NCBI GenBank assembly: GCA_016703645.1
Contig: JADJBR010000007.1
Span: 310,001 to 374,000 of the forward strand
Source of the DNA: Zoogloea sp.
GTDB lineage: Bacteria; Pseudomonadota; Gammaproteobacteria; Burkholderiales; Rhodocyclaceae
DNA length: 64,000 bases
Direction: 5' to 3'
Shown here: in pieces, positions 1-64,000 of the stretch
Numbering within the stretch: the stretch's first letter is position 1
How the letters are laid out: each line of letters starts with the position of its first letter
Position numbers and translations under genes: made by a program
The notes under the pieces: generated by a model
What the model was told of the DNA's origin: nothing
The model's database searches: none
What the model saw: only the letters and a program-made list of their open reading frames with translations

Positions 1-9439: not shown

Positions 9440-10213
9440 ATGAGCAAGCTGGTAATCACGGAAGTCCACGGCAAGGTCGGGCTCATCCGCATCAGCCGGC
9501 CCGAAGCCCTCAACGCCCTCAACAACGAGGTTGTGGATGGCATCGGTGCGGCGATCGACGGCTTCGAAGCCGACGAGAACATCGGGTGCATCGTCCTGAC
9601 CGGCAACGAGAAGGCCTTCGCCGCGGGAGCCGATATCGGCTTCATGAAGGACTTCGACTACATGCATGCCTACAAGACGGATTTCATCACCCGCAACTGG
9701 GAGCGCATCAAGACCACCCGCAAGCCGGTGATCGCCGCGGTGGCGGGCTTTGCCCTGGGCGGTGGCTGCGAGATGGCGATGATGTGCGACATGATCTTTG
9801 CCGCCGACACGGCGAAGTTCGGCCAGCCGGAGATCCGCCTGGGCACCATGCCGGGGGCTGGCGGCACCCAGCGCCTGCCCCGCGCCGTGGGCAAGGCCAA
9901 GGCCATGGACCTGTGCCTCACCGCCCGCATGATGGACGCCGCCGAGGCCGAGAAGGCCGGGCTGGTGGCCCGCATCATCCCCGCCGAGCAGTTGCTGGAC
10001 GAGACCCTCAAGGCCGCGGCCACCATCGCCGGCTTCTCTCTGCCGGTGGTCATGATGATCAAGGAATCGGTCAATCGCGCCTTTGAGAGCAGCCTCAACG
10101 AGGGCCTGCTTTTTGAACGCCGGGTCTTCCATTCGGCCTTCGCCCTCGAAGACCAGAAGGAAGGCATGGCCGCCTTCGTCGAGAAGCGCAAGCCGGCCTT
10201 CCGGAACTGCTGA
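9440..10213 (+). CDS. paaF: 2,3-dehydroadipyl-CoA hydratase
   Basis: 257-residue enoyl-CoA hydratase. Crotonase signatures are AFAAGADIGFMKDF (first oxyanion segment) and GFALGGGCEMAMMCDMI (second). The two catalytic glutamates typical of hydratases are present, in GGGCEMAM and in GQPEIRLGTMPGAGG. It should hydrate 2,3-dehydroadipyl-CoA to 3-hydroxyadipyl-CoA, the substrate of PaaH. RBS GGGAGA precedes the ATG at 9440. The next crotonase gene follows after 7 bases. Confidence 0.85.
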   Translation: MSKLVITEVHGKVGLIRISRPEALNALNNEVVDGIGAAIDGFEADENIGCIVLTGNEKAFAAGADIGFMKDFDYMHAYKTDFITRNWERIKTTRKPVIAAVAGFALGGGCEMAMMCDMIFAADTAKFGQPEIRLGTMPGAGGTQRLPRAVGKAKAMDLCLTARMMDAAEAEKAGLVARIIPAEQLLDETLKAAATIAGFSLPVVMMIKESVNRAFESSLNEGLLFERRVFHSAFALEDQKEGMAAFVEKRKPAFRNC

Positions 10214-10220
10214 GGTCGCC

Positions 10221-11012
10221 ATGGCAAGCCCTTACGAAACCCTGGAAATCGAACGCAGCGGCCGCGTGGCCACCCTGTGGATGAATCGCCCGGACGTCTT
10301 CAACGCCTTCAACGAGCAGCTCATCGCCGAGCTGCATCAGGCCTGCACCGAGCTGGACGCCGACGCCGGCGTGCGGGTGGTGGTGCTGGCGGGGCGGGGG
10401 AAGCACTTCTCCGCCGGTGCCGACCTCAACTGGATGAAGCGCGCCTCGGCCTACGGTGAAGCCGAGAACATGGCCGACGCCCGCCGCTTCGCCGGCATGC
10501 TGCGGACCCTGTCGGACATGAACAAGCCGACCATCGCCCGCATCCAGGGCGCGGCCCTGGGGGGCGGCACCGGCCTCGCCGCCGCCTGCGACATGGCGGT
10601 GGCTGCGGACAACGCCTCGTTCTCTACCTCGGAAGTGAAGTTCGGAATCATCCCTGCGGTGATCAGCCCCTATGTGCTGCGGGCCATCGGCCCCCGGCAT
10701 GCCCTGCGTCTGTTCCAGAGCGCCGAGCGGATCAGTGCCACCCGTGCCCTGGAGATGGGGCTGGTGGGGGAGGTTGTTCCGCTGGACGCCCTCGACGCCG
10801 CGGTGGCGGCCCTCGCCGAATCCCTGGTGTCGGGCGCGCCCCAGGCCCAGAAGGCGGCCAAGGACCTGATCGCCGCCGTCAATGGGCGCCCCATCGACGA
10901 CGCGGTGAGTGAAGAGACCGCCAGCCGCATCGCCCGTCGGCGCGCCACCGATGAAGCCCGGGACGGCATCGCCGCCTTTCTTGAAAAACGTCCCCCGGCC
11001 TGGCTGCAATAG
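10221..11012 (+). CDS. Enoyl-CoA hydratase/isomerase family protein
   Basis: 263 residues from the ATG at 10221 (MASPYETLEIERSG), 7 bases after paaF with GAGGTCG in front. An earlier in-frame start at 10083 lies inside paaF and is unlikely. It is a third crotonase: HFSAGADLNWMKRAS and GAALGGGTGLAAACDMAV are the oxyanion segments. The sequence type recalls methylglutaconyl-CoA hydratases (LiuC-like) more than PaaF. GGGTGLAA has threonine where PaaF has the first catalytic glutamate, so simple hydratase activity is doubtful and an isomerase or lyase role is possible. Its role in phenylacetate breakdown is not established. Confidence 0.75.
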   Translation: MASPYETLEIERSGRVATLWMNRPDVFNAFNEQLIAELHQACTELDADAGVRVVVLAGRGKHFSAGADLNWMKRASAYGEAENMADARRFAGMLRTLSDMNKPTIARIQGAALGGGTGLAAACDMAVAADNASFSTSEVKFGIIPAVISPYVLRAIGPRHALRLFQSAERISATRALEMGLVGEVVPLDALDAAVAALAESLVSGAPQAQKAAKDLIAAVNGRPIDDAVSEETASRIARRRATDEARDGIAAFLEKRPPAWLQ

Positions 11013-11054
11013 GCAACCGGCGGATCTGTCCAACCTCCACAGGAGAGACACCTC

Positions 11055-12064
<1,010 letters not shown>

Positions 12065-12068
<4 letters not shown>

Positions 12069-12361
12069 ACACCCCCGCACTCAAGGAATGGCCCCTCTGG
12101 GAGATCTTCGTCCGCAGCAAGCAGGGCCTTGAGCACAAGCACTGCGGCAGCCTGCACGCCGCCGACGCAGCCCAGGCCCTGCACATGGCCCGCGATGTGT
12201 ACACCCGCCGTCAGGAAGGCGTGAGCATCTGGGTGGTGCCGTCCATCGCCATCACCGCCAGCAATCCGGATGACAAGGGCGAGCTGTTCGATCCCGCCGC
12301 CGACAAGATCTACCGTCACCCGACCTTTTACGAGATCCCGGAAGAAGTGGGGCACATGTGA
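12065..12361 (+). CDS. paaB: Phenylacetyl-CoA epoxidase subunit PaaB
   Basis: 98 residues from the ATG at 12065 ([19 protein letters not shown]) behind AAAGGAGG. PaaB is a small non-catalytic subunit that bridges PaaAC heterodimers. The [20 protein letters not shown] segment near the start is highly characteristic. It overlaps paaA by four bases and its TGA (12359-12361) shares a base with the paaC ATG, so the A, B and C subunits are translationally coupled. Confidence 0.95.
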
Positions 12362-13233
12362 TGAGCGCGATCCAACCGAGTGTGGCGCAGGACCGCTCCA
12401 AGCAAGCGAGCGCCCCCGTGGGGGGCAGCGCACCCAACGCCGTGGGAAGCGTGGGGGCTCCTATCGAGTACATCCTGCACCTGGCTGACAACGCCGTGGT
12501 GCTGGGCCAGCGCAACGCCGAATGGTGCGGCCACGGCCCCATCCTCGAGGAAGACATCGCCATGGGCAACGTCAGCCTCGACTACATCGGCCAGGCCCGC
12601 CTGCTGTATCAGCTGGCCGCCACCCGCATGGGTGGCGACGCCACCGAGGACAAGCTGGCCTACTTCCGTGACGAAACCCAGTTCCGCAATTACACCCTGC
12701 TGGAGCTGCCCCACAACGGCCCGCTGGTGGGCTACGCCGTGTCCGACCGGGACTACGCCACCACCGTCGTGCGCAACTTCCTCTACGGCGCCCTGATGGT
12801 GCTGGTGTGGGACGCGCTGGAGAAGTCTCCCGACGCCGACCTGGCAGCCATCGCCGCCAAGTCCCTGAAGGAAGCCCGCTACCACCTGCACCACGCCGCC
12901 GACTGGCTGGTGCGCTTCGGTGACGGCACTGACGAATCCCATCAGCGCGCCCAGGCAGCCGTGGATCACCTCTTTCCCTATACCGAAGAGTTCTGGACCC
13001 CGAGCGTGGCCGAGGATGCGGCAGTGGCGGCCGGTGCCGGCGTGGATGTGTGCAGCCTGCGTGCCGCGTGGGACGCCATCGTCAACGAGACCCTGAGCGA
13101 GGCCACCCTGGTGCGTCCGCAGGTTCGCGGCTACGTGCCCGAAGGCAAGCACGGGCGTCATTCCGAGCACCTGGGCTACCTGCTCGGCGAGATGCAGGGC
13201 CTGGCCCGCGCCCATCCGGGCGCCACCTGGTAA
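12361..13233 (+). CDS. paaC: Phenylacetyl-CoA epoxidase subunit PaaC with an N-terminal insertion
   Basis: 290 residues if started at the ATG at 12361. PaaC is the structural, metal-free partner of PaaA in the epoxidase core. The family normally begins close to the segment seen here as IEYILHLADNAVVLGQ. In this gene about 33 extra residues rich in Ala, Gly, Pro and Ser come first. They are encoded by DNA that looks like a dispersed palindromic repeat (12391-12461) read in frame. The rest (EWCGHGPILEEDIAMGN, EARYHLHHAADWLVRFGDGT) is standard. A GTG at 12451 could be an alternative start that omits the insertion, but coupling to paaB favours 12361. Confidence 0.9.
   Translation: MSAIQPSVAQDRSKQASAPVGGSAPNAVGSVGAPIEYILHLADNAVVLGQRNAEWCGHGPILEEDIAMGNVSLDYIGQARLLYQLAATRMGGDATEDKLAYFRDETQFRNYTLLELPHNGPLVGYAVSDRDYATTVVRNFLYGALMVLVWDALEKSPDADLAAIAAKSLKEARYHLHHAADWLVRFGDGTDESHQRAQAAVDHLFPYTEEFWTPSVAEDAAVAAGAGVDVCSLRAAWDAIVNETLSEATLVRPQVRGYVPEGKHGRHSEHLGYLLGEMQGLARAHPGATW
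12391..12461. repeat. Probable dispersed GC palindrome inside the 5' end of paaC
   Basis: This segment contains GCCCCC-GTG-GGGGGC (12412-12426) flanked by GCTCCAAGCAAGCGAGC on one side and GGAAGCGTGGGGGCTCC on the other. From memory, the combination of a GCTCCAAGC-type arm, a C-run/G-run hairpin and a GCGTGGGGG arm resembles a short intergenic repeat of several betaproteobacteria. Here it would add about 24 codons to paaC without breaking the frame. Only one copy lies in this window, so the repeat identity is inference. Confidence 0.4.
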
Positions 13234-13243
13234 GGCGGAGACC

Positions 13244-13744
13244 ATGAGCACAGTCGTGGAACAGGTCTGGGCCAGCCTGGCGCATCTGACCGACCCGGAG
13301 ATCCCGGTGGTGACCCTGCGCGAGCTGGGCATCCTCCGGGATGTCACCGAAACGCCGGATGGGGTGGAGGTGGTCATCACCCCCACCTATACCGGCTGCC
13401 CGGCCATGGGGCAGATCGAGGATGACGTCAGGGGGGCGCTGGACGAGGCCGGTATTGCGGCCCGCGTCATCACCCGTCTGGCCCCGGCCTGGACCACAGA
13501 CTGGATCAGTGACGAGGCCAAGGAGAAGCTGCGCGTCTATGGCATCGCGCCACCGCACACCACCCGGCCGGACGTCAGTGTGGTCAAGTTCATGCGTCAT
13601 CGCCCGGCGCCGGACGCGGTGGCCTGCCCGCGCTGCGGCTCCATCCACACCGTCGTCTCGTCCCAATTCGGGTCCACGGCCTGCAAGGCACTCTACAAGT
13701 GCCTCGACTGCCAGGAACCCTTCGACTATTTCAAGCCCTACTGA
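13244..13744 (+). CDS. paaD: Phenylacetyl-CoA epoxidase accessory protein PaaD
   Basis: 166 residues, start at 13244 behind GGCGGAG. The N-terminal 90 residues are a MIP18/DUF59-type domain (LTDPEIPVVTLRELGILRDV, and TPTYTGCPAMGQIE with its conserved cysteine), as in iron-sulfur assembly factors. The C-terminus has four cysteines in two pairs, CPRCGS and CLDC, a likely metal-binding knuckle. PaaD is thought to help mature the metal centres of the epoxidase complex. It is the last gene before the second hairpin repeat. Confidence 0.93.
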   Translation: MSTVVEQVWASLAHLTDPEIPVVTLRELGILRDVTETPDGVEVVITPTYTGCPAMGQIEDDVRGALDEAGIAARVITRLAPAWTTDWISDEAKEKLRVYGIAPPHTTRPDVSVVKFMRHRPAPDAVACPRCGSIHTVVSSQFGSTACKALYKCLDCQEPFDYFKPY

Positions 13745-13864
13745 CGCCCGTGAATAAATCTACTGCGCGTCCCGATCCTGCGATTCCGGTGCTCGCTGTA
13801 CATCACGTACAGCTCCGCGCCTCGTCGCAGCCTCGGGCCTGCTCGCTACGATTTCTTCACGGGC
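13745..13864. repeat. ERIC-like palindromic intergenic repeat, copy 2
   Basis: Second copy of the element at 6863-6986, same orientation, core 13752-13859. The apical stem is GCTGTAC-ATCAC-GTACAGC. The middle stem is CTGCGA with TCGCAG where copy 1 has TCGCAA with TTGCGA: three base pairs differ on both sides and pairing is kept. The outer arms extend to GCCCGTGAA and TTCACGGGC, perfectly complementary to each other yet different from the flanks of copy 1. It sits between paaD and paaE. Confidence 0.75.
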
Positions 13865-13900
13865 TTTGCCGGGGCGGTGTTTCAGGAGTTTAAAAACGCC

Positions 13901-14998
13901 ATGTCAGCACTCCGTTTTCAAGAACTTGCCGTCAAGCGGGTCAGCCCCGAGGCGGCCGGCGCGGTGGCCATCACCCTCGCCATTCCCGAGGCCGAGCGTG
14001 AGCGCTTTGCCTTCGAGCCGGGTCAGTTCCTGACCCTGCGCGCCACCATCAATGGCCAGGACGTGCGCCGCAGCTACTCCATCAGCAGCCCGCGCAGCCG
14101 CCTGGCCAAGGTGGGCGAACTGGAGGTCGGCATCCGCCCCGTGGAGGGCGGTGTCTTCTCCAACTGGGCGGCCACCTCGGTCAAGGCCGGTGACACCCTC
14201 CAGGTCATGCCGCCGGACGGCCGCTTCACCGTACGGAAGAAGCGCGCCATCCACCGGGTTGGCTTCGCCGCCGGGTCGGGCATCACGCCCATCCTGTCGA
14301 TTGCCGCCAGCACCCTTGAGGAGCAGCCCGAGAGCAAGTTCACCCTTGTCTATGGCAATCGCCGCATGTCCTCGGTGATGTTCAACGAAGCCCTGCAGGA
14401 TCTGAAAGACCGCTACCGCGACCGGCTCACCCTGATCCACATCCTGTCCCGTCAGGCCCAGGAAGTGGATCTGCTGCAGGGGCGCATCGACGGCGACAAG
14501 GTCCGCGAGATCATCCGGGCCCTGCTGCCCGTGGGCTCCATGGATGAGGTCTTCATCTGCGGCCCGGACGAGATGATCAGCGCCACCGAAACCGCCCTGG
14601 TGGAGGCCGGTGTGCCGGCCGACCGTGTCCGCACCGAGCGCTTCACCGCCGGCCTGCCCGCGGGTGCCAAGCCGGTGGGTGCTGCCACGGCTGCCGCCAG
14701 CGCCGCCGCTGCGGCCAAGGACATTGCCCTCACCGTCATCCTCGATGGCAAGGAGCACGAGATCGCCATCGGCGCCGACGAGCATGTGCTCGACGCCGCC
14801 CTCAATGCCGGGCTCGACCTGCCCTTCTCCTGCAAGGCCGGCGTGTGCTGCACCTGCCGCGCCAAGGTGCTGGACGGCTCCGTGGTGATGGACAAGAACT
14901 TCACCCTGGAAGCCCCGGAGGTCAATCAGGGCTTCGTCCTGAGCTGCCAGGCCCGCGCCACCAGCAAGCGCCTGTTGGTAAGCTTCGACGAGCGCTGA
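13901..14998 (+). CDS. paaE: Phenylacetyl-CoA epoxidase reductase PaaE
   Basis: 365 residues from the ATG at 13901 (MSALRFQELAV), with CAGGAG at 13883-13888; a GTG at 13877 is the alternative. The order is FAD-binding domain (about 5-105, with RRSYSISSPRS), NAD-binding domain (about 115-225, ending FICGPDEMI), an alanine-rich linker (about 255-278) and a plant-type 2Fe-2S ferredoxin domain with CKAGVCCTCRAKVL and a later cysteine in LSCQAR. PaaE passes electrons from NADPH to the diiron centre of PaaA. It is probably the last gene of the operon. After it, 14999-15151 shows no convincing terminator. Confidence 0.95.
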   Translation: MSALRFQELAVKRVSPEAAGAVAITLAIPEAERERFAFEPGQFLTLRATINGQDVRRSYSISSPRSRLAKVGELEVGIRPVEGGVFSNWAATSVKAGDTLQVMPPDGRFTVRKKRAIHRVGFAAGSGITPILSIAASTLEEQPESKFTLVYGNRRMSSVMFNEALQDLKDRYRDRLTLIHILSRQAQEVDLLQGRIDGDKVREIIRALLPVGSMDEVFICGPDEMISATETALVEAGVPADRVRTERFTAGLPAGAKPVGAATAAASAAAAAKDIALTVILDGKEHEIAIGADEHVLDAALNAGLDLPFSCKAGVCCTCRAKVLDGSVVMDKNFTLEAPEVNQGFVLSCQARATSKRLLVSFDER

Positions 14999-15151
14999 GA
15001 AGTGAATCGGGTAAGGGGGAGTTTGCCTTCCCTCTGCCCTTCCTGTTCCGGTTGTTACCGAGCCTTATGCTGATTTCGGCGCCAATAGCGCATCGTAATG
15101 AAAAGAGCCCACTTGCTCACCGCGCAATTGTCTGGCGAACATGCGTTGCAA

Positions 15152-15970
15152 TCACCGAGCCGAGCCTTTACGCCGGCGGTAGCGGAATCCCGTCAACCCG
15201 ATCAGCCCGAGGCTCAAGAGTAGGAGTGTCGGAGTCTCAGGAATGGGTACCCCATGCTGAAACATTACGGTCGAAACGTTGCCCGGATCGGCGGTCGGAA
15301 ATGCAGACAATTCTGCCAGCAGAAAGCCGCCAGGCAACATTGATCCGGGGTCGAAATCCATCGACATCCCTGCGTCCATAACAAAGTCAGGGATCGGTGA
15401 TGTGAAACCTGGCAGGGCAAACGGAATCATCGCATCAAGCTCTGTCTGCCCATCATTAAGCATGAATGCCAGGTTTTGAATGGTGAGTTGTCCATTCGTA
15501 TCGTTGTGAAGGGTGAATAGAGAGTTCTGACCTATTCCCGTAGCTGTAAAACCCGGCAATGTTGGTTGCGATCCAGGCACACGATTGCCCTGTATGGTCC
15601 AGAACGTTCCATCCACCGCATAGCGTACTGAATTCTTGTTTCCACCGTCGTCAAACTCCCAACCTATGTGAATCTTGGGGCATGGCGGCGTTCTGCACGG
15701 CTGGATCGCAGATGCGCTTTTCCAGTCAAGAACAATGTTTGTGGCGCTGCCAAAATTATTGGCCGTTGGTGGCCCGAACGGATTGTTCGGTCCGTTGTAA
15801 AACCGATCACCTGCAAGCGCATTACTTGCGCCGCCGCTGAGCACTACCTCGACGTGAAAGTCGTCAGCCGTACTACCTGTCTGGTTTGAAATGTCGGCGT
15901 TGAAGCCAACAATGGCCGCCAGTGAAATGGAAGGTGCCATCAACAGCCAGGCAGCGAGGATATTGTTCAT
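15152..15970 (-). CDS. PEP-CTERM sorting domain protein
   Basis: 272 residues. A signal peptide (MNNILAAWLLMAPSISLAA) leads into a secreted region of unknown fold. The C-terminus is a tripartite sorting tail: PETP, a hydrophobic segment (about 248-264), and the basic end FRYRRRK. Such tails are processed by exosortase in Gram-negative bacteria that make exopolysaccharide. The central part has two near cysteines (CRTPPCPK) and no recognised catalytic motif. It is convergent with paaE and transcribed alone. The function is unknown; a surface or matrix role is inferred only from the tail. Confidence 0.8.
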   Translation of the reverse strand: MNNILAAWLLMAPSISLAAIVGFNADISNQTGSTADDFHVEVVLSGGASNALAGDRFYNGPNNPFGPPTANNFGSATNIVLDWKSASAIQPCRTPPCPKIHIGWEFDDGGNKNSVRYAVDGTFWTIQGNRVPGSQPTLPGFTATGIGQNSLFTLHNDTNGQLTIQNLAFMLNDGQTELDAMIPFALPGFTSPIPDFVMDAGMSMDFDPGSMLPGGFLLAELSAFPTADPGNVSTVMFQHGVPIPETPTLLLLSLGLIGLTGFRYRRRKGSAR

Positions 15971-16341
15971 GATGAGACCCCACCTAGAGAAACGTGCTGA
16001 ATGGATGGCGGTTCAGTAGCGCCTGAACTCGCTGCTTTTTGGTGAGGTATTCTGGGTGACGCTATAGTGATCAGAGAATCATTACTGCCCACACAACCCT
16101 GCCTAGCTCATATCGACGCTGTCAGAGCCAGATGCTTGCGGACCTCCCAAATCAAATCGTCGCAACACCCATTACCCATCGCTTTCCGGAAAGGGGTGGG
16201 CGAGCACTTGGTGGCACATTCAGTTTCATTGAAGACCTGCCGTGAGCGTTGGTCAAGCACGACTGCGCGGAGGATATCCTCACTCGCCTTAGAGAGTATG
16301 GTGGAGTCGCCTGGCTTCTCTGACCCGAACGCCCCGAACTG
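15971..16341. other. Intergenic stretch without a supported gene
   Basis: These 371 bases lie between the start of the PEP-CTERM gene and the end of mltD. A plus-strand frame runs through about 16126-16330 with one internal TGA (MLADLPNQIVATPI before it, EDILTRLREYGGVAW after it), which could be a remnant of a lost gene, but I do not recognise it. Another plus-strand frame (16067-16345) has no ribosome-binding site and overlaps mltD. The promoter of the PEP-CTERM gene should be here, but no clear -35/-10 pair is visible. Confidence 0.4.
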
Positions 16342-17889
16342 CTAACGCCGCTTGGGTTCCGGCTTCCCCTTGGCGGGTGGGGCTGCGGCCTTGACGGCTT
16401 TGACCGGCTTCTCGGCCTTCTCCGGGCGGGAGGGTTTCTCCGGCTTCCCGGGCTTGGCGCCCCGGGTTGGTGTGGCGGCCTTGCCTCCTGACTTGGTGGC
16501 AGGCTTGTCCGTCTCTTCAGCGTCCCGTTTTGCAGGGCCCGCCTTGCCGCGGGCCGGTGCTGGTGCCGACTCCTGCACCGTCACCTTGCGTTCCACCACC
16601 ATCGGGCGGCCATTCTTGCCCCGGACCACCGTGCGCTGGATCAGCGTGCGGGGGGGAGGGGGTTCCACCGCTCCGGCCTGGGGCTTGGTGGGCAGCAGGT
16701 TGGCCAGGGTGATGCGGTCGCCCTCGCTTTCAGATGGCACGATCAGGGTGTAGCCGCTGCCGATGCGGGCCCGGGGCGACAGGCCATTGACCTGGCGCAG
16801 GCGGGTGGCGGAGATGCCGAGACGGTCGGCCGCGCTTTCCAGCCCTTCGCCGTCACGCAGCTCGTAGGTGCGCCAGCTGGCACTGGCAGGGTCGTGGCGG
16901 GACAGGTTGATCAGAAAGGCCTCGACCTTGCTCGCGGGAATCACCAGGGACTGGGAGCCGTTGGTGGGCAGTACCGGGCGCTTGTAGCCGGGGTTGAGGG
17001 CCAGGATCTCGTCCACCGGGGTTTCGGCCAGGCGTGCGGCGGTGGCCAGATCGAGGGCGACGCGGCTTTCGACGGTGACGAAGTAGGGGCGGTTGGGGAT
17101 GTGGGGCAGGGTGATGCCGAACAGCTCTGGCTGGGCCACGATGTTTTTCAGGGCCTGCAGCTTGGGAACGTAGTAGCGGGTTTCCCCGGGCATGTTGAGA
17201 TGCTGGTATTCGGTGGGCAGGCCGGCGGCCCGGTTCTTGGACACCGCTCGCCCCACCGCTCCCTCACCCCAGTTGTAGGAGGCCAGCGCCAGGTGCCAGT
17301 CTCCATGCATCTCGTAGATGGTCTGCAGGTAGTCGAGGGCCGCGTTGGTGGAGGCGATGACGTCGCGACGCTCGTCCACCCACCAGTTCTGCTCCAGGTT
17401 GTAGCTCTTGCCGGTGGACGGGATGAACTGCCACAGGCCGGAGGCCTGGGCCGAAGACAGGGCCATCGGGTTGAAGGCGCTTTCCACCATGGGCAGCAGG
17501 GCCAGCTCGGTGGGCATGCCGCGGCGTTCAAGCTCGTCAACGATGTGATAGAGGTAGCGCTGGCCGCGGGTGAAGATCTGGCGCAGGGCGGCCGGGCGGT
17601 TGATGTAGTAGATCTGCCGGTCGGTCACCAGGTCGGTGTTCAAGTCCGGCATGGAAAAACCGCGGCGGATCCGTTCCCAGAGGTCGTCCGGCTCGACTGT
17701 CAGGTCGACGGTGGGCACCCGGACGTGCTGCTCACGGATCTCGAAGGTCTGGGGGGCCTGGAGGCCAACCGCTTCGCCAAACGTGGATGCGGGGTCGAAA
17801 CGCAAGGGCATTTCGACGGCGGCATCGTTGGCCTGCAGGGCACCTGAAGCGAAAATGAACAGGAACAGCGCGATAACTCTCGGATACAT
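16342..17889 (-). CDS. mltD: Membrane-bound lytic murein transglycosylase D
   Basis: 515 residues from the ATG at 17889 (MYPRVIALFLF), followed by a signal peptide ending near ALQAND. The SLT domain includes LLPMVESAFNPMA with the catalytic glutamate, and SGLWQFIPSTGKSY and YNWGEGAVGRA further on. One clear LysM module is seen at about 335-385 (YELRDGEGLESAADRLG, IGSGYTLIVPSE). The last 90 residues are Lys/Pro/Ala-rich and basic. The enzyme cleaves peptidoglycan to anhydromuropeptides in the periplasm. mltD next to gloB is a common proteobacterial arrangement; here a GGDEF gene lies between them. Confidence 0.88.
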   Translation of the reverse strand: MYPRVIALFLFIFASGALQANDAAVEMPLRFDPASTFGEAVGLQAPQTFEIREQHVRVPTVDLTVEPDDLWERIRRGFSMPDLNTDLVTDRQIYYINRPAALRQIFTRGQRYLYHIVDELERRGMPTELALLPMVESAFNPMALSSAQASGLWQFIPSTGKSYNLEQNWWVDERRDVIASTNAALDYLQTIYEMHGDWHLALASYNWGEGAVGRAVSKNRAAGLPTEYQHLNMPGETRYYVPKLQALKNIVAQPELFGITLPHIPNRPYFVTVESRVALDLATAARLAETPVDEILALNPGYKRPVLPTNGSQSLVIPASKVEAFLINLSRHDPASASWRTYELRDGEGLESAADRLGISATRLRQVNGLSPRARIGSGYTLIVPSESEGDRITLANLLPTKPQAGAVEPPPPRTLIQRTVVRGKNGRPMVVERKVTVQESAPAPARGKAGPAKRDAEETDKPATKSGGKAATPTRGAKPGKPEKPSRPEKAEKPVKAVKAAAPPAKGKPEPKRR

Positions 17890-18105
17890 CGGGCTTTGTC
17901 GCGCGAAAAGCAAAGGCGGGATTTTATCTGCCCATGGACGGGGGGGTCAAACCGGTATTTGCATCAAAAAAGGACAATCCGTCCGGTCCGGGGGCGGGGC
18001 GTCGATTCTGGCGCCAAACGACACCGAAGATGCCCCATTTGGGGCACAATCCAACCACTGCCGCGCAGCCGCGCCCCACATCAGATACTGCACCGAGACG
18101 CTCCC

Positions 18106-19062
18106 GTGAAAGCCCTGTTGATTGAGGACACCCTGACCAGTGCGACCTTGGTGTCCCATCAGCTCCGCAAGATAGGCATTGAACCCATCGTGGCCCGGGA
18201 CGGAGAAAAGGGCATCGAGCAGTTCAAGCTCGAGCGTCCTGATCTGATCCTTCTCGACATCATCATGCCCGGCATGGATGGTTTCGAGGTTGCCCGACGC
18301 ATCCGTCAGCTCGAACAGGCCGGCGAATGGACGCCAATCATCTTCCTGACCGCTCGCACCAGTGATGCAGACCTGGAAAAGGGCATCGCCGTCGGAGGAG
18401 ACGACTACCTCATCAAGCCGGTTTCCGAAACCGTACTGGCCGCCAAGGTGCGGGCCATGCAGCGCATCGCCCAGATGCGTTACTCCCTGCTGGTGCTGAC
18501 GCGCAAGCTGGACGAGGCCAACCAGGAACTGACCCGGCTTTCATCCCTCGATGGGCTCACCTCCATCGCCAACCGCCGTCAGTTTGACGAAACCCTGTTG
18601 CGGGAATGGCGCCGTGCCAGTCGCCAGGGAAAGCCTCTGGCCCTGCTTTTGGCCGATGTGGACAGATTCAAGCAATTCAACGACGGCTATGGGCATCAGG
18701 TGGGTGATGAGTGCCTCAAGGCCGTTGCCCGCACGTTTACGGGCGTGCTGCGCCGCCCTGCCGACCTTGTGGCGCGTTACGGCGGCGAGGAGTTCGCCGT
18801 GATCCTCCCGGATACCGACATCACCGGCGCCCTGCAGGTGGCAGAGGGAATGCGCTCGGCGGTGGAAAACCTGCGCATCACACACCGCTATTCGCAGGAT
18901 GGCGGCGTGGTGACCGTGAGCATTGGTGTGGCATCGGTGATCCCGGGGCGCACCGAGGGCCGGCCGGCCGATCTGCTCAAGGCCGCCGATGATGCCCTCT
19001 ACCAGGCCAAGGAGAGCGGACGCAACCGCATCGCCGCGACGGCGGTACGCATTCCGCCCTGA
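18106..19062 (+). CDS. Response regulator diguanylate cyclase (REC-GGDEF)
   Basis: 318 residues from a GTG at 18106 (VKALLIEDTL). The N-terminal receiver has the acidic pair in LLIEDT, the phospho-acceptor aspartate in LILLDIIMPGMDGFE and the lysine in DYLIKPVS. The GGDEF domain (about 150-315) has an intact RYGGEEFAVILP active site. RPAD lies exactly five residues upstream of GGEEF, the RxxD inhibitory site that binds c-di-GMP. It should make c-di-GMP when phosphorylated and be product-inhibited. No sensor kinase is adjacent. It is divergent from mltD. Confidence 0.92.
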   Translation: MKALLIEDTLTSATLVSHQLRKIGIEPIVARDGEKGIEQFKLERPDLILLDIIMPGMDGFEVARRIRQLEQAGEWTPIIFLTARTSDADLEKGIAVGGDDYLIKPVSETVLAAKVRAMQRIAQMRYSLLVLTRKLDEANQELTRLSSLDGLTSIANRRQFDETLLREWRRASRQGKPLALLLADVDRFKQFNDGYGHQVGDECLKAVARTFTGVLRRPADLVARYGGEEFAVILPDTDITGALQVAEGMRSAVENLRITHRYSQDGGVVTVSIGVASVIPGRTEGRPADLLKAADDALYQAKESGRNRIAATAVRIPP

Positions 19063-19075
19063 GCGCCGGGCCTCG

Positions 19076-19831
19076 TCAGAAGCGGTTTTTCCACTCCCGC
19101 AGGGCGGCAAACACCGCCTCCGGCCCGTTCAGGGCATGCCCGGCCTGGGCCTCGGCCTGGCGGATGACTTCTTCTTCACGGGTGCGCAGGAAAGGGTTGG
19201 AGCGGCGCTCGCCATCCAGCCGGAAGGGCACGGTGGGGCGCTCATCGGCACGCAGGGTCTGGCACAGGGCCATGCGTTCGGCAATGGCGCTGTTGTTGGG
19301 CTCGACGGCCGCTGCAAAGGCCAGATTGGAGAGGGTGTATTCGTGGGTGCAATACACCTGGGTGTCGCCCGGTAGCTCGGCAAGCCGTTCCAGGGATGCA
19401 TGGAGCTGGGCCGGGGTGCCATCGAAGATGCGGCCACAGCCAGCGGCAAACAAGGTGTCGCCGCAGAACAAGTTGGGGGCGGCATAGTAGGCCACATGCC
19501 CGGCCGTATGGCCGGGAACATCAATGACCTGGAATTCCACACCGGCAACCGACACCCGATCACCGCCGCCCACCCGCCGGGTGATCGACGCAATGTCCTC
19601 CCGCGCCGGGCCATATACCGGCACCGGATGTGCCGCCAGCAGGGCGTCGACACCGCCCACGTGGTCGGAATGGTGATGCGTGATCAGGATGGCAGCGAGC
19701 GTCAGCCCTTCGTCGGCCAAGTAGCGCAGCACCGGTGCTGCATCGCCTGGGTCAACAACCGTGGCGGTGGCGCCATGGCGAAGCAGCCAGATATAGTTAT
19801 CGCGAAACGCGGGAAGAGGGATAATCTGCAT
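19076..19831 (-). CDS. gloB: Hydroxyacylglutathione hydrolase (glyoxalase II)
   Basis: 251 residues, metallo-beta-lactamase fold. The metal motif THHHSDHVGG lies near residues 51-60. Later ligands are in VPGHTAGHVAYY, FCGDTLFAAGCGR and THEYTLSNL. The C-terminal RSNPFLRTREEEV block is typical of glyoxalase II. It hydrolyses S-lactoylglutathione in methylglyoxal detoxification. It is divergent from the methyltransferase gene with only 38 bases between the starts, so the two probably share a promoter region. Confidence 0.95.
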   Translation of the reverse strand: MQIIPLPAFRDNYIWLLRHGATATVVDPGDAAPVLRYLADEGLTLAAILITHHHSDHVGGVDALLAAHPVPVYGPAREDIASITRRVGGGDRVSVAGVEFQVIDVPGHTAGHVAYYAAPNLFCGDTLFAAGCGRIFDGTPAQLHASLERLAELPGDTQVYCTHEYTLSNLAFAAAVEPNNSAIAERMALCQTLRADERPTVPFRLDGERRSNPFLRTREEEVIRQAEAQAGHALNGPEAVFAALREWKNRF

Positions 19832-19869
19832 CCCCTGATTTTAGTCGTTTCCTGATCGTTCGCACCCTG

Positions 19870-20643
19870 ATGTCGCCTTCAGAGTCCTTTCCCGGCCTGC
19901 ATGCCTGGCTCGATACCCCCCTCGGGCGCTATGTGATGGCCTGGGAGGAGAGTTGCGTTGACGCCCTGGTGGCAGATATTTTCGGTTACAACGCGGTGCA
20001 GCTAGGCCTTCCGGAAGCCGACTTCCTGAGGGCCAACCGCATGCCCCTGCGTTTTCGGGCGGGCGCAGGCGAGGTGCAACTGGAAACCGATCTGGAAGCG
20101 CTGCCCTTTGCAGCCAACAGCCTTGATCTGGTTGTGCTGCCCCATGTGCTGGAGTTCGCCGGCCATCCTCACCAGGTCTTGCGCGAGGTCGAAAGGGTGC
20201 TGGTGGCCGACGGCCACGTGATCATTGCCGGCTTCAACCCCCTGAGCCTGTTCGGTCTGCGCCGCACCCTGGCCCGGGAGTGCGGCGCCTATCCCTGGCA
20301 TGGCCAGTACCTGAGCCCCGGCCGCCTGAAGGACTGGCTGGCCCTGCTCAGCTTCGAGATCGGCACCCAGCGTTCGGGATGCTTCGTGCCGGCGATGGAG
20401 CAGCAGAAGTGGATTGACCGACTTGGTCTGCTGGACCGGGCGGGCTCACGCTGGTGGCCCATTGGTGGCGGCGTGTATGTGATCCACGCCATCAAGCGGG
20501 TGCATGGCATGCGCCTGATCATGCCCCGCTGGGACCGCAAGGCCCGCGCCCGGGCGTTGGCGCCCATCATCCAGAGAACGGGGGGCATCCCGGACACCAG
20601 CCCCCGAAAAACCACTGACGAGAACGATTTTGGACGAGATTGA
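19870..20643 (+). CDS. SAM-dependent methyltransferase-like protein
   Basis: 257 residues. It resembles class I methyltransferases: [22 protein letters not shown] is the motif region around strand 4, and [19 protein letters not shown] is the following segment. The glycine-rich SAM loop is poorly preserved (the region before it reads [17 protein letters not shown]), so catalytic activity is uncertain. This gene between gloB and rnhA is a conserved proteobacterial arrangement of unknown purpose. Its 3' end overlaps the rnhA start by 14 bases. Confidence 0.8.
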
Positions 20644-21112
20644 CATCTATACCGACGGCGCCTGCTCCGGCAATCCGGGGCCCGGCGGCTGGGGTGCGCT
20701 CCTGCGCGCCGGCCCCCACGAGAAGGAACTGTGGGGCGGCGAGCCCGCCACCACCAACAACCGCATGGAACTGCTGGCGGTGATCCGCGCCCTGGAGGCC
20801 ATGAAGCGTCCCGTGTCAGCACGGGTCCACACCGATTCCCAGTATGTGCAGAAGGGCATCTCCGAGTGGATCCACGGCTGGAAGGCGCGGGGCTGGAAGA
20901 CCGCCTCCAAGGCCCCGGTGAAGAACGAGGACCTGTGGCGCGCCCTGGATGCGGAGGCGGCCCGGCACCAGATCAAGTGGTTATGGGTGAAGGGCCATGC
21001 GGGCCATGTGGAGAACGAACGTGCCGATGCCCTGGCCCGGCGCGGTGTGGAGGCCGTCAGGAAGACGGGCAGGGTTGTGGAATCGGAAGAGGCTGCGGGA
21101 GTGAAGGCGTGA
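20630..21112 (+). CDS. rnhA: Ribonuclease HI
   Basis: 160 residues. The catalytic carboxylates are in [33 protein letters not shown] and [11 protein letters not shown], and the histidine in [11 protein letters not shown]. It removes RNA from RNA-DNA hybrids. The start appears to be a TTG at 20630, because no in-frame ATG or GTG lies before the first catalytic aspartate. The overlap with the methyltransferase suggests translational coupling that would help this weak start. Its stop overlaps the dnaQ GTG start. Confidence 0.95.
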
Positions 21113-21828
21113 GACAGATCGTTCTGGATACGGAAACCACCGGTCTGGACTGGAAGAGTGGCGACCGGGTGATCGAGATCGGCTGCGTCGAGCTGCTGGA
21201 TCGCAAGCTCACCGGCCGGCATTACCACGTCTTCATCAACCCCCAGCGCGAGATCGACGCGGGCGCCATGGCCGTTCATGGCATCACCAACGAATTCCTG
21301 GTGGATAAGCCCCTCTTCAAGGACATCGTCGAGGAGTTCGAGGCCTTCGTTGCAGGTGGCGAGCTGGTGATCCACAACGCCGCCTTTGACGTCGGCTTCC
21401 TGAACCACGAACTGGGCCTGCTGGGCCGCCCCGTCCTCACGGCGCAATGCCCGTCGGTGATCGATACCCTGAAGCTCGCCAAGGAGCAGAACCCGGGCAA
21501 AAAGGCGTCCCTCAACGCCCTGTGCGCCCTCTACGAGATCGACAACACGCATCGCACCCTGCACGGGGCCTTGCTCGATGCGGAGCTGCTTGCGGACGTG
21601 TACCTGGCCATGACCCGCGGTCAGGAAAGCCTGATCATGAGCCTGGACGAACCACCCCCCCGGATGGACGACGGCAGTGGCAGCGGCTTTGTCGAGCGGC
21701 CGCCCCTACGCGTGCTGCGGGTGTCACCGGAGGAACTGGAGGGCCACGAGCGGGTGCTGGGGGAGATCGCCAAGGCCAACAAGGGGAACTGCATGTGGAT
21801 TCCCCCGGCCCCTCCGGCCGGGGCCTGA
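21109..21828 (+). CDS. dnaQ: DNA polymerase III epsilon subunit (3'-5' proofreading exonuclease)
   Basis: 239 residues from the GTG at 21109, which overlaps the rnhA stop. The exonuclease motifs are [10 protein letters not shown] (Exo I), [14 protein letters not shown] (Exo II) and [14 protein letters not shown] with the histidine of Exo III. It proofreads for the replicative polymerase in complex with the alpha subunit. The C-terminal tail ([16 protein letters not shown]) follows a proline-rich linker. rnhA-dnaQ adjacency is common in proteobacteria. Confidence 0.95.
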
Positions 21829-21829
21829 T

Positions 21830-22933
21830 TCACGCAAGGGCCTCGAGAACTGCGTCTGCCAGGGCCAGGCAGCTCGTCAGGCCCGGGGACTCGATCCCGA
21901 ACAACTGCACCAGGCCGGGAAGGCCGTGGGCCTGCGGGCCGAGCAGCATGAAGTCGGCTGCCGGTTCGTTCGGGCCGTGGATCTTCGGCCGGATGCCGGC
22001 ATAGGCCGGCACCAGCGCGCCGTCCGGCAGATCCGGCCAGTAACGCCGAACGGCCGGGTAAAAGGCTGCGGCCCGCGCCGGGGCCACTTGGTAGCCCGGT
22101 GCATCCACCCATTCCACGTCGGGTCCGAAACGGGCTTGGCCTGCCAGATCCAGGGTCAGATGGACACCAAGGCCGGCGCTTTCCGGCACGGGATAGATCA
22201 GGCGTTTGAACGGGCTGTGGCCCTGCAAGGCAAAGTAGTTGCCCCGGGCGTAGTGGGCCGTGGGCAACAGACCGGCCGGAAAGCCACGCATGCGCTTCGC
22301 CAGGGGCACCGCCCCCAGCCCGGCGGCGTTGATCAGGCGGGCCGTGTGCAGGCGCATGGGCCCGGCGCCGCCCACCTCAAGCACATGGCCGTCAGTGCCG
22401 CATTCCACGGACTGCACCGGCGCATGGGTGACGAGGGTGGCGCCTGCGGCCTCGGCATCGGCGAGCAGGCTGAGCATCAGCGCATGGCTGTCCACGATGC
22501 CCGTATCCGGCGACAGCAGGGCGCCCACGCAGCTCAGGGCGGGCTCCAGGGCGCGGGCTTCGGCGGCGTCAAGACGCTGCACGCTGGCAACGCCATTGGC
22601 CCGGGCCTGGCGGGCGATGTCGTCCAGCACGGGAAGCTGGGCAGCCGACGTGGCCACCACCAGCTTGCCCACCCGTTGATGGGGCACGTGCCGATCGGCG
22701 CACCAGGCATACAGTGCCTCACGACCGGGCCGGCACAGGCGGGCGCGCAGGGAGCCGGCCGGATAGTAGAGGCCGGCGTGGATCACCTCGCTGGAGCGGC
22801 TGGAAATGCCGGTGCCGAAGGTCTCGGCCGCTTCGAGGATCAGCACCTCGCGTCCGGCGCGGGCCAGGGCCCGGGCGCAGGCCAGGCCGATCACCCCGGC
22901 ACCGATGACGACGCAGTCGACCCGGGCGTTCAC
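21830..22933 (-). CDS. FAD-dependent oxidoreductase (L-2-hydroxyglutarate oxidase-like)
   Basis: 367 residues from a GTG at 22933 that overlaps the upstream stop (GTGA); an ATG at 22957 is the alternative. The FAD-binding Rossmann motif is [19 protein letters not shown], with the acidic end of strand 2 in [26 protein letters not shown] and [12 protein letters not shown] are typical of the DAO family subgroup that includes LhgO. It probably oxidises a 2-hydroxy acid or an amine and passes electrons to quinone. The substrate cannot be fixed from sequence. Its end meets the dnaQ end (convergent). Confidence 0.8.
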
Positions 22934-23682
22934 AGGCTTACGCTGCCGTCCGGGCATGCGCCGGACTTCTCCAGTCGGCGCAGGGTGGGCAGCAGATCCA
23001 GGCCGGTGACAGCCTTGAGGTTCGCAGCACGTGACTTCAGGGTGGCCAGATCAAAGGACTGACCGGCAGCCGGAGAGGCGAGGGCGACGACGTTGCCGCT
23101 GTCGCATTCGGGCAGATCCAGTACCCGTCCGTCGAAGGCCTTGCGGAGGCGCTGTAGCTGGGTCTTGAAGCCACGCAACTGCCCGAAGAGATTGACACTG
23201 AGGACGCCGTCCGCCGCCAGCCGCGCCCGGCATGCCGCATAGAAGGGCTGTGTGGCAAGGGCGCCGGCCCGGGCGTGGCGATCGAAGCCGTCAACGGCGA
23301 TCAGATTCCATTGGCGCGGATCGTCCTGGACGAACTCGGCCCCGTCGCCGATATGCACCTCGAGGCGTTCGCCCTCGTCCGGCAGCCGAAAGTACTGGTG
23401 GGCCACCGCATGCACCTCAGGGGCAATCTCCACCACCGTGACCCGGGCCTCTGGCAGGTGGTGGTAGACGAACTTGGCCAGGGAGCCGGCGCCCAGGCCG
23501 ATCAGCAGCACCCTCGCCGGCCAGGGGGCTTCTCGGAACAGCAGCCCGGCCATCATCTCGCGGGTGTAGGTGAGCTCAAGGGCGTTCGGCTTGCGCAGGC
23601 GCATCGCACCCTGTACCCAGTCGGAACCGAAATGCAGGTAGCGGACGCCAGACTCTTCACTGATATCGATGGGCGTATTCAT
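22930..23682 (-). CDS. Spermidine synthase-like protein
   Basis: 250 residues from the ATG at 23682 ([19 protein letters not shown]). The Rossmann methyltransferase-type core is visible as [20 protein letters not shown], then [14 protein letters not shown] and [10 protein letters not shown]. The family transfers aminopropyl groups. Here the usual GGGDG of true SpeE is replaced by GLGAG and the N-terminal domain is short, so it belongs with uncharacterised spermidine-synthase-like proteins and may be a different transferase. It is translationally coupled to the FAD oxidoreductase and divergent from the small gene at 23748. Confidence 0.75.
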
Positions 23683-23747
23683 GGATGAACCGGTGTATTC
23701 TGTAGTGCACTGCAACAATGCCGCCGGGCGGCGCCCGGGATGTGAAC

Positions 23748-24050
23748 ATGACCACCTTTGAACACTTCAACGACGAGCTTGTTTCCATCGACATGGAGAT
23801 TGCCCGTCTGGCCCAGTTGTGCGGGATCCACATGCTTCAGCCCGGTGTCGCCGAGGCGGTACTGCGCGGCGATTCGACCCTTTGCAACGCAGACAATCCC
23901 GTTGCCTGGGAAAAACTGCGGGGGCTGCTGGTCCTGCACTACCACGTCGTGAGTGAAGCGGCCGCCACCGACGGTGTCGAGGCCGCGGCCGAGGGCGTGC
24001 GCAGGGCGCTGGAGAGCGTGCGCGAACGGATGAACCCGAGGCAGCAATAG
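23748..24050 (+). CDS. Small conserved-looking protein of unknown function
   Basis: 100 residues from the ATG at 23748 (MTTFEHFNDELVSIDMEIARL), with GGGA seven bases before it; a longer frame from 23718 is possible. The protein is predicted soluble, mostly helical and acidic, with no signal peptide, membrane segment or known motif. It includes CGIHMLQPGVAEAVLRGD and a helical C-terminus VRRALESVRERMNPRQQ. It lies alone between a divergent and a convergent neighbour. Codon use matches the surrounding core genes, which supports it being real. Confidence 0.6.
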   Translation: MTTFEHFNDELVSIDMEIARLAQLCGIHMLQPGVAEAVLRGDSTLCNADNPVAWEKLRGLLVLHYHVVSEAAATDGVEAAAEGVRRALESVRERMNPRQQ

Positions 24051-24060
24051 CGCAGCCATC

Positions 24061-25020
24061 TCATTCACCGGTCTTGGGTGAGTAAGCCCGGCCGGTGGGG
24101 CGGAACAGGGGCGTGCTGCCCGGCCTTACGTCCACCTTGACCCAGCCCATGAAGGGTGAGCCGAAGGTTTCCACGCGGGTGAAGTTGCCCACGGCGGAGC
24201 CGTCCTTTGGATCACGTAGCGGCGTGTCGATGCGATGCACATGGCTGTCGCCGTGCACCAGCAGCACCTGGCCGGCGAAGCGGCGCGTTTCGGCCAGCAC
24301 CTGGGCCAGCAACTCCCGATAGGCGTGGTTGCCCTTGCCATCACCAAAATCCTCGATGTCCGGGTTGGCCTGCATTACCAGCACCACACCTTCAAGCCCG
24401 GCACTACGCGCCCGGGCAAAGCCGGCCTCAATCCACGCCCTGACCGCTGCACTGCGTGCCAGGTATTCCGCCCCGGGCGTCTTCTTGCGCCCGTAGTTGT
24501 TGCCGCTGCCCGGCACGTTGAGCGTCACGAACAGCACCGGGCCGATCTGCCAGCGCTGGTGCTCCCGATAAGCCGCAAAGGCTGCGTCATCGGTCTGGCT
24601 TTCCACTGCCATCGGGTACTGGCCGTGGGTTTTGCGGGGGTCGGCAAAGAACACCCCGCGCAGCATTTCCAGGCGCTCCAGGGGGTCGTAGGCCCCGTTG
24701 CTGGTGCGATGACAGTCGGTCCAGTCGTTGTCACCGGGCACGTAGACAAAAGGATGGTGACTGCTTCCGAACAGGGCCAGCCGGTCCTCGTAAATGGCAT
24801 CGTCGCAGCGCTCCCCGCCGTTCTTGATGTCGCCGTCGTGGATCACCACCTTGAGAAGCTCGGCGTCCATCTCGGCGATCACCGCCGGCAGGTGGGTGCG
24901 CTCGAAGCGGTTGTAGGGCGTGTCACCCAGGACGCCAAAGCTGAAGGGCTCGGCGGCGTGCGCGGCCAGCGCCGACAGGCTGGCGATCAGGGCGAGGGCA
25001 GTTCGGCGCAGGGCGGGCAT
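24061..25020 (-). CDS. Exported calcineurin-like metallophosphoesterase
   Basis: About 319 residues from the ATG at 25020. A signal peptide (MPALRRTALALIASLSALAAHA) is followed by FSFGVLGDTPY. Metal-binding blocks are GDTPY, HDGDIKNGGERC, PGDNDWTDCH (in place of the usual GNHE) and HGDSHVHR near the C-terminus. It is probably a periplasmic phosphatase or nuclease-like phosphoesterase; no substrate can be assigned. It is 10 bases from the convergent small gene and just downstream of mutS on the same strand, so it may be co-transcribed with mutS. Confidence 0.8.
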   Translation of the reverse strand: MPALRRTALALIASLSALAAHAAEPFSFGVLGDTPYNRFERTHLPAVIAEMDAELLKVVIHDGDIKNGGERCDDAIYEDRLALFGSSHHPFVYVPGDNDWTDCHRTSNGAYDPLERLEMLRGVFFADPRKTHGQYPMAVESQTDDAAFAAYREHQRWQIGPVLFVTLNVPGSGNNYGRKKTPGAEYLARSAAVRAWIEAGFARARSAGLEGVVLVMQANPDIEDFGDGKGNHAYRELLAQVLAETRRFAGQVLLVHGDSHVHRIDTPLRDPKDGSAVGNFTRVETFGSPFMGWVKVDVRPGSTPLFRPTGRAYSPKTGE

Positions 25021-25031
25021 CACCGGCTTTT

Positions 25032-27593
25032 TCAGACGCTCAGGCGCTTCAGCTCGTAGAGGGCTTCCAGGGCCTCCCGCGGGCTGAGGGCGTCCGGGTC
25101 GATCCCGGCCAGGGCGCCCAGCACCGGATGGCCGGGCAGCTCGGGCTCATCCGCGGGCAGGCTGGCGAACAGGTCGGCCTGGGGGCCGGCGGAGATCTCG
25201 CGGTTTTCCAGGGCGCGCAGGCGGCGCTTGGCGTCCCGCACCACGGCACCCGGAATGCCGGCCAGGGCGGCGACTTCGATCCCGTAGCTCTGGCTGGCGG
25301 GGCCTTCCTCCAGGGCGTGCAGGAAGACGATGCCGTGGTTGTGCTCCACCGCATCCAGGTGCACGTTGGCGCACTCCGGGTAGTCCTGGGCCAGGCGGGT
25401 CAGCTCGAAATAGTGGGTGGCGAACAGGGTCCAGCAACGGTTCTTGTCCAGCAGATGGCGGGCAATGGCCACGGCCAGGGCCACCCCGTCGAAGGTGGAG
25501 GTGCCGCGGCCGATCTCGTCCATCAGCACCAGGCTCTGGTCGGTGGCGCCGTGGAGGATGGCGGCGGCCTCGGTCATCTCGACCATGAAGGTGGAGCGCC
25601 CGGAGGCCAGGTCGTCGGAGGCGCCGATGCGGGTGAAGATGGCATCCACCGGCCCGATGCGGGTGCTGCTTGCCGGCACGAAGCAACCCACGTGGGCCAG
25701 CAGCACGATCAGCGCCACCTGGCGCATGGTGGTGGATTTACCGCCCATGTTGGGGCCGGTGATCAGCAGCATGCGCCGGGTCGGGTCGAGGCGGCAGTCG
25801 TTGGCGATGAAGTTTTCCACCTGCCGTTCCACCACCGGGTGGCGCCCGGCCTGGATCTCGATGCCCGGCTGGTCGCTGAAACGGGGCATGGCGTAGTTGT
25901 AGCGGGCGGCGGCTTCGGCAAAGGCCGACAGGCCATCGAGCAGGGCACAGGCCCGGGCGATGCGCTGGAAGCGCGGAATGTCGGCGGCGAGGGCGTCGAG
26001 CACGCCCTCGTACAGCAGCTTTTCCCGGGCCAGGGCACGCTCCTGGGCCGATAGGGCCTTGTCTTCGAAGGCCTTCAGCTCCGGGGTGATGAAGCGCTCG
26101 GCGTTCTTCAGGGTCTGGCGGCGGCGGTAGTCCTCGGGCAGCTCGCCTTTGGCGGCGTTGGCGGCGGAGATCTCGATGTAGAAGCCGTGGACCCGGTTGA
26201 ACTCCACCTTGAGGTTGGCAATGCCGGTGCGCTCCCGCTCCCGGGCTTCCAGTTCCAGCAGAAAGGCGCCGCAGTTGGTCTGGATGCCGCGCAGCTCGTC
26301 CAGGTCGGCATCGAAACCTTCGGCAATTACGCCACCGTCCCGCAGCACGGTGGAGGGTTCGGCGGCAATGGCGCGGGTCAGCAGATCCAGGGCTTCGTCG
26401 GGCGTGGCGAGCTCTTCGAGCATGCGCTCCAGCAGCGGTGCCTGGGGGCTGCCCAGGGCGGCGCGCAGCTCGGCCAGGCGGCCCAGGCTGTCGCGCAGGG
26501 CGGACAGATCCCTCGGGCGGGCGCTGCGCAGGGCCACCCGGGCGGTGATGCGCTCCACGTCCGACACGCCGCGCAGGGTGCGCCGCACCGGTTCCACCGG
26601 GCCTTCGCCCAGCTCGGCCACGGCCATGTGGCGATGGGCGGCGGCGCTCCGGTCACGCAGGGGGTGGTGCAGGGCGTGGCGCAGCCAGCGCGAGCCCATG
26701 CTGGTGGCGCAGGTGTCGAGCAGGGAAAGCAGGGTGGGCGCAGCCTCGCCGCGCAGGGTCTCGGTGATCTCCAGATTGCGCCGGGTGGCGGCGTCCAGGC
26801 GCAGGAAGGCGCTGTCGCGCTCGGCCGTCAGCGCCGTGATATGGGCCAGGGCCTGGCGCTGGGTGGCGCGGGCGTAATCAAACAGGGCCGCCGCCGCGGC
26901 CAGGGCCACCGGCATCTCGTCGGCGCCGAAGCCGGCCAGATCGCGGGTGCCAAAGTGGGTGGTGAGCAGGCGCCGCGCCGTCTCGGCATCAAACTGCCAG
27001 TCGGCCAGGCGGCGCAGGCTGGGGGCCAGATGCTCCAGCAACGGCAGGCGCAGCCCGTCGGGCATCAGCACCTCGGCCGGGCGCAGGCGCTCGAACTGGG
27101 CCGCCAGCTGGGGCGCATCGCACTCCAGCACCCGGAAATCCCCGTTGGCCAGGTTGAGCCAGGCCAGCCCCAGCACCCCCCGGTGCAGATTGACCGCCAG
27201 CAGCGGCGCATCGGCCTTGTCATCCAGCAGCGCCGCATCGGTGAGCGTGCCCGGTGTGACGATCCGCGCCACTGCCCGCTCCATCGGCCCCTTGGTCGCC
27301 CCCGGGTCGCCCACCTGCTCGGCGATCACCACCGACTCCCCCAGCTTCACCAGCCGCGCCAGGTATTGCTCCAGCGCATGATGCGGCACCCCGGCCATCT
27401 TGATCGGCTGCCCGGCTGAGGCACCGCGGGTGGTCAGCGTGATGTCCATCAGCCGCGCCGCCTTCTCGGCGTCCTCGAAGAACAACTCGTAGAAGTCGCC
27501 CATGCGGTAGAAGAGGAGGGTGTCGGGGTGGTCCTGCTTGATGCGGAGGTACTGCTGCATCATGGGGGTGTGCATCGACAGATCTTGAGTCAT
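25032..27593 (-). CDS. mutS: DNA mismatch repair protein MutS
   Basis: 853 residues from the ATG at 27593 ([10 protein letters not shown]); a TTG at 27620 is in frame but less likely. The mismatch-reading motif is in [14 protein letters not shown]. The ATPase has the Walker [28 protein letters not shown] and the ATHYFELT switch. Length is typical. It starts only 23 bases after the stop of the restriction gene res and no promoter or terminator is evident between them, so mutS may depend on, or be boosted by, transcription through the defence operon. The ribosome-binding site is poor. Confidence 0.97.
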
Positions 27594-27616
27594 TGATTTC
27601 AATCTATTCGTATTCC

Positions 27617-30600
27617 TCAAGCAGTAGCAGTGGCCAGCAGCTTGTTCAGATAATCGGCTTCAGGCATGAACAGGACATGCAGCTTGTCCAAGTCAGGCAC
27701 AGCATGGCCTTGGTGAGTCCAGAGATGTTCGAGGCGTAACCGGTTTGCTGAGGGCGAGAGAATGAAGGACTCCAACGCAACGTCGCCATCACCCAGGCGC
27801 TGTTCAAGCTGTTTGATGTTCTCACTGAAAGTGATTTTGTCACTGCCCGGCCCCTCGTGCTCCAGCCCGTGTGGGTCGATGAAGCTGATGCGTTGCTTCC
27901 CGTCCTGGCTAACGCACCACAGGATGAAATCCGGGAAGAAATTCCCCGCCTCGAAAAAACCCACCCCGCGTTTGGCCAGATTGCGAAGCAGGAACAGGCG
28001 CTTGCCCTGCTCCAGCAGGTCGTCCTCATGGGCTTGCAGCCATTGGCGCAGATCGTTGACGAACTGGAACTCTGACCTGTTGAGGGCGACCGGCTGGATT
28101 GCCACCTTCTCGCTGTAGAGCAGGGGTTCGTAGAGGTGAGCGCCCAGGCGCAAGCCCTGAACATAGCCATTGGTCCGCCAGCCAATGGCCGCCAGATCGG
28201 CTTTCAACTGGCGGATATCCTGGATCAGGTAATCCTCATTGGCCTCAACCACCAGCGTGTAGTGTTCCTCACCGGGCAGGTTTTCGTGGCCTTTCTCCAG
28301 CGGAACCAATTCCATGCGCGGGTCGAGGAACTTCCGTTTGTGGTGGTTGAAGCTGCGTTCCAGTGCCATCGACAGCAATTCAAAGGCCATCGACTGCCAA
28401 TGACGCCGGTTGTTCATGTTCGCCTGCCACATCTGGGCAGGCGCGGCCAGGCGATACCAGTCCGGCGTGTTGAGCAGTGAGCGAAGCTTGTCGTGCTTCA
28501 GTGTCAGGTTGTCCAGGTGTCGTTGGCGGCGGAAACGTTCCAGGTCGAACCACAGCGCATCCCAATCCAGTAGCTTGAGGCGCAGGGCGTCGAATTGGCG
28601 CGGCGTGCTGTCGGCCGCATTCACCGCCTCATTTGTCACCTCGCCGGCTTGCAGCATTTGCAGGCGCGGAAAGCGGTCAACGGTGACGACCGCGCCTCTC
28701 TGCGTCATGCCCGGTGGCAGGTTTGCGAGAGAGAACTCGACCACTGGCCCGTGCTTGCGGAAATCGTATTGCTCCTGGGTGTCCTTCCGAAAACGAGGGC
28801 GCAGGATCTTCAGATTCTGGCCAAAGTCGTGGGTGACGTTGAGGGTAATGGTTTCCACCTTCGGTTCGTCATTTGGCGGCAGCCCTTCGCTTTCCAGGAA
28901 ATCGCGGAAGGTCGCCATGAAATCTGCCTGCACGCCAAAGACGTTCAAGGTCTCCAGAAAATGGATATCGCGGGGCGGATTGACCGGCTGGTAGCGGCTG
29001 GTGCGCATCAGGCTCAAGTCCTTGCCCTTCAGGCGCACGCCGCGCCCGAATAGCTGGATGATCTGGGCGCCTTCGCTTTGCCCCATGCGCATCAGGCCAA
29101 GGCTGGAAACCCGCCAGCAATCCCAGCCCTCAATGAACTTCTTCGAACCCACCAGGAGATGAATTGGCGAATCCGGCTTGTGCACGTCTCCAAAAACCGC
29201 TTCGCCAAACTCGCTGGGGCGAACCTCGGCCAGCGAATGCTTGTGCTCCAGCTCTTCCTGCACGTGCTTGGCCAGCGCTGCCGCATCCCCCACGTTGATG
29301 ACGCCAAAGGCCTGTTCTGCCTCGCCCACTTTCAACAGCAATTCGCCGCTGTCTCCCTTGACCCGTTCCACCACCAGATGGCCGCCACCCGGCGCATGGA
29401 AAAGGCGCTGGCAGATGTCTGCGTAAATGGCAGCGCCGTCCAGCTTCAAATCCCGCAAATAGGGGAAGGAATTGACGAACACATCGCGCCCCTGAGCGTC
29501 CATCAGCCCGGTTTGCTGACCGTTGCCTGAGAGCACCAGGCCGATCAGGCGGGTGAACTCCTCTCGGTGGGCCAGAAAGCGGGCGAGGAAATCGAGAATC
29601 TGCGCCACGTCGGAAGGCGAAACGCTGTCCTCATCCACCTTGCGCCCGGTCACGCTGGCGCCCACAAAGACCCACAGTGGCTTTTCCAGGTTGTAGCCGG
29701 CGTAGCGCTTGCCCGCCTCGGCAAACATCCGCAACTGCTGGTAGAAAGCCAGCAATGCCGCCGTCAGGTAGGTGTCCTTATGGGCCAGTTCGTCCTTGGG
29801 CAGATTGAAAATACGGTAATCCTTGCCATACCCGTCGGCATAGAAATAGCGATAGCTGTAATCGAACAGCACCGCCTTGGCGTAGCTCTCGGCCAGCACC
29901 TTGTCGTTGGCCGCCTTCACCGCCTGCTTGAAGGTCGCCGAATACTCAAAGGTAAAACCTCGTGCCGCCAGCTTGTCGCGCTTGGCCTTCCAGTCGCTGC
30001 CGCTCATGCCCCGGTGGCCTTCGTCCACCAGCAGCAGGTTGGCGTCGCCAAAGCTGTCCACCGCCATCTGCTTCACCTTCTGCTCATCGGCCAGCTTGGT
30101 GATTTCGGTGAGCAGCGGAATGTCCAGCGCGCTTTGCCCGCGTGAAGCGAGGTCGCTTTCCTGGCGTAGTGGTTCCGGGTAGAAGCCGTTATCCCGCAGC
30201 TCCCGTTCGTGCTGTTCGGAAAGACGCTCGTTGGGGGAAAGCACGATCACCCGGCTATAGGCATCGGCCTGGCCGGTGCAGCGGGCGTAGTGGGCAAACT
30301 GGCGCAGGTTGACGTGCATCAGCAACGTCTTGCCACTGCCGGTGGCGTTTTGCAGACACAGTTTGTTCAGGTCGTCGGCCGCATAAAGGCTAATGCCGGT
30401 GCTGCGCTTTAGCTGTTCGTGAAAACGGTTGAAGCGTTCGACAAAATCATTCAGTGCCGCGCACAAGCCCTGGCGGTCGCTGAAATAGCGATCCAGGTAG
30501 ATTTCCACAAACAGCAGCGTCAACCACTGAAAGTACTTCCAGACGATCTCGCCCTTTTGCTTGCGCTTGCCATTGATCGCTTGGGTATGTGCCACCAGGT

Positions 30601-30892
30601 TGGCGTCGTAACGCGTCAGCTCGGCGGGCGTCAGCACTGCGCTGGTCGGCAGATGGGAGATCAGGGCTTCTAGAAAGCGGTGCTTGCCATTGGGCGCGAT
30701 ACCCGGCTCGACCGTGCGCAGGGTCTTGGCGAGCATTTCCAGCGGCCGTACCTGGCGCCCGCTGTCCGTGTGCGGATGCAGGGGGTCGATACCGAACAGC
30801 CCAACCAGGAACTGGTTGAGCACCAGTGCCTCCTGAAAATGGCTGACGACCAGCGGCGGCTGCGCCTTGCTGCTACGCGGTGCGCGGCTCAT
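27617..30892 (-). CDS. Type III-like restriction enzyme Res subunit (helicase-nuclease)
   Basis: 1091 residues from the ATG at 30892 ([13 protein letters not shown]), overlapping the DUF4276 stop as ATGA. It is an SF2 helicase: Walker A ATGSGKT (183-189), DEGH box in [12 protein letters not shown], and [12 protein letters not shown] in the second RecA lobe (FGRG context, motif VI region). Near the C-terminus FPDFILW and ISFIDPHGL form a plausible PD-(D/E)xK nuclease core, the expected cleavage domain of Res. It is the last gene of the defence operon. The partner Mod is six genes upstream in transcription order rather than adjacent as usual, with two ATPase/DUF4276 cassettes between them. Confidence 0.85.
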
Positions 30893-31500
30893 GCCTGACC
30901 TCCCAGGGCTTCCAGTCGGGCGATCCAGGCATCGAAGCGCGGGCACCGGGCTCGGATGGCGGTCAGCCCGGCGGCGGCGACAATGGCCGGGCCATGGGTT
31001 GGTTTGTTGAAGCGGCCACTGAATATCTCGAGCAAGCGATGTGAAGGGCTGGTTTGCAGGCCGTCATTGATCGATTCAGGATCACCACAAGATCTCAGCA
31101 CTTCAAACATGGCACGAAGCTCCCGGTCTGAGCCGTGAATTGCCGCCACGGTGTTTTCTGGTACTGCGAACAACAGGGCCTCGAATTCGTAGCGCTGCAC
31201 ATAAGGCAACATACGATGACGGAGATGTTCGGATACCAACTGCACCATTGCTGTTTCCAGCGAGTCGACCGTGTGCTTGCCGCGCCGCTTGAAGCCATAA
31301 AAATCGACCAGGGTGCTCAGGTAATCGAAGTTGCCGACTGCGCCGGGCAAAATGTCAGCCAGTCGGTCAAGGCTGACGTTTCCGCGCAAATCCAGCGTGT
31401 TGGTCCAGAGCCCGAAACCTGCCAAATGTGGTGTCAGGACATCGCGAACGAAGATTCGCTCGGTCATGCCTTCGACGCAAATACCCAGGCGGCGCTTCAC
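30889..31500 (-). CDS. DUF4276-family TOPRIM-like protein, cassette 1
   Basis: 203 residues from a GTG at 31500 that overlaps the ATPase stop. The N-terminal LGICVEGMTERIFVRDVLTP has the glutamate-bearing strand-helix of TOPRIM-like folds. DFYGFKRRG and YEFEALLFAVP are further shared blocks, and the C-terminus holds GPAIVAAAGLTAIRARCPRF and WIARLEAL. I assign DUF4276 from these blocks. The TOPRIM nuclease idea follows from the ExxTE pattern and from pairing with an OLD/ABC-like ATPase, as in other defence modules (OLD, Gabija, PARIS and AbiL types have ATPase plus TOPRIM or RloB partners). It is a diverged duplicate of 32658-33263. Confidence 0.75.
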   Translation of the reverse strand: MKRRLGICVEGMTERIFVRDVLTPHLAGFGLWTNTLDLRGNVSLDRLADILPGAVGNFDYLSTLVDFYGFKRRGKHTVDSLETAMVQLVSEHLRHRMLPYVQRYEFEALLFAVPENTVAAIHGSDRELRAMFEVLRSCGDPESINDGLQTSPSHRLLEIFSGRFNKPTHGPAIVAAAGLTAIRARCPRFDAWIARLEALGGQA

Positions 31501-32657
31501 GGATTGCCTCCCAGCAGATTCATCTCCCACAATTCGCCCAGCCGGAATTTCTCAAGCCAATGGGCAACGTCGGCTTCTTGCAAGCGGCGTAGCTGGGTGG
31601 CCCCGTTCATCTGATCGACGACCACCAGATTTTCCCAGCCGACCTGACTTGCCAATGTTGGCGATTGGGTCGCCGCAATGATCTGGGTATGGTTGCTGGC
31701 GGCCGTCATCAAGCCGCCGACAAGTTCGATGGCGTAAGGATGCAGCCCCAGTTCCGGCTCGTCGATCAATAACAGATCTGGCAATAATTCGGGCGGCATC
31801 GACAACAAAGTCACCAGACAGAACAGACGCAGGGAGCCATCGGAGGTCAAATGCGGCACGAAGGTCTTGTCGCTATGGCGGCTCTGCCAGCGCAGGTTCA
31901 CCGATCCGAATTGAGGCTCCAGCACAAAATCGTCAAAGCTCGGCAAGACCCGGCGAATCCGTTCCAAGATCTCCTTGTAGCAACGAAAATCGTTGTTGAG
32001 CAGATTCAGCAGCACTGGAGCGAGGTTGGCGCCGTCGCTGCGCAGCCGGGCGTTATCGGTTTCGTCCCATCCCCGGCGCAGTGCCGCCGTCGGCGATGTA
32101 TCGTGAAACTGGTAAAGGCGGCTTTCGCGTAGCCCTCGAACCAGCGCACGCGCGCATTCCTGGTTTTCGGGTGGGCTGGCGGCCATGACCAGTTCGGCCT
32201 CCCGCCCATTGCCTGGCAAGGCCTGCCAGATCGGTGCGTCGGCGCTGCGGTCGCAGCAATAGGCCTCATCGACAACAGTGACCGTATTGCCGGCCGGCAC
32301 CGGTGCCAGGGCAAAACGATAGGCTAACTGCCCGGTTGCCGTGCGCAGTGTCAGCTCGGCACGAATTTGTGGGGCGCCTGCCTCTTCGGCAAAAAACAGA
32401 TCGGCGCCACCGCCTTGGTGCAGTACGAATTCCTGCAGCTTCTGGGCTTTCAGCATCCAGGCCAGCATGTCAAAGAAACGCAGGAAGTTGGATTTTCCCG
32501 TTCCGTTGCCGCCCACGAGCAGTGTCAACGCCGGTAAGTCCAGGCTTTGCGTCGGGCCGAAGCTGCGGAAACCTGAAATTTCAACACGAGCGATCTGCCC
32601 CTTGGCCGGGTTTAAGGGGGGAGGGGGCTGGGTGGATGTGGTGTTCAATAGGGTCAC
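31497..32657 (-). CDS. AAA_21/OLD-like ATPase, cassette 1
   Basis: 386 residues from a GTG at 32657, directly after the TAA of the upstream DUF4276 gene. The N-terminal Walker A is GGNGTGKS (49-56) after ISGFRSFG, the usual start of SMC/OLD-type ATPases. Walker B with its proline is LLIDEPELGLHP, and AATQSPTLASQ is the following H-loop-like region. No nuclease domain is fused; the separate DUF4276 gene downstream probably supplies it. Its C-terminal FRLGELWEMNLLGG recurs almost unchanged in the other ATPase of the operon. It may sense phage or nucleic acid and gate the partner's activity; this is inferred from analogy. Confidence 0.8.
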   Translation of the reverse strand: MTLLNTTSTQPPPPLNPAKGQIARVEISGFRSFGPTQSLDLPALTLLVGGNGTGKSNFLRFFDMLAWMLKAQKLQEFVLHQGGGADLFFAEEAGAPQIRAELTLRTATGQLAYRFALAPVPAGNTVTVVDEAYCCDRSADAPIWQALPGNGREAELVMAASPPENQECARALVRGLRESRLYQFHDTSPTAALRRGWDETDNARLRSDGANLAPVLLNLLNNDFRCYKEILERIRRVLPSFDDFVLEPQFGSVNLRWQSRHSDKTFVPHLTSDGSLRLFCLVTLLSMPPELLPDLLLIDEPELGLHPYAIELVGGLMTAASNHTQIIAATQSPTLASQVGWENLVVVDQMNGATQLRRLQEADVAHWLEKFRLGELWEMNLLGGNP

Positions 32658-33263
32658 TTAGCGTTCTCCCAGAGCTTCCAGGCGGGTGATCCAGGCATCG
32701 AAGCGCGGGCATTGTTCGCGGATGGCGGGCAGGCCGGCAGCGGCAATGATCTTGGGGCCATGCATCTTCTTCTGGAATGTAGTGCCGAACAGATGGTGCA
32801 AACGGTGAGAGGGGCTGGTTTGCGGGCTGTCGTTGACGGCTTCGGGGTTACCGGCTGCGGCAACCGCCTGCTGCATTTCGTGCAAGTGCCCGGTGGAGCC
32901 GCCGAGTTGTTCGACGGTGATCTTCGGTACGGCAAACAGCAACGCTTCGAATTCATGAAGCTGGACGTAGGGCGTCAGCCGGCGGCGAGACTGTTCCGGT
33001 ACGGTTTCCGTGATAGCCGTCGTCAAGCTGGCAAGATCATGATTGCCGCGACGCTTGAATCCATAGAAATCGTAAAGGGTGCTGACCTGCTCGAAATTAC
33101 CAAACATCGCTGGCAGGCGGCTGCGGATACGGTCGATACTGACATTTCCGCCCAAGTCCACGGCGCGTGCAAAAACGTTGAAAGCCAGCAAATGCGGGTT
33201 CAGGACGTGATGAACGAACTCCCGTTCGGTCGAGCCTTCGACACTGATTCCCAGGCGAATCAT
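32658..33263 (-). CDS. DUF4276-family TOPRIM-like protein, cassette 2
   Basis: 201 residues from the ATG at 33263 (MIRLGISVEGSTEREFV), overlapping the ATPase stop as ATGA. It shares the block order of the copy at 30889-31500: VEGSTEREFVHHVLNPHL, STLYDFYGFKRRG, HEFEALLFAVP, IIAAAGLPAIREQCPRF. Differences are spread along the protein, so the duplication is old enough for independent specialisation. The acidic residues of the presumed active site (E in VEGSTE, D in DFYGF, E in EFEALL) are retained in both copies. Translational coupling to its ATPase suggests a stoichiometric complex. Confidence 0.75.
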   Translation of the reverse strand: MIRLGISVEGSTEREFVHHVLNPHLLAFNVFARAVDLGGNVSIDRIRSRLPAMFGNFEQVSTLYDFYGFKRRGNHDLASLTTAITETVPEQSRRRLTPYVQLHEFEALLFAVPKITVEQLGGSTGHLHEMQQAVAAAGNPEAVNDSPQTSPSHRLHHLFGTTFQKKMHGPKIIAAAGLPAIREQCPRFDAWITRLEALGER

Positions 33264-34345
33264 TCCGGAGTTCCTCCCAGAAGATTCATTTCCCAAAGCT
33301 CGCCCATGCGGAAATCGTCAAGCCACTGGGTGACTTCCGCTTCGTCCAGGCGGCGGAAGCGCGAGGCGTTTTCGACTTGGTCTACGACAACGATGTCCTG
33401 CCAGCCAAACTCATTGGCCAGCGTCACTGATTGGGTGGAGGCGATGATCTGCGTCTTGGCGCTGGCCGAGCACATCATGGCCGCCAGCAACTGGATGGCG
33501 AAGGGGTGCAGGCCGAGTTCCGGCTCGTCGAGCAGCAGGATGGTGGGCAGATTGGGTTGCAGCAGCAAGGTCGTCAGGCAGATGAAACGCAAGGTGCCGT
33601 CGGAAAGCATATGGGCATCAAAATACTCGTCGCTGCCCTTGTGCTTCCAGCGCAGGCGAATCTGCCCCTTGGGCTCGGGTTGAAAGACGAAATCCTGAAA
33701 GAAGGGCGCAACGCGCTGGATCATGCCGACGATGTCGGCGTAAGCCTTGGTTTCCCGAATGCCGAACAGGAAGGCAGCGAGATTCTCGCCTTGTGGGCGC
33801 AGTCGGGTGTTGTCGTGGATGTTCGCCGCCAGCTTGACCTTGGCGGTTTCGCTGGTGTCGTGGAAGTGATGAACCTTCCAGTCGGAAATACAATCGATCA
33901 CACCTGCCGAACGCGGATCATCCGCAGGCAATTGCGATTCGCTGGTAGCAACCGCACCCGTAACGAAGTTCAGCCAATCGCCATCGGGTGTATCCAAACC
34001 GCGGTTGAGACCAAAAACTTCCCGTTCGAAAACCAGCCGATCATCCTTGGTGGGGACCAGCGAAATGTCGTAGGAGTAGGGGTTGAAACCCAGGTCGACT
34101 TCAATGGCTTCTGTCGTCTTCCTGCCGAAATACAGCAAACTGTTCGCCCCCCCCTGTTGCGCCACATATAACTGCAAATCCTTATCCAACAGCTTGTTCA
34201 TGAACTTGAAGAAGCTGATGAAATTGGACTTGCCGGCGCCGTTGGCGCCGATCAGCACGTTGAGCGGGGCCAGTTCCAGGTCCAGTTCGCGGATCGAGCG
34301 GAAGCCCTTGAGCTTGATGTGCTGCAAACGACCCAAAGTGCTCAT
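33260..34345 (-). CDS. AAA_21/OLD-like ATPase, cassette 2
   Basis: 361 residues from the ATG at 34345 (MSTLGRLQHIKLKGFRSIRE), whose first base is shared with the mod stop (TAATG). Walker A is GANGAGKS (33-40). Walker B is LLLDEPELGLHP, and ASTQSVTLANEFG follows. It is a paralogue of 31497-32657, with an identical LWEMNLLGG end. A longer reading frame extends upstream to 34549 but runs inside mod and is not real. Position directly after mod means that this cassette is expressed with the methyltransferase. Confidence 0.82.
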   Translation of the reverse strand: MSTLGRLQHIKLKGFRSIRELDLELAPLNVLIGANGAGKSNFISFFKFMNKLLDKDLQLYVAQQGGANSLLYFGRKTTEAIEVDLGFNPYSYDISLVPTKDDRLVFEREVFGLNRGLDTPDGDWLNFVTGAVATSESQLPADDPRSAGVIDCISDWKVHHFHDTSETAKVKLAANIHDNTRLRPQGENLAAFLFGIRETKAYADIVGMIQRVAPFFQDFVFQPEPKGQIRLRWKHKGSDEYFDAHMLSDGTLRFICLTTLLLQPNLPTILLLDEPELGLHPFAIQLLAAMMCSASAKTQIIASTQSVTLANEFGWQDIVVVDQVENASRFRRLDEAEVTQWLDDFRMGELWEMNLLGGTPE

Positions 34346-37300
34346 TACGCGTCCTCCCACATCCGTTGGGCGAAGGTTTCTTCGATCAGGCGCACGCGGG
34401 TGGCGGCGTTGCCGTCGCTGGGCAGGGCGTGGCTGCCGTTGATGTAGATGGTCTCGAACTCGCTTTCCAGCGGGTTGAGCTTCTTCTTCGCCAGATAGGC
34501 TTCCAGCACCGCCTGGTCGCGGCCGGCGTCGCTGGTGAGCTTGCGCCACAGCACCAGCACGCGCTGGCGCGAAGTATCGTCGCCGGGCACGGCCAGCACA
34601 TGGCCTTCCACCCAGCGGAACCAGAATTCGCCTTCGTCCTGCTCGTCGATGCGCGCGCAGGTCCAGCGCGTGTCCTGATCCTTGGGCAGGTCGGGATCGA
34701 CGGTTTGCACCAACTCGGCGGCGTAGCGGCGCGGCCGGTCGAGTTGGGCGACGTGCAGGCCGATCAACCAGTTGAAGGTCTCGATCAGATCGACGGTCTT
34801 TTCCACCTGCGCCTCGCTGCCCGGCTGCTTGACCTTGAGGCGGTAGGCCGTCGGGTCGGCAAACTGGCGCACGTTGAGCAGGCTGGGGCTGCCGGCGGTC
34901 TCGAAATCCAGCCAGTACTTGAGCAGGTAATCCCGGGCGAGGTCGGAATTTTGCGGGTTTTCGACGTCGACCACAGGATTTTTCGGCAGCAACAGATTGT
35001 TCAGGGTGTCTTCGTAGGATTCGAGAGTGATTACTTTCAATATTTTCGGGCTGAATTCAGCTTCGACTTTATTGCAAGGGGAAGCAGGGTTGCCCATTTC
35101 CCATTTTGAAGAATAGGTACTTTTAACTATTCTTGGAACTAAAGTTGTTGTGAAATGCCCGCCCATTTCAACTAGGATAAATTTTCTTTTCCCCTTGCTC
35201 TTTCTGTTTAGCTCTATCACAGATTGACCTGTTGTCCCAGATCCGGCAAAAAAATCCAAAATAATATCTGACGAGTCTGTAGTTTGGGATGCAATTTTTG
35301 TAATCAAGCCTGGGGGCTTTGGATTGTCCACCAAACCTTTTTTCCCAAAAAGCTCCTCCAGTTTCGGTTCGCCATCCGAGTATTGTCTAATAACGCTTGT
35401 TGCAACTACGCTTTCCACTTCATGCAAAAAATATTTCTGCTGTGGAATTGAGCCTGGCTTCTTAAAAACGATTCGGTTATCTGTTATATATTTTTCAAGC
35501 GTTGGCCTATTCTCAATAGACTTCTCCGGAAACGCCCAGCCTCTTTTAGGGTGGCTGTACTCAACCCCTGTGATTTTATCTTTCGGCTTATAAAACCTGT
35601 AGTTATCCGAGCAGGGATCAAAAATTGATTCTGATTGCTTCCCAGAAGGCATCGATGGCTCCACCTCACGGAAAATCCATATGCGCGCACTTGATTTTTT
35701 TGCATCATTTTCGCTTACATACTTTCCAGACCCGCTTCGATATTCTGCGAATTTGTAGGGGTATATCCCTTTCCATGGATCAGTCTTTTTTGCCTCCTCT
35801 GCACTTTCACCTTGTTCAATTGCCTGATCGCGGTATTCAGCTCTATGTGTGTCGTACAGAACCTTTATCTCCGACTCCACTTTACTTAGGCTGGGGTATG
35901 CCTGTTCCTCTTGGAGGCGGGCTATCAAATCCATCACCTCCGAGAAACCAGGCCTTGTCTCCCTGAACATGCGCTTATCACTCTCGATGAGAGCTTTGTT
36001 TTTCCCGCAAACCTCGATGTATTCATGGTTCTTTGAATACATTGGAGAATTATTACTTACTGTATCACGCGCCCATATTAGTTCAGCGACAAAATTGTCT
36101 GCACCAAAGACACTCTTCATGCATTCTTCAAGGCTTGAGCGCTCCACTTCATTTATGCTGGAATAAATAACGCCTCTGTTTGACAATATCTTCTTGGATA
36201 ATTGCAATCTATCAAAAATCATTGCCAACCAGCTAGATGTTTTTAGCGAATCCTTGTAAACAAAGCCATCGACCCCAGTGTTGTATGGAGGGTCAATGTA
36301 TATTAGTTTCACTCGATCTGCTAGGGAGCTAACTAACAAATTCAAAGCATTAAAATTCTCTCCATTAATGAGTACGCCATCCGTATTTTCCGCAATATCG
36401 GATATCGATGACAAAATATTTGCGGCGAATTCCTCGCTAAAGTTCTTGGTGTTAATCATCAATGAAGGATGTTTTTTTATATCCGCCAAGCTGATTTTTT
36501 GCCTTATAAGGCTGAGCCATATCCATTCTTGTTGCTGCGCTTCATTTGCGGCAATTTCCGGGTAGAAGGCTTCGGAGATACGGTCCAGCGTGATGCAGTA
36601 ATTGGTCTCCACCACGAACTTCTTCTTCAGCCACAGCTTTTTCTGGAAGTCCTCGATCTGGGCGAGGAAATCGATGATGCGGCGGGCGATCTTGCGCAGG
36701 CTTTGCAGTTTCTTCAGGTAGGTTTCGACACGGGGCGCTTCGGCGTTTTCGATGTCGTCGAGGCGCATGATTTCGTTCTTGATGTAGAAATCCAGCTCGC
36801 GCCGCAGGAAGCCGCCCAGGTTTTTGTGGATGAAGTAATCCATGGTGTTGCGGCTGGTGTATTGGCCCAGGTATTTGCCGAGCAGCGTGCGGTTGGGCTG
36901 CTTGTCGGTGGGCGCCGGGGTAGCCAGCGCAGTGCGGTGGGCTTCGGCTTGGGGCAGCTTGGTCAGCGCGGTCTGGATGGCGGCTTCGGCTTCGGCCAGT
37001 CGCTTTTGCTGCCAGGTGCCGGCCTGGCCGGTTTTCTCCGGGTCCGGGCGGTATTGGAACTGGATGACGAGTTCGGTCTGGCTCTGCGCGTTGGTTTCGA
37101 GCTTGACGGGTTCCGGGCTGTGGATGAGGAAGTAGCGTTCCTGGCCTTCCTTGACGTTGTTGTGTTCGCCTTCGCTGGCGGCAGCGAGGCGGAAGTGGAC
37201 GGTCAGGCTTTCTGCCGGCGCGGCAAAGTCGAAGTCGGCCTGGCCGCCCTGACCGGCGATTTTTTGTGCGGCGGCGAGGTCGACGGTGAAGTTGGCCAGG

Positions 37301-37842
37301 TATTCGCTGGATTTGATGTAGTACTGGTCCTTGTTGGCCCAGTGCAGCATGACTTCGCGGCCGTCGTAGGGGATGGCGTAGGGCTGGGCGCGGCTGTCGT
37401 TTTCGGCGACGAAGTAGCGGCGCGACATGAAGTCGCCCTTGTCGTAGTAGCGGCGGAAGAAGCGGTAGAGGTGGTCGTAGATTTGCGCGTCGTCAGCGAG
37501 CAGCCCGCCGCCTTGCTGGGCTTGCTGGCGGATGGCCTCGTATTCCTGACCGATCTTAATTTTGGCGAATTCGGGCTTGAGCTCGCCATTGGCTTCCAGG
37601 GCGTAGTCGCCGAGGGTTTGCTCGATTTTGAGGCGTGCGGCCTGAAGCTGGTCGTGGATGCTGGTTTGGTATTGGCCGGCAAAGACCTTGTCGATTTCGG
37701 CGGAGAGTTCGTTCTGGACGAAGGCTTTGATCTGGCGGCTGCGGGCATGCAGGATGCGGTAGAGGCCAAAGTCCAGTTCCGGCTGGTTGAGCTGGAACAG
37801 CTCTTCGAGCAGGGCAACGAATTTTTCCTTGTATTGGCTCAT
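34345..37842 (-). CDS. Type III-like Mod DNA methyltransferase, large and mosaic
   Basis: 1165 residues, nearly twice the length of a classical type III Mod. The N-terminal half (to about 430) is helical and GC-rich with no known catalytic motif. DPPYNTG (from residue 517) precedes the SAM-binding FFAGSGTTG (about 864-872), the beta-class order that leaves the recognition domain between them. Probable activity is N6-adenine or N4-cytosine methylation that both protects host DNA and gives specificity to Res. The part at about 35030-36560 is strikingly AT-rich (19 of 60 bases are G/C at 35461-35520, against 36 of 60 at 37441-37500), so this block looks imported. Confidence 0.88.
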   Translation of the reverse strand: MSQYKEKFVALLEELFQLNQPELDFGLYRILHARSRQIKAFVQNELSAEIDKVFAGQYQTSIHDQLQAARLKIEQTLGDYALEANGELKPEFAKIKIGQEYEAIRQQAQQGGGLLADDAQIYDHLYRFFRRYYDKGDFMSRRYFVAENDSRAQPYAIPYDGREVMLHWANKDQYYIKSSEYLANFTVDLAAAQKIAGQGGQADFDFAAPAESLTVHFRLAAASEGEHNNVKEGQERYFLIHSPEPVKLETNAQSQTELVIQFQYRPDPEKTGQAGTWQQKRLAEAEAAIQTALTKLPQAEAHRTALATPAPTDKQPNRTLLGKYLGQYTSRNTMDYFIHKNLGGFLRRELDFYIKNEIMRLDDIENAEAPRVETYLKKLQSLRKIARRIIDFLAQIEDFQKKLWLKKKFVVETNYCITLDRISEAFYPEIAANEAQQQEWIWLSLIRQKISLADIKKHPSLMINTKNFSEEFAANILSSISDIAENTDGVLINGENFNALNLLVSSLADRVKLIYIDPPYNTGVDGFVYKDSLKTSSWLAMIFDRLQLSKKILSNRGVIYSSINEVERSSLEECMKSVFGADNFVAELIWARDTVSNNSPMYSKNHEYIEVCGKNKALIESDKRMFRETRPGFSEVMDLIARLQEEQAYPSLSKVESEIKVLYDTHRAEYRDQAIEQGESAEEAKKTDPWKGIYPYKFAEYRSGSGKYVSENDAKKSSARIWIFREVEPSMPSGKQSESIFDPCSDNYRFYKPKDKITGVEYSHPKRGWAFPEKSIENRPTLEKYITDNRIVFKKPGSIPQQKYFLHEVESVVATSVIRQYSDGEPKLEELFGKKGLVDNPKPPGLITKIASQTTDSSDIILDFFAGSGTTGQSVIELNRKSKGKRKFILVEMGGHFTTTLVPRIVKSTYSSKWEMGNPASPCNKVEAEFSPKILKVITLESYEDTLNNLLLPKNPVVDVENPQNSDLARDYLLKYWLDFETAGSPSLLNVRQFADPTAYRLKVKQPGSEAQVEKTVDLIETFNWLIGLHVAQLDRPRRYAAELVQTVDPDLPKDQDTRWTCARIDEQDEGEFWFRWVEGHVLAVPGDDTSRQRVLVLWRKLTSDAGRDQAVLEAYLAKKKLNPLESEFETIYINGSHALPSDGNAATRVRLIEETFAQRMWEDA

Positions 37843-37885
37843 GGTGTCTCGATCTTGAGTGGTTCTTGGCGTCCTGCAGGGGGAT

Positions 37886-38989
37886 TCACAGGACGGCGCG
37901 GCCTTCGGCGATGTTCAGGAGTTCGGGGAAGGCGAGGATGGCCGGGCGGCGGCCGGCGCCTTCACGCAGTTGCTTGAGTAGCCCGGCTTCCTGTAGCTGT
38001 TTAAGCAGCGGATGGGCGGTAGGCTTGGGGATGTGGGCGCGGATGGCGAAGTCGCCGATGCGGAAGATGGGCCGGTCGAACAGGGCGTCGACGATCTGGG
38101 CGCTGTGTTGCGAGCGGGTGATGTCGCGCACCTGGGTCTTCATGCGTTCGTACAGGGCGAGGATGGCCTGTACGCGGACGATGTTGGTCTTGGCCTGCTC
38201 GGCGATGGCGTGCAGGAAGAAGGCGGTCCAGCCGGTCCAGTCGTTGTCGCGGGTGATGGCGGCCAGTCGTGCGTAGTATTCCGGGCGGTTGGCCTCCAGA
38301 TAGGCGGAGAGGTAGAACATCGGCGTCGAGAGCCGCCCCTTGCTATACAGGAAGAGAGGAATCAGCAGGCGGCCGATGCGGCCGTTTCCGTCCTTGAAGG
38401 GGTGCAGGATTTCAAACTGGGCGTGGACGATGGCGGTTTGCAGCAGCGGGTCTACGTCGTCGCTTTCCAGGTAACGCGCCCAGGCTTCCAGGTGGTCGGG
38501 GAGTTGCAGTGGGTTGGGCGGGACGAAGGTGGCGGTTTCCTGCGTGCAACCGTAGGGGCCGATCCAGTTCTGGGTCTTGCGGAATTCCCCGGGCTCCTTG
38601 TCCTGGCCACGCACGCTGTCCATCAGGGTTTTGTGCAAGGCCTTGACGAGGCCAAGGCGTAGCGGGCGTTCGCGCAGGGTATCGGCGGCCAGGGTCAGGG
38701 CTTGCCGGTAGTTGAGGATTTCCTGGATGTCGGCTTCCTTGTGGGCGTCGTATTCCTGGCCGGCTTCGTGCTCCAGCACTTCCTCGACGGTGGCCTGGGT
38801 GCCCTCGATCTTGGAGGAGAGTACCGCTTCCTGGTTGGTCAGCGGCGAGAGCATGACCGCCGGGTTGACCATGCCGTGCAGCAGACCGTCGTAACGGGCG
38901 AGCGCCGCATTGGCTTCACCGACCAGCGTAACCAGCTGGGCGATGTTGATGCCTGAGGGTGGTAGCGGGGTGGGCTCGTAGGGCTGCAT
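37886..38989 (-). CDS. Fic family protein with N-terminal inhibitory motif
   Basis: 367 residues. The Fic motif HPFKDGNGRIGR (196-207) is complete, so AMPylation or a related nucleotidyl transfer is expected. The N-terminal inhibitory motif SxxxEG is present as SSKIEG (58-63), the class in which an internal helix blocks ATP until released. The C-terminus (about 300-367) has a winged-helix look (HPLLKQLQEAGLLKQLREG), so it may also bind DNA. It is transcribed ahead of mod with 43 bases between. The target may be a defence protein or a host protein; nothing in the sequence decides. Confidence 0.88.
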   Translation of the reverse strand: MQPYEPTPLPPSGINIAQLVTLVGEANAALARYDGLLHGMVNPAVMLSPLTNQEAVLSSKIEGTQATVEEVLEHEAGQEYDAHKEADIQEILNYRQALTLAADTLRERPLRLGLVKALHKTLMDSVRGQDKEPGEFRKTQNWIGPYGCTQETATFVPPNPLQLPDHLEAWARYLESDDVDPLLQTAIVHAQFEILHPFKDGNGRIGRLLIPLFLYSKGRLSTPMFYLSAYLEANRPEYYARLAAITRDNDWTGWTAFFLHAIAEQAKTNIVRVQAILALYERMKTQVRDITRSQHSAQIVDALFDRPIFRIGDFAIRAHIPKPTAHPLLKQLQEAGLLKQLREGAGRRPAILAFPELLNIAEGRAVL

Positions 38990-39022
38990 GCTTTGTGTAT
39001 CGTTGGCAAGAGACTAAGGCCG

Positions 39023-39077
39023 TTGCGTATCGTCAATGAGCTTAGCCAATACGCAAATAAGTTTGTGTGTTGCGGAT
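39023..39077. promoter_or_regulatory. Repeated half-sites upstream of the Fic gene
   Basis: TTGCGTAT (39023-39030) and ATACGCAA (39049-39056) form a perfect inverted repeat with 18 bases between, and TTGCGGAT (39070-39077) is a third, imperfect half-site; a similar ATACGCTA occurs at 39119. They lie 34-88 bases upstream of the Fic start, where a promoter for fic-mod would be. This arrangement suits a dimeric regulator, conceivably the winged-helix end of the Fic protein itself. Confidence 0.4.
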
Positions 39078-39164
39078 GATGAACAAGCTGGTTTTGTATG
39101 GCGAAACACGATTTTCAATACGCTATTTTGCCTCATGTCGACGGCGACGACATATCGAAAATAT

Positions 39165-39193
39165 GTGTCGATGAAACTCGGGTTCATCGACAC
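39165..39193 (-). terminator. Hairpin directly after the SNF2 gene
   Basis: GTGTCGATGAA and TTCATCGACAC are perfectly complementary 11-base arms around a 7-base loop, beginning 9 bases after the SNF2 stop. On the minus strand it is followed by ATATTTTCG, a weak T-tract. It may act as a partial terminator between the helicase gene and the Fic-mod operon, or as an operator. Confidence 0.45.
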
Positions 39194-39201
39194 GTTGTTG
39201 T

Positions 39202-42102
39202 TTAGCCGACCGACCACCGAATCGTGAATAGCTCGCGGGTGTTGCTGGCCTGGTGCAGTCTTTTTTCCAGGGCCGCGATCAGGGCGTCGCGCTTGGCCTC
39301 GATGTCGTCTTCCACTTCAAAGATGGCTTGGCGCTGCCGGCGTTGTTCGGCTTCGACCTTGCGGGTTTCTTCTTGCAGGCGACGGGCTTCGTCCATGCTC
39401 ATGGCGGTGCGTGCCTGACGCTTCAAGGCCTTGAGTTTGAGCTTGGTGTCTTGGAGCACCTGTTCGGCGGCGAGGATGCGGTCTTCGGCCCAGGCGTCGA
39501 GCTTTTCCCGTTCCTGCTGGAAGTACTGATCGTTTTGTTCGAGGGCGCGGGCGAGGGCGGCTTGAAGTTGCTGGTGGGTATTGCCGGTGAGGCTGTCGGG
39601 TGGCGTCAAGCCATCAAGCGGCGTGGTTTCGGCGGCGATCTGGAAGAGCTTCTCGCAGATTTCCTGTTCCAGGATCTCGCCGGCGTCGTTCTGGGCAGTG
39701 AAGACCAGATGTTCCTCGCGCTGGAAGCTGTCGAGTTCGAGCAGGTTGAGTTGCAGCCATCCGCTTTGCCCGGCCAGTTGTTCGAGCATGGCGATGTGCG
39801 GCTTTTGGCCGCTGGCGTCGAAATGCAGGTGGGTGAGCGGTGTTTCCAGATTACGGCCGCGTTCGAGAACGTATTCGCCGAGGGGGTGGGTCAGGCGATA
39901 GATGCGGGCGTGGTCGGGAGGTGTCTGACCCTTGCGGATCAGGTGGTAGAGGCCAGCGGGTGCGGCTAGTAGCGGCGGGGTTTGCAGGGTGAAGGCAAGC
40001 GTCTGGGGGTCGAAGCGGGCGTGTCCGGCCAGGATCAGTTGGGTGAGCTTCCAGAAATAGCGGGTGATGCGGTCGAGCTGGCTTTCGGCTTTTTCTTTCT
40101 GGCTGCGTAGCAGGTCGTGAATGTCGGCATCGAAGTGTTCGAGCAGAAGTTGCTCGGTATGGGCCATGCGAGCCTGGATGTCTTCTTCGAGTTCGGCACG
40201 CAGGGTGGCGAAAGCGGCTTCGATGGCGGCCGGGGTGCGGCAGCGGTCGTAGATTTCGGCAATGCGTTTTTCAAAGTCGATGCCGCTTTCGATCTGGCCG
40301 AGAATCTGATCGGAAGCACCGAAGACGCCGTCGAAGAGGTGAAATTTGTCTTGCAGCAGTTCCAGCACGCGCTGGTCGGCTGCGTTGCGCTGGTTGAGGA
40401 AGTTGATGACGACCACGTCGAACTGCTGGCCGTAACGATGGCATCGGCCGATACGCTGCTCGACCCGTTGCGGGTTCCAGGGCAGGTCGTAATTGACGAG
40501 CAGCGAGCAGAACTGAAGGTTGACGCCCTCCGCGGCGGCTTCGGTGGCGATGAGGATTTCGGCATCGGCGCGGAAATGGTCGATCAGCGCGGTGCGGCGG
40601 TCTATGGCGGGCGAACCGGTGATGCGGTCGCTGCCGCTGAATTTGGCCAGCCAGCGTTGGTAGACGCCGGTGGCGCTCTGGGTATTGTTAGTGCCGCTGA
40701 AGGTGATGACCTTGCCAGCGTAGCCCTGGGCTTCGAGAAAGCGGGCGAGGTAGTCCTGGGTGCGTCGGGATTCGGTGAAGATCACCACCTTGCGGGCAGC
40801 GCCCATGCCTTGCATGCGTTCGAAGCCTTGCTGGAGTGCATGGAGCAGGGCGTGGGACTTCTGGTCTTCGCGGATGGTGCGGGCGAGGGCCAGATAGCGG
40901 TCGAGTTCGGCAAGCTCCTGTTTGAGTAGCGTGTAGTCGATGCCTTCCGGGTTGCCTTGGCTTTCCAGTGCTTCGTCTTCGGCGGCTTCGAGCAATTCGT
41001 CCTCAAGGTCGTCATCTTCGACCAGGTGGGCGAACCACTCCTCATCGATGCTTTGCTTGTCGAGCAGCTTTTGCAGGCGGTTGCGGATGGCTTCCAGCGT
41101 GGCGGTGATGGCTTCGGTCGAGGAGGCGAGCAGTTTGCGCAGGATCAGCCCGACCAGATGTTTTTGCCGTTGCGGGAAGCCGTAGCTGAACTCTCGTTGC
41201 AGGTAGGTCGAGACCAGCTCGTAGAGACGATATTCGTCTTCGCTGGGCTTGAAGGGTGTGGTCAGGGCATGGCGCCGGGTGTAAGGGACGTATTCGAGGA
41301 CGTCTTTGCGCAGGGTGCGTTTGATGAAGGGAAGGAGACGGCGGCGCAATGCCTGCAGGTCGCCGTCGATGTTGCCGTAGCGGGAGCGAAAGCTGCGTTC
41401 ATCGCCGAAGATCTCCTCGTCGATCAGCGAGGTGAGCCCGTAAAGCTCCATCAGGGAGTTCTGTAGCGGGGTGGCTGTGAGCAGTAGCTTCTTGCGTCCA
41501 GCCAGCGAACGCTTGAGGCTCTGGCCGGTGGCGTGGCTCTTGCGGTGGGCGTTGCGCAGTTTGTGCGCTTCGTCGATGACGATGGCGTCCCAGGGAATGT
41601 TGCCGATAGCCTGCTCCATCCGGGTAGAGAAGTGGTAGGAGCAGATGCTGATTACGTCGCGGTTGAAGGGGTCGTAGATGCCGCGCTGCTGAAGGTCTTT
41701 CCAAGTGCGGGCGTCAAGGACTTCAGTCGGGAGATTGAATTTCTCACTGAGTTCGAGCGCCCATTGTTTACGCAGGGCGGCTGGGCAGATGACGATCAAA
41801 CGGCGCTTGCGTTCAGCCCACAGTTGGCAAAGCACCAGGGCTGCTTCGATTGTCTTGCCCAGGCCGACTTCGTCGGCAAGGACGACGCCCCTGCTGAGGG
41901 GGTTGTTGAGCGCGAACAGTGCGGCATCGATTTGATGTGGGTTGAGGTCTACGCTGGCGTCGAAAAGGGACTGGGCAATTCGGTCTTCTTCACCGGCGGC
42001 GCGGCGACGGGTGAGTTCCCAGGCGTAGTACTTGCCGTGAAAGGCTGTGATCATTCCGTTTGCCAAGCGATTCCCCTTTTTGCAGTCCATTGAATAGTAC
42101 AT
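39202..42102 (-). CDS. SNF2/RapA-like helicase of the defence island
   Basis: About 966 residues from the ATG at 42102, which has GGAGAAG about 10 bases upstream; in-frame ATGs at 42090 and 42054 are alternatives. SNF2 motifs are LADEVGLGKT (76-84), IDEAHKLRN (motif II at 177-180), LLLTATPLQNS and VEQRIGRCHRYGQ. An acidic insertion (VEDDDLEDELLEAAEDEA) lies between the lobes. The C-terminal third is helical and highly charged. Free-standing SNF2 helicases accompany several defence systems, for example DrmD in DISARM, but no other DISARM gene is here. It is the first gene of the island and divergent from guaA. Confidence 0.85.
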   Translation of the reverse strand: MYYSMDCKKGNRLANGMITAFHGKYYAWELTRRRAAGEEDRIAQSLFDASVDLNPHQIDAALFALNNPLSRGVVLADEVGLGKTIEAALVLCQLWAERKRRLIVICPAALRKQWALELSEKFNLPTEVLDARTWKDLQQRGIYDPFNRDVISICSYHFSTRMEQAIGNIPWDAIVIDEAHKLRNAHRKSHATGQSLKRSLAGRKKLLLTATPLQNSLMELYGLTSLIDEEIFGDERSFRSRYGNIDGDLQALRRRLLPFIKRTLRKDVLEYVPYTRRHALTTPFKPSEDEYRLYELVSTYLQREFSYGFPQRQKHLVGLILRKLLASSTEAITATLEAIRNRLQKLLDKQSIDEEWFAHLVEDDDLEDELLEAAEDEALESQGNPEGIDYTLLKQELAELDRYLALARTIREDQKSHALLHALQQGFERMQGMGAARKVVIFTESRRTQDYLARFLEAQGYAGKVITFSGTNNTQSATGVYQRWLAKFSGSDRITGSPAIDRRTALIDHFRADAEILIATEAAAEGVNLQFCSLLVNYDLPWNPQRVEQRIGRCHRYGQQFDVVVINFLNQRNAADQRVLELLQDKFHLFDGVFGASDQILGQIESGIDFEKRIAEIYDRCRTPAAIEAAFATLRAELEEDIQARMAHTEQLLLEHFDADIHDLLRSQKEKAESQLDRITRYFWKLTQLILAGHARFDPQTLAFTLQTPPLLAAPAGLYHLIRKGQTPPDHARIYRLTHPLGEYVLERGRNLETPLTHLHFDASGQKPHIAMLEQLAGQSGWLQLNLLELDSFQREEHLVFTAQNDAGEILEQEICEKLFQIAAETTPLDGLTPPDSLTGNTHQQLQAALARALEQNDQYFQQEREKLDAWAEDRILAAEQVLQDTKLKLKALKRQARTAMSMDEARRLQEETRKVEAEQRRQRQAIFEVEDDIEAKRDALIAALEKRLHQASNTRELFTIRWSVG

Positions 42103-42193
42103 TGGTCTTAAGCTTCTCCGGTCTGTCCCTGCGCGCCCTCGAGACCAGCCAGAAGTGCCCGCCCACGGTGTCCCGCCCTCCGGGCGCAAGGGC

Positions 42194-42199
42194 TATAAT
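42194..42199 (+). promoter_or_regulatory. guaA: -10 box before guaA
   Basis: A perfect TATAAT lies 36 bases before the guaA GTG start. No good -35 hexamer is visible at 17 bases (TCCCGC). It shows that guaA has its own promoter here. No guaB gene lies in front, where the restriction island begins instead. Confidence 0.5.
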
Positions 42200-42234
42200 G
42201 CCGGCCTTCCCGTTTTCACCCTCCGGACTCCGCC

Positions 42235-43797
42235 GTGCACAAGAAAATCCTGATCCTCGATTTCGGCTCCCAGGTCACCCAGCTCATCGCCCGCCGTGTG
42301 CGTGAGCAGCAGGTGTACTGCGAAATCCATCCCTACGATGTGTCGGATGAGTTCATCCGCAGCTTTGCGCCCGAGGGGATCATCCTGTCCGGCGGCCCCA
42401 ACTCGGTGTACGAGGCGGGCGAGGTGAAGGCGCCGATGGCGGTGTTCGAGATCGGGGTGCCGGTGTTTGGCATCTGCTACGGCATGCAGACCATGGCGGC
42501 CCAGCTGGGTGGCAAGGTGGAGAGTTCCGGCAAGCGGGAGTTCGGCTACGCCGAGATCCGCGCCCGGGGCCATTCCGAACTGTTCCGCAACATCCAGGAC
42601 CGGACCAATGACGAAGGCCACGGCCTGCTGGATGTGTGGATGAGCCACGGCGACAAGGTCACCGAGCTGCCCCCGGGCTTCAAGGTGATCGCCTCCAACG
42701 AATCCACCCCGCTGGCCGCCATGGCCGACGAGGCGCGCAAGTTCTACGCGGTGCAGTTCCACCCGGAAGTCACCCACACCATCAAGGGCAAGGAGATGAT
42801 TGCCCGCTTCGTGCACGAGATCTGCGGCTGCCAGCACGACTGGAACATGCCCGACTACGTGAACGAAGCCATCGAGAAGGTCCGCGCCCAGGTGGGCAGC
42901 GACGAGGTGATCCTCGGCCTGTCCGGCGGTGTCGATTCTTCCGTGGTGGCGGCGCTCCTGCACAAGGCCATCGGCAGTCAGCTTACCTGTGTGTTCGTGG
43001 ACAACGGCCTGCTGCGCCTCAATGAAGGCGAGATGGTCATGCAGATGTTCGCCCGCAACCTGGGCGTCAAAGTGATCCACGTGGATGCCACCGAGCAGTT
43101 CATGGGGCATCTGAAGGGTGTGTCCGACCCGGAGGCCAAGCGCAAGATCATCGGCCGCGAGTTCGTCGAGGTCTTCCAGGCCGAGGCGGCCAAGCTGCCC
43201 AGCGCCAAGTGGCTGGCCCAGGGCACCATCTACCCGGACGTGATCGAATCGGCCGGCGCCAAGACCGGCAAGGCCCACGCCATCAAGAGCCACCACAACG
43301 TGGGCGGCCTGCCGGACACCCTCAACCTCAAGCTGCTGGAGCCCCTGCGCGAGCTGTTCAAGGACGAAGTCCGCGAGCTGGGCATCGCCCTCGGCCTGCC
43401 CCACGAGATGGTCTATCGCCATCCCTTCCCCGGCCCCGGCCTGGGGGTGCGCATCCTGGGTGAGGTGAAAAAGGACTACGCCGACCTGCTGCGCCGCGCC
43501 GACGCCATCTTCATCGACGAGCTGCGCGCCGCCGACTGGTACGACAAGACCAGCCAGGCCTTTGCCGTCTTCCTGCCGGTCAAGAGCGTCGGCGTGATGG
43601 GCGACGGCCGCACCTACGAATACGTGGTGGCCCTGCGCGCCGTGCAGACCCAGGACTTCATGACCGCCCACTGGGCCGAGCTGCCGCACAGCCTGCTGGG
43701 CAAGGTGAGCAACCGCATCATCAATGAAGTCCGGGGTATCAACCGCGTTGTTTACGACATCAGCGGCAAGCCGCCGGCAACGATCGAGTGGGAGTGA
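42235..43797 (+). CDS. guaA: GMP synthase (glutamine-hydrolysing)
   Basis: 520 residues from a GTG at 42235 ([13 protein letters not shown]). The glutamine amidotransferase domain has the nucleophile cysteine in FGICYGMQ and the histidine in [11 protein letters not shown]. The ATP pyrophosphatase domain has the PP-loop [11 protein letters not shown]. The C-terminal dimerisation domain ends [13 protein letters not shown], the standard GuaA end. It converts XMP to GMP. An inverted repeat GCCGGGC/GCCCGGC (43818-43846) follows the stop without a T-tract and might help termination. Confidence 0.97.
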
Positions 43798-43986
43798 CGG
43801 CCGTCGCCGGACAAGCGGCCGGGCAATGCCAGAAGATAGGCCCGGCGGTGCGTCGCGGCCTTCTTTTCAAGTGTCTGTTTGCCGATTGTGCCTGAACTCC
43901 AGGGGCGCTGATCAAGCGTTCGGGAGAGGCCGGTTGTTGGCGATACATTGGCCGGTATCAGGCGAACCGGCCATTCCCCCATTCGT

Positions 43987-44931
43987 TCATCCCAGGGCGG
44001 CTTCCAGTTTGTCGAAGCTTCCAGTCCAGCCCATGGTCATCCCTCCGCGCTGTTTCACGAACTCCGCAAGGTCGGCGTCAGTGGCCTCCTGGGGCTGCCA
44101 GCGCACTGTCACGCGCGTGCGCTCAGGGCTTTCGGCGGCGAATTCGATCGTCGAGTGCATGGTCAGCGGCCAGTCCTTGAAGAAGGGCGGTCGTATCACA
44201 CGCTCCTGCTCATCGCAGAACTGCTGCGTATAGGTGATCAGCACCGGTTTCTCGATGGCGAGGTAGGTGATGAGCCCGTGCATCACAGCACCATCGGGGA
44301 AGGTCATCGCATACAGCGACGAGCCGCCCACCCGGGGATCTGCGCGCAGGAAGTGCATGGTGGCGCCGGCAGGCGGCATCCAGGCGGCCAAGTGTTCGGG
44401 ATCGGTCCACATCTCGAACACGCGCTCTATGCCGGCATCGAAGCTGCGCGCAATGAAGAACTGTTCCTTGCCTGTGCACCGCACGGCAAGGTGCTCCGCG
44501 AGGCGGTCCCAGGTGCCTTCGCCGCCGGCCTTCTTGATGAAGCCGCGCATCTCTTCCGCGATTTCGGGCGTGGCCAGAGCAAAGCTCAGGTCGAGCTGCG
44601 TGCGCCCAGCGTGCTCGGAGAGCAGCATGGTCACGCGGAAAAGTGGAGGGCGGTCCTTGTGTCCGCCATGGTCGTAGACCATCCGCTGCAAGGGCACGAT
44701 CTCCAGGTATTGCGTGGTGTTCTCGTACTCTGTGCCATCCGGCCCATGCATGGTGTAGTGCCAATATCCGCCGGTGCGCAGGTCGCGCCCATGGGTGGTG
44801 ATTGTGAAGCCGCGCGGCCCCCACCACTGTGCCACTTCCTCGGGAATTGCCCAGGCATCCCACACCGCCTGCAGCGGCGCGTCGTAAATGCGGGTCAGTG
44901 AAATTACGTTGGACTTATTTCTTGAGGCCAT
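43987..44931 (-). CDS. Tandem SRPBCC (AHSA1-like) domain protein
   Basis: 314 residues made of two SRPBCC domains in a row, each opening with the signature of the AHSA1/activator family: LTRIYDAPLQAVWDAW with WWGPRGF in the first and IARSFDAGIERVFEMW with AAWMPPAGA in the second. Such domains bind hydrophobic ligands. The gene overlaps the ArsR-type regulator gene upstream by 17 bases, a frequent pairing in which the regulator controls its SRPBCC partner. The ligand is unknown. The doubled domain is less common than the single-domain form. Confidence 0.85.
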   Translation of the reverse strand: MASRNKSNVISLTRIYDAPLQAVWDAWAIPEEVAQWWGPRGFTITTHGRDLRTGGYWHYTMHGPDGTEYENTTQYLEIVPLQRMVYDHGGHKDRPPLFRVTMLLSEHAGRTQLDLSFALATPEIAEEMRGFIKKAGGEGTWDRLAEHLAVRCTGKEQFFIARSFDAGIERVFEMWTDPEHLAAWMPPAGATMHFLRADPRVGGSSLYAMTFPDGAVMHGLITYLAIEKPVLITYTQQFCDEQERVIRPPFFKDWPLTMHSTIEFAAESPERTRVTVRWQPQEATDADLAEFVKQRGGMTMGWTGSFDKLEAALG

Positions 44932-45262
44932 GTGGGCTTCCTTCGGTCTTCGAGTTGAGGTAGGCGCCTAGACGGTCGAGCTGCTCCTCCCAGGCGACGC
45001 GATGCTGCTCCATCCAGCTCACCGCCTCACGCAAGGGCTCGCCGTTGAGCCGGCAGGGACGCCATTGCGCGTTGCGACCCTTGCTGACGAGACCCGCGTT
45101 CTCCAGCACCTTCAAATGCTTGGTGACGGCGGGCAGGCTCATGTCCTGCAGGAAGGGCTGAGCGAGATCGGTGACATTGGCCTCGCCTTCGGAGAGGCGC
45201 GCCAGGATGGCCCGTCTCGTCGGGTCAGCCAGGGCTGCAAATGTGCGGCTGAGTGGGTCCAT
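44915..45262 (-). CDS. ArsR/SmtB-family transcriptional regulator
   Basis: 115-residue winged-helix protein starting MDPLSRTFAALADPTRRAIL, the usual start of this family. The recognition helix region is LPAVTKHLKVLENAGLVSKG. No clustered cysteines for metal sensing are present, so it belongs to the SdpR-like, ligand-uncertain branch that travels with SRPBCC genes. It probably represses its own operon through the palindrome just upstream (45275-45288). Confidence 0.9.
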   Translation of the reverse strand: MDPLSRTFAALADPTRRAILARLSEGEANVTDLAQPFLQDMSLPAVTKHLKVLENAGLVSKGRNAQWRPCRLNGEPLREAVSWMEQHRVAWEEQLDRLGAYLNSKTEGSPHGLKK

Positions 45263-45274
45263 TGATTTCGTGTT

Positions 45275-45288
45275 TGGTTAATTAACCA
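45275..45288. promoter_or_regulatory. Operator palindrome of the ArsR/SRPBCC operon
   Basis: TGGTTAATTAACCA is a perfect 14-base palindrome 12 bases before the regulator start codon, in an AT-rich promoter region. The GGTTAA/TTAACC half-sites are of the kind seen before ArsR genes paired with SRPBCC genes. Autorepression is the simplest reading. Confidence 0.6.
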
Positions 45289-45490
45289 GTTGTTTAAATA
45301 TAAAAGCAAGACGGGAAGATGTCCAATCCTGTGGCCTCATGCCGTATTGGCAACAATGCCTAGCTGCTGTCGAAAGCATGCTTCGCCGTCGCTCAGCTAT
45401 GATTCATCAGACGCGTGATACACGGGTAAGTGTCGCCAGATCGACGCGCATCGCGTGTTCCACGGCTGCTTTCCCATTCTTGAGGACCAG

Positions 45491-46030
45491 ATGGCTGATT
45501 TGAAGCCTGGGCAACACATGTTGATGCCCCTGATGTGTGCTCTTGGCTTGATGCCGATCTCGGCGGCCCTTCAGGCAGCCGACGCCTTGCCAGCGGAGAT
45601 CGTGCAGACCATCCGAAAGGACGACGTGGGTAACGCGCTGCGTTACCTGACAAGCCGGGTTGATCTTGATGACGATGGCAGGCCCGAGATCCTGGTCTAC
45701 CTGATCGGCCCCATGGTCTGTGGGACGGCAGGCTGTGGGCTGCACGTCTTCAGACCGGTTTCCACCGGCTATGTGCGCGTGGCGCAAACGTCGGTGACAC
45801 GTCTGCCGATTCGTGTTGCACGGGCAAAGTCGGCCGGTTGGCGCAATCTGATCGTCCATACCGGCGGAGGTGGGGCGCGTGGCCGCGATGTCGAGCTGCA
45901 GTTTGATGGCCGAACCTACCCCGCGAACCCCACCGTGCCCGGTCGCTACGTGAAGCACGCCCAACCCGGCGACGGGGACAGGCTGATCGACGATATCAGT
46001 GGGGCCGATGAGGCCGCGCCTTTTCCTTAG
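45491..46030 (+). CDS. Exported protein of unknown function
   Basis: 179 residues from the ATG at 45491 (MADLKPGQHM), supported by GAGG at 45482-45485. Starting at 45518 would give a more classical signal peptide (MLMPLMCALGLMPISAALQA). The mature part has VDLDDDGRPEILVYLIG, an acidic loop resembling calcium-binding repeats of FG-GAP/VCBS type, and CGTAGCGLHVF with two cysteines, possibly a disulfide. The C-terminal half is beta-rich with DVELQFDGRTYP. I do not recognise a named family; a periplasmic role is inferred from the signal peptide. Confidence 0.65.
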   Translation: MADLKPGQHMLMPLMCALGLMPISAALQAADALPAEIVQTIRKDDVGNALRYLTSRVDLDDDGRPEILVYLIGPMVCGTAGCGLHVFRPVSTGYVRVAQTSVTRLPIRVARAKSAGWRNLIVHTGGGGARGRDVELQFDGRTYPANPTVPGRYVKHAQPGDGDRLIDDISGADEAAPFP

Positions 46031-46166
46031 CTTGAGCCTGCAACCGAGGCATCAGTCACGCCATCCTTCGACTGTCTGAAAGCACGCTCGACTGTCGAGA
46101 GACAGATTTGCGCCGACCACGCCTTGGCAGCACTTGACCGGCGCGCTCAGATGAGCGGAGCCCTTC

Positions 46167-46676
46167 CTAGCGGCTGGCCTGCTTGACGGCTGGCAGGTTC
46201 TTCGGCACGAACTCCACGTAGGGCGTTTCGACCGGCTGCCCAGGCGCCACGGCAGCCGGCGCCGGCTCGCCAGCGGGCCCCAAGGCACGCACGTAGTGGT
46301 AGATCGCCTTCAGCTCCTTGTCGGACATCTGACGGAGGTTGAACCAGGGCATGGGCGGGCGCGTGGGTTGACGGGCTTTGGCGATCCACTGCGCTTCGCT
46401 CTTGTCTTCCATGTAGCGCCGGAGGTTGACCGGGTAGGTGGTGCCCCACGGCCCCTGGAAGCCAACCGGGCTGCCCGTCAGCCAGGCGCTTTCCGGGACT
46501 TTGCCTTCCATTTGCATGTAGCCCGGGGTATGGCAGTCGTTGCAGCCGCTCACCTGGACCAGGTATTTGCCGCGTTCGACGCTACGGGTAGCCTGGTTGG
46601 GTGCTGCGGAAACGGCACCGGATGCGAGCATCGCAAACGACGAAAGCATGGCAACGGCAAGGGTGTGATATGTCAT
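46167..46676 (-). CDS. Periplasmic monohaem cytochrome c
   Basis: 169 residues from the ATG at 46676 with AAAGGA upstream. A signal peptide (MTYHTLAVAMLSSFAMLASG) is followed by a single CNDCH haem-attachment motif near residue 48. A candidate axial methionine is in RPPMPWFNLRQMSD. The C-terminus is Pro/Ala-rich. It is likely a small electron carrier in the periplasm, possibly for an alcohol or aldehyde dehydrogenase, but no such partner is adjacent. Confidence 0.85.
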   Translation of the reverse strand: MTYHTLAVAMLSSFAMLASGAVSAAPNQATRSVERGKYLVQVSGCNDCHTPGYMQMEGKVPESAWLTGSPVGFQGPWGTTYPVNLRRYMEDKSEAQWIAKARQPTRPPMPWFNLRQMSDKELKAIYHYVRALGPAGEPAPAAVAPGQPVETPYVEFVPKNLPAVKQASR

Positions 46677-46752
46677 GGTGGATGTCCTTTGTCGGAGGTT
46701 CAATCAGGATGGAGTCTTCAGTTGGCAGATTAGTCCTCGACAAAACAGCGTG

Positions 46753-46792
46753 TTACTAAGTGTTCAGTAGCGAACTGCTAAAAACTTAGTAA
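46753..46792. promoter_or_regulatory. Nested inverted repeat upstream of the split-barrel pair
   Basis: TTACTAAGT (46753-46761) and ACTTAGTAA (46784-46792) are perfect 9-base arms. Inside them CAGT and ACTG form a small second stem around AGCGA. It lies between the divergent cytochrome c and split-barrel genes, 88 bases before the latter, and may be an operator for either. Confidence 0.45.
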
Positions 46793-46880
46793 GTGCCGTT
46801 GAAACATCCGGCAAGGACATGAATGGACTGCGTGTAAAATTCGAGACCTCTCCCCAGGTCATCTTGGTTTCGTTCGCACG

Positions 46881-47384
46881 ATGTCGCTACCGATAGTCGC
46901 GCCTCCCCTGCTGAATGCCGTACAGGCCGAGTTTCTCCTTGGTCCTGTGGCCATCAACATGGCCTCGCGCGACAAGGATGGCTTTCCTTCCCTCTCCCGA
47001 TGTCACGGCTGTCTTGTGTCGCCGGACCGGCGTGAGGTGGTGGTATTCGTGTCGCGCTCGCGGACAGATCCGCTGCTTCGTGATCTGGCCAACGGCGCAC
47101 CCGTCGCGGTGGTGTTTTGTCGGCCATTGACACACGAAACCTTGCAGCTCAAGGGGGTGCGGGCGCGACTGCGCCAACTCGAACTGGACGAGTGGGAGCG
47201 GATGCGTGCGGCCGGACGTGCTTTTGCGGCGGAGTCCCTGGCCCTCGGTTTTCCGGACTACTTTTCCAATCTGATCATGGCCTCGTCCTCGACCGAGGCG
47301 ACCGCCGTGGTGTTCACACCCGTCGCCGTCTTTGAGCAGACACCGGGCCCCAAGGCTGGTACCCGTCTGGAGCCGAGGTCGTGA
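46881..47384 (+). CDS. Pyridoxamine-phosphate-oxidase-like split-barrel protein
   Basis: 167 residues. The N-terminal half has the FMN-binding split-barrel look: LLGPVAINMASRDKDGFPS, then LVSPDRREVVVFVSRSRT and APVAVVFCRPLTH. No true PdxH signatures are seen, so it is a general split-barrel flavoprotein, possibly binding flavin, F420 or haem. Its stop overlaps the GTG of the next gene, which begins with a second split-barrel domain, so the two may form a heteromeric sensor. Confidence 0.7.
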   Translation: MSLPIVAPPLLNAVQAEFLLGPVAINMASRDKDGFPSLSRCHGCLVSPDRREVVVFVSRSRTDPLLRDLANGAPVAVVFCRPLTHETLQLKGVRARLRQLELDEWERMRAAGRAFAAESLALGFPDYFSNLIMASSSTEATAVVFTPVAVFEQTPGPKAGTRLEPRS

Positions 47385-48736
47385 CCATCGCATTGCATAT
47401 GCTGCGCCACTGCTTTGAGGGCGCAGTTCCGTCCGCCATCGCCACCTGTGGTGCCGACGGTATGCCCAACGTCGCCAAGCTGTCCCATGTGCATTATCTC
47501 GACGACGAGCATGTGGCCTTGTCCTACCAGTTCTTCAACAGGACGCGCGAAAACATCCTGCACAACGGACGTGCGGTGGTGGAAGTTGTCGATCCGGTTG
47601 CGGCGGCGCATTACAACCTCAAGGTTGCGTATGTGAGAACCGAGACATCCGGCCCGACTTTCGAATACATGAAAGCCCGCATCGCGGCCATTGCTTCCGA
47701 TTCGGGCATGAGTAAAGTGTTCCGCCTGTTGGGTGCGGATATCTACCGGGTATTGGCGGTGGACGTGGTGCCGGGCTACGAGCCCGCGCCCGCCCAGCCC
47801 CGGACAGGGCTTCTTTCCGGATTGCGAATGACGCTGGCGCAACTCGGCGCCTGCTCCGACCTGGAGCGTCTGCTGGAAGTGTGTCTGGACGGCCTGGAGC
47901 GGCACTGGAAGATCGACTACGCCATGCTGTTGGTCCCGGACCCGGATGGGAAACGCCTGTTTACCGTCGCAAGCCGCGGATACCCTCAGTCAGGGATTGG
48001 CTCCGAGGTGCGTTTTGGCGAAGGGATCGTCGGTGTCGTGGCCGGAGAGCGGACGCCGATCCGGATCGGCTATGCGCTACAGGAATACCGGTACAGTCAC
48101 GCTACCCGCGAGCGTTTTGTCGCCGATGGGGACGAGCTGGAGACCGAGATCCCCTTTCCGGGGCTGGCGGAGGCGGGCAGTCAGCTTGCCGTCCCTTTCC
48201 TGCTCGGGGATCGGCTTTTGGGCGTCCTGCTGGTGGAAAGCGAGCAGGAACAGCGGTTCACCTTCGAAGATGAAGACGCGCTGATGATCCTGGCCAGTCA
48301 GATGGCCTTGTGCATGAACCACGTTAGCTGTAATGCTGAACTGGTCACTGAGCCAGTCGGCATCCCATCGCCCGTCCATCAGCCCACCCCATCCCCGGAC
48401 GTGCCCATGCACGTCCGTCATTTTCCCGCCGACCATAGCGTGTTTGTAGACAACGACTATCTGATCAAGGGCGTTGCCGGTGCGATCATCTGGAAGTTGT
48501 TACGCGAATACGTCGATTCGGGACGTATCGATTTCACCAACCGCGAGTTACGCCTCGATTGTGCGTTGGGGCTTCCGGATGTGACGGACAATCTGGATGC
48601 CCGCCTGATCCTCCTGCAACGCAGGCTTTCCGAACGGTGCCCATCCATCGCCATCGAAAAAACAGGACGCGGCCGGTTTCGACTCCATGTGAGTCAGCCG
48701 TTACGGCTTGAGGTGGGCGTCAAGTCGCGGGAGTAA
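47381..48736 (+). CDS. Split-barrel/GAF fusion protein, probable ligand sensor
   Basis: 451 residues from a GTG overlapping the previous stop. Residues about 1-140 are a split-barrel flavin-binding-like domain (GAVPSAIATCGADGMPNVAKLSH). About 155-315 is a GAF domain (DLERLLEVCLDGLERHW, GFGEGIVGVVAGE-like segment, LAVPFLLGDRLLGVLLVESE). A Pro-rich linker follows. The last 110 residues (SVFVDNDYLIKGVAGAIIWK, FTNRELRLD) look like a winged-helix or similar output domain. No kinase, GGDEF or HD domain is present. A redox or haem/flavin sensing role is inferred from architecture. Confidence 0.7.
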   Translation: MTIALHMLRHCFEGAVPSAIATCGADGMPNVAKLSHVHYLDDEHVALSYQFFNRTRENILHNGRAVVEVVDPVAAAHYNLKVAYVRTETSGPTFEYMKARIAAIASDSGMSKVFRLLGADIYRVLAVDVVPGYEPAPAQPRTGLLSGLRMTLAQLGACSDLERLLEVCLDGLERHWKIDYAMLLVPDPDGKRLFTVASRGYPQSGIGSEVRFGEGIVGVVAGERTPIRIGYALQEYRYSHATRERFVADGDELETEIPFPGLAEAGSQLAVPFLLGDRLLGVLLVESEQEQRFTFEDEDALMILASQMALCMNHVSCNAELVTEPVGIPSPVHQPTPSPDVPMHVRHFPADHSVFVDNDYLIKGVAGAIIWKLLREYVDSGRIDFTNRELRLDCALGLPDVTDNLDARLILLQRRLSERCPSIAIEKTGRGRFRLHVSQPLRLEVGVKSRE

Positions 48737-48890
48737 GCGCAAGAACGGGCCGGCGGGCCTGAGGCCGCGCGACGCCATCAGGGGCCATACCCTTTGTGCA
48801 GGTGAGCTCGGGGCGGATCAGGCGATTGCCTTGTCTGGGCCGACCGAGCCCCCGGTCAAGTGCGTCGCGCAAGATGGAAGGACGATGCGG

Positions 48891-49193
48891 ATGTTGGTAT
48901 GTGCGGTCTTGACGGTTCTGCCTGCCTGTTGGGCAATGCTCATCCAGCTACGGAGCCGGGGGCAGGGGTTCGCTGCAGCCGGGATCAAGGGATTGGCGTT
49001 TGCGCTGTTTCAATTGGCGGTCATGTTCGGATTGATCCATCTGAACACATGGTGGGCTGATCTGATCTATCTGTTCCTGCTGCTGGCGACAGGCAACATG
49101 GTGCTGGAGGCAATGGCATTGCGCCATCCGGGCAGTGCCCTCGGCGCTTGGTGGCTGCGCCAGAAGGCGCTGGCGGGGCGCAAGGCCCGCTGA
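48891..49193 (+). CDS. Small integral membrane protein
   Basis: 100 residues from the ATG at 48891, nine bases after GGAAGG; the ATG at 48885 is the alternative. Three hydrophobic segments are visible: MLVCAVLTVLPACWAMLI, GLAFALFQLAVMFGLIHL and ADLIYLFLLLATGNMVLEAM. The C-terminus is short and basic. No family is recognised. It lies between the GAF fusion gene and the double-receiver gene on the same strand, with a 154-base gap before it. Confidence 0.6.
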   Translation: MLVCAVLTVLPACWAMLIQLRSRGQGFAAAGIKGLAFALFQLAVMFGLIHLNTWWADLIYLFLLLATGNMVLEAMALRHPGSALGAWWLRQKALAGRKAR

Positions 49194-49288
49194 CTCGGCC
49201 CGTATCGGGCGGTAGGGCGCATAAGTTCCTCAAGCTTTTTCGTTTGTGTTCGCTAACCCTGTATGGTGCTTAAGAGCAGGTAAGCGAT

Positions 49289-50101
49289 ATGGCAGGCGAC
49301 TCACGTTTTCAGACACTTCGTGCCGTACTGGTGGAACCCTCCGCCGTGCAGGCCAAAATCATCCGTGCCGAGTGCGATGAGATCGGACTGCACCAGGTGG
49401 AACATGTGGCGACCGTTGCAGAGGCGCTCGACACCATGCTGCGTCGTGCGCCCGATCTGATCTTGTCGGCCCTGTACCTTCCCGATGGCACAGGTACCGA
49501 GCTGGTCGAGGCGATGCGCGCCGAAGGGCGCCTGGCCGAGGTGCCGTTTCTGCTGATCTCCAGCGAAACCCGGCCCCAGGCCCTCGAGCCGGTGCGTCAG
49601 TCCGGTGCCTGCGGCATTCTCCCCAAACCCTTCACCGCCGCCCAGCTGTCCCGGGCGATCAGCCGTACCCTCGACCTGCTGGGCACCAGCCATGTGCTGG
49701 AGAACGAGTTCGATCTGGATTCGATCCGGGTGCTGCTGGTGGATGACAGCCCCAACGCCCGGCGCTTCATCCGCCGGGTGCTGGAAAACCTGGGGCTACG
49801 CCATTTCATCGAGGCCAGCAATGGTCGCGAAGCGGCAGCGCTGTTGGCCGACACGATGGTGGATCTGATCGTGACCGACTACAACATGCCGGAGATGGAT
49901 GGCCGGGAGTTCGTGGAGTACGTGCGCACCCGGAGCTGGCAGCAGGAGGTGCCGATCCTGATGGTCACCAGCGAATCCAGCGAAAGCCGTCTGGCGGCGG
50001 TACAGGAGGCGGGTGTGTCGGGCATCTGCGACAAGCCCTTCGAAACGGCGCTGCTGCAGCAACTGCTGGCCGGCATGCTGCGGCAATCGGAGGACTCCTG
50101 A
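49289..50101 (+). CDS. Double-receiver response regulator, first receiver degenerate
   Basis: 270 residues with two receiver domains and no output domain. The second (about 145-265) is complete: VLLVDDSPNARR, DLIVTDYNMPEMDGRE and ICDKPFE. The first (about 10-130) has VLVEPSAVQ in place of the acidic pair and LILSALYLPDG, where alanine stands at the phospho-acceptor position, so it cannot be phosphorylated normally, although its KPF lysine remains. The first domain is probably a regulatory or dimerisation module. No kinase is adjacent. RBS and start at 49289 are acceptable (GCAGG). Confidence 0.85.
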   Translation: MAGDSRFQTLRAVLVEPSAVQAKIIRAECDEIGLHQVEHVATVAEALDTMLRRAPDLILSALYLPDGTGTELVEAMRAEGRLAEVPFLLISSETRPQALEPVRQSGACGILPKPFTAAQLSRAISRTLDLLGTSHVLENEFDLDSIRVLLVDDSPNARRFIRRVLENLGLRHFIEASNGREAAALLADTMVDLIVTDYNMPEMDGREFVEYVRTRSWQQEVPILMVTSESSESRLAAVQEAGVSGICDKPFETALLQQLLAGMLRQSEDS

Positions 50102-50164
50102 TGGGCTCGACGGACGTCTCAAGAGTTGTTTGGCAGCTAGCCGCCAGTTCTTAATTCACTCTTG

Positions 50165-50188
50165 TATTAATTCAGAAATGAATTAATA
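50165..50188. promoter_or_regulatory. AT-rich perfect palindrome in the ATPase-pair promoter region
   Basis: TATTAATTCA-GAAA-TGAATTAATA has perfect 10-base arms. It lies 35 bases before the start of the ATPase gene in a short AT-rich patch between GC-rich genes. It could be an operator, or a leader hairpin abutting the next one. Confidence 0.5.
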
Positions 50189-50216
50189 CTCTCTGCATTC
50201 AGTCGATGCAGGGAGT
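50188..50216 (+). promoter_or_regulatory. Hairpin covering the ribosome-binding site of the ATPase gene
   Basis: ACTCTCTGCAT (50188-50198) and ATGCAGGGAGT (50206-50216) pair over 11 positions with one G-T wobble around a 7-base loop. The 3' arm contains GGGAGT, the only good ribosome-binding site for the GTG at 50223. Folding would therefore block translation of the ATPase/STAND pair until relieved. Confidence 0.55.
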
Positions 50217-50222
50217 AATCAC

Positions 50223-51419
50223 GTGCCTATCAAGCTTGGCAACAAGGCCGACGGTGAAGATTTTTTCGATAGGGTCAGTGAGCGGGATGACCTGTGGCGC
50301 TACCTCGAAGGCAACCATATCGTCCTGAGCGGCCCGCGGCGTTTGGGCAAGACATCCCTGCTGCAGCGCCTCGCCGAAGAGGCGACGGAGAAGGGCATGC
50401 TCGCAAGGCTGATCGACGTGGAGGGCATCGACACCGTCGACGGATTTGTTGCGGAACTCGACAGGGCGTTTCCCGACGAAACCATCAGTGGTTATCTGAA
50501 GACGGTGGGGACCCAGGTTTCAGGGGTGTTGGCACGTTTTCGGAAAGTGGAGGTCAAGCTACCCGGTGGGCTCGGAGGCGGGCTGGAACTGCAGGCCATT
50601 CCGGATACACCCTGGCGGAGCACCGCGCTGAATCTGCAGAAGCGCATGAGCGGGGCACCGCTCCTGGTGCTGATTGACGAGTTCTCGGTATATCTAGAGA
50701 AGCTCCTCGTGCGCGACCCTGCCGATGCCGAACGATTGCTGGGCTGGTTGCGTGCCTGGCGCCAGCAATCCGGGCTGGCCTGCCGCTTCCTCTTCTCAGG
50801 CTCCATCGGGCTCAACGCCTTGTTGGCGCGCCACCGGCTGAACACACGTTTCAATGACTGCCATGACTTCCGCCTGAAGCCCTTCAAACCGGCCGCAGCC
50901 CTGGCGATGCTGACTGAAGAGGCCCGTCGGGAGGGCTGGACGCCGGTGGACGGCAGTCTTGACTATCTGTGCCAGCGGATCGGCTGGCTGTCTCCGTTCT
51001 ATCTGAACCTGCTGCTCGTCACCACCATCGAAGCCGCCCGGGATCGCCTTGAGGAGGCCGGCGGCGCCGAGCGCCAGATCCAGCAGTCTGATGTAGATGA
51101 TGCCTACGACAGGCTGCTTGCCACGCGCTCGCGCTTCATCCACTGGCACCAGCGTCTTGAGCGCGATCTGGGCGAGCCGAAACTGGGCTTCACAATGGCC
51201 ATCCTCGCCGCCGTCGCCAAAGCTGACGAGGGGTTGAGCCGCCGCCAACTGCTTGCCCGTCTGCAGCGCCTTGAGGCCGACCCGGACATCTGCGCCGAAC
51301 GGCTGGACGATGCCATGCTGCTGCTGGAGGAGGACGGCTACCTGGATGCCGGGAGCGAGCGCATCCGCTTCCTGTCCTTCCTGTTGCGCGATTACTGGAA
51401 ACGCAATCATGCCCGCTGA
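50223..51419 (+). CDS. AAA ATPase of a two-gene NTPase module
   Basis: 398 residues from a GTG at 50223. Walker A is GPRRLGKT (37-44) and Walker B is LVLIDEFS (about 150). RFLFSGSIGLNALL is a sensor-like segment. The fold matches the archaeal-type ATPase/STAND relatives. The C-terminal 120 residues are helical with a winged-helix look (LSRRQLLARLQRL, LLEEDGYLDAGSERIRFLS). It overlaps the next NTPase gene by 11 bases, so the two are co-produced. Its role is unknown; the pairing with a repeat-bearing NTPase suggests sensing or defence. Confidence 0.75.
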   Translation: MPIKLGNKADGEDFFDRVSERDDLWRYLEGNHIVLSGPRRLGKTSLLQRLAEEATEKGMLARLIDVEGIDTVDGFVAELDRAFPDETISGYLKTVGTQVSGVLARFRKVEVKLPGGLGGGLELQAIPDTPWRSTALNLQKRMSGAPLLVLIDEFSVYLEKLLVRDPADAERLLGWLRAWRQQSGLACRFLFSGSIGLNALLARHRLNTRFNDCHDFRLKPFKPAAALAMLTEEARREGWTPVDGSLDYLCQRIGWLSPFYLNLLLVTTIEAARDRLEEAGGAERQIQQSDVDDAYDRLLATRSRFIHWHQRLERDLGEPKLGFTMAILAAVAKADEGLSRRQLLARLQRLEADPDICAERLDDAMLLLEEDGYLDAGSERIRFLSFLLRDYWKRNHAR

Positions 51420-54400
51420 GCCATCGCCCACGCTCGCCTGCTCGCCCGAGATTCCCCTGAGCAGTACCGTCAAATACAACCCCCACCTGTGGGGCGATGA
51501 CGAGCTGCGGGCGATTTTCGTCGTCAGAAAGCCCGAGCTTGAACGCCTGGTCGACGCGGTGCGGGCCAGCCGGACCGACTCGGTGCCCCAGCATATTCTC
51601 ATCACCGGCCACCGGGGCATGGGCAAGAGCACCCTGTTGCGGCGGGTTGCCCTGGCTGTAAGGGACGACGATGAACTGTCCCGGGGCTGGCTGGCCCTGA
51701 GCTTTCCGGAAGAGCAATACACCGTCAGCACGCTCACCGAGTTCTGGCGCAACGTGCTCGATTCGCTGGCCGATGCCTTGGAACAGCGGGGCGCGTCGCC
51801 AGCCGAACTGGCCCGGCTCGATGCCGCCATTGCCGGCATCGATTCCCTGGCCGTCGACGCCCGGGAAGATGCCGCCCTCAAGCTGCTCACCGACTGGATC
51901 GCCCGTCACCAGCAGCGCGTGCTTCTGCTCATCGACAGCACCGACCTGCTGCTCGCCGGCCTGGCCGGTGGCGGCAGCCTGCGCAGCGACCGCAAGGGCG
52001 TGAGCATCCGCGACGCTGGCGCCACGCCCCTGTGGCGTTTGCGCAAGACCTTGTCCCACGAAAAAGGCATCTTCTGGCTCGGCGCCAGCTACCAGGCCCT
52101 CGAAGCCCAGCACCAGTACCAGGATGCCTTTCACGACTTCTTTCAGCTCGTCGAGCTGCGCCCCCTTTCGGTGGCCCACATGCGTGAGGCCATGCTGGCC
52201 CTGGCCGGCAGCTTCGGCATGAAAGGGCTGCAGGGCGAGGCAGCCACCGCCGAGATGGCCCGCGCCCTCGACGCCCGCCCCGAACGCCTGAAGGCCCTGC
52301 GCGCCATGACCGGCGGCAATCCGCGCACCACGGTCATGCTCTACGATCTCTTTGCGGTCGGGGGCGACGGGAATGTGCATAGCGATCTGCGGGGCTTGCT
52401 CGACATGATGACGCCCCTCTACAAGGCGCGGATGGAGAGCCTGGCCGAGCAGCCCCGCAAGCTGCTGGCCCACCTTATGGAACACTGGGCGCCCGCCACC
52501 GCCCGTACCCTGGCTGATGCTGCCAGCCTGCCGGTGACCACCGTCAGCGGTCAGCTCAGCCGGCTCGAAACGGAAGGCCTGATCGAGAAGGTCCGCCACG
52601 CTGGTGCTGCCCGCAATGCCTACCAGATCGCCGAGCGTTTCTTCAACGTGTGGTATCTGATGCGCTATTCGTCGCGCCGCCTGCGCCAGCGCCTCACCTG
52701 GCTGGTGGAGTTCATGCGCCTGTGGTTCAGCGCCGACGAACTGGTGGGCCAGGCGCGCGGTCGTTGCGAATACCTGGGCGGCGGGCGCGGCGATCAGGGC
52801 AGCCTCGAGTACGCACGCGCCCTGGCCTTCGCGCTGCCGGAAGGCCACCGGGATCGCTACCGCCTGGAGTGGTCGGTCTTCTCCGCCGCCCGTAAGATTA
52901 GCGGTGATACCCGCGAAGCCATCCGCGAGCTGTTTGAGATCGATGGAGACGAGAAGGAGTTCGTCACCGCCGAAGACTACCTGGTCCGCTTCAATGCGCT
53001 GGATGACGGTTTGCGGAAGTGTCCCCATGTGCCGCTGGATGAGATGGATGGGTGGATTGCGGCGGTGAAGGGCTCGCTGTCCTTGAGTCTGGCAGAAAAG
53101 GAAAGGGTTGCAGACGCCGCCGCCGGCCTGAGTGCATTTCAGTATTACGAGTTGCGCAAGGTTTTTCTCGAAGAGGCACAAGCGCTCGCCAGCGAGGCGT
53201 CGCCAGCGGCTGCGAAAGCCTTACTGGGCGCCACCTTCAACGGCGATTTCTTTCCCGATTGTCCGGACTCCAGGCTGGCCGAACGGCAGATCGTTGCCTG
53301 CTTCGGTGATGACGCGCAGAGCTGCCGATTCGCGATGAACTTGCTTAGCGGGAAGCATGCTGATGTGTGTGTCGAGAGGGTTATCCGCAAGGCCATCGAA
53401 CTGGACGAGAAGTATGCCCAGCCGTGGAACGGACTCGGCTACCTGCTGCAGAAGCACCTTCAACGCTACGCCGAAGCCGAAGCCGCCTACCGCAAGGCCA
53501 TCGAACTGGACGAGAAGGACGCCGCGCCGTGGAACAACCTCGGCTACCTGCTGCAAAGTCACCTTCATCGCTACAGCGAAGCAGAAGCCGCCTACCGCAA
53601 GGCCATCGAACTGGACGAGAAGTATGCCGCGCCGTGGAACAACCTCGGCAACCTGCTGCAAGCTCACCTTCAACGCTACGCCGAAGCCGAAGCCGCTTAC
53701 CGCAAGGCCATCGAACTGGACGAGAAGGCTGCCCAGCCGTGGAACGGACTCGGCTACCTGCTGCAAAATCACCTTCAACGCTACAGCGAGGCTGAAACGG
53801 CCTACCGCAAGGCCATCGAACTGGACGAGAAGTATGCCGCGCCGTGGAACAACCTCGGCAACCTGCTGCAAGCTCACCTTCAACGCTACGCCGAAGCCGA
53901 AGCCGCCTACCGCAAGGCCATCGAACTGGACGAGAAGGCTGCCCAGCCGTGGAACGGACTCGGCTACCTGCTGCAAAATCACCTTCAACGCTACAGCGAG
54001 GCTGAAACGGCCTACCGCAAGGCCATCGAACTGGACGATAAGTACGCCTTGCCGTGGAACAATCTCGGCAAGCTGCTGCAGGCTCACCTTGAGCGCTACG
54101 TCGAAGCCGAAGCCGCCTACCGCAAGGCCATCGAATTGGACGAGAAGAGTGCCGTACCGTGGAACGGACTTGGCAATCTGCTACAAGATCACCTTCAACG
54201 CTACAGCGAGGCTGAAACGGCCTATCAGACCGCGATGCAGCTAGATAGGGATGACCCCTACGCGATAGCCAATCTGGCCCGATTGTTGGCGTTGCTGGGG
54301 CGCACGGACGAGGCCGCAAGGTGCTATCGCGACGCGCTGGATCGCATATCCATGGCGAGCAGGTCTCACTCCCTTCTTGAATTGCAGGCCCAGCTCTGGC

Positions 54401-54705
54401 TCGGCAAGCGGGAGGAGGCACGCGTCGCGCTGGAGGATCTCGCTGCGCCGGCAAGCGAAGGGGCACGGCGGCAGTTTGGTCTGCTGGTGGAGCAGGCGGC
54501 GGAGTGCCACCAGATCGGCTTGGGGCTGACGCTTGCCGGGCTGATGGAAGAAAGCCCCTATGCTGACTTCCTGAAACCGCTCTCTCTGGCTTTGCGGGTG
54601 GCAGCGGGCGCCGATGATGGCGTATTCGCCACCGCACCGCCGGAGATCGCCACGATGGCTGAGGCAGTGCTGGTCAAGATCCGGAAGTATCGGCCGGCCC
54701 GGTAA
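51409..54705 (+). CDS. STAND-like NTPase with near-identical TPR array
   Basis: 1098 residues from the ATG at 51409 (MPAEPSPTLACSPEIP), overlapping the ATPase gene. The NTPase domain has Walker A GHRGMGKS (67-74) and Walker B LLLIDSTDLLLAG. A winged helix follows at about 350-400 (ATARTLADAASLPVTTVSGQ). A helical spacer leads to eight 35-residue TPR units (about 662-941) built on AIELDEKYAxPWNxLG, then degenerate units and a helical C-terminus. This NTPase-spacer-repeat order is that of STAND switches, in which the repeats sense a ligand and the NTPase oligomerises. No effector domain (nuclease, TIR, protease) is obvious. Confidence 0.8.
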   Translation: MPAEPSPTLACSPEIPLSSTVKYNPHLWGDDELRAIFVVRKPELERLVDAVRASRTDSVPQHILITGHRGMGKSTLLRRVALAVRDDDELSRGWLALSFPEEQYTVSTLTEFWRNVLDSLADALEQRGASPAELARLDAAIAGIDSLAVDAREDAALKLLTDWIARHQQRVLLLIDSTDLLLAGLAGGGSLRSDRKGVSIRDAGATPLWRLRKTLSHEKGIFWLGASYQALEAQHQYQDAFHDFFQLVELRPLSVAHMREAMLALAGSFGMKGLQGEAATAEMARALDARPERLKALRAMTGGNPRTTVMLYDLFAVGGDGNVHSDLRGLLDMMTPLYKARMESLAEQPRKLLAHLMEHWAPATARTLADAASLPVTTVSGQLSRLETEGLIEKVRHAGAARNAYQIAERFFNVWYLMRYSSRRLRQRLTWLVEFMRLWFSADELVGQARGRCEYLGGGRGDQGSLEYARALAFALPEGHRDRYRLEWSVFSAARKISGDTREAIRELFEIDGDEKEFVTAEDYLVRFNALDDGLRKCPHVPLDEMDGWIAAVKGSLSLSLAEKERVADAAAGLSAFQYYELRKVFLEEAQALASEASPAAAKALLGATFNGDFFPDCPDSRLAERQIVACFGDDAQSCRFAMNLLSGKHADVCVERVIRKAIELDEKYAQPWNGLGYLLQKHLQRYAEAEAAYRKAIELDEKDAAPWNNLGYLLQSHLHRYSEAEAAYRKAIELDEKYAAPWNNLGNLLQAHLQRYAEAEAAYRKAIELDEKAAQPWNGLGYLLQNHLQRYSEAETAYRKAIELDEKYAAPWNNLGNLLQAHLQRYAEAEAAYRKAIELDEKAAQPWNGLGYLLQNHLQRYSEAETAYRKAIELDDKYALPWNNLGKLLQAHLERYVEAEAAYRKAIELDEKSAVPWNGLGNLLQDHLQRYSEAETAYQTAMQLDRDDPYAIANLARLLALLGRTDEAARCYRDALDRISMASRSHSLLELQAQLWLGKREEARVALEDLAAPASEGARRQFGLLVEQAAECHQIGLGLTLAGLMEESPYADFLKPLSLALRVAAGADDGVFATAPPEIATMAEAVLVKIRKYRPAR
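53392..54231 (+). repeat. Eight tandem 105-base TPR-coding repeats
   Basis: Units start at 53392, 53497, 53602, 53707, 53812, 53917, 54022 and 54127, all exactly 105 bases. Units 3+4 (53602-53811) and 5+6 (53812-54021) are the same 210-base sequence except for one base (T at 53697, C at 53907), so a two-unit block was duplicated recently. Frame is kept by any whole-unit gain or loss, so repeat number can change without breaking the protein. Confidence 0.95.
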
Positions 54706-57700
54706 TCAGGCTTTCACGGCCTCCAGCAGCTCCTTCACCGCCGCCACCCGCATCTTCAGATCGGGGGTGGCGAGCTTGCGTACGAGTTTGTCCGGGCCGG
54801 ACATCTTCACGCTCCGGTCCTTCTGGATCAGCATGATCACCTTCACCGGGTCGATGGGGGCGTTCTGCCCGAACTGGATGCTGATCTGGCTCTCGGAGGC
54901 GTCCATCTTGGCCACGCCGTAGGGCTTGACCAGCATGCGCAGGCGGTGGGTTTCGAGCAGGGTGCGGGTCTGGGCCGGCATCTCGCCGAAGCGGTCGATG
55001 AGCTCCTCCTGCAGGGCCTGCAGGTCGTCGTCACTCTCGCAGTTGGCGAGGCGCTTGTAGAGGGTCAGGCGCTCCTGGACGTCGCTGCAGTAGTCGCTGG
55101 GGAGTAGGGCGGGGGCGTGGAGGTTGATCTCGGAGACCACCTCCAGGGGCTGGCTGAGGTCGGGCTCCTTGCCTTGCTGCAGGTCGCGCACGGCGCGCTT
55201 GAGCATCTCGGTGTAGAGGCTCACCCCTACCTGCTGGATCTCGCCGGACTGGTTTTCGCCGAGCACCTCGCCGGCGCCGCGGATCTCCAGATCCTGCATG
55301 GCCAGGTAGAAGCCGGAGCCCAGCTCTTCCATCATGGTGATGGCCTCCAGGCGCTTCTGGGCCTGGGCGGTGGGCTTGGCGTTGGCGTCGGTGAGCAGGT
55401 AGGCGTAGGCCTGGTGGTGGGAGCGCCCGACCCGGCCGCGTAGCTGGTGCAGCTGGGCCAGGCCGAAGCGGTCGGCCCGGTTGATGATGATGGTGTTGGC
55501 CGTGGGGATGTTGATGCCGGTCTCGATGATGGTCGTGCACAGCAGCAGGTTGGCCCGCTGGGTGGTGAAGTCGCGCATCACCCGCTCCAGCTCGCGCTCG
55601 GGGAGCTGGCCGTGGCCGATCACGATGCGCGCCTCGGGCACCAGCTCCTCCAGGGATTCGCGCACGTTCTCGATGGTCTCGACCTCGTTGTGCAGGAAGT
55701 ACACCTGCCCGCCGCGCTTGAACTCCCGGATCACTGCCTCCCGGATGATGCCCTTGCTGAAGCGTTGTACGAAGGTCTTGATGGCCAGGCGTTTTTGCGG
55801 CGCCGTGGCGATCACCGAGAACTCGCGCAGGCCTTCCAGGGCCAGGCCCAGGGTGCGCGGGATGGGAGTGGCGGTGAGGGTGAGGATGTCCACCTCGCTG
55901 CGCAGGGCCTTTAGGGCTTCCTTCTGGCGCACGCCAAAACGGTGTTCTTCGTCGATGATGACCAGGCCCAGGCGCTTGAAGGTGACGTCCTTCTGCAGCA
56001 GACGGTGGGTGCCGATGAGGATGTCCACCTTGCCCTCGCCGAGCTGCTGGATGGCCTCGGCCTGCTCCTTGGCGCTCTTGAAACGGGACAGCTCGGCCAC
56101 CTTGATCGGCCAGTCGGCAAAGCGGTCGGCGAAGGTCTGGTAGTGCTGTTCGGCCAGCAGGGTGGTGGGGCACAGCACCACCACCTGCTTGCCGTCGGCC
56201 ACGGCGATGAAGGCGGCGCGCAGGGCCACCTCCGTCTTGCCGAAGCCCACGTCGCCGCACACCAGGCGGTCCATGGGCTTGCCGGATTTCATGTCGGCCA
56301 CCACGGCATCGATGGCGGCCATCTGGTCGGGGGTTTCCTCGAAGCCAAAGCCGTCGGCGAAGGCTTCCAGGTCGTGCTGCTTGAAGTCGAACTGGTGGCC
56401 CTTGCGGGCGGCGCGCTGGGCATACAGGGCCAGCAGCTCGGCGGCGGTGTCGCGCACCTGCTGGGCGGCTTTCTTCTTGGCCTTTCCCACTGGCCGGAGC
56501 CGAGGGTGTGCAGATGCACGGCCTCCGGGTCGGCGCCGGCGTAGCGGGTGATGACGTGGAGCTGGGACACGGGCACGTAGAGCTTGTCGCCGTTGGCGTA
56601 CTCCAGGTGCAGGAACTCGGTGTCGCCCTCGCCCAGGTCCATGTGCACCAGGCCCATGTAGCGGCCGATGCCGTGGCTGGAGTGCACCACCGGGTCGTTG
56701 GGTTTGAGCTCCGACAGGTCGCGCAGCCAGCCTTCCATGGTGGCGGCCTTGCGGCTGTCGCGGCGGGTGCGCGTGCGCGCGGTGGCGGCGTAGAGCTCAG
56801 ACTCGGTGACCACGGCGAAGCCCGCCTCGGGCAGCACGAAGCCGGCGGCCAGGGGGCCGGTGCCCAGGGCCAGGCGTGCATCGCTGGCCAGGAAGGCGTC
56901 GAAATCGGCGTTGGCGGCGGGCTTGAGGGCGTACTCGGCAAAATACTCGGCGATGGTCTGCTGGCGCCCGGCGGATTCGGCCAGCACCAGCACCCGGCCC
57001 GAAAAGCCGGCGCAGAAGGCTTTGAAGCGATGCAGCGGGTCGCTGGCCTTGCGTTCGACGGCGATATCGGGAAGGGGCTCGACCGGGCCGCCCAGGGGCG
57101 AGACAGGCAGGCTCAGGCGGATACGTTCCTTCAGGGCGACGAAGAAGGCTTCGTCCGACAGGAAGAGCTGTTCCGGCGGCAGGATGGGCCGGGTCTTGTC
57201 ACCGCCGAGGAGCTGATGGCGGCTGCGGGCGTCCTTCCAGAAGGCCTCGATGGCGCCGGGGACGTCCCGGTGTAGCAGGATTGGGGCGCTGTCGGGCAGG
57301 TAGTCGAAGAGAGTGGCGGTCTCGTCGAAGAACAGGGGCAGGTAGTACTCGATGCCGGCCGGGGCGATGCCGTTGGAGACATCCTTGTAAACCATGCAGC
57401 GGGACGGATCCCCCTCGAAGGTTTCCCGGAAACGGCCGCGGAAGCGGGTGCGCCCGGTTTCGTCCATGGGGAATTCCCGCGCCGGCAGCAGGCGCACTTC
57501 CTTCACCGGGAAGACGGTGCGCTGGGTGTCGGGGTCGAAGGTCTTGATGCTCTCCACTTCGTCGTCGAACAGGTCGATGCGGTAGGGCAGGGCGGCGCCC
57601 ATGGGGTAGAGGTCCACCAGCCCGCCGCGCACGCTGTATTCACCCGGCGACATCACTTGGGTGACGTGGGCGTAGCCGGCCACCGTCATCTGCGCGCGCA

Positions 57701-58148
57701 GGCGGTCCACGTCGAGCTTTTCGCCCTGCTTCAGAAAGAAGGTGTAGGCGGCCAGGAAAGCCGGAGGGGCCAGCCGGTAAAGGGCCGTGGAGGCGGGCAC
57801 CAGGGCGATGTCGGCTTCGCCGCGGCTGATCGCGTAGAGCGTGGACAGGCGCTCGGAGATCAGGTCCTGGTGGGGCGAGAAGCTGTCGTAGGGCAGGGTC
57901 TCCCAGTCGGGCAGCAGGTGGGCGCGGAGGCCCGGGGCCAGCCAGGCGATCTCGTCGGAGAGGCGCTGGGCGTCGATGGGGTTGGCGGTGACCACCACCA
58001 GCATGCGCTTTCCCCCGGCCAGCCGGGCAATGGCCAGGGCGTCACCGGAGCCGGCGACGGGTGGCAGGTCGAGGCGCTGGCCGGGCTTGGCCCGGCTGAA
58101 GGCATCAAGGGCGGGGAGAAGGGCTTGAAAGGGGCTGGAGGCGGTCAT
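54706..58148 (-). CDS. mfd: Transcription-repair coupling factor Mfd with an apparent frameshift
   Basis: It starts at the ATG at 58148 (MTASSPFQALL). The N-terminal part (UvrB-like domains, LLPDWETLPYDSFSPH) and RNA-polymerase-interacting part run in one frame to about 56490. The translocase part continues in another (GDVGFGKTEVALRAAF, DEEHRFGVRQKE, LHQLRGRVGRS). Adding one T to the run at 56483-56485 joins GSGQWE to KAKKKAAQQ and gives about 1147 residues, the normal Mfd length. The helicase motifs are intact. Mfd removes stalled RNA polymerase from lesions and recruits UvrA. A homopolymer sequencing error is the likeliest cause of the break. Confidence 0.9.
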
Positions 58149-58197
58149 GCGCGAGCGTGCTGCGGGGGAAACAAGGGGCGGATTATAGGCGCCCGGA

Positions 58198-58965
58198 TCA
58201 GGCCCGGGCGACCTGGAAGCTGTCCACGACGCGGCCACTCTCGATCCCCACGGGGTTCCAGGTGGATTCGACCACGTGGGTCCAGCCGTAACGGTCGCGG
58301 CGGATCACGGTGGAACAGCGGGTGCCGTAGCCCGGGGCGCGGATGAAGGCGCTGGAGAGCATGCGTTCCCAAGCCAGGCTCACGCCGGTGCGGGGCAATT
58401 CGGCATCGGCCGCAGGGCGGTCGTCGCGCAGGAGCTCGGCCAGCGGCGTGTCGTCGGGCAAGGCCCGCAGGGCGCGGGCGAGGCGTGATTTGCCGGCGAG
58501 AACCTTCGGCCAGGGGGTGTCTAGGAGGTGGTTGGACAGGGCGTAGAGGCCCGGCTCGAGGCGTCGGGCGCTGCCACTCTCGCTCTCGTAGATGCCCAGG
58601 CTGTCCCCATCGCTGAGCAGCAGGTTGAAGCCGTTGTAGCGCGGGCCTTCCTGCGTGAGGCGGGCGAGGGCCGCATCGGTGGATTCCTCACCCGCGAGAA
58701 AGTCGGCCACCAGTGCCCCGCGGGAGGGGGCATCAGGCCGCTGACGGGCGGGATCACGGAAGTTGGTCAGGCCGGCAAAACGGCCACTGCGGCTCAGGCC
58801 GAGCCAGGTGCCGCCCGCCTCCCGGTCACGGCCGGCGAAGACGCCCGGACGATCCGGCCACCAGCCGGCTTCCGCCGCCGGACGGGCAAAGAACTCGTCC
58901 CGGTTGGCGGCCACGACCAAGGGGTAATCGGGGTGGGCTCGCCAGGCCAGAAGGATCAGGCACAT
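58198..58965 (-). CDS. NRDE (TANGO2-like) family protein
   Basis: 255 residues opening MCLILLAWRAHPDYPLVVAA, followed by the NRDE motif (about 20-24) and WWPDRPGVFAGRDREAGGTW. The cysteine at position 2 would be the N-terminal nucleophile if the protein is processed like other Ntn hydrolases, which is known for related folds but not shown here. The function of bacterial members is unclear, with proposed links to haem or membrane handling. It overlaps the DUF4936 gene upstream by 10 bases. Confidence 0.88.
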   Translation of the reverse strand: MCLILLAWRAHPDYPLVVAANRDEFFARPAAEAGWWPDRPGVFAGRDREAGGTWLGLSRSGRFAGLTNFRDPARQRPDAPSRGALVADFLAGEESTDAALARLTQEGPRYNGFNLLLSDGDSLGIYESESGSARRLEPGLYALSNHLLDTPWPKVLAGKSRLARALRALPDDTPLAELLRDDRPAADAELPRTGVSLAWERMLSSAFIRAPGYGTRCSTVIRRDRYGWTHVVESTWNPVGIESGRVVDSFQVARA

Positions 58966-59246
58966 GCGACGAAACGTTCGATGTGGCGATGGCCGCCTGC
59001 TTCGAGGAAGCGCTCGATCCCGTGCCGCGCCACGGCGCGTGCCAGCACGGTATCGAAGGCCGGGAAGTCGATCACGTTTTCGTAGATCTCCATCCAGGTC
59101 CAGGGGTCATCGGCCTTGCACAGAAAGCGCCCAGCCACCCCGGTGTGAGCCTGGATCTCGGCCTGCAGGTTGTAGAGTTCCCGGGCCAGATCGGCTTCCA
59201 TGCCCATCCGGACCGGGTAGTAGATGTAGTAGTGGGAGGGGCTCAA
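58956..59246 (-). CDS. DUF4936-family small protein
   Basis: 96 residues beginning MSPSHYYIYYPV. DDPWTWMEIYENV and HIERFVACA are recognisable blocks of a small betaproteobacterial family of unknown function, probably a ferredoxin-like alpha/beta fold. It lies in a same-strand row with ygfZ (upstream, 9 bases) and the NRDE gene (downstream, overlapping), so the three are likely one operon. Confidence 0.75.
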   Translation of the reverse strand: MSPSHYYIYYPVRMGMEADLARELYNLQAEIQAHTGVAGRFLCKADDPWTWMEIYENVIDFPAFDTVLARAVARHGIERFLEAGGHRHIERFVACA

Positions 59247-59255
59247 GTCGCTTTC

Positions 59256-60287
59256 TCAGGAGAGGGCGTAGGGCAGGGGGAGAAAGCTGACCGGGGCACC
59301 GTCCGGTGTGCCGAGATGTACCTCGGTGGATTCGGCACTGGATGTTTGCAATACCACCAGGGCATCGAAGCCACCCTCGGGGGCCGGCGCCGCGATCACG
59401 ACCTTGCCCGCCGACTGCTCACCAAACTCGGGGGAATAGACGTCGGTACCCGTTGCCGGCAGTTCGGTGGCATCGGTATGCACGCGGAACATGCGCTTCT
59501 TCAGCTTGCCGAGGTAGTGGGTGCGGGCGACGATCTCCTGGCCCGGATAGCAGCCCTTGTTGAAGCTGACGCCGCCGATCAGATCGAAGTTGAGCATCTG
59601 GGCGACGAATTCTTCCTGAACCGGCAGGGTGACAGTGGGCAGGCCCTGGCAGATGTCCAGCCAGGACCATGCGGCCGTGCCGGCCGGGGCGGCACCGGCG
59701 GCCACGAATTTGTCCCATAGGCCCACGGCTTCCGAGATCGGTGCCGACACGAGGAAACGGGCGCCATCCAGACGCACCACCGTGGCCAGGCCCGATGCCG
59801 TAGCCCGGGGCGCGCCCGGGATGTGCAGCCCGGCAGCCTCAAGGGCCGCGCCGGCCTGGGGCCCGGCGAGCCCGATCAGGACGCTATCGCCGCTGTCGTC
59901 CATCAGGCGCACCTTGGAGCGCAGCACGAACATGGACAGTTTCTTGAGCGTGGCCGCGTGGATGTCGGCAGACAGGGTCAGCAGGTAATCACCGGCCTCC
60001 CGCCACAGGATGATGCTGGCGAGCATGCGGCCCTTGGCCGTATTGAAGCTGGTCAACTGGGCCTCGTTGGGGCCGAGCTTTTTCACGTCGTTCGAGAACA
60101 GGTTGTGCAGGAAGACGCTGGCGTCCTCGCCGGTGGCACGGATCGCACCGAGGTGCACGAGGGGCACCAGCACGGTTCCCTGGGCTGCGAGCGTCACATC
60201 CTGCCGCTCATCGTCATTGAACTTGACGGAGTTGTCCGAAAACTTCGCGCCGTTGGCGCCGAGATGGGATTGCCAAGTTGCATTCAT
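59256..60287 (-). CDS. ygfZ: Folate-binding YgfZ/GcvT-like iron-sulfur repair protein
   Basis: 343 residues from the ATG at 60287 (MNATWQSHLG). The diagnostic KGCYPGQEIVARTHYLGK motif with its conserved cysteine is present, in a GcvT-like fold. YgfZ proteins use tetrahydrofolate to help maintain certain iron-sulfur enzymes. A longer frame to 60365 is unlikely. It is divergent from mltG. Confidence 0.92.
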   Translation of the reverse strand: MNATWQSHLGANGAKFSDNSVKFNDDERQDVTLAAQGTVLVPLVHLGAIRATGEDASVFLHNLFSNDVKKLGPNEAQLTSFNTAKGRMLASIILWREAGDYLLTLSADIHAATLKKLSMFVLRSKVRLMDDSGDSVLIGLAGPQAGAALEAAGLHIPGAPRATASGLATVVRLDGARFLVSAPISEAVGLWDKFVAAGAAPAGTAAWSWLDICQGLPTVTLPVQEEFVAQMLNFDLIGGVSFNKGCYPGQEIVARTHYLGKLKKRMFRVHTDATELPATGTDVYSPEFGEQSAGKVVIAAPAPEGGFDALVVLQTSSAESTEVHLGTPDGAPVSFLPLPYALS

Positions 60288-60457
60288 CAGTCGTGTCCTG
60301 TCGCAAAAACGAGTCTTGAAGCGGTTTGCGCTATTATAGGGCGTTGCCGCGCGGGGGCTGGCCATTCAATCGAAGCAAGAATCAAGCCCCCGGTCTTTGC
60401 CGGATCTTCCTCCTTTCTTCACCTCTTTCGTTCCTCCCGGAAGCGCCAAGTTCCCCG

Positions 60458-61459
60458 ATGAAGCGCCTGTTTTTTCGTGTGTTTGCCCTTGCGCTTGCGG
60501 GCGTCGTCGCCCTGCTCGGCCTGTTTGTTTGGTTTGCCTACACTCCGGTGGGTTTACGACAAAGTCCGCTGGACTTCACCGTCGAGCCGGGATCGGGCAT
60601 GCGCCAGGTGGCCCGGCAGTTGACCGACGCGGGCATCGATACCTGGCCCTTTGCGCTGGTCATGCTGGCCCGGGTTACGCGCCAGGCCAATGGCATCAAG
60701 GCGGGCAGCTACGAAGTCGAAGCGGGCGTCACACCGCTGTTGCTCCTCGACAAGCTGACCCGCGGTGATACCACTCAGGCCGAGTTGGCGCTCATTGAGG
60801 GCTGGAGTTTCCGGCAGTTCCGTGCAGCGCTTGATCGTCATCCGGATCTGCGCCATGACAGTGCGGGCCTTTCAGACAGTGAGGTGCTGGCCCGTATTGG
60901 TGCGGACGCCACTCACCCGGAAGGCCTGTTCTTTCCTGATACCTATCTTTTCGCCCGTCGCAGCAGTGATGTGGATCTGCTCCGGCGGGCCCATCGCCAG
61001 CAACAGAGAATCCTGCAACGGGAATGGGCGCAGCGTGCCGAGGGACTGCCCTACCAGACCGCCTATGAAGCCCTGGTCCTGGCCTCCATCGTGGAGAAGG
61101 AGACCGGCCGGGCAGCCGACAGGCCGCTGATCGCCTCGGTGTTTGTGAACCGTCTGCGCGGTGGCATGCTCTTGCAGACCGACCCGACCGTGATCTACGG
61201 TATCGGACCGGCGTTTGACGGTGATCTGCGCAAGCGCGATCTTGTGACCGATACGCCATATAACACATACACTCGCCCCGGCCTGCCGCCCACCCCGATC
61301 GCCATGCCGGGGGTCGCTGCGCTGCGTGCCGTGCTCAACCCGCCGAGCACCGAGTATCTTTATTTCGTGGCCCGGGGTGACGGTTCCAGTGCCTTTTCCC
61401 GAACCCTGGCCGAACACAACCGGGCCGTCGCCCGTTATATCCGGAAACAACAGCCGTGA
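60458..61459 (+). CDS. mltG: Endolytic murein transglycosylase MltG
   Basis: 333 residues from the ATG at 60458 ([15 protein letters not shown]). One N-terminal membrane anchor (about 5-28) is followed by a LysM-like subdomain and the catalytic YceG domain with [16 protein letters not shown], which holds the active glutamate, and [12 protein letters not shown] and [18 protein letters not shown]. It cuts nascent peptidoglycan and sets glycan chain length. The mltG-tmk-holB order is widely conserved. The stop overlaps the tmk start (GTGA). Confidence 0.95.
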
Positions 61460-62073
61460 AATCCCGCTTCATCACCTTTGAAGGCATTGACGGTGCCGGC
61501 AAGAGCAGCCAGATCGCCGCCGCCGTCGCCCTGATCCAGTCCCGGGGCATTCCCGTCGTGCAGACCCGCGAACCCGGTGGCACACCGCTGGGTGAGAAGC
61601 TCCGGGAGCTGCTTCTGCATGAACCCATGCATCTTGAAACCGAGGCCCTGCTGATGTTTGCCGCCCGCCGGGAGCACCTTGCGGCTCGCATCCAGCCAGC
61701 GCTGGCCGCCGGGGCATGGGTGGTGTCAGATCGGTTTACCGACGCCACCTACGCCTACCAGGTGGGGGGGAGGGGGCTGGACGAGAAGCGCTTTGCAGCC
61801 CTTGAAAAATGGGTTCATCCTCACCTGCAGCCGGATCTGACCCTGATTTTTGATCTCGATCCCCAGGTGGCGGCCCGCCGGCTTGCCGGTGCAGGGCAGG
61901 CCCCGGATCGTTTCGAGAGCGAGCAGGCGGACTTCTTCGAGCGGGTTCGTGCGGCCTACCTGCGTCGCGCCGCTGCCGATCCGGCAAGAATCAAGGTCAT
62001 CGACGCGGCTCAGACACCGGATGAGATTCGTAAAGAACTTGAACAAATCATTGTAGAGATTTGTTTTCAATGA
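61456..62073 (+). CDS. tmk: Thymidylate kinase
   Basis: 205 residues from a GTG at 61456. The P-loop is [31 protein letters not shown] and [14 protein letters not shown] are the substrate-binding and DR(Y/F) motifs. It phosphorylates dTMP to dTDP. It overlaps both neighbours by four bases, a tightly coupled arrangement. Confidence 0.97.
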
Positions 62074-63131
62074 TTTTTGAATGGCATTCCGGTCTGTGGA
62101 GTCGGGCGCTCGAGTGCGCGGGACGCCTGCCCCACGCCTTGCTGTTCTCAGGCCCGGCGGGAGGCGGAAAGCGGGTCTTTGCCGAAGCCCTGGCGGCACG
62201 GATCCTGTGCCTTCAGCCTGACCCCACCGGACATGCCTGCGGGCACTGCGAGGACTGCCAATGGCGCATGGCGGGCAATCATCCGGACCTGTTGCGGGTC
62301 ATTCCCGAGGCAGACCAGGAGGAGCGGTCCGATGCACCCGCCGAGAAGGCCGAAGGTGGCAAGGCAGCCAGCCGGCAGATCGTCATCGACCAGATCCGTT
62401 CCCTGCAGCAGGCCCTGACCACGGGCGGGCACCGGGGCAGCCAGCGGGTGGTGATCGTCGATCCCGCCGAGGCGATGAATCCCTTTACCGCCAATGCGCT
62501 CCTGAAACTGCTTGAAGAGCCCACAACCAATGCCTTGTTCCTGCTGATCTCCAGCGCGCCCAAGCGCCTGCTTCCAACCATTCGGAGCCGCTGCCAGACC
62601 TGGGCCTTCCCGCGCCCTCCACGGGAGCAGGCTGTGCGCTGGCTCGCCGACAGGAGTCTTCCGGAGGTGGCTGCATTACTGGCCTTCTGCGGCGGAATGC
62701 CACTGGCGGCGGCTGCACTGGCTGAAGGTGGCGGAGCCGCGGCACGGCGGCGCTTTGCCGACGACATCGCGGCCGTCTCTCAAGGTGCTGTCCTGCGCCT
62801 GGCGGGGGAATGGGAGAACTGGTTGAAGGGCAAGGACGCGCTCGCCAGTGGCTTTGACATGCCAACCCTGGTGAGCTGGATGCAACGCTGGGTTGCCGAT
62901 CTGGTCAGCGTGCGGCTGGGTGGCCCGGTGCGCTTCTTCCCCGATCGCGAGGGGGTGCTCCGGGATCTCGCCGGGCGCTTGACCGTGGACGCAGCCCTGG
63001 GCTGCTACAATGAAATCACACAGTCGCGCCGGGTCGCGCAGCACCCGCTCAACGCCCGGTTATTTCTGGAAGACATGCTATTGCGGTACGCCCGGAGCCT
63101 TCAGGCGACCGCGTCGGCGGTACGTAAATGA
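62070..63131 (+). CDS. holB: DNA polymerase III delta-prime subunit
   Basis: 353 residues from the ATG at 62070 ([10 protein letters not shown]). The AAA+ fold shows [11 protein letters not shown] at the P-loop, a zinc knuckle ([13 protein letters not shown]), [20 protein letters not shown] and [16 protein letters not shown], which is the sensor region. Delta-prime is the stator of the clamp loader. It overlaps tmk and the PilZ gene by four bases each. Confidence 0.95.
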
Positions 63132-63496
63132 ACGAATCTGCAAGACGACCGATGGCGACGCGCCCCAGCGTCCTGTCCCTGAACATCAGCTCCAAGTCGG
63201 CGCTGTACGCGGCCTACATGCCGTTCATCAAGAACGGGGGCTTGTTTGTTCCTACCGCCCGGACTTACAAACTTGGTGACGAGATTTTCATGATCCTGCA
63301 GATCATGGACGACTCCACCAAGCATCCGGTGGCCGGTACCGTAGCCTGGATCACACCTGCCGGTGCGCAGGGGAACAAGACCCAGGGCATTGGTGTCCAG
63401 TTCGGAGGGGATGAAGCAGGGCAGGTGCTGCGCAATCAGATCGAGCACATTCTGGCAGGCCACCTGGGCTCATCCCGTCCAACCCATACCATCTAG
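63128..63496 (+). CDS. pilZ: PilZ-domain protein, type IV pilus/c-di-GMP related
   Basis: 122 residues. It matches the PilZ protein encoded next to holB in many proteobacteria and needed for type IV pilus assembly. The segments GDEIFMILQIMDD, GTVAWITPAG and GIGVQFGGDEAG are typical. The RxxxR motif required for c-di-GMP binding is not seen near the N-terminus, consistent with pilus-type PilZ proteins that do not bind the nucleotide. It overlaps holB by four bases and precedes tatD. Confidence 0.9.
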   Translation: MNESARRPMATRPSVLSLNISSKSALYAAYMPFIKNGGLFVPTARTYKLGDEIFMILQIMDDSTKHPVAGTVAWITPAGAQGNKTQGIGVQFGGDEAGQVLRNQIEHILAGHLGSSRPTHTI

Positions 63497-63514
63497 GCAC
63501 ATCGCGCCCACTCA

Positions 63515-64000
63515 ATGCTTGTTGATTCCCACTGCCATCTGGATTTTCCTGACCTGATCGAAAATGAAGCGGATGTTCTCGAGCGCATGATCGAGAATGG
63601 CGTGACCCACGCCCTTTGCGTCAGCGTGAAACTTGAGACCCTGCCCGCCGTCATTGGCCTGGCCGAGCGCCACGCCAATCTGTTTGCGTCGGTGGGCGTG
63701 CACCCCGACAACGCCGATTGTGAGGAGCCCGACGAGGCGAGGCTGCTTGCACTCGCAGCCCATCCCAAAGTGGTGGCCATTGGCGAAACGGGGCTGGACT
63801 ACTACTGGCACAAGGACGCTCCCGAATGGCAGCGTGCTCGTTTCCGGACCCACATCCGCGCCGCCCGGCGCTGCGCCAAGCCCTTGATTATCCACACCCG
63901 GGACTCGGCCGCCGATACCCTGCGCCTGATGCGGGAGGAGGGTGCCGATCAGGCCGGCGGCGTGATGCATTGCTTCACCGAGACCCGTGAAGTGGCTGCG
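63515..64000 (+). CDS. tatD: TatD-family metal-dependent deoxyribonuclease, 5' part
   Basis: Open to the right edge of the window, about 162 residues seen from the ATG at 63515 (MLVDSHCHLDFPDL). Metal ligands are in DSHCHLD, the glutamate in AIGETGLDYYW, and histidines in IIHTRDS and VMHCFTE, as in the TIM-barrel TatD/YcfH hydrolases. In this genomic position (after holB and pilZ) it corresponds to the YcfH-type protein. The C-terminal part is not in the window. Confidence 0.92.
   Translation, partial: MLVDSHCHLDFPDLIENEADVLERMIENGVTHALCVSVKLETLPAVIGLAERHANLFASVGVHPDNADCEEPDEARLLALAAHPKVVAIGETGLDYYWHKDAPEWQRARFRTHIRAARRCAKPLIIHTRDSAADTLRLMREEGADQAGGVMHCFTETREVAA

Follow-up and report, generated by a model that had tools for sequence, protein, structure and literature searches.

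The junction between the mod and res genes of a type III-like restriction operon in Zoogloea sp. is probably a translationally coupled slot for cargo, here back-up nucleases that are autonomous rather than subunits of Res. In the window, the whole 64,000-nucleotide stretch of DNA that was analysed, this junction carries two cassettes, each an ATPase gene followed by a DUF4276 gene. The cassettes look like exchangeable guests, not parts of the restriction enzyme, because in related operons this gap is empty or is filled by other, often defence-like genes. In the reading that we propose, an SNF2-helicase/type III-like restriction operon carries two HEC-01 modules in its slot, and each module would be a split OLD-type effector. 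An ABC-type ATPase would sense infection, presumably by phage, and turn on the OLD-like TOPRIM nuclease, DUF4276. The modules would then act as second-line effectors that are autonomous, swappable and co-produced with the restriction enzyme, and the firing of a cassette would be expected to kill or arrest the cell.

The whole island has the gene order snf2 helicase, Fic, mod, ATPase1, DUF4276-1, ATPase2, DUF4276-2 and res, and it occupies the guaA-mutS interval, which is ~135 bp long in two sister species. The six genes from mod (34345..37842) to res (27617..30892) all lie on the - strand with intact frames, confirming the order and the junctions that an earlier sequence-only reading had described. 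The stop of mod overlaps the ATG of ATPase1 (33260..34345) in a TAATG at 34345. ATPase1 and DUF4276-1 (32658..33263) share an ATGA at 33263/33260, DUF4276-1 abuts the GTG start of ATPase2 (31497..32657) at 32658/32657, ATPase2 and DUF4276-2 (30889..31500) share a GTGA at 31500/31497, and DUF4276-2 and res share an ATGA at 30892/30889. The final codons of mod form a purine-rich SD-like stretch, TGGGAGGA, immediately ahead of the next start. The overlaps and this stretch would allow translation of an inserted gene to keep pace with that of mod and res, suggesting that the slot genes are translationally coupled. The six-gene operon of the earlier reading stands, but its extent was drawn too narrowly: it overlooked the first island gene, snf2 (39202..42189, - strand; likely start the ATG near 42102), the Fic gene (37886..38989, - strand) and the host gene mutS (25032..27593, - strand), whose first ATG lies 23 nt past the res stop. 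Sister-species homology on the mutS side starts at 27572/27573, and the native upstream region of mutS is replaced by the island. The host gene on the other flank, guaA (42235..43797, + strand; PF00117, PF00958), was recognised by homology to the sister species, and an ORF at 42193-43689 was rejected as an operon gene, being an antisense artefact of guaA. When the two island ends were scanned separately for internal repeats, one 12-nt direct pair was found and no others. A promoter scan returned two sites, below the shuffle level, and terminator-like hairpins in the region (18 versus a shuffle mean of 19.8) are not in excess. A hairpin in the SNF2/Fic gap (39165..39193, - strand; 11 pairs on - and 13 on +) is called terminator-like solely on its stem length and position.

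Profile matches identify the host genes as a type III-like restriction-modification pair, with an N6/N4 DNA methyltransferase for mod (PF01555; PADLOC MTase_III, 6e-186) and an SF2 helicase for res (PF04851, 3e-9; PADLOC REase_III PDLC03654, 3e-166). In the mod and res translations we recognised by eye what we take to be DPPY and Walker A motifs. The Fic gene (PF13784, PF02661; PADLOC SoFic, 8e-119) is cargo at the SNF2/mod junction. The SNF2 gene (PF00176, 1e-34) lies upstream of mod in 28 of the 37 assessable related loci, the window counted, and is nearest to the DrmD profiles of DISARM (PADLOC PDLC02619, 1e-195), although its 657 bits against NCBIfam DISARM_DrmD_b fall short of the cut-off of 950. 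It also cross-matches a DrmA model (3e-45), and none of DrmA, DrmB and DrmC was found among the other island genes. Its match to HmaA is far below that to DrmD, placing the locus outside Hma, and neither HmaB nor HmaC is among the matches listed (25 of 29 for mod, 3 of 3 for res). MADS does not describe the locus either, with MAD3 ATPase matches of 95 and 90 bits versus a curated cut-off of 420.

Both cassettes are HEC-01 pairs by PADLOC best match, a HEC-01A ATPase (ATPase1, 2e-139 to PDLC04175; ATPase2, 3e-110) beside a HEC-01B DUF4276 protein (DUF4276-1, 4.5e-55; DUF4276-2, 5e-49) that also matches PF14103 (9e-43 and 2e-40, respectively). HEC-01 reportedly comes from PADLOC-DB 2.0, described in a 2024 preprint by Payne et al. 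Both ATPases have AAA_21/AAA_15 domain matches, and the ATPase profile matches OLD, PtuA, GajA and AriA chains. Key ATPase motif residues are present in 23 or 24 of 24 aligned rows, and the motifs kept in ATPase1 are presumably Walker A, an SDG signature and DEPELGLHP. The AF2 model of the ATPase is poor (pLDDT 64.5), and that of DUF4276-1 (pLDDT 91.4) resembles the TOPRIM nuclease of OLD proteins, with OLD rows leading the VIA list by a slim Z margin; AriB is not in that list, which carries no weight either way. A search of PDB sequences with DUF4276 gave two matches only, at chance level. The predicted active-site residues E9, E13, D65, E104 and E106 (DUF4276-1 numbering) are invariant in 22 of 22 rows and present in DUF4276-2. 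Between DUF4276-1 and its counterpart in L004, dN/dS is 0.236, at dS values above 1 and near saturation; dS of ATPase1 was not estimable. With an ABC-type ATPase and a modelled TOPRIM fold bearing conserved acidic residues, each cassette resembles an OLD nuclease split in two, and the module is probably anti-phage.

The layout of an ABC-type ATPase with a separate TOPRIM-family partner is also that of PARIS, whose AriA and AriB respond to the anti-restriction protein Ocr according to the portion of PMC9122126 available. By this analogy a back-up triggered by the inhibition of restriction, as the sequence-only reading had suggested, is possible. A special case of the slot reading, in which the cassettes would arrest the cell on specifically sensing phage proteins that block the type III enzyme, be they DNA mimics or inhibitors of Res or Mod, is in our view somewhat unlikely. 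AriA profiles do match both ATPases (94 and 100 bits), and embedded OLD-ABC/TOPRIM pairs are proposed as BREX back-ups in the available part of PMC12839542. However, HEC-01A profiles beat AriA by >270 bits, the cassette partner matched PF14103 only whereas AriB is a DUF4435 protein, and copies without an adjoining restriction operon require a different trigger.

We assessed 45 related operons, sampled by homology and not at random. In 22 of them the mod/res junction is empty, with mod next or almost next to res; 6 carry HEC-01 there and 14 carry other cargo, and for 3 the content is unclear. L004, L005, L015, L021 and one Aeromonas plasmid each have a single cassette in this junction. Two in a row turned up in the window and L030 alone, and the Res of L030 is 100% identical to that of the window. 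This recurrence indicates that the order is not due to chance, and a single insertion here, with mod and res always adjacent elsewhere, was not what we found. On a 39-row Res tree the presence of HEC-01 changed state at least four times. In the window's own Res clade HEC-01 occurs in 4 of 12 rows, and as few changes were seen in just 21 of 500 shuffles, so its presence is somewhat clustered, which could reflect a favoured partnership with the operon. The earlier claim that the cassettes are functional in the restriction system is thus partly borne out, by recurrence, by start/stop coupling and by the likeness to ATPase/TOPRIM systems. Its stronger form, in which the ATPase/DUF4276 pairs join the Mod-Res complex or regulate it as a gate, has their position between mod and res and the overlapping starts and stops in its favour, but the empty and differently filled junctions argue against it, and we regard it as very improbable. 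Res proteins 78.5-79.4% identical to that of the window are encoded in eight cassette-free operons, and Res proteins 73-80% identical in three operons with one cassette. In Halomonas-type operons, with Res 92.5-95.7% identical, the junction contents are exchanged at the mod stop codon, and res follows HEC-01, a Zeta-type gene or 74 bp.

HEC-01 also occurs on plasmids without adjoining restriction genes (plasmid matches examined, 4 of 26 for mod and 6 of 15 for ATPase1), which again speaks against a built-in part. To judge from these sequences the module can exist alone, which is not proof that the window copies work alone. The plasmid yielding L194 was already among the ATPase matches. One plasmid copy adjoins vapBC, and Fic and Zeta-type genes are among the other slot cargo, as would be expected if the cassettes were toxin-antitoxin-like, penalising cells that lose the operon and contributing little directly against phage. 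We consider such an addiction role quite unlikely, since no antitoxin-like gene is among the annotated genes of the island and the slot also carries members of the NsnABC and PDC families, which are classed as defence genes. PDC and HEC labels are themselves assigned on embedding. A phage origin of the cassettes was considered and set aside. None of 50,697 phage records matched ATPase1 at E 1e-10. IMG/VR has 7 loci encoding ATPase relatives, of which the nearest two are 48% and 44% identical, and a DUF4276 scan of IMG/VR came back empty.

It is unlikely, though less so, that any gene preserving the coupling can occupy the slot and gains shared expression as its sole benefit. The cargo is indeed highly varied, and the SNF2/mod junction accepts it too (HEC-01 in L097 and L198, Fic in the window). 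As a control we used 20 loci of other type III mods, 19 of them assessable (in L186 the contig ends within mod). In 14 of the 19, the large ORF that comes next on the same strand, whether or not it was res, overlaps mod or starts within 10 nt; in the other 5, mod is followed by a gap of 0.3 to 1.2 kb, consistent with such passengers. In contrast, the cargo is defence- or toxin-like in 10 of the 14 other-cargo operons (Zeta 2, RhuM 2, YhcG 2, Fic 2, Nsn 1, AbiJ 1); the remaining four hold DUF3800, a weak PLD-like gene and two ORFs of no known family. The slot is a place to seek unknown defence genes, such as the 184-aa, 146-aa and DUF3800 cargo, and it provides a natural test of cooperation between embedded modules and the host enzyme.

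The embedding of such modules is already published. HEC is named in the portions available of PMC10855318, PMC11411939 and PMC12988326, and HEC-01 is simply listed among gut-bacterial defence systems in that of PMC12724379. Like HEC-01, the Hma-embedded candidate, the window has an ATPase + DUF4276 pair inside a multi-gene defence operon; here, however, the host is an SNF2/type III mod-res operon and two cassettes are stacked. The BREX-embedded dyads, as far as PMC12839542 describes them in the part available, are likewise two-gene ATPase/TOPRIM modules in a DNA-modification defence locus, whereas here there is a type III mod/res host, a single multi-cargo junction and a mosaic second copy. 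TgvAB, in the available text of PMC11411939, is an independent two-gene defence system between restriction genes, but those are type I R-M genes, and TgvAB is GmrSD-like and targets modified DNA. Among the papers listed in a literature search, no title or abstract dealt with an SNF2-mod-res unit or placed HEC-01 in type III operons. With our results guilt-by-embedding reaches SNF2/type III operons as well as loci of the Hma, type I R-M and BREX kinds, and there is one precise junction at which close-kin restriction operons exchange cargo.

Comparison of the sequences indicates that cassette 2 is a mosaic. The core of ATPase2 goes with the ATPase of an Aeromonas slot cassette, and its last 90 residues, together with DUF4276-2, go with cassette 1. 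The break near residue 295 was matched in 0 of 5000 shuffles; for the C-terminal part alone, a rival grouping with L194 was not rejected (p 0.226). ATPase2 shares 47% identity with L194 as against 41% with ATPase1, and its affinity flips along the protein. A recent in-place duplication was rejected, the two ATPases being just 41% identical and in separate clades, and gene conversion within the window is not favoured because L021 has the same mosaic. Long-branch attraction of ATPase2 was considered; the identities and the reversing affinity speak against it, although the tree carried a long-branch warning. Tentatively, and with less than even confidence, we suggest that the slot is a workshop in which stacked cassettes recombine and yield new sensor-effector pairs. 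Recombination in the conserved Walker B stretch would fuse the sensing core from one ATPase with a docking tail and nuclease that come from another. The array would then collapse to a single hybrid cassette, and both cassette 2 and the lone cassette of L021 would have arisen in this way. If so, the window has two triggers wired to near-kin nucleases. The mosaic cassette offers a testable split of OLD-like ATPases into a sensing part and a nuclease-docking part. Counting against the workshop, cassettes are stacked in just one of the six HEC-01 slot operons.

The six-gene order mod, ATPase, DUF4276, ATPase, DUF4276 and res was confirmed on the window sequence, together with the strand and every junction given in the sequence-only reading. 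In profile searches of the island genes, mod matched N6_N4_Mtase (PADLOC MTase_III, 6e-186), res matched ResIII (PADLOC REase_III, 3e-166), the two ATPases matched AAA_21 and their two partner proteins matched DUF4276. The top PADLOC match for both pairs (cassettes 1 and 2) was HEC-01A/HEC-01B, where HEC stands for Hma-embedded candidate (PMC10855318, PMC12988326). The sequence shows overlapping genes and conserved motifs. dN/dS was low for the two cassette 2 genes against those of L021, a related operon (0.117 and 0.124), and was 0.144 for res; for DUF4276-1 against L004 it was 0.236. dS was >1, and the ATPase1 value was not estimable. The middle of mod (35001-36500) has a GC content of 0.417 compared to ~0.60 around it. 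Some pairs of close relatives, of Halomonas type and of Aeromonas type, also lose DNA homology in the middle of mod, a pattern that resembles a swap of the target-recognition part.

The six genes stood as reported, but the island is larger, since a SNF2 helicase gene (39202-42189, the first in the island) and a Fic gene (37886-38989), both identified by profile search, precede mod. A long hairpin sits between these two genes. DNA homology to two sister species, whose MutS showed 98% identity, ends at 42158/42194 and 27573/27572 of the window, and the aligned pieces are only 138 and 134 bp apart in those species, indicating an insertion of ~14.6 kb in the window. The GC content of the island is 0.58 compared to 0.64-0.66 in the flanks. 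Elsewhere in the genus the guaA-mutS interval varies in length among species (L162-L166, L169, L172; e.g. 6.4 kb in L163 and 2.4 kb in L169) and may therefore be an insertion hot spot; guaA was not found within ~16 kb of mutS in L167 and L168. At mutS (25032-27617), the island has taken the place of the native upstream region and of the first codons. The mutS start now lies 23 nt past res, and mutS may share a transcript with the defence operon.

The mod/res junction was assessed in 45 operons: the window, 22 of 30 loci from a mod scan of genome contigs (leaving out seven without res and L030, whose Res is identical to the window's), 18 of 21 regions from whole-genome mod and res searches (leaving out L077, a duplicate of L021, and L087 and L091, without mod) and 4 of 26 plasmid mod matches. 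The Res family is uncommon, occurring in 12/300 genomes of the order and 9/369 of the class, both counts including the genome of the window; DUF4276 occurs in 39/369 genomes of the class. The sequence-only reading had proposed a survey of this gene order, and the outcome was divided: HEC-01 recurs in the junction (6/45: window, L004, L005, L015, L021 and L194) with at least four changes in its presence on the Res tree, but 22/45 junctions are empty (including L028, whose gap is 74 bp, and L083, where the mod frames are broken) and 14/45 hold other cargo. Three are ambiguous, namely L016 (337 bp, no long operon-strand ORF), L029 (degraded) and L193 (268 bp). The other cargo comprises Zeta-type (L014, L026), RhuM (L079, L089), DUF3800 (L080), weak PLD-like (L081), YhcG (L082, L084) and Fic genes (L092, L096), NsnABC plus one ORF without a known family (L088), AbiJ_NTD4 with DUF559 (L093), and ORFs of 184 aa (L078) and 146 aa (L086) without a known family. 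PADLOC, run on 10 cargo proteins from 8 loci, called the L079 RhuM as PDC-S05, the L082 YhcG as PDC-S02, the L093 AbiJ-like protein as PDC-S32 and three L088 genes as NsnA/B/C; the PDC/HEC labels are no independent proof of defence because they are names given for embedding itself. The DUF3800 and PLD-like cargo gave weak PADLOC matches only, and the L014 Zeta-type gene and the 184-aa ORF gave none.

On the Res tree (39 rows, omitting the assessed operons L018 (short), L029 (degraded), L086, L092 and L094 (very divergent) and L193 (unclear)), slot content changed at least 16 times and the filled/empty state at least 10 times; for content, an earlier coding that did not score L028 as empty and still counted L016 and L083 gave 18. 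Res is 92.5-95.7% identical among five Halomonas-type operons (Halomonas, Kushneria, Billgrantia and Alcanivorax records), of which one has HEC-01 in the slot, two have a Zeta-type gene, and the remaining two have gaps of 74 and 337 bp. The alignment of L015 with L026 runs at 90.9% to the last mod codons, breaks, and resumes at 88.2% ahead of res. In the Aeromonas-type clade the junction holds HEC-01 (L194), YhcG (L082, L084) or nothing (L083, L085, L117, L195). The window's operon and the 11 others assessed in its Res clade share a mod end of TGGGAG plus a few bases, and whichever gene comes next, res or an ATPase gene, has its ATG ~10 nt further on.

The SNF2/mod junction also holds cargo, namely HEC-01 (L097, L198) or Fic (the window and its relatives). 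Of the 37 loci in which 2.9 kb or more of sequence was available before mod, 28 have SNF2 there, so this gene usually belongs to the operon. Among 20 control loci with type III mods of other families, seven had a full-length SNF2-like match upstream (L174, L176, L177, L178, L184, L185 and L187; two of these weak, 84 and 107 bits) and L179 had a partial one. The window Fic is nearer to the slot Fic of L096 (L096:8563-9798; 413 bits) than to the upstream-of-mod Fic of its nearest relatives (153-167 bits). This similarity suggests that cargo moves between the two junctions.

ATPase1 and ATPase2 are 41% identical and DUF4276-1 and -2 are 57% identical, 5.2 residual standard deviations off the linear trend of 190 other pairs; this yardstick is crude, since the plainly orthologous pair of cassette 2 and L021 departs as much (5.5). 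In the ATPase tree, ATPase2 and L021 group with the Aeromonas plasmid locus L194 (100/100), and keeping cassette 2, L021 and the cassette-1 group (the six) together was rejected (p 1e-6). In the DUF4276 tree, cassette 2 and L021 group with the cassette-1 group (99/98), and uniting them with L194 was rejected (p 6e-4). The informative sites of ATPase2 switch near residue 295, in or beside the Walker B stretch, with 19% cassette-1-like before it and 78% after (0/5000 shuffles as extreme). The part before the break retained the L194 kinship (100/99; the six rejected, p 4e-7), and the 90-column part after it united the six (93/87; L194 kinship not rejected, p 0.226). All these p values are optimistic, as the groups were named after the trees were seen. 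Together, the trees point to a mosaic cassette 2, in which the ATPase core would follow L194, and the C-terminal part and DUF4276 would follow cassette 1. The Res tree places L021 as sister to the window (86/95), and L021 shares the mosaic, which therefore probably predates their split.

We favour the view that the cassettes are second-line effectors that work autonomously and are expressed together with the restriction genes. The ATPase would sense infection and would then release or activate the TOPRIM nuclease. In P2 Old, the killing of recBC cells requires both the ATPase and the TOPRIM part, whose PARIS counterparts are separate genes (PMC10568477); PARIS is fired by Ocr (PMC9122126). The idea of embedded defence is already known: embedding of defence genes within defence operons has been published (Payne et al. 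preprint), TgvAB is embedded in a type I operon (PMC11411939) and OLD-ABC/TOPRIM pairs in BREX and related loci are described as a back-up layer (PMC12839542). Nothing was found on HEC-01 in SNF2/type III operons in the literature searched (bioRxiv preprints lay outside it). The window's genome carries a third, distant DUF4276 gene (G000:C7:1215038-1215544, L131) with a weakly related ATPase gene upstream. In another locus (L101:425-4214), a HEC-01 DUF4276 gene overlaps the next gene, which encodes a UvrD-type helicase that also matches PD-(D/E)XK weakly; this layout resembles that of Gabija.
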